Of a stretch of DNA of 64,000 bases, positions 1-64,000 are shown piece after piece. The notes below the pieces were generated by a model. It had not been told where the DNA came from, did no database searches, and saw only the letters and a list, made by a program, of their open reading frames with translations. The stretch comes from Nymphaea colorata (Eukaryota; Streptophyta; Magnoliopsida; Nymphaeales; Nymphaeaceae). Location: NCBI RefSeq assembly GCF_008831285.2, contig NC_045143.1, positions 2,234,503 to 2,298,502 on the forward strand. Direction: 5' to 3'. Positions within the stretch are counted from its first letter, which is position 1; each line of letters starts with the position of its first letter. Position numbers and translations under genes: made by a program.

Positions 1-1190
1 AAACTGTGAATCTTTTTGGAGTTGGTGATCGGCTTGCCGGTAAATACAGTGGTGGAATGAAAAGGAGGCTGAGTGTTGCAATTGCACTTATTGGAGATCC
101 ACAAGTATGACTGGGTCCTCATACTTTCTATCTGTTGCAATTTTGTCCAGGAAAAGTTCTCAAAGTTTGTAAAAATCTTTTATAGGTCGTATATTTGGAT
201 GAGCCAACTACAGGACTGGATCCAGATTCAAGAAATTACTTATGGAATGTCATTAAACAAGCAAAGAAAAGCCGAGCAGTCATCCTCACAAGTATGCTTT
301 CAATTTTTTTCTTGCTATCTAAGCCACATGTTTCCCAGGACTTGATCTGATAAGCTAGAATAAGTATGTCTTTGCGGCTATGTTTCTGAATATATAGTCA
401 TCAAAATTTCACTTGGAGAAAAGAAAGTCATGTGAATTGTTAAACTTGCTTATGTGATTAATTTGTTTGACAAATGCAGCTCATTCCATGGAAGAGGCTG
501 AATATCTGTGTGACCGCCTTGGTATAATTGTTAAAGGCAATCTTCAATGCCTCGGAAGCTCAAAAGAGGTACATTTCCTACTTAAGAATGCAATATAAAT
601 TCTTCTGATCAACATCATCAATCTCTGGTTGGCACGCAGCTTGGTCATGATATGATCCTTCCATCTTAGGAAGCTTATTAATGAGACCTATTGTCACAAA
701 GCCTAGTTGAAATTAGTATGCTTGGCGAATTGGAGAATTTACTTAATTACATCATATGGATGTTATGCTGGATATAGTTGACTGCTATTCCATCTTAAGC
801 AAGTTCTTTGTTATTTTGCAAAATGAACTTCATTTTACAATAAATAGTAGCATGACGAGGTTTATGTTTTCATTATGCATCACTGTCAACATGCAGCTAA
901 GATCAAGGTATGGAGGATCATACCTCCTCACTGTGTCGACTGATCCAATGCAAGAGGCAGCTATTGAGGATATTATCCGTGGGCTTTCCCCAAATGCATT
1001 AGCTGTTTATAGAGTTTCGGGGACTCTGAAATTCAGACTGCCGAAGAGCGAAGTAAGAGTTTGTGACGTGTTTCAAGCAATGCAGATAGCAAAGCAGAGC
1101 ATTCTGGTCCATGCTTTTGGCTTGGCTGATTCATCTCTTGAGGAGGTCTTCTTTGAAGTTGTAAATGAAACACTAGGCATCACCAGTTGA
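1..1190 (+). CDS. ABC transporter A family member, 3' end (partial)
   Basis: Last four visible exons of a plant ABCA (ABC1/ATH-type) transporter, joined as 1-104, 186-291, 480-568 and 897-1190, all with GT-AG introns and one continuous frame of 196 codons plus TGA. The piece covers the second half of the nucleotide-binding domain: the signature [14 protein letters not shown], Walker B and D-loop [13 protein letters not shown], the H-loop in [17 protein letters not shown], then a C-terminal regulatory-like tail (RYGGSYLL ... [10 protein letters not shown]) typical of plant ABCA half-size members. Such proteins use ATP to move lipids or related hydrophobic substrates across membranes; this one's substrate cannot be read from sequence. 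The 5' part, with the membrane domain and Walker A, lies left of the window. A longer open frame from 756 runs into the last exon, but its first part is intron: the acceptor at 895-896 restores the family sequence. Confidence 0.93.
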
Positions 1191-3172
1191 AGCTGGTCCA
1201 TTACTCTCCAAGGTCAGCAATTCCTGGGGCATGGATCATATGTAGATTCTTTCTGCTGCTTCCTCATATCCGTACATTGACTTCTTGACGGTTCAATTTC
1301 TTGATATCGAGAAGAAAGAAACAAGATGTACAACCAGCTGGGACAAAGTACAGTGGCAGCAAAATTTAGGGAACAACTCCCTATGCTGCAAAGCTTGTAT
1401 AGCGATTCTTTTGGGGGAAAGTAAGCACCCTTGGACATTTCCTGGTAAACAGCAGGAAAGCCTTTTTGTGAATAATTTGTAGAGAATTTTTGAAAGATAT
1501 AACTCTCTCACAATTGACAGGAGGAAACTGGAGTAATTCTTTATACAATTGGAAACCCCCTTCAAATTGCATATTACTTCTTCGCTTTTTCGCAGTAATT
1601 TTGTTAGTCATTGTAGACTTTCGAATGGAAACCTGGAGGGTCTCCACTGACCTGGTCAAGTGGGTTACTCAAGGCATTAAAGGCCACAAAAACTTTGATA
1701 TCACAGTTAATGAATCCATTGTATCATGATCAAGGACGATGACAGAACTATTCTTGTAGAGATTCACATCACAAGATTGTAAGGGAAGATGCACAATGGG
1801 ATGTCCAAACCTGGCAGCAGTTCCAAGAATTGTAAAAAAAGAGAAAAACGGCCTTATCCATCATAAAGGGAGCCTGAATTAATTCTCACCACGCATTGGA
1901 CCTGCATATTATTTAGCTGTGCCTCCAAGATGAGCATTTTGCAGCCACAACATGCATAAGTAACAACGAAGAACAAGGCAAACGGACCCATTAATGAAAG
2001 GGCTTTACCTGCTATACTGTTGCAGAAGAGACGCTACTAGTTTTCTTACCAAAAACTGTTAGGACTCACCCTGCACGCAAGTCATAACCCTCCCTGGCCG
2101 ATTTCAGTTAAAAACTCCCAACAACCATGTGCTTGTCCTGTCACCTTGTCTTGAGGCCATCAGATCTTTCAGAGGAATTTATGTTAATTTTGGTCTGTCA
2201 AGAAGGTTGCCAACTGAACAATTGACATAACAGGCCAATGAACATTGAATAAACTGCAAAAAAAAAAAAGGATAAAAGGACAGAAAGAAAGAAATTTAAA
2301 TATAAAGCCAGAGAAACTGATCAATAAAATGGTCAAGTTACTAGCAACCAACAGGCAGAGGTAGGTAATAAAATAATTGAATGGGAAAATCCCTTATAAT
2401 CTCTGAATTCTATGTCTGTTAAAATTGCAAGGATCATAAATTCATGGATCTGATTTGGCCCGACTTTGAAGAAATGGGGAGAAATCCACTAAATCAGTCC
2501 TAAGATCTAAAATTGTAAATGTATAATTTTACGTTATCAAATGTTCAAATCTACGATCATGGGAGGATACCATCTTAAATCGGCGGACATGAAAATCGGA
2601 AACCTTGGCTTCAGATCCCTTGAAGGGTAATCAAACAGGTAGCTACCTCCTAAATTTGTAGAAGTGATTAGGTGGAAAAGACTGTTGGATTTTGACAATG
2701 CGATGCTATTCAATTGGTCCGAACTGATCCAGATAAATCTGCTTGGACTTTCAGATCGTAATTGCCTATATCGATGTCATGATCGAGGGATTCCCCAGTA
2801 TCTCATCACAGATTGTAAGTTTTCCCTTAATGAAAGACAAAATTCTCAGCAAACATTGGCATTAGCAAATACAACCAAAGAGAAAGTGAATATGGAAAAT
2901 GTTTTGCAATATCCCGAATATCTTGTGACGTGCCCTAAGCTGGTCATTAGGAGCGGCATTTTCTTGAAAATATTTCAATTCCATTACGAAAATTTGAAAA
3001 CTAACATACCAGTTCTTTTCGATTTTAGAAAACATTAGTTTCTGAGATTTTTTCCACGAAAAGTACTCTAATAACGTGAAATTTTCCGACTATGATAACC
3101 GGAATTCTAATGTTTTGACGGACATCCTCTGTCCGAAATCCCAAATATGGAAAAAAGAAATCAACTTGCACA
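1191..3172. other. ABCA 3' UTR and intergenic region
   Basis: Downstream of the ABCA stop. The first few hundred bases are probably 3' UTR. Short open frames on both strands lack homology, splice support or coding character. I see no RNA gene or transposon here. The last part upstream of 3172 should hold the promoter of the next + strand gene. Confidence 0.5.
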
Positions 3173-3289
3173 TTGTTTTGTGGACTACCAAAGTACAAAG
3201 CAGCTGCCGCTCCCAAACGCGACCTTGGAAAATCGAACCAGCATGAACCTCACGGGGCTTCAGTAACTCCCACGACGGACGACGGAGAG

Positions 3290-3291
<2 letters not shown>

Positions 3292-3331
<40 letters not shown>
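3292..3331. repeat. (GA)n microsatellite in 5' UTR
   Basis: About 40 bp of pure GA/AG dinucleotide ends one base before the ATG at 3332. GA/CT tracts are common in plant 5' UTRs and core promoters, and length changes here could affect expression. An in-frame ATG at 3173 would translate the tract as an Arg-Glu repeat, which I regard as an artefact. Confidence 0.9.
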
Positions 3332-3334
<3 letters not shown>

Positions 3335-5407
3335 GAATTGAAGGAGATAGAGGATGAGGGGGAAATCCACCCGAGCGGGGCAGACGAATCGCAATCCGCG
3401 GTCCCCAAAGCTGCCACCGACGTCCCGGACGTCAATTCGAATAGATCCTCGTCCCCAGAGATCGAAGTCCACCTCTTCCGCGGAGGTAAAGGTCCCATCG
3501 ATGTTTTCAAGTCGAAGCTCGGCGGGTGGGGTCAGGACAGCCTCGAAGTCCAGGATATCCTTGACAAGTACGGGTTCAAATCCATCTACGCCTTCAACCC
3601 CAGCTCCGGCCGCGGCGTTCCCATCCGTTTCAATCATAAAAATGGCCGATCGATCCTCCCTTACAGGCCTGGTGCGGTAATCTACGTCGACGGCGAACCT
3701 CGGGTAATCTTCTCGCTAATTTCTTACATGGGTGTTCTTTCGCTTCTCTTCTTCGGCTTTTGGATGAGAACCTTTGGTATTTGGATTGATCTTCTCCTTC
3801 TTCGTTCTTTCTCTAATTTTTTCAGTTCTATGATACTTGTTTTTGAGGCCATTTCGGTTTTGATCTAGCATATTAGTGCAGAGGAAAAGTTAAATCATTC
3901 GATCATTTGTTTGATTTATTTGCTGGTTTTCTTCTTTTTCCTTTCTTCCTTTGTTTTATCGGGGTATGTAATACGTCTCTGTAACAAAATTTTTGTCACT
4001 CGAATGTCAATCTTATGATATAGATTTCCAATTTCCATTCCTAAAGATATTCATCGTGTTTCTGTGAATGTATACTATAGGGTGAAGAGCGGCTAACCGA
4101 GCGAGATGTTTAGTCTATGATCTATATTTCCATATTCCTCGGAAACTTATGACTTGCTTAATTTCTAATGTATTTGTTGCATTTATTGAGTATAAAAATA
4201 ATTAGATGAGATGAGGAAAACACAAACTTAAGCTATCTATTTTGCGCATAGAGCGGTTTAACGCAGTAATATCTGGAGCGACTTAACAGAGACAACTGAG
4301 TTATAATCAAAAGGGAATCCTACAATGGGACAATATTACTCAGTCCAAGGCATGGTTATATTCATTAAGTAGAATTCTACATTTACTTGGAAAGCATGTA
4401 ACTTGCATCCAGAGTGGGAAATGTTCAGCGGTACAAGTTCTCCATTTCATTTCTGCTGCTCGTTTATCTTTTCCAGGTTAGAATTTCTTGGCTGTCATTT
4501 CTGTGATGACCTTATGTTTTCATATGATTTTGTAAAGTTTGAATTTCATGTTAGCATAGTTATCAGACATTTTCTTTGTTTCTCTTTCTTAGTCGAAATA
4601 GAGTATAAGAATTGATATGAACAACATTACAAATTGAAGATTTCTGTTGTATTTTGTGCCAATAACCATCAGCTATGACTGTTGTGCCATTGGAGAATTT
4701 CTGGTTTAAAGCAAGGGGAACTCTTGAAATAAATAGTGTCAGCTTCATGAACTTACAGAGAACCCGGGCATAGAATCATCCAACACAAGGGCATACCCCA
4801 TTACTCTAATTCTCGCAAGAATTGTTATCTTCAGTGTTGCTCTCGTCAGAGTCAACTTTTTGTGCCTTGCAAACCCCAAGCTTGCAAGTTTCTGCTCCTG
4901 CCATATGTTCAGTCATGTTTGTCTTTTGCCATTCCTTTCATTTAGCATTCTTTCTTGAAATTCTGTTGTCTTTATTGTTGTTTACTTTTTTTTCATGTTA
5001 AATTTTGATGTGATGAAATGAAATTCCAACTTGGGTACACCAGGCTACTTATTCCTATACCCAAACATTGGCTACAAAAACCGATTTGTTTGACTATAGT
5101 TATTGTCACGAGCTTGTTCTAATCTGACATTATACGGCAAGAGACGCCGAGCTGATCTGTTTTTTTTTTTTTTACTGTAAAATCAATTTGACAGGACTCA
5201 CTGATCAAGCCAATATCGAAAATCCTTCTTGGAGTCGCATTTCTCACTCTTCTCATATCAGTGTTTGTCAAGGAAACGCCGGCTTGGATCAAAAACTCAG
5301 ATTTTATGGGTAGGATGTTCCCTCCATGGGTTATTGCATGCATAGTTATTGTGTTCACTCGCCTGCGGAAGAGAACTCGCCAGTTTCTGAAAAGATACGG
5401 TTGGTGA
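3332..5407 (+). CDS. Small plant membrane protein of unknown function, two exons, 194 aa
   Basis: Exon 1 is 3332-3703 (124 codons) and exon 2 is 5195-5407 (70 codons plus TGA), with a phase-0 GT-AG intron of 1491 bp. The N-terminal third is acidic and low in complexity. A conserved-looking core follows (VHLFRGGKGPIDVFKSKLGG ... VQDILDKYGFKSIYAFNPSSG). The second exon begins DSLIKPISKILLGVAF and encodes two hydrophobic segments, about residues 131-149 and 166-181, separated by KETPAWIKN, and a basic tail (RLRKRTRQFLKRYGW). I recognise this as a plant-conserved uncharacterised membrane protein but cannot give it a reliable symbol or reaction. The start at 3332 directly follows the GA tract; the in-frame upstream ATG at 3173 adds 53 residues that are mostly repeat-encoded. 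Reading through the donor would give a 178-residue intron-retention form ending at 3868. Confidence 0.85.
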
Positions 5408-6903
5408 ATGGCGTACCTGTTATCCAGTTTGTATCTACTCTTGATGTGGCGCTGGCCCTGTGTCATCTCCCCTTCTTTGGGTCTTTGAATCCAGGCCATT
5501 GAATTCTCAGTCTGTACTGTCCTGCGAGTTGCAGGTTTTCTGGCTTCGATCTTTATGAGTTGATGAAAGAAATGAGTACTCTTGGAGTCAGAGAAACAGT
5601 GAAAATAAGTCTCTCTCTCTCCTCTTTCTTGAAAATTGCATTTTCCTTAGTAGACGTGCCCATTTTGAATCTGGTCGTTACATTATTGGTTCAAGCAGGT
5701 CTCATCGCCAAAGCTCTTGAAGTAAGATTCACATTGAGCTCATTTTGGAGGATAAAATTTCTTTGCCGTTTCCGTTTAGTACCAATTGAAATTGCTACTT
5801 ATCATAAATGATTATTATAGGCGGACCATCTCTTGAGGGGTGTTTCATAGGCTGGAAAAGAAACGAAGAAGAAAAAAATTTTCTGTTGTAATTGTAACGA
5901 AGAGGAAAAGATGGAAGTTTTCGTGGAGACGAAAAATTATTAAAAAAGAATAAAGTAGATTTCGACGTAAAAAAAGAAAAATTCTAAGAAAAGCATTTTC
6001 AATGTTTGATTCCTGGAATCGATGTGGAGATAAACTTCTCCAAGGAAGTACAGCACACCTGAGAAGCTTCTCTTCCCCACCTCATCAAACACCCCTTTAT
6101 ATATATTACTTACAGGTGCTAGTTTTCATCTTCCAAAGCATGTTGGGCGTCAATCTTATCTATGTGTTCAGAATGGTTCTTTCGTACAGAATAACCTCTC
6201 AAAGTATCTTCTCGACCAAATGAACGTGAAAATTTTAGCACTTGAACATAAACATTGTTCGTACTACCCATTGATTTTTAAAAGACTTCAAATCCCCACT
6301 TAGTTCATTATAGTCGGATTAAATTCCGTGTTCCCATAACAACAATTTAGATCACGTCTATGTGTTTTTCAAAAAAAAAAAAAAACCAAAGACAAGAAGA
6401 AAAATCAAAATCAAATGGTCCAAAAGGAACCAATCACTTTTAATCAAGGTCTCACATAAGACAGCTGGGTTTGATGGTTTTGTGGGCTGGCCGAGTGGAT
6501 AGTATGAAAACTGAGATTGCCCCTTCCTGCATGAAGACGAATCATACTGCTCCAGTGCAAAGCAGAGGCGAGTTGGCTGCATGAAGGAACGATGAAGGAT
6601 GCCTTAAATGAAGCTGAGTCATTAGCATTACGCAATTGAATAACCAACCACACAAAACTGAAGTTTTTTCTTCATAAAAGAATGGAAGTGAATAACATAT
6701 GAAAACTTAATTTCCAACTCAATCAATTGAGATATGCAACACTTAAAATGCAGATCTTTACATAAAGAAACGTATAACATGTAGTGGACGAATCCTTACT
6801 ATAAAACTGCGGGGATGAAACCCTTCATTTGAGATGACAATCGGAAGTTGTCACTAACTTTCATGCATGTGTAGTATTGCTTCCCGTTGCAACTTCTGTA
6901 CTA
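5408..6903. other. Convergent intergenic region and 3' UTRs
   Basis: Lies between the stop codons of two convergent genes (+ strand ending 5407, - strand ending 6904), so it should hold both 3' UTRs and poly(A) signals. Open frames here (for example 5560-5811) have no recognisable product. No mobile element was identified. Confidence 0.5.
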
Positions 6904-7786
6904 TCATACATTAATATCTGCACGTTTTGATTTCATGTTGCTGACATCTGGTAGTCCAGGCATAGAAAATCTTGGGATGCTGAAATTTTCTGATAGGGAG
7001 ATCGGTTGCTGAGGATACAATGTTGGAGGTGGAGTGAGATTTCGTTGAGCAGGAAGAGGAGGAAGGGCAGAGCTGAACCTGTAGTCCTCGCTGCTCAAGC
7101 TGCAACAAATAAGACAAGCAGAAACCGCATAAAAACGCCTGAAACCAGGGCTGGATATCAAGGACTCTGGTTTTTCAACTTCTGTACCGTCTAATATGAC
7201 TCAGCAGCAAAATATAGTGCATTGATCAACTCACATCACCAAATGTGATCAAATTCTTCGGACCCAGGAACAAAAATTTTAAGCATGTAACATTTTAAAT
7301 AAATACCATTATGGTAGAACATTAGAGAATGTGATTGTAGAACAAGCATGGATTGAACCTTGTACGAATATATACTGGTTCGTCTTCACTAATGCTGTCA
7401 CCGGATAGGTGAACTGGCTTTTGAGCTGGTGCAACTGACCATGATGGCTGCTTGGGGAGCTCATCTGGAAAATATCTCCTCCTTATCAACTGAGAGACGG
7501 GGAAAAACATAATCAGATACAGTTAAGATTTTTTTTTTTATATATATATATATATATATAAGCTTTAATCTCAAGAAACTCTTAGTTTATGCAATCCTAA
7601 TATGGCATCTTGTCCCTTAAGCACTAGTTTTGACCCCCCTAAACTCATAAAATGAGCAATATTCCAGACTGCTTCAGTCTTAACTCTTAAGTCATGCAAC
7701 TCATCTAGGATCTAAGTATATGAGTGAGCCTCAACCCAATTATTAGAAGCAAACTGGACCTCAGGAATTAAAAATGATAATCCAAA

Positions 7787-7819
<33 letters not shown>

Positions 7820-10800
7820 GAGAGAGAGAGAGGGAGAGAGAACAACAAGGTAATACACATACCAAGCGAAAGAACTTGATCACAGCTTCCTTGTCAAATC
7901 TTGCTTCCTTTGCTGCCTGCAAAGAAAGGATAAAATTTAGCATAGATTCATTTCTGGCATCATAAGAGGTCAGAAGGTCAATTAAATTTTTGTTGCTGCT
8001 AGAATAATTAAAGCAGAAATCCTGTCACATGCAAAAGTATGATCCCTCGTCAAATTTGACAATGCAGCCATGTGCATGCATGTTATATAGTTGGCAAGAC
8101 ATGAACAAGTTGCAAAATTAAAGAGTAAAAAGTGCTGACAAAACTCAATCACAAATTAAAGCATTTTTTGCAACTGCAAGACATTGATTATTTTAAAAAT
8201 CATGAAATGCTCATACACAGCAGCCATGATTTGGAGCTCTTGAAAAGACAACACATAACCACAAGCCAGTCTCTACTAAACAAACAAGATAGATGACAAA
8301 GGTAAAACAGATCCACAAAAAAAAAAGAAAAAAAGAAAAAAAAAAAGGGGACGTGAAAAGCATTGTTCCAAAAAGGTATACAGTTGACGTACTGAAGTGT
8401 TCAGAACTAAATCTAAGTCCTAATTCAACAAGCCATCTCTGTATCACATCTGGAACTTGTCAACTCTGCCTATGTGACAGCATTAGATTGTATTATGTAT
8501 TTTTTTCAAGTATGATAAAATACTAAAGCTTGCAGAGTTTGTTCCCATCCACCGAGATACCTTATCTTCTTCAGTAGTTGAATCCACAGCAGCCATGAAT
8601 ATCAGATCATGGTGCATTTTCTTACATAAGCACATTCAATATGTTTGGCTTTGACACTTATGGCCAGTAGTACAAGTGAAATTCTTTAACAAGAAGAAAG
8701 ATACTTACAGCAACAAGCCCAATGCTCCCAGGAAAGCTCTCTGTCAGAGGTATCTCCTCACTTGATGGAAGCAAACCTTGTTTCTCAACCCACTGGCGAG
8801 CTACATCAACTAAATTGCCACTGCTGCCCTTTGTTCTTTCACCAGCAACATCAACTTTGTTGCCAATTACAATATAAGGAACGGGAAGACCACCTGGTCC
8901 TCCAGAACCAAGAGGAGCAGAAAAAGTTCCTGTTGTGGCAACTTCGAGAGCCCACTTTTGCAAGCTTGCTTTGGTCCTTCTCTGTGAGAGGTCATGTACA
9001 AATATTACACCTGCACATGAAAATCCATGAAAAATTAGTCTTTGACTGGCATACAAAAAATCTAAATCATAGACAAAAAAGTATATTATAACTCCAAAAT
9101 AATAACTTCATTGACCAATTTAGCATTTCCATTCTAGTTTCTTTTCTGACATTCTTATCCTAGGAGATAACAGTCCACCTGCAAGTGTTAAGATCTAATG
9201 CCAAGGGAGGGAAAAAGACAGGCAAAAACTAATGAGGTAAGTAAAGAAGAGACGCATCACTCGAGGGCACAGTAAGGACCATATGAGAACCAGGTAGAGC
9301 GCAGAAAAGATACTTCTGAGGAACGGTGTGCATCATAATTTAAATACAATACATGTCATATAATTAACTAAATTGACAGAACAGAGAAAATACATGGTCC
9401 ATCTTCAGATGAGACAGCTGGCCTTACTTTTGGAACTCTTGAACAGCTGAGAATATGTAGTGGAATCAAAACTCATTGACTCAGCATTGAACTTTCCAGT
9501 TTATACTCTAAACCTTAATTTATTCCACATGCAACCTTGACCAGCAGACTTAAAACACGGAAAAAAATAAGCACTTGAAAATAAGATAGTACACGACATC
9601 AGAAATTACATCTGAAATCCCTAAAAAAAAAGTTCTAAGGTTGTAGATCTAACAAAACTCGGAAAACCATAAGAGAGAAAAGAAAAAATATGAAAGTGAA
9701 ACTGATACTTGCATTTACTGGTCTCATTAAAGCTGGGTTCCGCACTTACTTACATGAAAGAATGTTTTGAATCAAGAAATAATTTTTGAAGTAGATAGAT
9801 GAATGAGGTATCTGCTCCCGCTGTATCATATGCTAAAAAATGGTTGCATATGTAAAAAAGGACTAGTATTTTTAGCATATGTTAGAAGATATTAGTGTAT
9901 GAATAAGCAATTTCTCACCATTGATTTGTGTGTAAAAAAGAGAACGACAGTCTTTGTATCGTTCGTGTCCTGAAACGTCCCACAGTTCAACAAAGAAATC
10001 CCTTCCACAATCCCCATTCATACTACTGGAAGAGCTGGCAGAACTTCCATAGGTGATGTGCTGGATACGAAAGCAGAAGAAAACCATCTCAGCGAAGAGT
10101 CAAAAACTGAAAGGAAGTTCATCGGCTCATTAGAAACATTCACCTTAACATCAACTGTACACCCAACTGTCTGTCGAGGGCGAGAAATGGCAGAACCTTT
10201 AGCTATTAGGTGAACAAGAGAAGTTTTGCCAACACCTGCCAAAAGAATAGAACAGGACGTATAACTCGTTGATACAAAGATTGGGTACTGTCACGAAAAG
10301 AAAAGAAAAGAGAGAGATCCGCGAATATGTCGCCTTAAAAGCAGGCATCCTATGGTAAATTCATCAGATTTTTCCTTAAAACTACAGTTTAAGACGCTGA
10401 TATCGCTTCCACTGTGTGCTTGAACATCATCTCGCACACAGTTGCTAAAAAATGGAGAAACACAATATAGTATCATGTAATCCACAAAGCCCATCACCAA
10501 ACACCACTCAAATCTTTCAAAATTATTAACACTTCGTTTGATCTTTTCCAGCTTCCAAGTAGGCAAGGTCAAACAGTTTACTTGCAAATGCAGATGCTAC
10601 CAATCAGAAAAACAAAGTCACTTTCCGGTATCTTCACGGTATTTTCTATATATTACTCCATTAGGACAAAGAAGCAAGCACGACGCACCCGTAAATTTAA
10701 GTTAACAATACAAAGAGAAAGAAATCCTTATTAACGTCATGAGATTTTCGATGACGACTAATTTTACGAACAAAGAAAAGCTAATCTCTCTGTTGATCCA

Positions 10801-11026
10801 ATAACTGCCTTCCCAAAATAATAAACCACCAAATAACCAAACGACAATTCCTTAGGATGAAGGTGAACTCCCAGATTCAATTGCCAATAGAAATAAGCAA
10901 GAAAGAAAGCCTGTTAGGATCTGAAACGAAAAAATTACCTGAATCACCAACTACGAGAACCCGCACCTGCCCACAAGGAGACACTCCATTCTGCTCCTTC
11001 TCCCTTTCTCTTTCCCTCCAAAACAT
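6904..11026 (-). CDS. LIP1: LIP1-type atypical small GTPase, seven exons, 334 aa
   Basis: Exons on the - strand are 11026-10939, 10235-10144, 10060-9919, 9010-8709, 7916-7863, 7489-7359 and 7099-6904, giving 1005 nt with all junctions in frame. The product is collinear with Arabidopsis LIGHT INSENSITIVE PERIOD1, a Rab-like GTPase that acts on the circadian clock and its light input. Visible motifs: MFWREREREKE start, P-loop GDSGVGKTS (27-35), a Ser-rich insert (66-73), G3 as WDVSGHERYKD (87-97), SLFYTQINGVIFVHDLSQRR, G4 NKVD (158-161), a Pro-rich PPLPAQRNLTPPPTLYPQQP stretch and the end SKRADINV. The switch-II Gln of normal Rab proteins is His (SGHE), and the C terminus has no prenylation cysteine, as in LIP1. 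Length is close to the family's usual 340 or so residues. The ATG at 11026 gives the family N terminus. Identity rests on remembered family sequence. Confidence 0.93.
7531..7561. repeat. (T)n(TA)n microsatellite in LIP1 intron 5
   Basis: A short T run followed by about ten TA units, just upstream (gene sense) of exon 6. No function is implied. Confidence 0.85.
7788..7842. repeat. Compound (CA)n(TA)n(GA)n microsatellite in LIP1 intron 5
   Basis: CA, TA and GA tracts follow each other directly, about 20 bp inside the donor of the exon 5-exon 6 intron. Open frames through this tract on both strands are repeat artefacts. Confidence 0.9.
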
Positions 11027-12690
11027 CTTCCCGCACAAAATTCTACCTCCTTATCAATGGAATCTCGTGCACCCACCAGAGTAATCGCAAGAAAAAACCC
11101 CAGAAATCATGTCCCCGCTATTCGGACAGATCCCACGAACAGCAAACAGGTCCTTTAACAAATCTAAACTCCATTGATAAATCCAACACTACCAAGAATC
11201 GTCCAGATCCCCAGAAAAACCAGCAGATCTCCACACTGAACTACAAAATTATGAAAAATATTTCTTCAACAGCACTTCTTTGTAACAAGCTACAGCGGAT
11301 CGGGGATTCATTTGCAATTCTAGCCAGTACCCACATCCAAACTCAAAAGCAATAAGTTAGAGCCATTGGTACGAATGAAGAGTCCGTTCCTACGAAAGGG
11401 AATGAACAAGGGAACAACAAATTTGAGCCTTTTGGAGCAAAAACAGCCAAATTCCCACCAAATTACTATTGTGAATCCAAACAACGTGATCAATAAGTTG
11501 GGCAAAATGGGAACACTAAATTGGGCCTCAAAACGGTGAAACCAAGAAAAAGGGAGAAATAGTTGAAATACGATTCTGATATTGGATTCACGGGTATGCG
11601 TGAAATGAAATCCAACATGAGGATCCACATATTGTGATGCTGTTTTGGATATGGATCTAAAAAAGAAACCAAATAGCAAATTTACCAGGCCCCTGATACT
11701 TTTAAGCATCTTCTCATTTAGAACTCATGTCTGACACTAACTGAATTTGCATCAAACAATTCCATGTTTACTCAATAGTTTAACTTGAAATACACATGTT
11801 TTACATCTGAATCCTGCATCTCTAAATAACTATACTAGTATTATAAAAATCTGAAAATGACTCGAATTGGTCGGACTGCCATTTCACTCGAATCACTCGT
11901 GAATCAATAAAAAATATTGTAGTATTCGTCTTTTGAAAGTAAATAAGTAAATGATGCGTGGAAATAATTAAAACAAGTGATTAAATATTTATAACAGTAA
12001 GTGGTGATTTGCAGGAGGTGAAGCCACTCTGGTTTCCCCTATCTTCAAGGTTTATGGTTGTTTGGAGGTCTCGTAGTTCTATTTTATACATTTTAACTTG
12101 CTTATTGTATATGTCACTGTTTGTAGTTTGGATGAACAACATCCACAAGAATGGAGTTGGTCGACCAGCTATGCTATGCTCTTCAAATCCCGTAAAAAAA
12201 AAGTTGCCTTGAAAGTTCATATCGGAGCACCATGTGAAGTTGGGATTTGGAATCAAATTATTAGATACCTTCCCAATTTGCATCTACGCCACCCAACTGA
12301 TATCTCATGCTTCTGCAGTTTATTTAAACAAAATTAACTTTTATTAGTATAATTATCTTTTTTTAAAATGCTTTGCAAGATTCTATGATGGATGGAGAAA
12401 CTCCATAATTGTTGGTCATAACTTCGACGTCTTACCCAACGTGATGTGGGGTACCCTTTCCCTTGATCCACCTAAAAGCAGGAGCGTCATTTTGGTGCAT
12501 GTTATTTCGACATAATGTCTTTGAAATATGATAGATGAATGGCAAATATATGGTGTAACGCATTCGATTACCGTGACGAGACATCCAAGTTCACAACAAA
12601 TTTACGCACCAAATAATTATTTTTCCCGCACAACAAATCCTGTGTGTATTCATCGGGACAACCCGTCTAGTTTTCCCCTCAAAAAGGAAA
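11027..12690. other. LIP1 5' UTR, promoter and intergenic DNA
   Basis: Upstream of the LIP1 start. The first stretch after 11026 is likely 5' UTR. A 129-residue - strand open frame at 11320-11709 shows no recognisable domain. Around 12000-12340 there are short overlapping + strand frames without a known match. No confident promoter motif was assigned. Confidence 0.4.
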
Positions 12691-12694
12691 ACTC

Positions 12695-12713
12695 GCTCTC
12701 TCTCTCTCTCTCT
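12695..12713. repeat. (CT)n microsatellite
   Basis: A short pure CT tract. A - strand open frame across it reads as Arg-Glu repeats and was not taken as a gene. Confidence 0.85.
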
Positions 12714-13630
12714 TAGCCGCTTGAGGTTTTCGGCAATTCCTTGAGCGAGATAGGGGCACTGCAACATTTTCCGTTGCACCGTGACGCTGTTCTGCTTGCA
12801 GCGTCGATGAAGATGAAGAAAGGTTCGCGTTGTTGATTCAAGAAAGGCAGCAACGACCTCTGATGCCATATTCTCTTCCCGTTCTTGCTGATTGAGGAGC
12901 ACCGCCGCTGTCAATGGAAGAACTATGCGTCTCGAGTTGGTGGCAGCAAGTCTTCTATTAGCATTTACATTATATTTAGATTTTTGCCACAGCATCCCTC
13001 TTTGGCTTTTCTATGGCGTGTGCCATCTAGGGTTTTCTTTTTGTGAGATTGGTAATTTATGGGTACCGCCCCTCATAACTTGGCTTTTAGGAGTTTCTTC
13101 TTTGAAATTTCAGACTGGATCACGTATTCGTGTTTTCTAATCGAAAAGGCATTCGGGCAAACGAATGGAGATGCTGTGGACAAACTGCTGGATTCTGGGT
13201 GAGTTTTTATCTGTCTTCTTGCTATTGAAGCATTAGAAAACATCTACGAAAATCATTTATGTTGTTTATGATATCTTTCCTCTTGCAAATTTTTTCCTTT
13301 GGGGTTTTTGCTAGTGTTTGGATGCACCTATGGAAACAACTCTTGGTTGCAATTTTAGACATCTATGGGATTTTCCCTCTTGTGTGCAAGTAGGTTTTAT
13401 TTACAATCTGTTCTGTTAAGCTCTGGTTCTGGATTTTGGAGACGAAATTAAGGGAGCTTGCATCTTCCTAAAGCTCTGTCCTCAGGGATGGCATTTCACT
13501 GTCCTCAATTTATTTCTTTCTTCCTCATTTTGCCATCCACTAAACCAATTACAATATGAAGTTGAAGCCTCTGTACAGCGGCTGAATATCTACTATTCTA
13601 TGTGCTTATATCTTCATTTGCCTGTGTATG

Positions 13631-13640
13631 AGACAGAGAG

Positions 13641-13687
<47 letters not shown>
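13631..13687. repeat. (GA)n microsatellite
   Basis: About 55 bp of almost pure GA, interrupted once near 13642, lying just left of the aminopeptidase P remnant. Confidence 0.9.
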
Positions 13688-13689
<2 letters not shown>

Positions 13690-13754
13690 AAATCTGGAAA
13701 ATCTAACCGGTTAAGCAGAATTTCAAATGTTTCAAGTTTGTTCTATGTCCACAG

Positions 13755-14108
13755 GTTCAAATGCTTCAGAAAGTTTTGAGGAGCTTGGAATTTTGAAAGA
13801 CCATCGAGCTCCTCAACTTCTTACAACCTGCTGAATCCAACATCAATAGGTACTCCATTCTTACCAGGATATGCTAAATAATGGTGTCTTAATTTTGTCG
13901 ATTCAAATGAAAATTTTATACCTGCAAGAATCATAGTGACACCTTGTAACATGCTTGATAGAAATAAAGAGAAGTTTAAATTGAAGAAGTCAAATTATTG
14001 CATACATCCTTGATTGACATATCTTTGGTTAAGACAGGCCATTATCCTGGGATGGATATTCATGATTGTTCAGTTATTAATGACAGCCGGCCACTGCAAC
14101 CAGGAGTT
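13755..14108 (+). pseudogene. Fragment of an M24 Xaa-Pro aminopeptidase (ICP55-like)
   Basis: Two exon-like pieces, 13755-13849 and 14038-14108, are flanked by usable AG/GT sites and match neighbouring exons of plant organellar aminopeptidase P (ICP55 type, which trims N termini of imported mitochondrial proteins). The second piece reads GHYPGMDIHDCSVIND then SRPLQPGVV, where the family has GHYLGMDVHD and DRPLQPG; its His residues belong to the metal/active-site region. The first piece supplies QMLQKVLR, ELGILKDHR and LNPTSI, but these lie in three different frames, so at least two frameshifts and in-frame stops break it. The catalytic exons before and after were not found within 12.7-16.7 kb. 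This is a decayed partial gene copy, with no functional product expected. Confidence 0.7.
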
Positions 14109-14150
14109 GTGAGTACATTTTACCTCTCTAATCAGTGTTTAATAAAAAAG

Positions 14151-14176
14151 TCTCTCTCTCTCTCTCTCTCTCTCTC
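14151..14176. repeat. (CT)n microsatellite
   Basis: A pure CT tract about 40 bp downstream of the aminopeptidase P remnant. Confidence 0.85.
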
Positions 14177-14199
14177 ATGGAAACTTGTTTCAAAGTGGG

Positions 14200-15933
14200 T
14201 TATATTTTACCAATAAAGCCTTTACATAATTGGATACTGTTAAACATATGCATAATGAATGTTTGTTTATACCTGTAAACCAGACTTCATGTTACAGATG
14301 GTTCTTTCACTGTTCGATGTGGTGGTTAATGTACAGCTTGTTCAGAAGCATGCTGCTGCCTTTTCTCTGTTGGGAAATCGTTCTTTCTACTTTCAGAATG
14401 ACAATATTATTTTTTAGGTTTATGAATATGAAGCTGAATATTCCTTGGCCTTGTTCGTGCATACTTGGCATTTTATGGATTTCTGGTTAACACTGGATTT
14501 TCAGTATGATACTGAATATTCAATTGAGTGATTAGCGCTTGGCATTTTTAAATGTGTCTCCCTTCAATTTCACAGAAGCACTTATGAGGCATTATCTATC
14601 TTACTAGCTCCGTCAAATCCATTTTAGATGTACCAAAAGAATGCGAAAGTCTGATATTTTGGCATCTAATAGTTCTATTGGAGAATCTAAAATTCAATGT
14701 GTTGTATTCTAATTTAATACATTTTCTTCAAGAACGTTGGAGATGCTTTGGGTGCTATTTTATGTAGCCACACAAAACCAAAGTTTTGAGTACACTTTGA
14801 AACACTATCAGATGTTATTTTCAGGAAGTCCTAGGATATTTTCTCCAGAATATATGACATGTAGCATAAGTGCATAACAATCACATGATTGCCAAGAAAA
14901 AAAGGTTCATCTTCTATGACTTATTAGACTTCGTCTTATAGAGGCTCTGATAGGGAATAAAAGCTAAGGCTTGTGCTTGGTAGTGAAGATGCATCTCACT
15001 GTTACTTGTTTGGTCTGCATGTTGGATGCAGGTCAAAATCCTTTTTTAAATGAACTGAGATGGTCAAATGCAGAGAAAATACATGGTTTCAATCATTTGT
15101 CACCTGGACCTTATGAGCAGCTACCTCTTTTACTCCTGAGCTGAGGATGATGTGAAAGTTAGACGGCCGTTCACTTGGTGTTTATCGTGCCCTGGTGTAT
15201 CAAGGTTTGAAGCCTTGAACCAGAGAGTTGTTGCTATGGCGGTAGACACTAGGCTATACAAAAATTGAATGAAGCTATAGCGGTGAAAATAATCACTGCA
15301 ATAGACCCCGTTCTCTTCCCACCCCCATAGGCAATAAAATCAACCGTATAACAATCACCGGTAAAGATCTTTAGTACATTCCAAAAAATTTTAGATCCTT
15401 TGGCGACTGGAATTTTACCACCCCTTTAGAGCTATAGGCAATTGTATTGCCAACTGCTCTAAGGAGTCTTTGTTGACAGTAAAAGTCGTAAGCAAAGCTC
15501 AAGATTCTGGTATGCCTTCATTATTTCTCCCTCAATTTGAGTGTCGCTCTTTTAACATTTTCATTGTAAACGCTCACCATGGAAAATATTAAAGACTACC
15601 TTTTCATTTTGTATACATATCCGTGATTCTTCCATATACTTTCACTAATGCTCTAGTTTTAATTCTTTGAGCAAAGGATTTTAAATTTTTAGTCATTTGA
15701 TAATATTTGACTTCCTACATATTTAAATCCTCTTGTGTGTAGGTGTATATACACACACACACAATTCAAATAGACTGAATTCACAAGGTTATTGGATAGC
15801 TAAAAATTAGAAATCCATATTGAAAATAATATAAACTGTTGCCAAAGAGCACCATAAATCATTTTGCCGGTGCTCCGATGACTACTTTTAATGACAGATA
15901 TTTTTTTTTTGTTTTTAGTAATCTAGTACACCT

Positions 15934-15970
<37 letters not shown>

Positions 15971-16280
15971 CAGGATATATATATATATATATATATTACA
16001 GGAGTGAAAGATCTAACGAAGTCTTTTGTTAGAAAGGGAGGTTGGGGGGTGGAGGGGAGTGTACCTGAAGATAGCCTGATATTACTTTTTTTCTTTGCAC
16101 ACTAGTCCACAAAATCCTTATACCGGCGAATTGTGAAAATTGGCCAATCTATCGCATTTGCTTAGGAGTTTTTTGAGATGTTATAATGATCCCAAAGCAA
16201 TTCTTATTTATTCTTTAAGTCTAAGAGATCAGAGTGGATCATCAATTCACCCACTTCTATGCCGCCTGATTAGCTGTGTT
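14200..16280. other. Gene-poor stretch with degraded repeats
   Basis: No gene recognised. Around 15330-15500 the sequence looks like an old DNA-transposon relic but no termini could be defined. It also holds two (TA)n tracts near 15935-15997. Confidence 0.35.
15935..16003. repeat. Duplicated (TA)n tract with TTACAGG end
   Basis: Two TA runs, each ending in the same TTACAGG heptamer, so the tract looks like a short local duplication of microsatellite plus flank. Confidence 0.8.
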
Positions 16281-16285
16281 GCTTT

Positions 16286-16508
16286 GCAGGAACATGAACC
16301 ACGATTCAGGAAAAGGGGACAACAATATGATTTGAAGCGATCAGGTCTATATTTCATGGTGACATTGGACAAGTTTCAGCCACGCAACTTATTTAATGAA
16401 CGAGAAAAAGGACATCAAGTTGCAATAGTTTATATTTTCATCCCTCATTTGATTGAAGGTGAAAATTATACTGATCAAAACTTACAGGGAACTTTATGCA
16501 CAAGGTGA
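16286..16508 (+). other. Unidentified exon-like open segment
   Basis: Starts at a good acceptor-like sequence (TGTTGCTTTGCAG) and stays open for about 73 codons (EHEPRFRKRGQQYDLKRSG ... ) to a TGA at the end. No domain recognised. It could be an orphan exon of a decayed gene or chance; there is no partner exon nearby. Confidence 0.25.
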
Positions 16509-16835
16509 TGCTAACTGAACACTAAGTTATCCTTCAAATTAATTAAGACACGCATGCACACACAAACACGGACCTCTTCAGTGGTTCATAACCATGCGTA
16601 CAAGAATTAATTTCAAGAAGCTCGATGCTCCAAATGCCTAAGTGCTGAATGAAACCGTGATTCATAAAGCTATTAATGTGAAAAGCTCATGAACTATTGT
16701 TGCAGCAAAGCCAAGTCGAACTATTGTTGTGCATTTTGTGTCCAACGTCAGCTCTCTATATAGTTAGACAGGTAGAATCCCTGCCGCCTGCGTGGTGCAT
16801 GGTAGGATATGAAAGGAACCTGGGCTGCATTGAAG

Positions 16836-16838
<3 letters not shown>

Positions 16839-16901
<63 letters not shown>

Positions 16902-16929
16902 GAGAGAGAGAGAGGGGGGGGGGGGGGGG
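16839..16929. repeat. (TA)n-(GA)n-(G)n tract truncating P1 exon 3
   Basis: About 60 bp of TA, a short GA tract and a run of about 16 G. It sits exactly where the homology of P1 exon 3 to the intact copies ends. Confidence 0.9.
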
Positions 16930-17824
16930 AGATGCTGATGCTTGTGCTTAAGTATAAGAATTTTTACATGTACATAAACTTCAGTCTTTAGGAATCGAGT
17001 ATCTATGGTAACAGGAAATTTTTTGTGTTTCCTACAATAATAATTGCCAGTTGCATCTTTGCTTTATGACTTTCAGCAAGGGCACACTATTCAAAAGTGG
17101 AGGCCAATTAATCCATTTTTCTCAAGTCATTTTGCTTCAAGGTTACTAGAAGAACTCTCATCACAATAAGGTCCATTTTTTCCTTATTAACCTAGGAAGC
17201 GTATTCTGGCCTTGCGGCAAGAACAACCAAGTAAGTGCTGCCAGTTTTGTTAAACTTGCGGCAATATCTTTTTGTGGTCTGACCTGTTTTGCAGAATAAT
17301 TAAGCAAAACGTAGAGAAGAAAACAAAAACTAGTTGGGAGCAAAGCGACTTGCTGCATAATTGAGCCTAGGAAATTGTGAAGAGCCCCTGCTTTCATGAC
17401 TTTGATTTTGTATACGTGCTTATGTTTTGTAACATGAATGTTCTGATACAACGTGTAAAAACATATTAGCTTTGATAATAAAATTACTAGTTTTGTCTTA
17501 ATGGACCGATGTATTGTTTCATTGATACTCATATTTTGTCAATGAATTGAGATGTACAAGGACATTGTTTGACCGTGGTTAAACAGCAGTATCGAATGCA
17601 GAAGAGAAACAACTTGCTGCATGATTGATTCTAGGAGATTGTGAAGGGGGTCACCTTGTCAATTCCTTTTTTTATATATATATTTTGTATACGTACCCAT
17701 TTTTTGTAACATGAGTGTTCTAATACTTAGTTTTTTGTTAATGGACCACATTCATTGTTTCATTGATACTTGTATGTTGTCAATGAATTGAAATATACAA
17801 TGACATTGTTTAGCCGTGGTTAAA

Positions 17825-17990
17825 CACCATTAGCATCGATGACGGGGCGCCAGTGACATAATAGCACTGACAGTGCCCAACTGTCAAGAAACCATCAGTG
17901 TCACTGACCAGGCGTCGGTGATAGAAAATCATTTACGGTGCCCTACCATCAAGAAAGTTGGTGGCCAGTGACACTAATTACTGATGCAAT
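17825..17990. mobile_element. Possible DNA-transposon relic with repeated CACTGAC-like motifs
   Basis: In P1 intron 2. Short motifs built on CAGTGAC/CACTGAC and GGCGTCGGTGA recur in both orientations, resembling the subterminal repeat arrays of CACTA elements. No TIRs or target duplication identified. Confidence 0.35.
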
Positions 17991-20299
17991 GTGATCGTCG
18001 TTAAGTTCAATTCAATGATGATCATCCCATCGTGACAAATGAAGTTCCGTTTTGACTGTATATTTTGACACTGAATGAATCACCCAGCTGCTTTGATTGA
18101 CAGTTCCATTGGTGCGGTCAATAAATGCCTATTTGTCATGTTTTCCAGCGTCAGGGATTCCATTTGATTCTTGTTGTGCCTAGCAGGTGCAAATGTGCAG
18201 GAGACAAAGAGATCGAGGGGTGGGGGGAGGGGAGAGCGAGAGAGATCAGAATGAGCAAACGAGACAGTACAGATACCAACCGAGTGAACAGAAATATTGG
18301 TCGGAACATGTGAGGGATTTTGATACTGAAATAATAATCTATTGAACCTAAAAACGTTCTAAAATCTGCCATCTAAGTTTCTCCATGCTTGAAACCAAAA
18401 TAACAAAAACATTAACATAAGCCCATATCATCTGTCTCTCTTCTTTGTCCTTTTGTTTTTTTTTACTCTTTTCCTATCCCGGTGCTGAACTGAAGACCAA
18501 AGATAAGTTCAGGGTCATGGAGGCTTGCTTATCTTCATAGTTATCATAAGGTATTATATAATGGCTATAACCATTTTGTCTGGCACTGGCATAAAAATAT
18601 GGAAGTAACGTCACGTTGGCAATAATTGTAATCTTAGCTTACATAGGTTAACTATTATTTATATAGCAATTTGTGAGCTTAGCCTGTCACAGCCAAAAAC
18701 TGCTCTTGTCTTGGCTATTCAGGGGATGCATATGTTCTGATTCTCTTGGATGTGTATTTTCCGCAACCAATCTGATTCAATCATGTGATAAGATCCCTTA
18801 TTAAGAACTCAGATAGAGAGTAGGTAAGTGAAATTTTGTGAAAAAGGTTTCATCAGTGTTTTCCTAAATCATACTTTTGACCCCAAAAAACAAAAGAACA
18901 CTTATGCTGCAACACTGTAGTAAATAAACCAAGCATTTAATTAGATACAACATGTATCTTAAACCTATGTTATATAAGACAATCATCTGAAAAAGAATGT
19001 TGATTGGACGTACGTAATTGAAGGACCGGGAATCTGCAGATTCTAAGAACCAGCTAGTTAAACAAAACTTCAGAAACGCAAGAAAGTGCGTGGATAAATT
19101 GAAGTATCTCTATCAGGTAGTTTTTAATTAAGGGGGTGATCTGTTCACAATTCATCGGAGCCAGTACCATCTGAGATCTTAAACGTGATTCTTTTCTTTA
19201 CTCACTTTACGTATGAATCTTTGATCTTGTTCGCCTGGCTTGAATCCGACGCCAGAAGAATTTAGCGTCGATCAATGATTCGGTGAAGTCAAGGATGTCA
19301 GGTATCTGGAAGAAGCACTCGTTGTCTCCAGACGGAAATTTTCCGGTGAATACTCCGGCAGATCAGTGCAGAAATTCCTCATCCTGGATACTTATATCAT
19401 AATGAATCTGTTTTTAACAACCAGGGATTGCATGTACGGTATGCCTAAACTTTTGCCTTGGATCGGGGCAAGACGCATGTAAATTCAACTGAGATTAGTG
19501 CTGATCCTTTCAAACAAATGACTGTAATTCCTTGAAAAATAGATCTCATAAACCTTAAGCTAAGTTTGATAGCCCCATATCTAGGATACTCCAGCAAATG
19601 CAAGGATATCAATAAAACAAAATATCTGAAACTCGAGGGAAAGAAACATGGCCTAAGATTCTGCTAATTAGAAGCAGAAGAGGGAATTAATCATGGGTTT
19701 TGGAGCTTGACAAATCTTTGAAAGCTAATTAATACGCCCATATTTCAATATAAACACAAAGGAACGAGGGTTTCATTTCCATTCACAAATATATAGACTT
19801 AGAAATCTCAGCGGCCTTCTTCCAAACAACTATCAGGTCTTACCTGACAAATTAAGCTACAAAATCTTTTGGCTTTTTAATTAGTTGAAGCATATATATA
19901 ATCATATAATCAATACAATAGGATAGATCCGATAAAGATGAAAATCCATATAAATGCATGCATAGACAAGAAAAAGCAGAAAAAAGAGGAAGTTATGTGA
20001 TAGCGTGCAGTTGCAAATTTTTTGGTTCTTATTCTATACAAACCGGCCAGCTAGTCAAGGAAATAAGATCTACCTCAAAAAGAAAGAATTTAAAGCCTAG
20101 ACAGGTTCTTAACGCAGTCAGCTTGGACCTATATCTGGCTACATTTAGAATCATACTAGCTGTTTTCATTTGCATGACAAATCGTTCAATTACCAACCGA
20201 GGTCTTACACATTGTAACCTTATTCAAGGATTCAAAAAAAAAAAAGAAAAAACAACTTGGATTCACTATGCGTGTGAAAATGGCTGTTGGCGAAAGACC

Positions 20300-20500
20300 A
20301 TTATTACTGACGTCTAGACAGTGATATCGATGAAGATTGACTTTCACAGACGTTCGGAAGACATCAGTGAACATTGGTCTTCACCTACATGCCATTAAAC
20401 ATTCGTTTTCACCAATGGTCGTTGAGCGGACGTCGGTAAAAATAATGTTTTCACCAACACGTACTATCCCTCGCATCGGTGTAAATGTTTTCTGAGAAAA
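20300..20500. mobile_element. Possible CACTA-like subterminal relic
   Basis: Recurrent short motifs around GACGTC and CGTCGGT(A/G)AA, spaced every 20-40 bp in both orientations, similar in style to the segments at 17.83 and 22.68 kb. No ends defined. Confidence 0.35.
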
Positions 20501-21049
20501 TATTATCGAAGTTCAGAGTATGGTTGGTATAAGTTGTCCTATAATTGACGCCTTATTTCTGGACGTTCATGCGCTTTCAGACTTGTGGAAGTCAATTGGA
20601 AAGAAGGGTACACGATATTCAAAGTCAATTAGTCGAAGGCTTGGTAAACATACCGTACATGGTTATCTAATGCATGCATCCAAAAGATCAAAGGATTTTT
20701 CCATGGTTCAAGTGGAAATTAAAGATAAAGCCTACTTTGACTAACATAGTCCATCTATAAATATAATTACAATGACCCAAGTATAGATTGACGTGATGTT
20801 TGTTTTGATTTATTCCATGGGAAAACCGGACCCCAATTAAAGAGTTTATAGAACACTCTGCTAGTGGTTAGGTCTCCTGACTTCATTATTGTACGTTTGG
20901 GCTTTATGAGAGATCTGAAAATGTACTATCCTTTTGCAAGGCCCTATAGATACGCGGTTCCTCAACATATTTCTTTAGGCAAGAATTCCTTTCTTTAGCG
21001 TATATACAAATATTTCTTTCTTAAAACTTGAAGCATGCATCCAATCGAA

Positions 21050-21370
21050 ACTACTGAGATGAACATGAGAGCGAAATTTCTGACTACACGCTCGAAAGAT
21101 GGTTGGTCGTATGTGTGGACTTGGATGTTGGGCCAGGAAGATTTTGGAAGAAGTTTCCACCACGTGGTCGTCGCCGGGGTCCACAGAATTTGGCGAACGG
21201 AACGCGCCTGGAACGGGAGCGAGGAAGTTTCCGGCAGGTGATCTTGAATTTCCCGGAAGTTATCAGGGACAACGGGGGTCGGGATCTTCTAAGGCAGTGG
21301 ACGGAAAAGGCGGCCGGCGGAGAGGGCCCCTGGTTTCTCACCTGATGGAAAAGATGTCTTTGTCATCCAT
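21050..21370. repeat. Array-unit block R2, copy 1
   Basis: Matches 28040-28480, 36270-36690 and 50740-51120 (shared phrases such as GAAATTTCTG, ATGGTTGGT, CACGTGGT and GGCGGCCGG). In every unit the block lies 1-2 kb upstream (gene sense) of a WRKY gene, so it is part of the duplicated unit. No protein recognised. Confidence 0.7.
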
Positions 21371-22679
21371 CAGCTATCTTTAAAATAATTCTCACCTTTT
21401 GTGAAGTTGTTTGGTTGATGGCTCATATAAAAGTTGATTTTTCTTTTCTTTTCTTCGAAAAAGAGCACGTTGCTGCGATTATTTAACTCAATAGTTTATC
21501 CAACACCACCGAAGACGTAGCTGAAGGGCGATGACAGTGACTCAGGCAAACACGCATGGTCGAGATTGCAACGAAGGTTATAATACTTCCATGGATGAAG
21601 TCTCCCTTTAATTTCCGCGTGAAACAGACGCTTGTTAAATAAATGAAATTTAAACTTAAGAATGTGTTTGTTATACCACCAAGATTTGAACCTGTTTTTA
21701 TAAAAAGTTCAAACACGGTTACCAACTAATTTTGTTAATATATGCCTTGAAATGGAATGATTAGCTCTTATTCATGTAACGTGTTCCGGAAAAGAAAAGA
21801 AAATTAGACTTTGTTCACCAGGTTACCCATAGAACTGTTTAAAACAATAAATATTTTTATGAGAAAATGTGTGTGTAAGAGAATTCAAGTTTGCTGGATG
21901 GATGAAAATTTAAAAACCATCGTGAAAGTATAATAAAATGTTGTTAAAGCACAAAAAATCATTGATGCAGTATAAATTGTCACTAATTCTCCACAGTTCT
22001 GAGCTCATTCATGAAGGCCGTTTGATCCATTGTGATTGATGATTTAACGGAAAAAAAAAGTATGAACTAATTATATTAAATGATCAAAACATCCACCATC
22101 TTTTTCTCATTGTTTTCCTCTCAACCATCCGATATATTAGACGCCCTCATGCGTTAGCGGTTAGAAGAAAAAAAAGATCTACACAAAGAATGAGCAAGTT
22201 TGGTGGGTTGGGTGGAGACAGGTGTGAGCAATTGTCACACATAAAGTCACAAAAAATATTTATTTTTATATTGATACCTTAGGGCAACTTTTCTCATTCA
22301 CCTGTTGATGCCCCAACTAAAAAATTTAAAATTTATTATTAGTGTCTCCTAGCCAAAAATTTTTAACTTTGTCCCTGATACGACCTTCAATGATGCTACG
22401 AAAAATGTTAATGAAAATTTTTTCCTGACGTTAAGGCAACATTAGGGAAGTTCGTCATGTTCCGGCTGAACATCAAAGAAGATTGTGGCAATTTACTTAG
22501 TACATACAATGAAACGGCAGTAATTGGGAAAGAGAGATGGACCTTTACTGACATTACTAGCATATTGTCAGTGCATGCAGACGCATCTACAAGATTTAAA
22601 AAGCTATACATCAATGAAGGATAACCTCTTTACCACATTTTGAGAGGTCAGGAAAGAAAAAGAATTATATTGTTGAGCT

Positions 22680-22900
22680 TCTCTTTCACTGACGTCTTCC
22701 GTGGTTTATCAGTGGAACTGAAACCTTTTACGGACATTTCTCAGTTCTCGTCAACATATGCCGACTGACGCTGATGTCTTGCTTTTTGCGTCGATCAATG
22801 GTGAATTTTCACTGATGTTTTCCTTCTTAGCACGAACCTTTATTGACCCTTTTTTTTTAGGATCAGTAAAAAGTTCTTTTTTTTTTTTTTAAAGTGACGT
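22680..22900. mobile_element. Possible CACTA-like relic
   Basis: Repeated CACTGACG, ACTGATG and GACG motifs as at 17.83 and 20.3 kb, ending in T-rich DNA. No termini or coding sequence. Confidence 0.3.
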
Positions 22901-23629
22901 TAGCACTTCCACAAATATTTAAGTCTTCCTTTTGAACCAAGTATACGCGTTTCCATCAATTATGCATCATTCTAATTCGTCGCCATAACCGACAAGTTTT
23001 TAGATTTCATGGATGTGTATATATACTCAAGTCAAGCCGGCCCTAACAATCGAAGTTAGATCAATCACGGGTCAGGTTCTCGCCACTGAGTCCGAAGAAC
23101 CTACTGTATATCTATGATGCAATAGGAAATATAATGCTTGATTTGGGTCTCTTAAAACCTTCCAAGCACATAATGTTCTTCTTACTAAATGTCGCATAAT
23201 TAAGTGTATGACTAGAGTCGATGAGGTATATATATACACACACGAAGCAGTAGCATAGCATATACGTATGGGCAGTTGCTTACACCAGCTCTAGAACATT
23301 TCTTTACTTTCAAATGGTGTCTTAAACTGTTAGCTTGTTTTTGTATACTTAGAAATAGTGTCCCTCAGGCCTTGGTTTTCTAGAGATCTCTAAGGCTTCT
23401 CTTTCGACTTCCATTATACCTAGCATCAAGCATACTCCAAGAATGATCTAATATGTGACGCTTTATTTTATCTATTCATAAATAGTTTATATATTTTCTT
23501 GGCATGCACTACCCCATTATTAATCACATGTATAGCAACTGCAACTGCATATGTATGTCGAACAAAGTTTGGAATGGCGACGCATATGAAGTTTAATAAT
23601 GCCCCTTGGTTAGCACATGGCACTCTTTG

Positions 23630-23930
23630 TTCTTTTCTGCATTTTTAAGAGCAAGTTGGACGCCACAGTTGCATTATGGGGTTTGAAGAATTAAAGGCCT
23701 TGGCTCAGCTACTTTGTCCTTGGCCAATATTCTATTACATATGGTCAAATATCTGCATCATATGTTGAACTTGGCCGCCGTGTACAGTACTTGGCAATTT
23801 TTCACGTTTTCCATTCCAATAGTTTAAGATGTAACAACTTTTGCATTTACCTATTGAAATATTAAATCTTTTCAACCCACCTGATGATTTGAACTTGTAA
23901 ATCTCAAACTTAATTTGTATATTGGAGCTT
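23630..23930. repeat. Dispersed repeat R1, copy 1
   Basis: A sequence containing CAAGTTGGACGC(T/C)ACAG, TGGGGTTTGAA, TTGGCAATTTT and CACCTGATGATTTGAAC in the same order. Comparable copies are near 29900-30060, 30880-31170, 38870-39095, 46870-47100, 53410-53650 and 60620-60830. No coding potential seen. Confidence 0.75.
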
Positions 23931-23985
23931 TTGATTACCATTTATTCAGCTTGATCTTATATCTCCAAGATCTGAAATCCATGAA

Positions 23986-24147
<162 letters not shown>

Positions 24148-24263
24148 CAACGCACTTCTTTGGTAGTGGTTTACTTGTCCATCATCAGATCATCATGTTG
24201 CAGTAACCCCAAGCAGATTGTGCATTCATAATATTTATATATGAAACAAGTAGAAGCCATGAT

Positions 24264-24440
24264 CGGCGTCGGTTCACATTCAGATTAGGAATTCACCACG
24301 AACTGGTAATTCTTTTAAGAAAGACTGGTGATTGGCGACTTTGCAGTCACAAGAAGAGATGTTGGGCGTCAATTCACATTCAGATTAAGGATTAACAACG
24401 GACAGATTATTCTATCAAGAAAGAGTGGTGATTGGCGAAG
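24264..24440. repeat. Local tandem duplication in the W2 3' flank
   Basis: Two diverged copies of about 75 bp (about 24264-24338 and 24367-24440) share TTCACATTCAGATTA and TGGTGATTGGCGA. The other array units have one copy at this position, just 3' of the WRKY stop. Confidence 0.75.
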
Positions 24441-24452
24441 CGTTGATCTGTT

Positions 24453-27115
24453 CTAGCTATCCATATAGTTAGACAGGTAGAATCCCTGACGTCCGGCGTA
24501 TGGTGCACCCTGAGAGACGAAAGGAATCTGGGCTGCACTAACGACGCCTACATCACAACCATGCTGTGGTGTGATGTAGTAAATGACGTAAGGGCATTCG
24601 TGGTTGTGCGTACCCTCATACGTGGTGATCACGAATCTTGGGTCTTCTCTGTCTCTTTCAACCCTCTTCTTCACGCTGCAGCCTCCATGGGAGCACCGGT
24701 AGTAATTCCTGCAGAGTTAGCCAAGTTTGGTTAGACGTGTCTCGCCAAACGTCTGTTAACTATTTTCATATAATCAAACATGACAAATTTTCCAGATATT
24801 CCAAACAATATTTCGATAGAGGTAGCAATTTGATGTATGAATTCACTTTCTCGTTGCTGAATTAGAAAGATCAATACTTTTTCTGTAATGAGATCTTGTT
24901 TGATACTGTATCGTAAACAATAATTCCACGAAGTTTTCTATATATGTCAGTCCCACGCAGGTAGGTGTGTGAAACCCTTGGTGGACTTAGTGCAAAAGAC
25001 ATGAATAATAGGGAAGAAAACAGTGGAGCTGATCTCGTCTCAATTATTTGCCAAATATTTTTCTTTTTTCAGACTTCTTTGGATAACGATCAGGAGAAAA
25101 CCAATAATCTATTATTACTAAACAACTGGCCGGAGCACTTTGTTTTGGTCTTGCACCAAACGGCACATGCCTTTGGCATCGATCCTGTAGATATGTACTA
25201 TATATAGATAGGGCGCCCTGCAAGGGGAAGGAGAAAAACATCTGACAAGTAATATATATAGGTGAGAAACTGATGCCTGTTTTAAGAATTTCAATTATGT
25301 TTTAGCAAGATCTATCTCAGGTACTTCCCTTTAATGCTAAATCGCAACTGAATCTTCGATCTTCTACATAAACCTCAGTCTTTTAGAACCTGGTAAAGGA
25401 ACTTTTGGCATTTTCAACATTGGTAAATGCCAGTTGCATCTTCCTCAGGACTTACCACAGGGACCCCAACCCCCGCTCATTGAATGGCATTGAGGAATAA
25501 TGAGGAAATTTTGAAACTGAAATATTAATTCATGACAAAATAAATACATTCCAAGATCTGCCTTTGTAAGTTTCTCCTTGCTTGAAGTCTAAAAAAATAA
25601 AGAATATTAGCATAATTAGCCAGTTTCGCAGGATCTTTTCTTTTGGTTACATTGTCTTCCCTCCCCATTGCTGAATTGACAAAGCAAAAACATATAGGTC
25701 CAAGGTCATGTAGTATTGGAGCTTAAACTGTCTGAACTTGCAAAAAAGAATCAATTTGGACGAAAATGGTGGGGCCTGAAACATATCTTCGTAGTTGGTT
25801 TTTGCGTCCGTAAAAGCTGCTTTTTTGTGTATGGTTCATGCATGTGACGTAATGGCTATAAACACTGTCTGCTAGTGGTATAAAAATACTGAAGTAATAA
25901 TATATATCTCCTCTGGAAATAACTTCGAAGGTCAATTTCTACACAGGTCATTGTTTGTATTGCAATATTGGAGCTTAGCCTATCACAGCCAAAAACTTCA
26001 CTTATCTTGGATATTCACAAGCAAGGGCCAAACCGGATATGTACATTTTTCTGAATATTCTCTTAGCTGTAGCAACCACTGTATCATGTATAAGATCTTT
26101 TAAGCTTTTAGTTAGAGATTAATGGGCAAGTGAAATTTTGTGAAAGCTTGATGGCTGTATACCTGAATCAAATATACTTTTGACAAACAAAAAAAAAAAG
26201 GAAAAAGCGTGTTCATGTGTGATCATAAACCTAGATAAGATTTGCATCTCAAAAATTTCCTTTCACAAACTTACACTCCTTTGTATGTATGTCCTAAAGA
26301 AAGAGAAACAGATCATTATGAGCATGATGAAGATGAGGATTGAGGAGACTGCAAAATTATTACCTAGGGTTTTGGTTGTGCTTGACCATCTTCTTGCCAT
26401 ACTTCCGCCATCTGTATCCGTCGTCCAAGATTTCAACATCCGACATCATCCTAAATGCGACCTTCACGCCAAGTTCATCTGATTTTCTTTTCCTCGAGCC
26501 ACGCTCACCTGTCCGTTTCCTGAAAAACAAAGAAATTGGTCATTAGCTACTACACGAAGGTCGCTTCGTACTGAAGATGCCAGGGCAATGACAGATCAAT
26601 TTGTACGGTGCTTCAAAGAAGAGGTAGATGATGCTTTTTAAATAACTAGAGACGACGGAGACAATTGACTGAAAAGGAGTGAAGATTGGGACGTGGGCAT
26701 CGAAGAACTGGGACTAATCTGCAGATTCTAAGTGTCAGGTGACTAACCAAGGCTTCAAGAATGGAAGTGGAAGAAAGTGCGTGCATATATTGAATCATCT
26801 CTATCAGTTAGCTAGTCTTTAAATTTGGTGGTCATTTGGCATTCCAGTGCCAGAGCCACCAACATCTGAGATGTTTAAAATTAAATTCCTCTAACTCACT
26901 TACATTGCTGGAGAATCGCCGATCTCTTTTGGCTGGACTGAATCCGAGGTCGGAAAGTGTAGATTCTCGTCCATTTCCAGGCCTTCAAACAATTCAGCGT
27001 CGATTGATGACTCGCTGAAGTCACGGATGTCAGGTAGACAGAAAAAGGAGTCGTTGTCTGCAGCCGGAAAATTTTCCAGTGAGTATCCCGGCAGATCTGT
27101 GCAGAAGTTCATCAT
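24453..27115 (-). CDS. WRKY copy W2, group IIc WRKYGKK transcription factor, 207 aa
   Basis: Exons 27115-26904 (212 nt), 26519-26364 (156 nt) and 24708-24453 (256 nt) join in frame to 207 codons plus TAG. The product is a nuclear DNA-binding protein like Arabidopsis WRKY50/51, which act in salicylate/jasmonate defence signalling. Residues 1-70 are acidic ([17 protein letters not shown] ... ), 77-83 (RGSRKRK) are a likely NLS, and the WRKY domain has [12 protein letters not shown] with the variant heptapeptide at 108-114. Zinc ligands C128, C133, H157 and H159 fit C-X4-C-X23-H-X-H of group IIc. The intron after NPR sits at the conserved position inside the WRKY domain. The tail ([20 protein letters not shown] ... 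) is Tyr-rich. Intron 2 is 1655 bp. W2 differs most among the intact copies: RMMSDVEIL and KHNQNPR where the others have KTMSDVEN and KD. Confidence 0.92.
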
Positions 27116-27220
27116 CCTGGATGCTCAACAGTGATCCCGAATCCCGATCGAAAGAAATGGCCGGGTTCCTTTTCGGCTTTCCTCAGAGTGAACACTGAAC
27201 ACCAAGGAGGGACGCGCTCG

Positions 27221-27356
27221 GTTTATATAGGAGCCGAAGCTGGTTCTAGGAAACCAACATACATATTTACGATATTGCCACTCTTTTTTGTCGGCTTCTC
27301 CCTAATATTGTAGAAGAAAGCCGTTCTACTCCACCCGTCAAACAGCCATGGTTTGC
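27221..27356 (-). promoter_or_regulatory. W2 promoter: TATA box and conserved upstream motif
   Basis: CTATATAAAC (reverse of 27221-27230) lies about 107 bp upstream of the W2 ATG. The motif CCATGGTTTGCA at about 27347-27358 is the single W2 version of a motif doubled in W3-W5. The adjacent TTTGACGGG (reverse strand) has a TGAC core but is not a canonical W-box. Confidence 0.6.
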
Positions 27357-28039
27357 AGGGATCTGAGCAACGCGCTCAACAAAATTCAAATGAGATTAAT
27401 AATCTCCCGGCAAAATAACTCTAATTTCTTGTATAATAGATTTCAGAAACATTAAGAGGGTAGTTGACAAATGAATGTTTGGGACAGATTCATTTAACAA
27501 CATGTTAGGGTTCATTCTTTTTTTTAGACAAATTCATGCAACAAATCGTTAGTGTTTCTTTTATCAAACGCCTTCTAAACATATGTTTGATATTCTGATA
27601 TTTTGTTTCTAAAGCTGAACTGAATTTGTTGTTGTATAAAAGCTATTGAGGAAGATTCAAGGGAAACAAACATGGCCTATGGTTATGCTGAACAGCTTCG
27701 TGGATTAGGAGCTTGGTAAATCTTGGCGACCTAATTACTACATCTACATTTCAGTATAAATACGAAGGAAAGAGGATCAGAATATATGCATGAACTTCCG
27801 GCATTTGAGGTCAAAATGCATGTTAACTCGGGATCGGCTTCACTCCCATTTAGATTTTAACTAAACTAGGCTAATGAGATCAATGGCTTTTAAGTTGAAG
27901 GAGGTCAAGAGTTGAATAGTAGTGTGGGTTCCGGTTTAATTTGGTAGTGCTTGATTCAACATTTACTTGTCAGAAAATATAATATCAGCAAAAAAAAACT
28001 GAGAAAAAACAATATGACAAAAAAAAATTAGTACAGGGG

Positions 28040-28480
28040 GCGTCATGTGAGGTCTCTCAAGAATAAGGGCACGAACATGAGAGGAAAATTCCGGCTTACA
28101 AGGGCCAAACGATGGTTGGTCGCAGTGTAAATGTAAACCTGAGTCTCAAAAAATATTGGAAAAACTTTCACCATGTGGTTGGGGGCCACAGGTTTTGGGG
28201 CTGCGAACCCACCTGGAATGAGATAAGAAAGTTCTCCGAAAAATAATTCAGGTGAACAAAGCTGCCTGAAGAAGAGTCGAAGCGCGCTTTCAGGGACAAA
28301 GGGGATGGCGACATTCAATATAGTAGGCGTAGAAGGCGGCTGCCTGAAGAAGGGCCGAAGCGCGTCTTCAGGAACAAAGAGGATTGGTGATATTCAAATA
28401 TAATATACATAAAAGGCGGCCGGCCGAGAGGGCGCGTGGTTTCTCGGTGGAGGAAAAAAGTGTCCTCGGCATCGATCAGT
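28040..28480. repeat. Array-unit block R2, copy 2
   Basis: Homologous to 21050-21370 and to the two later copies. It contains an internal partial repeat (GCCTGAAGAAG twice, near 28263 and 28341) and a GGCGGCCGGCC run. Lies about 1 kb upstream of W2. Confidence 0.7.
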
Positions 28481-28739
28481 TATCCACTGTTCACGGTATT
28501 TTTAAAATAATTGTCGTCTGTTATAAAGTTGTTTGGTTCTTAAATGATAAACAAAAGTTGCATATTTTTTAAAAAATAGTGCACGTGATTGCGATTATTT
28601 CGCTCATAGTTTTATCCAACAGTATGCAACTGGTACCTCGGGAGTCGGGAGTCTAAAATATTCACTCATGCGGCAAACGCAGTAGAGACGGCAACCAAGT
28701 TAAAATTACTTCCAGGAATTCCCAAAATATCTGTTTACG

Positions 28740-29130
28740 GGTAAGCGTGAACAACTAGTTGTGAGTCGACTAGTTTAAATAATTAAGTTGAGTTTGAACT
28801 CAACAAGTAACTGTCGATTTGAGCTTGAACCTTAATCGAGTTTGTCAAGCCTTAATGAAGTTGATATATTCACACAAGTTTACGAGTTTGTCGAGCCTTA
28901 ATTGAGTCGAGCTTGAGCTCAACACATAATGATGAATATCAATTCTATTCAAACGAGTTTGTCGAGCTCGAACTCAACACGTAACGATGAATATCAGTTC
29001 TATTCAAACGAGTTTGTCGAGCTTTAATCGACTTGAGCTCAAACTCCATACATAACTGCCGAGTTGAGCTCGAGGTTTTATTAGTCGAGCCGAGCTCGAG
29101 CTGACTGAACTCGCGCTCGTGTTCACTCCT
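28740..29130. mobile_element. GAGCTCGA-rich repeat, probably non-autonomous DNA element
   Basis: About 390 bp built from diverged direct repeats of CGAGTTTGTCGAGC (near 28846, 28884, 28955 and 29011) and TTGAGCTCGA, ending in CTCGTGTTCACTCC. Plant genomes contain many such elements with GAGCTCGAG-rich interiors and GTGTTCAC-like termini. The left end (near GCGTGAAC) pairs only weakly with the right, so the boundaries are uncertain. Confidence 0.5.
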
Positions 29131-29752
29131 AAAAAAGGGTGACCAAATGAAATTGAAGCTTAATTAAACATGTTTTTTTGTTACACCACCAAATCTGAAC
29201 ATCTTCAAATCCAAAAGATTTACCAACAAATTTTATTATTACTCTAATATATGTCATCTAAGCTAAATGCACTGAATGTTGCCTTTATTTATGAATCTTT
29301 CTCTTTCTCTCTCCACCTTTAAAAAACCAAAGTTACTGAAATGGACCCACATCTGTTTGAAACAGGAAATTATTTAATGTGAAACTTCGGGTACGTATAT
29401 ATTATAACTTCGATGCGTTTGTGAGCAATTTTTTTATTCTTACATCTGACTCTTTTTGTAACCATTTGGCTGCTTGGTTGGGTGGTTTTAAGATAGCACA
29501 CAAGGGCATACAGATCTTGCCACGCATCATCGAGTTTAAAATATACAACAATCATTCATTAGTGGGTGGATACAAATCAGACAAATAGGAAAAATGTTCA
29601 ACATCAAATTATTTCAATAGTATTCCGAGTACGAGGCAATTGCTATGCAGCCACCTCCTACATTCTTCAATTTCAGTTCCTGAAATTTTACAGACAAAGG
29701 TACATATTTTCAGCTGAACCATCCATCTTAGAACATAGGTAAAGTCAAAATG

Positions 29753-29755
<3 letters not shown>

Positions 29756-29843
<88 letters not shown>
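29756..29843. repeat. (TA)n(GA)n microsatellite
   Basis: About 60 bp of TA followed by about 26 bp of GA. It lies at the same place in its unit as the tracts at 38762 and 53246, next to an AAGCTTAA(T/C)ACA phrase, so the tract is inherited with the unit and has changed length. Confidence 0.9.
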
Positions 29844-29850
<7 letters not shown>

Positions 29851-29899
29851 GCCCTAACCGTAAGCTTAATACACTTAATACTTATGTCAGCACATGTCC

Positions 29900-30060
29900 C
29901 TCCTCCGTTTCTGCATTTTAAAAAACTAAGTTGGACGCTACAGTCCCAATCACCCGTTGAACTGAGCCGCCAGGTATCGATGCATGACGTTGGCATGCAA
30001 TTTTGCACGTTTTCAGTCCCGCCGGTTGTTTTGAACTTGTCAATCCCAAACTTTGTGCGC
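29900..30060. repeat. Dispersed repeat R1, copy 2 (partial)
   Basis: Contains AAGTTGGACGCTACAG, TGACGTTGGCATGCAATTTT and CACGTTTTCAG, as at 38.9 and 53.4 kb. Confidence 0.65.
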
Positions 30061-30620
30061 ACGAGCCAAGCCAAACTCGATCTAAGGTTAGCTCGAGCTC
30101 CATTAAAGAGGGTCGAGCTCTCCTGTGGGGGGTTTGGGGAGGGGCAGAAAATGAACCCCGTTATATGTGTTATTGGTGCATGAATTTTTGTGCATTAATA
30201 TGGTTAATGACTAAAATATAGTTAGTACACACTTAAAAAAAACTTTTTGTAAAGACAAAAATGAAAATGAAAAGTAAAAAGGTTATGAAAGACATTTCTT
30301 TTTAACAAATTGCCAAAATGTTATTCATTCCTTTATTGTGTATCATGCTAAGGGCACACACAACTTTATCTTGGTGGAGAAGGGTAAATCTGCGAAGGAA
30401 CCCAGCTGAACTCAATCTTGGCTAGCTTGAGCTCCATAAAGCATGCTCGAGCTCGACTTGACAATATAGCGTCCAGGCTTAACTTGTTTCTCTTTAGCAT
30501 GTTTCATTTTGTTTAGCTTATTCAACTTGATTAGTTGCTACTCCTTTAACTATTCTCTCCATATATTTCAACATTCATTATGTAGTTCAATCGAGTCGAG
30601 TTCTTACAACTAGAACTCGA
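30060..30620. mobile_element. Further GAGCTCGA-type repeat pieces
   Basis: Segments at 30060-30120 and 30400-30620 carry GCTCGAGCTC and CGAGTCGAG motifs like the element at 28740-29130. They may be two halves of one element split by an insertion, but no termini were proven. Confidence 0.4.
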
Positions 30621-30879
30621 CTTATTTAACATTTTAAGACGTGGGTGAACCTATGTATTACTCTTTGTAAGTCGAGAATTACATTTTTCATCTTCCCTTG
30701 CGATTCTCATGATATCTAGCGTTAAGCATGCTAACTCCAAGAATGAACTAATATGTGACTGTTTATCTTATCTATTCATAGGTCATATACTTTCTTGGTA
30801 CTACCCCTTTCTCAATCACATATACCCTGACAAAGCGTGGAAAGATGACCTGACGCATATGAAGTTCAATAATGGCAGC

Positions 30880-31170
30880 CCCATGGTTGGCACATGCCAC
30901 TCTTTGATCTTTTCTGCATTTTCAGAGACAAGTTGGACGCAACAGTTCCATTATAAGGTTTGAAGAATTAAAGGTCTTGGCTCAGCTAATTTGGCCTTGA
31001 GCAATATTATTTGCCAAGTTAGCCGCCTTCCACGGTACTTGGCAATTTTGGTCGTTTTCAAATTCCAATAGTTTATGATGTAACAACTTTTGCAATTAAC
31101 TATTGAAATCTTAATTTTTTTCAACCCACCTGACGATTTGAACTTGTAAATCCCAAACTTCATATATGGG
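30880..31170. repeat. Dispersed repeat R1, copy 3
   Basis: Closely resembles 23630-23930, including the block around TTAGCCGCC and the CACCTGACGATTTGAAC end. Confidence 0.7.
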
Positions 31171-31230
31171 AGTGAGTGTTTGGTTGCTTCTTATTCTCTA
31201 AGTTTGATCTTAAATCTGGATTCCATCGAT

Positions 31231-31275
31231 TATTTGAACCTCTCTCTCTCTCTCTCTCGCTCTCTCTCTCTCCCC
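31231..31275. repeat. (CT)n microsatellite
   Basis: About 40 bp CT with one CG interruption. Similar tracts at the matching place near 47157 and 60890. Confidence 0.85.
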
Positions 31276-32054
31276 TCAAGAATCAAATACTTTGTATGGG
31301 TTCAGAGGGCTTCCAAGATATTAAGAAAATATATGTTCCGGCACCCGATCGGTATGAATTTGATGGTCAACTTAATAAACCATGCTTAGCCTGCCAACAA
31401 AGACTTCGGGCCAGCCCATGCCCACTTTCGCCACCCCACGCCACGCACCTGTCTGGTACATAGCCGGTATTAAGCCATCTGTCAATGTCAATTAGAATTG
31501 AATGCACACATCATTTGTAGTTCAAAAGAACAGTGCACTCAAACGTGACATCAAACACGGGGTTGGAGCATTGAACCCCCTTCTTGTAGTCGCCTTGCAA
31601 CAGGATTGCACTACGCCTCTTAGGTCCATTCATGCCTCTCCATCAGCGGTACGTAAGCCCATCGATACAAGAATTTCAAAACGATAGATATAAAGCTTTC
31701 ATGAGCTATTGTTACAGCAAACCCAAGATGGAAACAAGTTCGTCACTTCGATATACGACATAAGGTCACACTGAATTAAAAAAGCACAGACGCTGCATGT
31801 TCTGCGCGTTCTTCGCATCCATTTTCATGGAACGGAGCATTTCGTTGGAAAACGAACAATAGACACCTCTATGCTTCACTTATCCATCATCAGATCATGT
31901 AGCAGCAACCCGAAGTAGACTTTGCCTTCATAATATCTATATATGACACAAGAAGAAGTGACGGTCGGCGTCGATTCACATTCAGACTAGGAATTAACAA
32001 CGGACCAATTATTCCATTAACAAAAAGTGGTGATCGGCGATGCGTGGCTCTGTT

Positions 32055-35000
32055 CTAGCTCTCTATATAGTTAGACAGGTAGAATCCCTGCCGGCCGGCG
32101 TATGGTGCACCGTGAGAGACGAAAGGAATCTGGGCAGCACTAACGACGCCTACATCACAATCATGTTGTGGTGTGATGTAGTAAATGACGTAAGGGCACT
32201 CGTGGTTGTGCGTACCGTCATACGTGGTGATCACGAATCTTGGATCTTCCCTGTCCCTTTCAACCCTCTTCTTCACGCTGCAGCCTCCATGGGAGCACCG
32301 GTAGTAATTCCTGCAGAGTTAGCTACGCTTGGTTAGACGAGGCTCGGCAAACTTCTGTAAACTATTTTCATATAATCAAACATGAACGATTTTCCAGAGT
32401 ATGCCAAAGAATATTTCCGTAGAGATCGCAGTTTGATGTATGAAAGCAATTTCTCGTTACTTAATTAGGAAGATCAATATTTTTCTGTAACGAGATCTTC
32501 TTCTTGTATACAAAATCATAATGAAGTCTACTATACATGCCACCCTTACCCATCTAGGTGTGCGAAGCCCTTTGTGGGCTTAGTGCAAAAGACTTCAATA
32601 TTAGGGAAGAAAGAAAACAATGGAGCTCAACTTGGTTGTAATTTTAATTTATTGCCAAATATTTTTCTTTTTTTGAGACTTATTTAGTGAGTGTTTGGCT
32701 TCACTTGAATTTTAGTTATAAAAATAAAATTCCAAAAACAGAATTCCACTTTAAATTGGAATTGAAATGAACAGTTCTAGTTTCCCCATGTGTTTGACAT
32801 TAGGAATTCTAATCCCAGAATTGAAAATGATGTGTTTGGTAAAACAAGAATTAAAATCCTAAAATTGATGAGTTAAAACCTTCATGATGTGTGCCCTAAT
32901 GAGAGATGAAAAACTTCTAAAATTATAAAATCATAATTCCATCCCTTAAAGTAGAATCATACTTCTAGAATTTTGATTCAAAAATGAATTTATAATCCAG
33001 AATCAAAATTCTTTGCTTGAAAACACAATTCCACTTTCATAAAAAATGAGAATTGTAATTCTAGAATTCTACAATTCCACCCTAGTCAAACACCCCCTTG
33101 GGTAGTGATCAAGAGAAAACCAATAATCTTTTATCACTAACCATGAGAGGAGAACTTTGTTTTGGTCTTGCACCAAGGCACATGCTTTAGGCATCAAGCA
33201 TTTAGATAAGAGTATAGATAGAGCCCTCAAGGAAAGGAGAAAAACATCTGGAAAGTATACATACATACATATACATACATACACTTTAATTTTTGCAATT
33301 ATCCACTGCACTTCCTTTAATGCTAAAACCCTGCAAAAGCTTGGTTTGGTTTATGTGAATGATCTTTTACATAAACCTCAGTCTTTAGGAATTTAATGCT
33401 GTTCATGTTAAAGAAAATTTTTGGCAATTTCCACTTGGTAAATGCCAGCTGCATCTCTCCTCGTAACTTACCACAGGGATCCTCTATTCAAAAGTAGAGA
33501 GGTTAGTGAATTTAATTATTTTGCTCAAGGTTACTAGCAAGTAAAACATCCAGCTTATAGTACTATATGATTTTTTGGCTTTCTTGAATGAAACAAGAGA
33601 ATGATCGATTATTACGAACAGCCTAGCTAGGCGGTCCTTTTACGTGTTTATTAATTTCTAATCATCACTGTCATGATACAAATCATACGTTTCGGCCTAG
33701 TGTTTACCGAGAGAGAGAAAGCATGATCTATGGAATACAGATAGACAGCAAGCTAGTGAACGGCAATGAGGAATAATGAGTAAATTTGAAACTGAATGTT
33801 AATTTATGACAAACTAAATAGGTTTCAAATTAAATCTGCCTTGTAAGTTTCTCCATTGAAGTCGAGAAAAAATAAAGAAGATTGGCATAAGCAGTATCAT
33901 ATCTCCTTTTCTTCCAGTTACATACTTTTCGCTCCCCATTTCTGAACTGACTAAGCAAAGATATATAAGTCCAATATCAGTAGACCTTGAAGCTCAAACC
34001 GTCGAATCTTGCAAAAAGAAAATCAACTTGGACAAAAAATTGTAGGTCTTGAACCATATCTTTGTGGTTGACATTTGGTGCGTGCATGTCATGCAATGGC
34101 TATAAACACTGTCTGCAAGTGGCATGAAAATATCAAAGTAATATATCACTTCCGGCAATAATAAATCGAGGGTCACTTTCTACAGGTCATTGTTTGTATT
34201 GCAATGTAGGAGCTTAGCCTTTCACAGCCAAAAAGTCCTCCTATCTTGGGCATTCCCAAGCAAATGCCAGACAGGATATACGTGTGTTCTGAATATTCTG
34301 ATTCCGTATCATGTGATAAGATCTTTTAAGCAATTCATGGCTGTGTAGCAAGATCATATATACTTTTGACGAAAAAAAGGGAAAACCCATTTAGATAACA
34401 TCCATATGTTGTCATAAACCTAGATATCTCAAATATTAATGTCTTTCACAAACTAGTACCCCTTGGTATATATGTGCCAAAGGAAGAGAACTGATCATCG
34501 TGATAATGATGAAGATGAAGAGATAGTGCAAACTTATTACCTAGGGTTTTGGTTGTCCTTAACCATCTTCTTTCCATACTTCCTCCATCTGTATCCGTCA
34601 TCCAAGTTCTCAACATCCGACATTGTCTTAAATGCGACCTTAACACCAAGTTCATCTGATTTTCTTTTCCTCGAGCTACACTCACCTCTCTGTTTCCTGA
34701 AAAGCAAAGAAATTGGTCATTAGCGATCACATGAAGGTCGCTGCTGCTGAACTTGCCCGGGGGATGACTAAGATCAATCAATATGACACTTCAAGGGAGT
34801 GGTAGATGATGCTTTTTAAATAACGAGAGACGTTGAAGGCAATCGGCTGAAAAAGAATGAATATTGGGAGGTGGGGATCGAAGGGCTTGACATAATCTGC
34901 AGATTCTAAGAGCCAGGTGACTAACCAATTAAAGCTTCAAGAATGGAAGAAAGTTCGTTCACATGTTGATGAATCTATATCAGGCAGTCTTTGATGAGGT

Positions 35001-35287
35001 GGTCAGTTGACGTTCGATTACCAGAGCCACCACCATCTGAGATGTTTTAACTTTAAATCCCTTCTACTCACTTACTTTGCTTGAGAATCGCCGATCTTGT
35101 TTGGCTGGTTTGAATCCGAGGTCGGAATCTGTAGGTTGCCGTCCATTTCCAGGCCTTCAAACAATTCACCGTCGATTAATGGGTCGCAGAAGTCGAGGAT
35201 GTCTTGCAGCTGGAAGCAGGAGTCATTCTCTGCAGCGGGAAAAATTTCCGGTGTGTACGCTGGGAGATCTGTGCAGACCTTCCTCAT
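32055..35287 (-). CDS. WRKY copy W3, group IIc WRKYGKK transcription factor, 207 aa
   Basis: Exons 35287-35076, 34696-34541 and 32310-32055 have the same sizes as W2 (212, 156, 256 nt) and join in frame. The N terminus is [17 protein letters not shown] with acidic patches around residues 20-50. Exon 2 encodes a basic RKRK motif and [20 protein letters not shown] then [13 protein letters not shown]. Exon 3 completes the zinc finger (CSHGGC ... HNH). Asp replaces the usual Glu at residue 154 (TTYDGTHNH), a mild change. Intron 2 is 2230 bp, enlarged by a MITE-like insertion of about 415 bp. Exons 1-2, intron 1 and promoter are nearly identical to W4, while exon 3 is visibly different from W4. 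An intact factor is expected to bind W-box/WK-box-like DNA in the nucleus; target genes cannot be inferred. Confidence 0.92.
32685..33100. mobile_element. MITE-like insertion in W3 intron 2 (PIF/Harbinger-type ends)
   Basis: About 415 bp present in W3 but absent at the matching place in W2, where GACTTCTTTGG continues directly to GATCAGGAG. The ends are inverted: AGTGAGTGTTTGGCTT on the left and, reversed, AAGGGGGTGTTTGACTA on the right. The interior is rich in GAATT and AATTCTA motifs in both orientations. No coding capacity. The short (about 3 bp) target duplication is not certain. Confidence 0.65.
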
Positions 35288-35402
35288 CCTAGATGCTTAA
35301 CGGTGATCCCGATGGAAAGAAAACCAAAAGGTTCGGGGATGGCCGGGTTCCTTTTCAGGGTTTGCTATGTAGTGAACACCAAGGAAGGGTGCGTTAAGTT
35401 TA

Positions 35403-35550
35403 TCTTATATAAGCACCGAAGCAGGTTCTAGGAAATGTTGTGCAATAATCTACTAATGTATTATATAACAATAAAGCGATTCCTTGCCACAGGTCAACCA
35501 ACCATGGTTTGTTAGTACGGTGTCAAAGAACCATGGTTTGCATGTACCGT
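35403..35550 (-). promoter_or_regulatory. W3 promoter: TATA box, W-box-like motifs, doubled ACCATGGTTTG
   Basis: CTTATATAAG at about 35403-35412 is the TATA box, about 120 bp upstream of the ATG. Further upstream are TTGACC (reverse of GGTCAA near 35492), a W-box, and TTTGACA near 35523. Two ACCATGGTTTG copies (about 35501 and 35530) are about 29 bp apart; the second is followed by CATGTACCGT. The same arrangement is found in W4 and W5. Confidence 0.6.
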
Positions 35551-36269
35551 GTGCCTGTGATTAATAATCTTCAAAAGAAAATTTTACTATGATTTATCAT
35601 TTCAAAAATATTAAAAAGTGTTTTATATTCTAACTCTTAATCTGTCATAATATTTAAGAGAGATTCATGAAACATTCACATAGTATCAAACAAAATAATA
35701 AACTGTTTCATGAATTATCTCTTAATCTAGATTGATTCTTAAAATATTGTAACGTATGAATCTACATCTGTCAATTATATTGAACAATTTATTGTTGTTT
35801 CCATTACCAAATGGCTGCTTAGAAACCGCAGCGGTTCTCTCAAGACGAGATTAGACTAAAAGCACATCAGACTAAATCTCTTAACACATTCACAGCGATA
35901 CTCAAGGGCTCATGCATGTTAAGGATCACTTCTGTCGATTGATTGGAGAGAGAGGTTGATACTCAAAGTCAATTTAGTCGCAGGCTTGGTAAACATTCCA
36001 GAGTAATTTTTTTTCGTAGAGGGTAAATTTTTTTAGCATTTGATGAACCACAGATAATCCATACATATACATAAAAGTGAAAGTTCCCGATTGCAGGCTC
36101 AAGTTGAAGCTCTGATCTAATCTGGCAGCAATTGAACTAACCTATCCTTGTCATGTCATAGAAAAAATAATAATAGTAACAGTAATAAAAACAAAAGTAA
36201 GAAACCAGACGAGAAAAAACCTGTGAAAAGACAGATGACATAAATTACAGGGTGATGGTCATGTGAGGT

Positions 36270-36690
36270 CTGGTCAGCTCACACGGAAGCATGAATCAGG
36301 GAGGCAACGTCATCCCATACGGAAGCATGAACGTGAGAGTGAAATTTCTGCTTACACGTGTCAAAGAATGGTTGGTTGTAGTGTGGCCGTGGAAAATTTT
36401 CCAGCACGTGGTTTTCACACTGTAGGTTTTCACACTGTAATGGGATAAGAAGGTTCCAGGTAAAAGTTACTAGGATGAGCAGAAGCTACCTGAAGAAGAA
36501 GAAGAAGAAGAAGAAGGGCCGAAGCTCCTTCCTCCTTCGTTCTTGAGAACATAGGGGATTGGTGATATTCAAAGATAGAAGACAGAAAAGGTGGCCGGCC
36601 CAGAGGGGGCCCCTGGCTTCTCAGTTGAGGAGAAAAAAGAAGAAGAAGAAGAATGTCCCCATGATCGATCAGTTATCCACTGTTCGGCCA
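36270..36690. repeat. Array-unit block R2, copy 3, with (GAA)n
   Basis: Nearly identical to 50740-51120 and related to 28040-28480. Contains a (GAA)n tract at 36494-36516, a second one near 36637 and the GGCCGGCC run near 36594. Open frames here are shadows of the repeat. Confidence 0.75.
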
Positions 36691-37830
36691 TGTTCTTAAA
36701 ATAATTCTCGCTTTTATAAATTTGTTTGGTTCGTATCAAGAAGGGTTGCATTTTATTAAGAAAAGGTACGTGATTCGATTATTTCGCTCATAGTTTTATC
36801 AACAGTATGAAACTCGTGGCTCGGGAGTCCAAAATATTCACTCAGGCAAACACGGTAGGGACTACAACTAAGTTAAAAAATGCTTTCATGTATTCGAAAA
36901 ATCTCGGTTGATCAGCTTCTATGAGAAATGGGTAAATAAAATGAAATTCATGCTTAAATATTAAGCATGTCTTTTGTTAAATCTAAAAGATAAACCAACA
37001 AAAATTTATTAATACTCTTAATATTTGACGCCCTGACTTTACATATCATTTAAGCTAAATACATTGAATGTTGCCCGTCTTAATGAATCTCTCTCCCTCA
37101 CTGTCTTCTTTCACTGTTATAGTTTTACTTGTTGCTCTTTGTTGTTTTGGCATCCAATTTTCTTGGATATGGCTCCGTTTAATGAAGTTCTTTCCAGCTC
37201 TCTCTCTGTCTCCTCGTCTCTTTATTTTAACCTTATAAGAGCAAAAGTTACCGAAACGAACCCACATCTGTTTGAAACAAGAAATTTTTTAAAGTGAAAC
37301 TTTGGATATGCACACGGTATAAACTTAGATGCGTCTGTGAGCAATTCATTTTATTCCTCATATCTTTTGCTTAATTACAGAGACAATCATGATGACATCC
37401 ATGCCTTTTTGTCACTATTTGGTTGCTTGGTCTGGTGGTTTTAAGATAACAGGCAACGGCAGATAGATCTTGCCGCGCATCGTCGAGCTTAAAATAAACA
37501 AGAGACATTCAGTGGTGGGTAGGTGCAAATCGAAATACTGCGCATGGGCTGCTCAACATACAGCAATTTATTTTAATATTGTTCCGAGTATGAGGTAATT
37601 GCCATGCAGCGACATCTTAACTTCCTCAATCTCAGTTCCTGAAATTTGACGGATAAAACATACAAAATCTCAGCTGAACATCTTTTTAAGGTCAAGTCAA
37701 TGGCCCTCTTTTCTCTCCCCCCCCTCTCTCTCTCTCTCTTTATGGATTGAGAAGTCATCCTGCTTCCCATAACATACTGCCCAAATGCAGCACATTGAGA
37801 GATGAAAATGACCGAATGATTTCAGCTCAA

Positions 37831-37867
<37 letters not shown>
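37831..37867. repeat. (CA)n(TA)n microsatellite
   Basis: CA then TA tract. The matching site in duplication copy 2 (52267-52308) is pure TA, so the tract composition changed after duplication. Confidence 0.9.
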
Positions 37868-38259
37868 ATCTATTACATTTTGTGATTGGTTTTATAACTG
37901 CCGTATATTTCTAGAGTTTCTTTTCTTAATAATTATGTAGATCTAGTAAGCATGTTTCCAAGTGAACTTTACAATAGTCAGACCCAATCTTGGTCTGACC
38001 CGATGTACATCGACTAGTATTTATATATGTAGCACCCAAAAAAATCAAACTAGTGAAGAAAGACTTCATCCAACACCAACTTTGACTAGCCACGTAGGTT
38101 GTGCCCCTCGGGCCAATTGTGGTATGCATGTAGGACAACATAGGATCAAAATGGATTTTGGAAGCCAAAAACTTCCAAAACTTTTTCATTGTGCAACATT
38201 TTGTCCTTTCACTATTAATTACAAGATCATATGTGTCTCTTAACATTTTATAATATCAA

Positions 38260-38560
38260 CTTCGCATTTTAGGGTGTATGAGGATGACACTCTCCAAATC
38301 TCGATTTTGTAAAAACTTGGTTATGTGAAAACAAAATTTTTCATGAGTATTAATTATAAAATGGTTGCTGTGTTTGCGTGATACACTGGGAACACAGTCT
38401 TCTGTAAATGACCCGGATAAGATAATTATTTACTCCTTTTTTTTGAAAACCAAGTTTTATGAAAACTGAGTTAGTCTTCACATCATCCAAACAAGACCAG
38501 ATATTGTCTGTACTGTCATCTAAAGTCCCCTTTAGATTTTTAAAAACGAACCAACATTCA
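38260..38560. mobile_element. MITE-like element, GGGTGTATGAGGATGACACT end
   Basis: Starts GGGTGTATGAGGATGAC and ends near CTGTCATCTAAAGTCCCCTTT, giving roughly inverted ends. The interior has AAACTTGGTT and AACCAAGTTTT motifs in opposite orientation. The copy at 52740-53030 is in duplication copy 2. Related in style to 40505-41000. Confidence 0.5.
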
Positions 38561-38761
38561 TAATATAATTAAACGATCGAAAGGTCGTGGAAATGGTAAA
38601 AGTAAGTATGCCAGACTGTCGGGCACATAAACATAATAATTGAATTGTATTGGGTACGATCTAAAATGTTAGCACTTCCATTAATAATTTTGATCGATGG
38701 GCATGCACTCCCCTCCATTATCATCCTGATCCGCGGCCACAACCCACAAGCTTTGAGATCA

Positions 38762-38789
38762 ATATATATATATATATATATATATATAC
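38762..38789. repeat. (TA)n microsatellite
   Basis: About 28 bp of TA; the counterpart in copy 2 (53246-53351) is about 105 bp and compound. Confidence 0.9.
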
Positions 38790-38869
38790 TGTGAGGGAGA
38801 GAGATTTGAAGTCAAAGGCGCCCCTAACAATAAGCTTAACACATATGCAATTTAACAATGGCCCATGGT

Positions 38870-39095
38870 CCTTGTTCGTCTCTGCATTTTTTAAAGCAAG
38901 TTGGACGCTACAGTTCCATTGTGGGGTTTGAACAATCTAAGGTCATGGCCCAACTCCTGCGGACTTCGTCGATCATCTCTTATATATTGTCAATATTCCC
39001 ATCATCAAGTTGACGTAGCCGCCATGTACATATGCTGACGTTGGCACGCAATTTTGCACGTTTTCAGATCCACCGGATGATTTGAACTTGCGAAT
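38870..39095. repeat. Dispersed repeat R1, copy 4
   Basis: AAGTTGGACGCTACAGTTCC, TGGGGTTTGAACAATCTAAGG, then the CACGTTTTCAG and GATGATTTGAACTTG blocks. Matches 53410-53650 almost base for base. Confidence 0.75.
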
Positions 39096-39099
39096 CTAA

Positions 39100-40560
39100 A
39101 TGCTCTCTTGGTTCTCACATCGAGTGAGCACTGGTTACATGTTGAGGGCGATTTGGGTGTAATGGAAAGACGAAGGGATGAAGCCAAGGTAGAGCTTGCT
39201 TGGGCCTTAGTCCACTTAATAAATTCTTTTAAAAAAAATTATATGCAAATTTTAAAAAAAATCACTTGTTTTGTACAAAAATTTTGAAAAATGATATTTC
39301 GCCGCTAGTCAAAATTTAGAAAATTTAATTGGACTGGCTTCATAAAAAATTTCTAGCTCCACCCCAACATCTTCCCTCGCCCCTACCTCATGGATAGGCT
39401 TCCTGGCAAGGATAGTGGGTCCACCAAAGAACACGTCCACATGAAGGCATGGGAAGATGCTTCCTTTACTGATGTGTAAAGGCGAATGTTTATTGATAAA
39501 GATCTGTTCTTTTATATTCCCGAACATATGTTACTCCATTATAAATTGGACATGGACAGCGTTACTTCTGATTTCTGAAAGATAAAAAGCAAAAAAGAGA
39601 AACGAATGAATGAACGAGCAACCCAAGGACTATCAAATGTTTCTGTCACTGCCAACCACAGTGAACGGTTCATTTTTTAACAGTTGTTTAGGTTTCAGCT
39701 GGATCCATAGTGTAAGAACTCATGAGGACCTGACAATGACTTCAACCAAGTAAGAATGTGCTCGGAATAACTATTCAAATAGTATGAACACAACCCTGAA
39801 AATACTGTCTAGGACGACCGGGGACTTAGATCAATTGGTTCCAATTTTTTTAGAAAATAAAGGAAACATGTCATTCTTCCGGGTGAGCAAGGGGTATTAA
39901 TCCCACCGCCCGAAAAAGGCCCGAAGGCCCCCCCATTCCCCCTGCCTCCGGGGTCCTGAGCTGCGTCGGTGTCAGCGATAGCAACGGTGCACCCTTCAAC
40001 TTAGATGTCGCGCCCTACCGCCTTAAGACACAGGAACATAACGCCCACGGGAATCAAACTAGAGATCTGCCTTAGTACAGGCCCCTAACTCAACCAGCTA
40101 CGCCATGTCATTCTTAATTCAGAACAGATAATATATATATTTCGGTTTTTTAAGTGTATGGTTTTTTACGTGATGAAAGTTGAACAAAAGTTTTCATCAT
40201 TTCACATTCCCTTTTCCTTAGTGCATGATAAATGTATCTGGAAACCAAAAAACATCCCAATTGTTTATTTGTATTACTTTTCTCTTAGATGGAAGACAGA
40301 GAGAGCATTCACAGCAAGAACAATATCCAGGTTTCTTTTTTCTTCGCTAGGTACGGTAGGTTCCTTTTTTCCAAAATTTTCAACTACGAGGCTACAACCA
40401 GTCAAGTGTCGTCGGATTGGCAGCTTCTAAAGGTAAACATTTGAGAAATTTCCACTCTCAATTTTTTTGCTTGTGATTTTAAGAAATATTGATTATGTTT
40501 TTATTGTTTTCTTAACGGGTGTTTGGATGGCACTCTCATCTAACATAATTTAAAAATTCG
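39100..40560. other. Segment present only in duplication copy 1
   Basis: Replaces about 0.23 kb of unrelated sequence (53650-53880) at the same place in copy 2. It holds an AT-rich degraded element at 39200-39370 (ending near TTTCTAGCTCCACCCC), the SINE-like element at 39879-40103 and DNA without recognisable genes. Whether it was inserted here or lost from copy 2 cannot be decided from the window. Confidence 0.6.
39879..40103 (-). mobile_element. tRNA-derived SINE-like element with 12-bp target duplication
   Basis: Read on the - strand it begins GGCGTAGCTGGTTGAGTTAG (A-box-like) and about 35 bp later has AGTTTGATTCCCG (B-box-like), the internal Pol III promoter layout of a tRNA-derived SINE. 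The rest is GC-rich and ends near TTGCTCACCCGG, without a clear poly(A) tail. The element is flanked by perfect copies of CATGTCATTCTT at 39867-39878 and 40104-40115. Length about 225 bp. Family not named. Confidence 0.75.
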
Positions 40561-41000
40561 TTTGTTAAAATTAAGAGGGTGTTTGCCTGACACGCTCGTC
40601 TAATCCAGTCCGAATGAAAACTTGGTTTTGTAAAAATCAAGTTTTTTAATGAGTTTTAAAAACCTTATTTATTTGTTCAGGTGACAAGCTCAAAACTTGG
40701 TTTCTGAATAAGCTCAGGGCATTAGGTTTTTCACTCCTTCTTACAAAACCAAGTTTTGTCAACACTAGGTTTTCCCTAAACCCAATCTTGATGACAACTA
40801 AACACTGGTTTTGTGATGTCATCTATAAGCACCCTAAGTTTTTTAGTGAGCTTTGAAAACTTGGTTTGTTTATTTGGGTGACAGACCCAAAACTTGGTTT
40901 CATTTATAGACAACTTGAGCAGGTTTCTAATCTTCTTTTACAAAATCAGGTTCATTCAAAACTAGTTCCACCGAAACCCAATTCTGATGGCACTCAAATA
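40505..41000. mobile_element. MITE-like element(s), TGTTTGGATGGCACTC end
   Basis: Left end TGTTTGGATGGCACTCTCATC, with internal repeats of AAACTTGGTTT and AACCAAGTTTT, and a right part ending near CTGATGGCACTCAAATATTCC. It reads like two nested or tandem related MITEs, each beginning GGGTGTTTG. Copy 2 carries the right part at 54090-54500. Confidence 0.45.
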
Positions 41001-42459
41001 TTCCAAAACACTCTGTACAACTAGATGGTACTGGAAATTTAATTTTTCACATTGCCTTGTGTCAATTTCTTTTTTTCAGTTCTTTGATTTGCAAGCAATT
41101 CTGCCAGATTTGTTCCCAAGTATGATGCTAATTTTCGCAGCCACTCGTTCACGTATTGGAACTGAAGCAATTAAGTTTTTGTTCTAAGAGCAGTCAAATC
41201 TATACTTGGCACCAGCTGTCATCTTATTGCTGTGAAAACAATATGGTTTTGGTGTTTTGGCTTTACGTTACCAATTTCAAGTGAAACCTCATTTTCATAT
41301 ATGTCTAGTGTTAATCTAATCGATATACATCCTCTCATTACAACCGACGTGTAAAGGAAAGGATCAGATAGACTAAAACTGGCATAGAAGACTCAGATGA
41401 CAAAACGTGCATCAAAAGCAAAGATGATTGATCAAACGCATCTTTGATTTTGGAACACGTCGTTTTCAGAAAATCAAATCAACTTTGATCATGGATGACA
41501 AATCTTAATTCTAAGAATATTTTTCATCGTTCGATATATATATATATATACAATTTCACATAAATGTGTGTGTGTGTGCAGATAGATCTCTTGTTGACTA
41601 ATTAGATTGATGAAAGCTGAAGGATAAGCTCAAGAGGTGCACCTAATATTTGTTTTTGAAACTTTGAATGAATGATCAGGTCCCATGTACATTAACAACT
41701 TCATTTCCGCACAGGCATAAGGAAATTTCCCACTCTAACAAACAAATATATAAAGTGAACCCTTTGTTTTCCTTTTTATAATTCTTTTTAACAAAAGATG
41801 CACAGATGACTACCAAAATCATTAGAACCTTTAGGTTAAACGACTACAGTCAATCCTCCAATTGGAACACACAAAATAATGTGGCCGATTTGTACTTATC
41901 TATTTGATTTTAGTTACAAACTATTTGAACTGTGAAACCAAAAAAATTTCAATTGATTTAATTAATCACAAATCGCCACCCGACAACTGTCCCTTTGTTT
42001 GTGTTCTTAACAAATTTCTCAAAGCTAGCTAGATGACAACTCATTTTTCAGAAACTTCTGCACTGTTCTCATTGTAAATACTATGATCAGTTCCCTTCAA
42101 CGCTGTTTGACATAAGGAATAAAATGTAAGTATTTTATGAATCTATCCTAAAACTGGGTTAAATTCACGAAACGCTCTATCAAAGTTCCCATGAATCTAT
42201 AGCAATTTTGAGGTAGATTCATGAAATACTAATGATCACATGAAGTCCTTAACGTCGAACAACCGCTGCGTGAACCCTAGCTGCATCCTGTCTGCATTAG
42301 AACCTACTATCATCGGAAGTTTAAGTATTTCCTAAAATGTTGTAATCAATATTTAAGCCAAAGAAGATCATTTAAACCTTCTAACTTTTGAGCCGTATAT
42401 ATAGTTGTCTGTACCATTTTTATTATATATTCCTGCTTAGTTAGGCTAACAAATTAGTT

Positions 42460-42545
42460 AAGTGCAGCGCTCAATGCTTACGAGAATTGAACTAGTGACT
42501 GGCCTTGTAGCCAGCTGTGGGTCAACTAGTTAATGAAGCTCCTTG
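42460..42545 (-). mobile_element. Possible tRNA-like SINE remnant
   Basis: On the - strand TTAACTAGTTGACC (A-box-like) is followed about 30 bp later by AGTTCAATTCTCG (B-box-like). The counterpart in copy 2 is at 55970-56075, with the better B-box AGTTCGATTCTC. No target duplication found. Confidence 0.45.
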
Positions 42546-42662
42546 GGGCAGCTGGCCCCCCAGACGAATCCATTTTCAACAGCAGAATGGGTCCGGAAGC
42601 AGTTCAAAGCTTTTAATTACGTTAACCCTTTTCTCACGATGCGGAGCCCTGATCGAAGCTCT

Positions 42663-42991
42663 TTAGTTACCTCCAGCTAAAAACATCTGGCTCCATTTAA
42701 GGGCAATCACGTTACTCTTCTCATCATCTTTGGTGGGGATTGTTAGTCCATTAGAACATGCTCTACTAATTTCCACTAATCGATCGGCTAGGAAGAATCC
42801 AAATTGGGTGGGCTCATGGTGGGAGATTGGAGAAGGATCCAAATCCAACCCCATAACACATCCAATATCCCAATTCCGATCTGAAAGCCAATTAAAACCA
42901 AGTTCATGATCTGAAATTTACTGCTTGTAGCCAGACCCAATACTTGTCCTACCATTGGAATCGCCCCACAAGCCTGAAGGGCAGGGTCCAT
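42663..42991 (-). other. Conserved but unidentified open segment
   Basis: Two overlapping frames on the - strand (42991-42788 and 42854-42663) could encode a hydrophobic piece (VLIGFQIGIGILDVLWGW). The same frames persist in copy 2 (56479-56297 and 56400-56188) despite small deletions. No domain recognised. It may be part of a decayed transposon or gene; recent duplication alone explains the conservation. Confidence 0.25.
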
Positions 42992-44822
42992 TTTGTTGAA
43001 ACCGAAGTCAATGAAAACGATTTGGACCTAGTTGGGTCCATTTCTCACCGGCAACTATAAATGGCGAATAAAGTTTTGGTAGATAGTGATAGATCCGCTC
43101 TGTTATGTCCTTGCGGCATAGAATTGAGGGCAACACCAGGAGGTATGTAGCCGCTATTTGAATAATATTTTGTGCATGCTTTTACACCTACAATAAAGGA
43201 ATAAAGGAAAATGAAAGAGATGATGGACTGTGAGTAGGGGTAGAGGGTGGGCCGATGCAAATTTAACTAAAAATTTTTAAATAGTTATAGTTATATATAC
43301 ATAACGAAAAACATATAAAAAATTATATTTAAAGTTAATAAAAAAATTGGAATCGGGTCAAGTCCAGCCTGGCCTAATTTGAATTCAGGCCTAAAACCAA
43401 GCCGGCTTGAGCCCATTTTTAAGTCTAGCCCGGTGCCCAATCTTATTTAGGAGTCTATCGCAACTTTTAGGATATTGTGAATTTGTCAAACTCGGTTCTT
43501 ACCATAGAGGGATGATCAAGTATCTCATATCCAATTTCACACAACAGAATTTGATCAATCTCCAATTTTTATGTATTAAACTGTATGCCAATTAACATCT
43601 ATTTGATGTCTCCAAGAGGTTGGCACAACGAAAGGAAGTTAAGGGGATTGGTAGGTGTTCAGTCTTTGTTTTAAATCTCAATATCATCAACATTCTGTGT
43701 TGTAAAAAAGTTGTCACTGATGTACAAGTTGAAGCATGGAAAGAATGACACAAAAGAAAAGGAATGGGTGAATGATTTCAACCTGGTAGTAACCCACGTG
43801 ATTATTACTAGGAGCTATTCATTTAAAAAAAGTTCTTCTAAACATGCTGGATTTAATTGGAAGTACAGTAATTTTGATAAACCAACGTATTAACATTCCA
43901 AATAATATGAAAATAAAATCTGTGTTAATGTTCAATCTAATTTAATGGAGCAACTGATGTAGTTCTTAGTGGGTCTTCATATTTAATTTCTGGTTCTCAT
44001 ACGACATACAGGCACATAAACGCTCATACGCACAAAAAGGGCAATAATGAAACGTGAATGTCGTCTTCATAGTCCCCCATATGGATTGCCTAGACATGTT
44101 AGCTCTAATTAAGTTACTTTTTTCAGAATAGATAATATATAAGTTGCAATCCATAAGAAACCAACTCAGACGTAAGGTCAGATGCTTTGTGGGGATTGAC
44201 TTGTATAGTCTTTCAATAACAGCATCGTGGAAAAAAGGAAATATAATTAAATAATTGCTAGTAGCAATTGACTAAGCATTACACCTTGAAAGTTGGCGCA
44301 TTTGGTTTGAATTTGAATTCAGTTGAAACTCCTCGTATTTAGAATGAAAAATAAATATTTTAGTCTCAAAGAACAAGAATGAGAGCATATCGGTAGATCA
44401 GATTAAGCAAAATTAAGAAACATGAAGACCATGTTGTAAGATACGGTATATATCCAACGCCAATTTAAAGGAAAGTTTATAAGTACAAAAGGAAATGTTA
44501 ATTTTCATTGCCAAGAATCAGATTCAGAATTTGATTCTCGATTCATTCCTATGGAACGGGAATATTCCCAATCTGAATGACTTCAGTAAGGAAATTAAGG
44601 CAAGGTTTTTGCATTGATGGTGACAGAAACGAGGCCTGATCACGCTGTTGAAAGTTCAAAATATTCGGTACGAAGCTCTGAAATGAGTTCAGTCTCATAA
44701 AAATGTATGCGGTGGTTCTACCTTATTAGTACATTTCATTGCTTAAATTGAGATCAGATTCTCACTCCACCTGCTTTATTACCATAACCAAATGTAGACT
44801 ATTCACCTTTCAATTCAAAATG

Positions 44823-44845
44823 GATATATATATATATATATATAC
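44823..44845. repeat. (TA)n microsatellite
   Basis: Short TA tract; the counterpart in copy 2 is at 58378-58408. Confidence 0.85.
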
Positions 44846-45879
44846 TTTCTCCTTGCTTAATTATAAAGATCAATATTTTTCTACAACGACGTCCGCTTTT
44901 GGCCAAAGCTTCTTGATGTTTCGATATGAGAATACTCTGATGGTATACCCACCTACCCAGGTGATATACTGGATCATGACCAGTATCTACTGACATTGGG
45001 AAGACGGCTGTTGTATAGAAAACATACTCTGATGTTTCCACATGAACGTTGATGAAAGTTGAAGTCTATTCTGACATTTATGGTTAGGGGCTGGCAGGTG
45101 ACCCGACCTGTCTTCCCTTCGAACCCCCGAGAGCCAATTTTCTGCGCTACAAATGTGGTGAGAGTAGCATCTTGAGACACCAAAGCAGACCTTGTATGTT
45201 GGATGAGGGGTTGGGTGAACGCTTCAGTCGTTCTAGAGCAGCAGTTCAAACCCTGGTTTACCCGTAATAAAATCACTTGGGTATTAGACACAAAGTAAAA
45301 GAAGGTGGATTTCAAGAACTTAATTAGTGCCTTTTCATTTCTTTTTACAAACTTTTTAGGTTATGATCAGGAGAAAACCAACAATCTGTTATCACTGACC
45401 AAATTTGTTATTTAGCAAACAACCTTGTCATGTAAAGCCAGGAATTAGATCCACCAACTAATCTGGTGCTGTTTTTTTCTTGCAGCAAAGGATGCCACAT
45501 ACCTTAGGCATCAAACCTTTAGATAAGAGTATGGAGACCTCAGGGGAAGGGAGAAATCGATGCCTGCACAAGTACCAGAATTTCAACTGTTTTTGAATTA
45601 TCTATCCCATCTAAATCGTTTTCTAAAGTGCTGTAAAGGCTTGGCTCTGTTCATGTCAATGATCTTCCCTATAAACCCCAGTTAAGAATCCAATATTCTT
45701 CATAAAGAAACTTTTGGCATTTTCTACATGTTAAATGCCCGTTTTGTCTTTGCTCATGACTTACCACCGGGACCCCTATTTGAAGTATAGGGGTTAATGA
45801 ATTTATTTTTCTCCTGTCATCTTGTTTCAAGGTTACTAGAACTCCATTATCACAAAAGTTCCAGTTTTGTCTTACTAAC

Positions 45880-46085
45880 CTAGGTGGAGGTTGGGCGCCG
45901 GCAAGGACCATGGCCCCACTCCCTCCCTAGAAGAAAAACAAACAATCAAAATTTTACTTGTAAATTTTGAAAATTTTATTGTAACCTATGTAAAAGATTT
46001 GAAAAATTATATTTTTGCTCCCCTTAAAATTTTAAACCTAGCTCTTGCCATGAAAAATTCCTAGTTCCACCCTTGAACCTAGGTA
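45880..46085. mobile_element. Degraded element with GCCATGG...TTCCACC ends
   Basis: An AT-rich body between GGACCATGGCCCC and CTAGTTCCACCCTTGAACC, resembling old terminal fragments of plant transposons. The copy-2 counterpart is 59985-60190. No coding sequence. Confidence 0.35.
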
Positions 46086-46869
46086 ACATATTCTAATAAT
46101 AGCTAGTGCGGTTTCTTGTTAATTTTTATAGAATCAAACAAGAGGATGATCGATTATTATTGACATTTGACGGTTCTTTCATGTTTGTTCTCTTATGATC
46201 ACTGTCATCATACAGATCGTGTTGGCCTTAATCCTTGTAGTAATTAGGTTGACGGCTAACTGTTAGTCCCTGCGATTCATGGTTAATCAGTGTTACAGAT
46301 CATTTTTGCTAAACCCACGTCGTTATGGCAGTACAGCCGATGGCTAGGAATCCCTAGTTCATGGCAATGCATCTCCTTAAAAAGCAAGACACGAAAACAC
46401 AAGACCTATGCTCTGGACAAAATGCAATTCAACATCAGTTGCCAGATCTAAATTTCTATAAGATCCAAGTAGATCATAGAGTTCCTACCCCAAACTCAGA
46501 AACTGAATACAAAACCGACCAACTAAAATATACGTCTAAAAGTTTAAAACAAATAAGAGTACATAATTGTGACGATTTCAATCGAATCCACTAACAAGGT
46601 TTCAGCGCGATCCACTAGTGCAAGAACTTACGAACGCTAGGAATCACTCCAACCATGATATCTAGTATCATGCATGCTAGCTCCAAGAACAAACTAACAT
46701 GTGATCGTTTATTTTATCTATTCATAGTTTATATATTCTCTTGGTACAACCGCTTGGTTAATCACATGTATAGCGAGTGCAGATATATGTTTAACAAAGC
46801 TTGGAATGACGACTGTTTGACGCATATGAAACTTAATAATGCCTATTGGTTAGCACATGCCCCTCTTTT

Positions 46870-47100
46870 TCCTTTTCTGCATTTTCAAAAGCAAGTTGGC
46901 CGCTACAGTTTCGTTATGGGGTTTAAACAATCTAAGGTTTTGGCCCATCATCCGTTGAAGTTAGCCGCCATTTACTGGGCAATTTTGCACGTTTTCAAAC
47001 TCCAATATTCTCTTATGCAACAACTTTGCAATTAACTATTGAATTCATCTTAATTTTTTCTACCCACCTGATGATTTGAACTTGAAAATTTCAAACTTTA
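46870..47100. repeat. Dispersed repeat R1, copy 5
   Basis: Same motif order as at 23630-23930 (CAAGTTGGCCGCTACAG ... CACCTGATGATTTGAAC). Confidence 0.7.
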
Positions 47101-47156
47101 CAGCGTTTGATATTAATCTAAGATCATTGGGATCTGAAATCCATGGATTATTTGAA

Positions 47157-47180
47157 TCTCTCTCTCTCTCTCTCTCTCTG
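47157..47180. repeat. (CT)n microsatellite
   Basis: Pure CT tract following repeat R1, as at 31231 and 60890. Confidence 0.85.
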
Positions 47181-48120
47181 GAAACAAACACATTGGATGG
47201 GTTGAGAGGGTTTCTAAGATACTAGAGAAAAAAACATTGAGGTTCCAATGGGCATGAATTTGACAGTAGGGGCCGACTTAATAAATGACTAGGCTGGGTC
47301 TTGGCTGCTAACAAAAGCTTCAGGTCAGCCCAGGCCAAACTTTGTCATCCCATGGGCTAGCATGATACCCAACGTTAGAGACCATTTGTAATTCAAAGGA
47401 ATGGTGCAGGGACCTCAAACGTCTTCCCTCATAGATTCAGTTGTGCGCGCTGTTATGGGAACACAACCTACATGCGCAGTAAGAGTATGGGGATATTTTA
47501 ATAACTTTCTAAAAAAGTATCTCTTTTATGGTCCTCTTACTTTTTTCGATTTTCATTTTTGTCTTCCCAAAAGTTTTTTTTTTTTTTTTCTACGTGAATT
47601 GGAGTATTTTTGTCATAACCATACTTGCGCACATATAACCAAGTTGGCTTGCAGTCTGACTGCCTCTTCAATGGTTCATAACCATCCATCCAAGAATTTC
47701 AAAAGAAAAAACCCCGCCCAACTGAAAAACGACAAATAGTTCATGGGCTATTGTTGCAGCAACCCCCAAGACGGAAACACGTTCATCACTCGACATATGA
47801 CATAAGGTCACAATGAATTCGAAAAAACACAGATGATATGTGCCGTGCGTCGTTCTGTCTCCGACGTTTATATCCATTTTGATGGAGCGCAGAGGCAGCG
47901 TTCATTGGAAAACGAATGACAAAATTGTTCGGTTGTGGTTTATTACTTATCCATCATCAGATCATGTAGCAGCAACCCGGAGTAGACTTCGTATTCATAA
48001 AATCTATATATCACACAAGTAGAAGAGATAGTCGGCGTCAATTCACGTTCAGATTGGGAATTAACAACGGACCCATATTCTATTAAGAAAAAGTGGTAAT
48101 TGGCGAAGCGATGCTCTGTT

Positions 48121-49642
48121 CTAGCTCTCTATATAGTTAGACAGGTAGAATCCCTGCCGGCCGGCGCATGGTGCACCGTGAGAGACGAAAGGAATCTGGG
48201 CAGCACTAATGACGCCTACATCGCAATCATGTTGTGGTGTGATGTAGTAAATGACATAGGGGCACTCGTGGTTGTGCGTACCCTCATACGTGGTGATCAC
48301 GAACCTTGGATCTTCACTGTCTCTTTCAGCCCTCTTCTTCACGCTGCAGCCTCCATGGGAGCACCGGTAGTAATTCCTGCAGATTTAGCAAGGTTTGATT
48401 AGTAGGCGTGTCTCGGCAAACTTCTGTCAACTATTTTCATATGATCAAACATGACCAAGTTGCCAGAGTATTTCAAACAATATTTCCATAGAGGTAACAA
48501 TCTGATGTATGAATGCACTTTCTCGTTGCTTAGTTAGAAAGATCAATATTTTTCTGTAATGAGATCTACTTTTTTTATACTAAATGGTAACCTTGGTATA
48601 TATATTTGCGCGCCAATAATTCCGTGAAGTTTACTATACATGCCAGCCCCACCCATGTAGGTGTGAAGAGCTCTTTGTGGGCTTAGTGCACAAGACATGA
48701 GTATTCGGGAAGAAACAAAACAGTGGAGATCAACTTGGTTGCCGTTTAAATTTAGTTGCCAAAGAGCATCCATATGTTGTCATAAACCTAGACGAATATG
48801 ATTTCCATCTCAAATATTAATTCCATTCACAAACTAATACCCTTTCGTATATATGTGTCAAAGAAAGATGAGATGGTGCAAACTTATTACCTAGGGTTTC
48901 GGTTGTCCTTAACCATCTTCTTTCCATACTTCCTCCATCTGTATCCGTCATCCAAGTTCTCAACATCCGACATTGTCTTAAATGCGACCTTAACACCAAG
49001 TTCATCTGATTTTCTTTTCCTCGAGCTACACTCACCTCTCTGTTTCCTGAAAAGCAAAGAAATTGGTCATTAGCGATCACATGAAGGTCGCTGCTGGTGC
49101 TGCTGAACTTGCCCGGGGGATGACTCAGATCAATCAATATGACACTTCAAGGGAGTGGTAGATGATGCTTTTAAAATAACGAGAGACGTTGAAGGCAATC
49201 GGCTGAAAAAGAATGAAGATTGGGAGGTGGGGATCGAAGGGCTTGACATAATCTGCAGACTCTAAGAGCCAGGTGACTAACCAATTAAAGCTTCAAGAAT
49301 GGAAGAAAGTGCGTTCACATGTTGATGAATCTATATCAGGCAGTCTTTGATGAGGTGGTCAGTTGACGTTCGATTACCAGAGCCACCACCATCTGAGATG
49401 TTTAACTTTAAATCCCTTCTACTCACTTACTTTGCTTGAGAATCGCCGATCTTGTTTGGCTGGTTTGAATCAGAGGTCGGAATCTGTAGGTAGCCGTCCA
49501 TTTCCAGGCCTTCAAACAATTCACCGTCGATTAATGGGTCGCAGAAGTCGAGGATGTCTTGCAGCTGGAAGCAGGAGTCATTCTCTGCAGCGGGAAAAAT
49601 TTCCGGTGTGTACGCTGGCAGATCTGTGCAGACCTTGCTCAT
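48121..49642 (-). CDS. WRKY copy W4, chimeric group IIc WRKYGKK factor, 207 aa
   Basis: Exons 49642-49431, 49046-48891 and 48376-48121 (212, 156, 256 nt) join in frame; intron 2 is only 514 bp. Exons 1-2, intron 1 and promoter nearly match W3: the only protein changes seen are R2S, N51Y and Q120R. Exon 3 and intron 2 up to about 48870 match W5 instead (GVISAAQ and GAPCAGRQG, where W3 has GVVSAAQ and GAPYAGRQG). W4 thus spans the junction of the 14-kb segmental duplication. It alone has V139A and R143S in the zinc-finger region (KKRAERDSEDPRF; all other copies [10 protein letters not shown]), replacing residues that are nearly constant in group II WRKY proteins. WRKYGKK (108-114) and Zn ligands C128, C133, H157, H159 remain. 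It may be a working but altered factor or an early pseudogene. Confidence 0.92.
48862..48895. other. Junction of the 14-kb tandem duplication inside W4
   Basis: Left of about 48871, W4 intron 2 shares W5's sequence, including loss of a 25-30 bp GATGAAGATGA-containing piece that W2 and W3 keep (34492-34520). From about 48880 (GTGCAAACTTATTAC) it follows W3 (W5 has GCGCAAAATTATTAC). The switch lies within about 20 bp, beside the exon 2 donor. Confidence 0.85.
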
Positions 49643-49754
49643 CCTAGATGCTTAACGGTGATCCCGATGGAAAGAAAACCAAGCGGTTCGGGGATGGCCG
49701 GGTTCCTTTTCAGGGATTGCTCTGTAGTGAACACCAAGGAAGGGTGCGTTAAGT

Positions 49755-49905
49755 TTATCTTATATAAGCACCGAAGCAGGTTCTAGGAAATGTTGTGCAA
49801 TAATCTACTAATGTATTATATAACAATAAAGCGATTCCTTGCCACAGGTCAACCAACCATGGTTTGCTAGTACGGTGTCAAAGAACCATGGTTTGCATGT
49901 ACCGT
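49755..49905 (-). promoter_or_regulatory. W4 promoter: TATA box, W-box-like motifs, doubled ACCATGGTTTG
   Basis: Same layout as W3: CTTATATAAG at about 49759-49768, GGTCAA (W-box TTGACC on the gene strand) near 49848, and two ACCATGGTTTG copies near 49857 and 49886. Near-identity to the W3 promoter reflects recent duplication. Confidence 0.6.
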
Positions 49906-50621
49906 GTGCCTGTGATTAATAATCTTTTAAAAGAAAAAATTAATGTGATTTATTATTTCAAAAATATTAAAAAGTATTTTATAATCTAACTCTCTAAATC
50001 TGTTTAACATAGATTCATAAAACATTCACATATTATCTTTGCTGCCAAACAATAATAAACTGTTTTATCAATCTGTCTAAAGATTGGGGGTAAATTGATT
50101 CTTGAAATATTGTAACGTATGAATCTGAATGTGTCAATTATGTTCAACAATTGATTATTGTTTCCATTACCAAATGGCCGCTTAGAAACCTCAGTGGTTC
50201 TCCCAAGACGAGATTAGACTAAAAGCACATTAGACCAAATCTCTAACACATTCACAGCCACACTCAAGGGATTATGCATGTTAAGGATCAGTTCTGTCAA
50301 TTAATTGGAGAGGGAGGTTGATATTCAAAGCCAATGTAGTCGAACGCTAGGTAAAACATAAATTTACTAGGTCATCTATACATATACGGCCAGGTGAAAT
50401 TTCTTAGAATCCACCCTTGGAAACATTCCAGATTTATTTTTTTCATAGAGTAAATTTTTTGAGCATTTGATGGACCACAGATAATCCATACATATACAAA
50501 GAAACAGAAAAGTGAAAGTTCCGCGATTGCGATTGCAAGCTGAAGTTGAAGAAGGTCAAAAGTTGAACCTCGATTTATTCTGGTAGCAAATGAATTAACC
50601 AATCCTTGTCGTGTCATAGAA

Positions 50622-50655
50622 ATAATAATAACAATAATAATAATAATAATAACAA
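50622..50655. repeat. (AAT)n microsatellite
   Basis: About ten AAT/AAC units. Copy 1 has only a few units near 36163-36185. Confidence 0.85.
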
Positions 50656-50739
50656 AAACAAAAGAAAGAAAGCAGACGAGAAAAAACTTGAGAAAAGACA
50701 GGACAGAAATTACAGGGTGATGATCTGTGAGGTCTGGTC

Positions 50740-51120
50740 AGACCTCACGGATGCAAGAATCAGGGAGGCAACGTCATCCCATACGGAAGCATGAACATGA
50801 AAGTAAAATTTCTGCTTACACGTGTCAAAGAATGGTTGGTTGTAGTGTGCACGTGGAAAATTTTCCAGCACGTGGTTTTCACTGTAATGGGATAAGAAGG
50901 TTCTAGGTAGAAGTTATTCGGATGAGCAGAAGCTATACCTGATGAAGAAAAAGAAGAAGAAGAAGAAGGGCCGAAGCTCCGTCGTCCTTGAGAACTTAGG
51001 AGATTGGTGATATTCAAAGATAGAAGACAGAAAAGGCGGCCGGCCCAGAGGGCCCCTGGCTTCTCAGTTGAGGAGAAAAAAAAAAAAAGAAGAATGTCCC
51101 CATGATCGATCAGTTATCCA
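50740..51120. repeat. Array-unit block R2, copy 4
   Basis: Almost identical to 36270-36690, with a shorter (GAA)n tract near 50952-50968. Confidence 0.75.
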
Positions 51121-52264
51121 CTGTTCGGCCATGTTCTTAAAATAATTCTCGCTTTTATAAAGTTGTTCGGTTCGTAAAAGATCAAGAAGGGATGCATTTT
51201 ATAAAGAAAAGGCACGTGATTCCGATTATTTCGCTCAAAGTTTTATCAAACAGTATGAAACTCGTGGCTCGGGAGCCCAAAATATTCACTCAGGCAAACA
51301 CGGTAGGGACTACAACTAAGTTAAAAAATGCTTTCATGTATTCGCAAAATCTCGGTTGAACAGTTTCTATGAGAAATTGGTAATAAAATGAAATTCATGC
51401 TTAAATATGAAGCATGTCTTTTGTTAAATCTAAAAGATAAACCAACAAAAATTTATTAATACTCTTAATATTTAACGCCCTGACTTTACATATCATTTAA
51501 GCTAAATACATTGAATGTTGCCTGTCTTAATGAATCTCTCTCTCGCTGTCTTCTTTCACTGTTATAGTTTTACTTGTTGCTCTTTGTTGTTTTGGCATCC
51601 AATTTTCTTGGATATGGCTCCGTTTAATGAAGTTCTTTCCAGCTCTCTCTCTGTCTCCCCGTCTCTTTCTTTCAACCTTATAAGAGCAAAAGTTACCGAA
51701 ACGAACCCACGTCTGTTTGAAACAAGAAATTTTTTAAAGTGAAACTTTGGATATGCACACGGTATAAACTTAGATGCGTCTGTGAGCAATTCATTTTATT
51801 CCTCATATCTTTTGCTTAATTACAGAGACAATCATGATGACATCCATGCCTTTTTGTCACTATTTGGTTGCTTGGTCTGGTGGTTTTAAGATAACAGGCA
51901 ACGGCAGATAGATCTTGCCGCGCATCGTCGAGCTTAAAATAAACAAAAGACATTCAGTGGTGGGTAGGTACAAATCGAAATACTGCGCATGGGCTGCTCA
52001 ACATACAGCAATTTATTTTAATATTATTCCGAGTATGAGGTAATTGCCATGCAGCCACATCTTAACTTCCTCAATCTCAGTTCCTGAAATTTGACGGATA
52101 CAAATACAAAATTTCAGCTGAACATCTTTTAAGGTCAAGTCAATGGCCCTCTTTTTCTCTCTTCCTCTCTCTGTCTTTATGGATTGAGAAGTCATCCGGC
52201 TTCTCATAACATAAAGCCCAATGCAGCGCGTTGAGTGATGAAAATGGCAGAATGATTTCAGCTC

Positions 52265-52266
<2 letters not shown>

Positions 52267-52308
<42 letters not shown>
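52267..52308. repeat. (TA)n microsatellite
   Basis: About 42 bp TA; counterpart of the CA/TA tract at 37831. Confidence 0.9.
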
Positions 52309-52309
<1 letters not shown>

Positions 52310-52739
52310 CTATCACATTGTGTGATTTGTTTTACAACTGCTCTATATTTATAGAGTTTTCTTCTCAATAATTATGTAGATGTAGTAAGCATGTTTCCAA
52401 GTGAAGTTTACAATAGTCAGACCCAATCTTGGTATGAGTCTGTTTGGTATGAACCCGATGTACATCGACTAGGACATTGCTCCCTTTCAATAAAGGGTTT
52501 ACATATATAGCGCCTAAAAGAATCAATCTAAGGATGGAAGACTTCGTCCAACACCAACTTTGACCAGCCACCTAGGTTGTACCCCTCAGGCCAATTGTGG
52601 TATGTATGTAGGACAAGATAGGATCAAAATGGACTTTGGAAGCCAAAAACTTCCAAAACTTTGTCACATGCAACATTTTGTCCTTCCACTATTAATTACA
52701 AGATCATATGTGTCTCTAACATTTTATATTATCAACTTT

Positions 52740-53030
52740 GCATTTTAGGGTGTATGAGGATGACACCCTCAAAATCTCGATTTTGTGAAAATTTGGTCTT
52801 GTGAAATCAAAATTTTTGATGAGTATTTTTTTATTATAAGATGGTTGCCGTCTTTGGGTGATACGCTCGGAACACGGTCTTCTGTAAATGACCGGAGGAG
52901 ATAATTATTTACTCCTTTTTTAAAAACCAAGTTTTATGAAAACTGAGTTAGTCTTCAGATCATCCAAACAAAACCAAGATATTGTTTTTGTACTGTCATC
53001 TAAACTCCCCTTTATAGTTTTAAAAAAGAA
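52740..53030. mobile_element. MITE-like element, copy-2 counterpart
   Basis: Counterpart of 38260-38560, beginning GGGTGTATGAGGATGAC. Inherited by duplication, not an independent insertion. Confidence 0.5.
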
Positions 53031-53245
53031 CCAACATTCATAATATAATTAAACGATCGGAAGGTCGTGGAAATGTTAAAAGTAAGTATGCCAGACTGTC
53101 GGGCACATAAGAATAATAATTGAATTGTATTAGGTACGATCTAGAAGGTTAGCACTTCCATTAATAATTTTGATCGATGGTTATGCACTCCCCGCCATTA
53201 TCATCATGATCCGCCGCCACAACCCACAAGTTTTGAGATCAATGT

Positions 53246-53271
53246 TATATATATATATATTTATTTATTTA

Positions 53272-53351
<80 letters not shown>
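53246..53351. repeat. Compound (TA)n(TTTA)n(TA)n(GA)n microsatellite
   Basis: TA, five or six TTTA units, a second TA run and about 30 bp of GA. The single TA tract at 38762 is its partner in copy 1. Confidence 0.9.
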
Positions 53352-53409
53352 TTGAGATTTGAAGTCAAAGCCGGCCCCAACAGTAAGCTTAATGCATATG
53401 CAATTTAAC

Positions 53410-53650
53410 AATGGCCCATGGTCCTTGTTCGTCTCTGCATTTTTTAAAGCAAGTTGGACGCTACAGTTCCATTGTGGGGTTTGAACAATCTAAGGTCATG
53501 GCCCAGCTGCTGCGGCCTTAGTCAATAATCTCTTACATATTGTCAATATTCCCATCATCAGTTGACGTAGCCGCCATGTACATATACTGACGTTGCCATG
53601 CAATTTTGCACGTTTTCAGATCCACCAGATGATTTGAACTTGCAAATCTA
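53410..53650. repeat. Dispersed repeat R1, copy 6
   Basis: Counterpart of 38870-39095. Confidence 0.75.
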
Positions 53651-53890
53651 AATTCTCTTAGTTCTGTGGTGCGTTATAGCCATGTCCTCAGTTCTGCTTG
53701 CTTGTTTGCTTCTCTTTTCCCCTCCTCTCTCTCTCTCTCTCTCTGATCTTTGATGCCTTCTAGCTTGAGCTTAAGATTCTTAATTTCAGTTCTGATCTTA
53801 ATGGAGGAAGACGGGAGATCAAAAAACTATTTGAGTTCTGATCTTAATTTCAGTTCGTAAAAAGTTGGTTTTATTAAAATTACGAGGGTG

Positions 53891-54079
53891 CAGTGGCGGA
53901 GCCAGAAATTTTTGGCTATGGAGCACTTGTGAAAAAAAATTCTGTTATTTTAAAAATAAAACAAATATTGGCGTGGGCAACACAGGCGTGAAGCTGGGTT
54001 GAGACTCCATTTCACATGGAGTTTTCTTGAGCTGGCGTGGGCAGGCGCCCACACCTGCCCCACGCTGGCTCCGCCACTG
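53891..54079. mobile_element. Non-autonomous hAT-type MITE, 189 bp
   Basis: Terminal inverted repeats CAGTGGCGGAGCCAG and, at the right end, CTGGCTCCGCCACTG are perfect over at least 14 bp. The element is flanked by an exact 8-bp direct repeat, CGAGGGTG, at 53883-53890 and 54080-54087: the hAT-superfamily signature. The interior has no coding capacity. Copy 1 of the segmental duplication has an empty site (AAGAGGGTG near 40574), so the insertion is probably younger than the duplication. Ends of this kind are common in plant genomes. Confidence 0.92.
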
Positions 54080-54089
54080 CGAGGGTGTA

Positions 54090-54500
54090 TGCTACACCCT
54101 CATCTAATCCAGTTTGATAAAAACTTGGTTTTAGAAAAATAAACTTTTTTAATGAGTTTTAAAAACCTTATTTATTTGTTCAAGTGGCAATTTCAGCACT
54201 TGGTTTTTGAATGGCGTCAAGGCATTAGGTTTTTCACTCCTTTTTACAAAACCAAGTTTTGTCAACACTAGGTTTTCCAGTTTTGATGACTACTAAACAC
54301 TCCAAAACTTGGTTTTGTGATGTCATCTATATGCTCAGTGAGCTTTGGAAACTTGGTTTGTTTATTTGGGTGACATATTCAAAAGTTGGTTTCATTTATA
54401 AACAACTTGAGCAGGTTTTTAATTTTCTTTTACAAAATCAGGTTCATTCAAAACTAGCTCTGCCGAGACCCAAGTCTGATGGCACTCAAATATTCCAAAA
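54090..54500. mobile_element. MITE-like element, copy-2 counterpart
   Basis: Counterpart of about 40570-41000, with the hAT element inserted at its left edge. Confidence 0.45.
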
Positions 54501-55969
54501 CACTTTTTACAACTTGATGGTACTGGAAATTTAATTTTTCACATCGCCTTGTGTCAATTTCTTTTTTTTCAGTTCTTTGATTTGCAAGCAATTCGGTCAG
54601 ATTTGTTCCCAAGTATGATGCTAATTTTCGCAGCCACTCGTTCACGTATTGGAACTGAAGCAATTAAGTTTTTGTTCTAAGAGCAGTGAAATCTATACTT
54701 GGCACCAGCTGTCATCTTATTGCTGTGAAAACAATATGGTTTTGGTGTTTTGGCTTTACGTTACCAATTTCAAGTGAAACCTCATTTTCATATATGTCTA
54801 GTGTTAATCTAATCGATATACATCCTCTCATTACAACCGACGTGTAAAGGAAAGGATCAGATAGACTAAAGCTGGCACAGAAGACTCAGATGACAAAACT
54901 TCCGTCAAAAGCAAAGACGATTGATTAAACGCATCTTTGATTTTGGAACACGTCGTTTTCAGAAAATCAAATCAACTTTGATCATGGTTGACAAATCATA
55001 ATTCTAAGAATATTTTTCACCGTTCCCACTTGTTCAATGTGGCGGTTGTTCAATATATATATCTAAATAACAGATACAATTTCACATAAATGTGTGTGTG
55101 TGCAGATCTCCTGTTGACTAATTAGATTGATGAAGAAAGCTGAAGGATAAGCTCATGAGGTGCACCTAATATTTGTTTTTGAAACTTTGAATGAATGATC
55201 AGGTCCCATGTACATTAACAACTTCATTGCCGCACAGGCATAAGGAAATTTCCCACTCTAACAGACAAATATATAAAGTGATCTTCTTGTTTTTTCTTTC
55301 GATCATTCTTTTTGACAAAAGATGCACAGATGAGTACCAAAATCATTAGAGCCTTTAGGTTGAACGACTAGAGTCAAGCCGCCAATTCGAACACACAAAA
55401 TAATGTCGCCGATTTGTACTTATCTATTAGATTTTAGTTACAAACCATTGGAACCGTGAAACGAAAAAAAAATTCAATTGATTTAATTAATTACAAATCG
55501 CCGCCACACAACTGTCCCTTTGTTTGTGTTCTTGACAAGTTTCTCAAAGCCAGCTGGATCACAACTCATTTTTCAGGAAACTTCGGCACTGTTTTCATTG
55601 AAAATACTATGAGCAGTTCCTTCAATGCTATTTGGCATTAGGAATAAGATGTAAGTGTTTATGGATCTATCTTAAAACTGGAGTAAATTCGTGGAATGCT
55701 TTAACAAAGGTCCCATGAATTTATAGCAATTTTAAGGTAGATTCATGGAACACTAGTGATTACATAAAGTCCTTAATGTCAAACGACCACTGCGTGAACC
55801 CTAGTTGTCTTCTGTAGAACCTACTATCATCAGAATTTTAAGTATTTCCTAAAATGTTTTAATAAATAATTAAAACAAAAAAGATCATTTAAACCTTCTA
55901 ACTTATTGAGCCATATATCTAGTTGTCTGTACCATTTTTTATTATACAATCCTGCTTAATTAGGCTAAC

Positions 55970-56075
55970 AAATTAATTAAGTGCATCGCTCAATGCTTAT
56001 GAGAATCGAACTAGTGGCTGGCCTTGCACCCATCTGTTAGGTTAACTAGTTAATCAAACACCCTTGGGGCAGCTG
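55970..56075 (-). mobile_element. Possible tRNA-like SINE remnant, copy 2
   Basis: Counterpart of 42460-42545, with B-box-like AGTTCGATTCTC on the - strand. Confidence 0.45.
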
Positions 56076-57550
56076 CCCACACAAACCAACCCATTTTCAA
56101 CAGCAGAATGGGTCCGGCAGTAGTTCAAAGCTCTTAATTAGTTGGCTTACCCCTCTTCTCACGATGCGGAGCCCTGATCGAAGCTCCTTAATGTCCTCCA
56201 GCCAAAAACTTTGCAATCACGTTACTCTTCTCATCTTCTTTGGTGGGGATTGTTAGTCCATTAGACCATGCTCTACTAATTTCACTAATCCGTCGGCTAG
56301 GAAGGATCCAAATTGGGTGGGCTAATGGTGGGAGATTGGAGAAGGATCCAAATCCAAACCCATAACACATCCAATATCCCAATTCCGATCTGAAAGCCAA
56401 TTAAAACCAAGTTCAAGATCTGAAATTTAGTGCTTGTAGCCAGACCCAATACTTGCCCTACCATTGAATTGCCCCACAAGCCTCAAGGGCAAGGTCCATT
56501 TTGTTGAAACCAAAGTCAATGAAAACGATTTGGACCAAGTTGGGTCCATTTCTCACCGGCACCTGAAAATGGCGAATAAAGTTTTGGTAGAAAGTGATAG
56601 ATTCCGCTTAGTTAAGTCCATTTTGCATAGAATTGAGGGCAACACCAGGAGGTAGGCAGCCGCTATTTGAATAGTATCTATGCATGCTTTTACACCTATA
56701 ATAAAGGAAAAGGAAAGAGGTGATGGATTGTGAGTCGGGGTAGGGGGTGGGCATCGGGCAGGGCCGATTCAGATGTAATTAAAAAAAATTATTTATATTT
56801 ATGTATATATATATATATATGTATATAACGAAAAATATATAAAAATATATTTAAAATTAATAAAAATTTTGAAATCAACTCAGCCCAATGTGAATCCGGG
56901 CCCAGGCGGCTTCAGCCCATTTTTATGGTTTGAGTCCGGCCTGGTGCCCAATCTTATTAGGAGCTTATCCCAACTTCTAGGATATTGTGAATTTGTCAAA
57001 CTCAGTTCTTATTACCGATGAGGGTTGATCACGTATATCATATCCAATTTCACATAACTGAATTTGATCAATCTTCAATATTCTTATGTATTAAACTGTG
57101 TACAAATAAACCTCTATTTGATGTCTCAAAGGGGTTGGTGCAATGAAAGGAAATTAAAGAGGATAATAGGTGGTCAGTCTTTGTTTTGGATCACAATATT
57201 GGCTGCAAAAAAAAGCGACTGTTGATGTGCAAATTGAAGCATGGATAAAAAGGCACAGAGGACAAAGGGTTGGGTGAAGGATTTCAACCTTCAGCTAGGT
57301 GGTGGGTCTTCCCTGCTCACCTGGTATTAACGGTGTGATTATTACTGGGAGCTATTCATTTCAAAAAACTCTTTCTATCATGCTCGATTTAATTGGAAGT
57401 ACAGTAATTTTGGTAAACCAACGTATTAACATCCCTAATAATACGAAAGTAAAATCTGTGTAAATGTTTAATGTAATTTAATGGAACATGTAGTTCTTTG
57501 TGGGTCTTCATATTTAATTTCTGGTACTCATATTCTATTCTACGGATAAA

Positions 57551-57571
57551 AGAGAGAGAGAGAGAGAGAGA
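57551..57571. repeat. (GA)n microsatellite
   Basis: Short GA tract absent from the matching place in copy 1 (near 44000), where ACGACATACAGG follows directly. Confidence 0.85.
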
Positions 57572-58377
57572 TGACATACAGCCACATAAACGCTCATGCG
57601 CACATAAAAATGGGCAACAATGTGAATGACGTCTTCAAAGTCCTCCGCTTGAATGGTGCCAATTTTTTTCTCTTTGGTACGTCTGAGATTCGCATATTCG
57701 AACGCTTTATATGGATTGTCTAGACATGTTAGCTGTAATTAAGTATACGGCTTCTTGAAATTAAGTTACTTTTTTCAGACGCAAGATCAGACGCTTTGTG
57801 GGGATTGACTTGTATAGTCTTTCAATAACTGCATCGTAGAAAAAGGAAATATAATTAAATAATTGGTAGTACCAATTGATTAAGCATTACACCTTGAAAG
57901 TTGGCGCATTTGGTATGAATTTGGATTCAGGTGAAACTCCTCGTATTTAGAATGAAAAATACATTTTTTAATCTCAAAAAACAAGAATGAGAGCGTGCCG
58001 GTAGATCACCACGTTGTAGGATGCAGTATACATCCAACGCCAATTTATAAGTACAAAAGGAAATCTGAATTTTCATTGCCAACAATCAGATTCAGACTTT
58101 GATTCTCGATTCCTATCAAACAGGAATACCCTGAATGACTTTCGTGAGGAAATTAAGGCAAGGTTTTTGTATTGATGGTGGCAGAAACGAGGCCTGATCA
58201 CGCTGTTGAAAGTTCAAAATATTCAGTACAAGCTCTAAAATGAGTTCAGACTCATAAAAATGTATGTGGTGGTTTTATCTTATTAGTACATTTCATTGCT
58301 TAAATTGAGATCAGATTCTTACTCCACCTGCTTTATTACCATAACCAAATGTAGACTCGTCACCATTCAATTCAAAA

Positions 58378-58408
58378 TGGATATATATATATATATATAT
58401 ATATATTC
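58378..58408. repeat. (TA)n microsatellite
   Basis: Counterpart of 44823-44845, slightly longer. Confidence 0.85.
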
Positions 58409-58624
58409 TCGTTGCTTAATTATAAAGATCGATATTTTTCTACAAAGACGTTTGCTTTTGGCCATGAGCATACTCTATGGTATACCCACCTACCCAGGGG
58501 ATATGCTGGATCATGACCAGTATCTACTGACATTGGGAAGACGGCTGTTGTATAGAAAACATACTCTGATGTTTCCACATGAACGTTGATGAAAGTTGAA
58601 GTCTATTCTGACATTTACGATTAA

Positions 58625-59165
58625 TTGTTGGTATAGACAATCATGTTCCGACGGCCATCAGGAAGCGTTCATGAAACTCCTCTTTTGCTGACGCTTCCTT
58701 TGAACATCATTGAAAATCACCTATACTCGCTTCTAAGCTGCTGGTTCCGCGAGTTGGAGGGCAAGGCCGAGAGCACCTTGATTGACTTTGAGCGAGTTTC
58801 ACCCGGCCAGTTGCTTCCAAACTTGGTAGGGTTCGACCAAAAGATCACTAGTGATCCCAAGCCGTGTAAAAGGGGGTCTAAGGGGTTTCCACCGTGGGAA
58901 ACGAGATCCAACACTCGGGTATGCCGAGGGAGAGACTTATTCCTTTGGGCGAAATCCACAATAAGTGGTCAAGGTCGCCGCTAGTCGCCAGAGCTCCAAG
59001 AGGTTCCTTGTCGTTGTCCGTTGGCTGATGATGCCGTCATGCATGGAAATGTGTCTGGAAAGGCTTTTTTTTTGTAGTGCATGTCAAGCCTCTTTGTGGG
59101 TGCAGTGCAGAGCACTTGGATTTTCTAAGATCCGTAAGGAGGTTGATACAACAGGATTTAGTAAG
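58625..59165. other. Segment present only in duplication copy 2
   Basis: About 540 bp with a visibly higher GC content than its surroundings, absent between ACATTTATGGTTA and GGGGCTGGCAGGTGACC in copy 1 (near 45085). Contains a 113-codon + strand frame (58643-58984; contains LLPNLVGFDQKITSDPKP) with no recognised domain. Could be a transposon fragment inserted in copy 2 or a deletion from copy 1. Confidence 0.5.
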
Positions 59166-59984
59166 AGCTAGTAGGTGACCAGTCTTCGTTTTGAATCCCT
59201 GAGGGCCAATTATTTGTGCTGCAAATGAGGGGCTATTAATGCCTGTTGAAGTGTGGTGAGGGCAGCATCTTGAGACACCAAAGCAAGACTTGTATGCTAG
59301 GGATGAGGGGTTGGGTGAAAGCTTCAGTCTTCTTTTTTAGAGAGTGGGTCAAACTATGCTAATCTGTAAAAATACTTGGGTATTAGACAAAAAGTAAAAG
59401 AAGGTGGAATTCAAGAACTTAATTAGTGTCTTTTCAATCTATTTGTCAATTGTTTTTCTTTTTTCAAAACTTTTAGGTTAGATAAGGAGAAAACCAACAA
59501 TCTATTTTCACTAGCCAAGTTTGTTATTTAGCTAGCAATCTTGTCATGTAAACCCCAGAATTAGATCCATCAACTGACTGGTGCTCTTTGTTCCTTGCTG
59601 CAAAGGATCGCACATACCTTAGGCATCAAGCCTTTAGATATGAGTATGGAGACCTCAGGGGAAGGGAAAAAGCGATGCCTGCACAGGTAAACTGTTTTTA
59701 GCATATCTATCCCATCTAAATCGTTTTCTAAAGTTCTGCAAAGGCTTGGCTCTGTTCATGTCATTGATCTTCCCTATAAACCTCAGTTAAGAATCTAATT
59801 TTCATGGTAAAGAAACTTTGGCATTTTCTACAAGGTAAATTCCCGTTTTATCTTTGCTCATGACTTACCATCGGGACCCCTATTTGAAGTATAGGGGTTA
59901 ATGAATTTATTTTTCTCATGTCATCTTGTTTCAAGGTTACTAGAACTCCATTATCACAAAAGTTCCAGTTTTGTCTTACCAACC

Positions 59985-60190
59985 TAGATGGAGGTGGGGG
60001 GCCGGCAGGGGCCATGGCCTCCCTCCCTCCCGGGCAAAAAAAAAAAACAAAATTTTGCTTGTAAATTTTGAAAATTTTATTGTAACCTATATAGAAGATT
60101 TGAAAAAATATATTTTTTCTCCCCTTAAAATTCTAAATCTAGCCTTTGCGATAAAAAAAACCCTAGTTCCACCATTGAACCTAGGAAACA
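59985..60190. mobile_element. Degraded element, copy-2 counterpart
   Basis: Counterpart of 45880-46085. Confidence 0.35.
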
Positions 60191-60619
60191 TATTATAGCT
60201 AGTGCAGTTTCTTGTTAATTTTATAGAATGAAACAAGAGGATGATCGATTATTATTGACACTTGATGGTACTTTTATGCTTGTTCTCTAATGGTCACTGT
60301 CATCATACAGATCATGTTGGCCTTAATCCTTGTAGTAATTAGGTTAATGGCTAACGGTTAGTCCCTGAAGTTCATGGTTAATCAGTGTTACAGATCATTT
60401 TTGCCTAAACACAGTGTTACAGATCACATGCTAGCTCCAAGAACAAACTAACATGTGATCGTTTATTTAATCTATTCATAGTTTATGTATTCTCTTGGTA
60501 CAACCGCCTTGTTAATCACATGTATAGCAAGTGCAGATATATGTTTAACAAAGGTTGGAATGACGACTGTTTAGCGCATATGAAGTTTAATAATGCCTAT
60601 GGGTTAGCACATGCCCTCT

Positions 60620-60830
60620 TTTTTCTTTTCTGCATTTAAATACCAAGTTGGACGCTACAGTTTTGGCCCATCAGCCGTTGAAGTTAGCCGCCATGTACTT
60701 GGCAATGTTGCACGTTTTCAAACTCCAATAGTCTCTGATGCAACAACTTTGCAATTAACTATTGAATTCATCTTTTAATTTTTTCTACCCACCTGATGAT
60801 TTGATCCTGAAAATCTCAAACTTTATATCT
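60620..60830. repeat. Dispersed repeat R1, copy 7
   Basis: CAAGTTGGACGCTACAGTTT, then TTAGCCGCCATGTACTTGGC and CACCTGATGATTTGATC; shortened in the middle compared with the other copies. Confidence 0.7.
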
Positions 60831-61810
60831 CACATCGTTTGATATTATTCTATGATCTTTAGAATCTAAAATCCATGGATTATTTGAATCTCTCTCTCTT
60901 TCTTTGTGTATGGAAACAAACACATTTGAGAGGGCTTCTATAATATTATAGAAAAAAAACATTGAGTTCTCGATGGGCATGAATTCGACAACCGCGGTCG
61001 GCCTATAAATAAGTAGGCTAGGTCTAGGCTGCCAACAAAGGCTTCAATTTCAGCCCAGGCCAAACTTTGCTATCCCATGGTCTAGCATGATACCAGCGTT
61101 AGAGAGCAGTCCACCCACAAAGGAATGGTGCATGGAATTCAGACCTCAAACATCTTTATTCCCTTATAGATTGAGTCGTGTGTGCAGTTATGGGAACGCA
61201 ACCTATGGGGATATTTTAATAACTTTTTAAAAATGTATGTCCTTTAATTTTTTCGATTTTCATTTTTATCTTCTCAAAAAGTTTTTTTTCATATAAATGA
61301 AGGTATTTTTGTCATAACTATACTCAAAAAAAACTTGCGTACTCACCAATATAGCACATATAACGAGGTTGGCCGTAGTGATTCCTAACAATCCATCCAA
61401 GAATTTCAAAAGAAAAAACCCCCGCCCAATTGAGAAACGACACATACAAAAAAGTTCATCAGGAATTGTTGCAGCAACCGGAAGACGGAAACACGTTCAT
61501 CACTCGACATATGACATAAGGTCACACTGAATTCGAAAAAACACAGATGATATATGTCGTGCGTCGTTCTGTGTCCAACGTTTATATCCATTTGGATGGA
61601 ACGCAGGCGCAGCGTTCGTTGGAAAACGAATGACACAAACCTGTTCGGTAGTGGTGTACTTATCCCATCATCAGATCATGTAGCAGCAATAAAATATATA
61701 TCACACAAGTAGAAGCGATGGTCGGCCTCAATTCACATTCAGATTAGGAAGTAACAACACTCCGATATTCTATTAAGAAAAAGTGGCAATTGGCGAAGCG
61801 ATGCTCTGTT

Positions 61811-63341
61811 CTAGCTCTCTATATAGTTAGACAGGTAGAATCCCTGCCGGCCGGCGCATGGTGCACCGTGAGAGACGAAAGGAATCTGGGCAGCACTAAT
61901 GACGCCTACATCGCAATCATGTTGTGGTGTGATGTAGTAAATGACATAGGGGCACTCGTGGTTGTGCGTACCCTCATAAGTGGTGATCACGAACCTTGGA
62001 TCTTCTCTGTCTCTTTCAACCCTCTTCTTCACGTTGCAGCCTCCATGGGAGCACCGGTAGTAATTCCTGCAGAGTTAGCAAGGTCTGATCAGTAGACGTG
62101 TCTCAGCAAAATTCTGTTAACTATTTTCATATGATCAAACATGGCCGAGATGCCAGAGTATTTCAAACAATATTTCCATAGAGGTAATAATCTGATGCAG
62201 GAATGCACTTTCTCGTTGCTTAATTAAAAAGATACAATATTTTTCTGTAATGAGATCTACTTTTTTATACTAAATGGTAACCTTGGCATATATATTTGTG
62301 CGCCAAGAATTCCGTGAAGTTTACTATACATGCGAGCCCCACCCATGTAGGGAAGTGCAAAGTACATGAATATTAGGGAAGAAAGAAAACAGTGGAGCTC
62401 AACTTGGTTGTCGTTTAAATTTAGTTGCCAAAGAAAAACCATTTATATAGCATCCATATGTTGTGATAAACCTAGATGAATTTGATTTCCATCTCAAATA
62501 TTAATTCCATTCACAAACTAATACCCTTTCGTATATGTGTGCCAAAGAAAGATGAGACAGCGCAAAATTATTACCTAGGGTTTTGGTTATCCTTAACCAT
62601 CTTCTTGCCGTACTTCCTCCATCTGTATCCGTCTTCCAAGTTCTCAACATCCGACATTGTCTTAAATGCGACCTTAACGCCAAGTTCATCTGATTTTCTT
62701 TTCCTCGAGCCACGGCCACCCGTCTGTTTACTGAAAAACAAACACCCCAGCTCGTCATCATCTGAAGTAATTGGTCATGAGCTATTACGCGAAGGTCGCT
62801 GCTACTGAACATCGGGGGTATGACTCAGATCAATCAATATGACACTTCAAGGGAGTGGTGGACGATTGTTTTTAAATAACTAGAGACGGCGAACGCAATC
62901 GGCTGAAAAAGAATGAAGATTGGGAGGTGGGCATCGATGACTTGTCATAATCGGCAGATTCTAAGAGAGAGGTGGCTAACCAATTAAAGCTTCAAGAATA
63001 GATAAAAGTGCGTCCATATAATGATGAATCTCTATCAGGTAGCCTTTGATGAGGTGGTCAGTTGACATTCCAGTACCAGAGCCACCACCATCTGAGATGT
63101 TTAACATTAAATTCCTCCTACCCACTTACTTTGCTTGAGAATCGCCGATCTTGTTTGGCTGACTTGAATCCGAGGCCGGAGACTGTAAGTTACCGTCCAT
63201 TTGCAGGCCTTCAAACAATTCACCGTCGATTAATGAGTCGCTGAAGTCAAGGATGTCAGGTAAGTGGAAGAAGGAGTCATTTTCTGCAGCCGGAAATTTT
63301 TCCGGTGTGTACGCCGGCAGATCTGTGCAGAGATTCCTCAT
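61811..63341 (-). CDS. WRKY copy W5, group IIc WRKYGKK transcription factor, 207 aa
   Basis: Exons 63341-63130, 62730-62575 and 62066-61811 (212, 156, 256 nt) join in frame; introns are 399 and 508 bp. The N terminus is [17 protein letters not shown], the basic motif RGSRKRK, and the domain [20 protein letters not shown] then [27 protein letters not shown] lies at 108-114 and the C-X4-C-X23-H-X-H ligands are intact; Asn134 replaces Ser of the other copies. The exon 2 acceptor is AG|T where the others have AG|G, giving Asn71. Intron 1 has a short extra piece (about 62741-62772). The VERDRED segment is unaltered, so W5 keeps the ancestral form of the exon 3 that W4 shares. Expected role is as for the other copies: a nuclear factor of the WRKY50/51 defence-signalling clade. 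Confidence 0.93.
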
Positions 63342-63445
63342 CCTGGATGCTTAACAGTGATCCCGATGGAAAGAACAACAAGCGGTTACGGATTGGCCGG
63401 GTTCCTTTTCGGGTTTGCTCTGCAGTGAACACCAAGGAAGGATGC

Positions 63446-63620
63446 GTTATATAAACGCCGAAGCAGGTTCTAGGAAACCAACCTATATTATGTCATAACT
63501 TGCGAATTGTCATAGCTTTTCTTTGTTTAACGACCAAGCATTACAAGAAAGCAATTCTTTTCCACAAGTCAAATAACCATGGTTTGTAAGTACGGTGTCA
63601 AACTACCATGGTTTGCATGT
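63446..63620 (-). promoter_or_regulatory. W5 promoter: TATA box, W-box, WK-box, doubled ACCATGGTTTG
   Basis: TTATATAA at about 63447-63454 lies about 110 bp upstream of the ATG. TTTTCCAC at 63558-63565 (+ strand) is an exact WK-box, the site reported for tobacco NtWRKY12, a WRKYGKK protein. Next to it AAGTCAAA gives TTTGACTT on the gene strand, which includes a W-box. Two ACCATGGTTTG copies follow at about 63576 and 63605, the second with CATGTACGGTATGCC, which is also found in the P1 relic near 19429. Confidence 0.6.
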
Positions 63621-64000
63621 ACGGTATGCCTGACTTTCTTTGCCTTGGGATTCATGCATATCAAAATCCGGAAAGAAAATGACTGTGATTCTTGGTCAAT
63701 AGAATCAAGAAACATTAAAAAGGGCATTTAACAACAAGAATTTTTGGGAGAGATTCATGCAACGTGTTTAGTGTTCCTATACCAAACTCCCTCAATCCCT
63801 AAAGGATTGATTGATATTTCGATATTTTGTTTCTAAAGCTGAACTGAAAATGTTGTCGCAGAAAATCAATTGTTTAAACAAATAATGATCGAGGATCTCC
63901 AATCCACACTAACTAGTAAAGTACCTAACATTCAAGGGAAACAAACATGGCCTACGATTCAGGGGAAGAGAGTTTATGGATTAATGGGAGGTTGCTAAAT
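63621..64000. other. W5 upstream flank to window end
   Basis: No gene seen. Phrases such as GATATTTTGTTTCTAAAGCTGAACTGAA and AACAAACATGGCCTA also occur upstream of W2 (27590-27680), so the array unit continues past the window. Confidence 0.6.

Follow-up and report, generated by a model that had tools for sequence, protein, structure and literature searches.

How does a gene come to carry the 5' half of one neighbour and the 3' half of another, with both neighbours still intact beside it? This is the question raised by W4, a WRKY gene of Nymphaea colorata located in the window (the whole 64-kb stretch of DNA analysed here), for which the initial annotation had proposed an origin by unequal crossing-over between two ancestral WRKY copies. 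The genes and gene parts on which the answer depends are the following.

24453..27115, minus strand: W2, intact out-paralogue, used as outgroup (gene model, 207 aa)
32055..35287, minus strand: W3, intact parental-type copy (gene model, 207 aa)
48121..48376, minus strand: W4 exon 3, 256 bp, W5-type, zinc finger and C-terminal tail (identity W4-W5 0.984, W3-W4 0.961)
48377..48869, minus strand: W4 intron 2, W5-type part (alignment and intron lengths)
48891..49046, minus strand: W4 exon 2, 156 bp, W3-type, WRKYGKK (identity W3-W4 0.994, W4-W5 0.917)
49431..49642, minus strand: W4 exon 1, 212 bp, W3-type (identity W3-W4 0.981, W4-W5 0.873)
61811..63341, minus strand: W5, intact parental-type copy (gene model, 207 aa)

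The WRKY array and the W4 gene

W2, W3, W4 and W5 are intact minus-strand WRKY genes, each encoding 207 aa from exons of 212, 156 and 256 bp, and a sixth copy of the array, W6, lies outside the window. The open reading frame of W4 is kept across its three exons, and the gene models and the alignment bear out the coordinates, exon sizes and residues given for it in the initial annotation. The product belongs to the WRKY family (Pfam PF03106, E 2.2e-24, 85.9 bits with a cut-off of 21), and its finger, C-X4-C-X23-H-X-H at residues 128-159, agrees with the definition of group IIc, C-X4-5-C-X23-H-X1-H (PMC8744262). Since exons 1 and 2 sum to 368 nt, intron 2 is in phase 2; it is an R-type intron located inside the WRKY domain, at the R of NPR. 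W1 (16751-19382) is a WRKY remnant made up of pieces of exons 1 and 3, in which no match to exon 2 was found, so that it has no WRKY motif. A search of Rfam gave no match. Outside the array, an open frame at 747-1190 that matches an ABCA12-like C-terminal domain (PF24526, E 2.5e-18) represents a neighbour gene.

Parentage of the two halves of W4

Among the three four-taxon trees, only (W3,W4) was accepted for a 1,043-bp 5' block and only (W4,W5) for a 945-bp 3' block, each side rejecting the tree of the other. The result was weaker for exon 3 alone, with the rejected trees at an AU p of about 0.02, and a single tree for the pooled region 47925-49912 favoured (W3,W4), because the 5' signal is stronger. 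Separate alignments to which W6 was added gave bootstrap values of 100 and 100 for (W3,W4) and of 99 for (W4,W5). No one phylogeny holds for all the segments of W4, and its proposed nature as a hybrid of W3-type and W5-type copies is confirmed.

The position at which parentage changes could be placed within a few nucleotides.

48864..48877, minus strand: switch from W3-type to W5-type sequence at the 5' end of intron 2 (W3-like down to site 48874, W5-like from site 48869 on)

At 510 sites W4 has the base of W3 or of W5 but not of both, and the best break falls between 48874 and 48869, 17 bp into intron 2, with a log-likelihood gain of 127 and 2-log-unit support from 48877 to 48864, in keeping with the shift within ca. 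20 bp that had been described from the diagnostic differences. Upstream of the break 249 of 278 informative sites of W4 are those of W3, and downstream 179 of 232 are those of W5; the site walk has a maximum descent of 126, and none of 20,000 shuffles exceeded 28. Most of the minority sites can be put down to changes private to the other parent: when polarised by W2, 34 of 52 downstream (47500-48850) are private to W5 and 5 are common to W3 and W4 against W2, and 17 of 29 upstream (48870-50500) are private to W3, with 5 common to W4 and W5. Between 48890 and 49642 there is no site at which W4 and W5 agree against W3 and W2; one more site common to W4 and W5 lies where W2 has no base.

The intron deletion reported as shared by W4 and W5 was also recovered; it comprises ca. 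31 bp relative to W3 and begins at the switch. Intron 2 measures 514 bp in W4, 508 in W5, 1655 in W2, 2230 in W3 and about 1.6 kb in W6. In the protein, Cys24, Cys34 and Pro36 are common to W3 and W4, as noted earlier, with F, S and S in W5; C24 and C34 are absent from W2 and W6, and P36 is present also in W6. The affinity of exon 3 to W5 is borne out by I179 and C193, present in W4 and W5 and replaced by V and Y in W3.

W4 at the junction of a 14-kb tandem duplication

34544..48873, no strand: duplication unit 1, from the 5' part of W3 to the 3' part of W4 (end-to-end alignment; 14,330 bp)
48874..62556, no strand: duplication unit 2, from the 5' part of W4 to the 3' part of W5 (end-to-end alignment; 13,683 bp)

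These two units, at whose junction W4 sits, align end to end, interrupted only by scattered indels and by a single stretch without homology at 39.1-40.6 kb, with 1,296 differences in 12,527 aligned columns. An unequal crossover between a W5-type and a W3-type copy is expected to leave the order W3, hybrid, W5 and a doubled interval between the exchange points, and both are observed here, the W5/W3 hybrid lying between two complete parents. The end-to-end duplication of 14 kb, which the initial annotation did not mention, adds strong evidence for unequal crossing-over. The earlier proposal is thus strengthened by the order of the hybrid and by the duplication; a single crossover, however, does not account for everything, since the two halves of W4 differ in divergence.

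WRKY 3' spacer pieces without an adjoining WRKY gene are found at 38846-39030 and 53399-53617, on account of which each unit of ca. 14 kb may consist of two ancestral units of ca. 7-8 kb, one having lost its WRKY gene. Unit 2 also contains a 189-bp element (53891-54079) that has inverted ends (CAGTGGCGGAGCC), is flanked by a target duplication of 8 bp (53883-53890 / 54080-54087) and resembles at least 25 stretches in other parts of the genome; we take it to be a hAT-type MITE. No copy of it was found in unit 1, and it was therefore probably inserted after the duplication.

Two ages within the duplication

The comparison of the two units brought out three tracts of low divergence.

48874..49922, minus strand: young exchange tract covering exon 2, intron 1, exon 1 and the proximal promoter of W4 (HMM, 15 of 1023 sites differ from W3; scan)
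51010..52151, no strand: second low-divergence tract, in the spacer, pairing with 36565-37708 (HMM 28/1135; scan 28/1147)
54524..54873, no strand: third, shorter tract, pairing with 41032-41380 (HMM 5/349; scan 4/354)

They were identified with a three-state HMM (rates 0.020, 0.0996 and 0.498), which had the best BIC among the two-, three- and four-state models tried, and with a scan that did not count the 416 aligned columns of the non-homologous stretch 39115-40574, these columns being kept in the HMM. In the HMM the first tract covers 48894-49922 of W4 and begins in W3 at the first base of the unit (34544); the positions of the mismatches indicate an equally low rate from the junction onward. 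The scan found the same tract, with no result as good in 1000 shuffles. Its divergence from W3 is 1.5%, as compared to ca. 10% for most of the duplication. Noncoding differences amount to 11/665 between W3 and W4 in the tract and to 36/471 (7.6%) between W4 and W5 in intron 2 (Fisher p about 1e-6). The HMM, the scan and these noncoding counts together reject a single crossover of one age, and the inequality of the two halves points to a younger exchange over 48874-49922. It speaks against a single event, not against a crossover as the first step.

A low local rate, or constraint, can be rejected as the cause of the low divergence, because introns 1 and 2 are about equally far from W2 (67/369 and 83/425, respectively, in W5; 72/372 and 81/425 in W3). 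The tract belongs to the W3 lineage. In it W3 and W5 differ at 94 of 650 sites, more than the 36/471 of W5-type sequence (p 0.0004), by which a W5-type origin of the tract is rejected, and in agreement with the 73/421 of W3-type sequence (p 0.23). Upstream of the tract W4 is still W3-like (identity 0.866), and the W5 flank beyond 291 bp upstream resembles W2, not W3 or W4, which places the crossover between 48869 and about 49922.

A short tract of high identity, differing by 1.5% and lying between W5-type sequence and a flank diverged by ca. 10%, is what gene conversion leaves, and the younger exchange was most likely a gene conversion. The transfer may have run from W4 to W3, provided that the 5' half of W4 was by then of W3 type. 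The sharp switch would then probably be the edge of the young tract rather than the ancestral crossover point. The second tract suggests that exchange between the units has been repeated. W4 and W5 are also close in exon 3, with 5 differences in 309 sites, a result equalled in 0 of 1000 shuffles; as this sequence is coding, we did not score it as a conversion tract. Two other segments of low divergence are no more than chance would produce (114 and 121 of 1000 shuffles).

Origin of W4

We consider it probable, at about 0.72, that W4 is a hybrid born in two steps, an unequal crossover and a later exchange with W3. In the first step, chromosomes with W5-type and W3-type copies, either homologues or sister chromatids, would have paired in misalignment and recombined within the ca. 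1.05 kb common to W3 and W5, from the 5' end of intron 2 to the proximal promoter. A reciprocal meiotic event of this kind would retain W3 and W5, place a hybrid with a W5 3' part and a W3 5' part between them and double ca. 14 kb, and it is this hybrid, this order and this duplication that are found in the window. In the second step, much later, when the units had diverged by ca. 10%, the ca. 1-kb tract 48874-49922 would have been exchanged between W3 and W4, presumably by conversion in one direction or the other, leaving the observed difference of 1.5% within the observed limits and setting today's switch beside the ca. 31-bp heterology in intron 2. Two observations weigh against such a sequence of events. 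The right edge of the tract, 49922, is near the point at which W5 homology is lost (49912), a coincidence that conversion does not predict, and the second tract overlaps spacer sequence in which similarity to the W2 unit persists and where some constraint may exist.

It could also be that one unequal crossover in intron 2 between diverged haplotypes produced W4 and that no conversion followed, the parental haplotypes having already differed from each other in a patchwork of 1.5-2.5% and ca. 10%. Switch and duplication would in that case come from one event, and no coincidence at the left edge of the tract would be needed, but allelic haplotypes would be required that differ by about 10% along most of the 14 kb. 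Haplotypes so diverged over such lengths are unusual within one species, and we regard this origin as unlikely. More doubtful still is a duplication crossover near 49.9 kb that would have left W4 first fully W5-type, the hybrid arising later by conversion of 48874-49922 from W3. The tract does take up almost all of the block that W3, W4 and W5 have in common, so that a W5-type 5' half could have been overwritten; yet no W5-type remnant is present in it (48890-49642), although none is to be expected if the conversion was complete.

Tandem arrays are easily misassembled, and the case is judged here from the assembly alone, in which W3 and W5 reads or haplotypes could have been falsely joined. 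Several features of the sequence, however, make an artefact very improbable. Differences private to W4, at which W3 and W5 agree, are present on both sides of the switch (25 in 48870-50500 and 33 in 47500-48850), the window contains no N, and at the switch the exact W3 matches of at least 12 bp do not overlap the exact W5 matches. A search of the species' own genome with 48005-49922 rendered 16 matches, 13 of them on the same chromosome (C6), 2 on C14 and 1 on C5, and none on unplaced contigs. Moreover, neither allelic variation nor sequencing error would account for the 7.6% by which the introns of W4 and W5 differ.

Comparison with known systems

W4 is a new and clear example of a known, ordinary evolutionary process. 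At the Myb locus p1/p2 of maize, hybrids of both kinds, p2/p1 and p1/p2, are reported to flank an array, and unequal crossover and gene conversion are invoked (PMC3014980). That locus is like W4 in its tandem transcription-factor copies, its hybrid genes and the appeal to both processes; W4 differs in being a WRKY gene, in having the switch inside an intron that splits the DNA-binding domain, and in that neither a transposon nor end-joining is needed at the junction. The Sdic family of Drosophila melanogaster, as presented in the parts consulted of PMC7475035, shares with the W4 array the tandem units, recurrent non-allelic recombination and widespread gene conversion. Unlike W4, Sdic is an animal gene, a chimera of two unrelated genes formed via deletions, and one for which population data exist.

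The name of chimeric WRKY genes has been used, in the portion available of PMC9229891, for R protein-WRKY fusions, one of which was born in a WRKY tandem array of strawberry; these join a WRKY to an immune-receptor gene, whereas W4 joins two WRKY paralogues with the gene structure kept. Group IIc WRKYGKK genes have the WRKYGKK sequence, the C-X4-C-X23-H-X1-H finger and the phase-2 R-type intron of W4, but a hybrid origin is not described for them in the pages at hand of PMC8744262. Among the papers listed in the literature searches none was seen to describe this locus or a WRKY-WRKY hybrid, which does not prove that there is none.

The survival of both parents, hybrid and duplicated interval side by side makes this a cleanly resolved case, and the case indicates that conversion at a later time can set the sharp breakpoint seen in a tandem array; an age estimated from only one half of a chimera can therefore be several-fold wrong. 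The conserved intron of the WRKY domain offers such exchanges a safe place.

Consequences for protein and promoter

The switch falls in a phase-2 intron, the one interrupting the WRKY domain, and for this reason neither reading frame nor splice sites are disturbed. Judged from its sequence, W4 is expected to function as a transcription factor, with the proximal promoter, N-terminus and WRKYGKK strand of W3, an essentially ancestral finger and a W5-type tail. The statement that W4 joins a W3 half to the other gene's zinc finger was overstated. The finger of W4 contains no W5-derived residue, since E154 is also present in W2 and W6 and N134 of W5 is absent, and it carries two changes of its own (V139A and R143S), which together with Q120R are the W4-own replacements in the WRKY domain. 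Position 139 is also valine in the sequence of the WRKY4 structure, and position 143 is not conserved there. The W5-derived residues of W4 are two, I179 and C193, both in the C-terminal tail. On the W4 branch there are 5 replacements and 1 silent change, as compared to 3 and 5 in exon 3 (Fisher p 0.14), an excess of replacements that is not significant, the changes being too few to show selection.

It is conceivable, although we hold it rather unlikely, that the crossover gave W4 its W5-type 3' end, that conversion kept resetting the promoter, the N-terminus and the WRKYGKK strand to those of W3, and that the replacements of its own (5 amino-acid changes, 1 silent) are the start of functional divergence. 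The promoter and DNA-binding halves of the genes of the array would then evolve on different clocks. The proximal promoter of W4 retains from W3 what we take to be a TATA-like site at -124 and a W-box at -210; in the W5 promoter, sequences named on the same assumption are W-boxes at -358 and -231 and a WK-box at -224.
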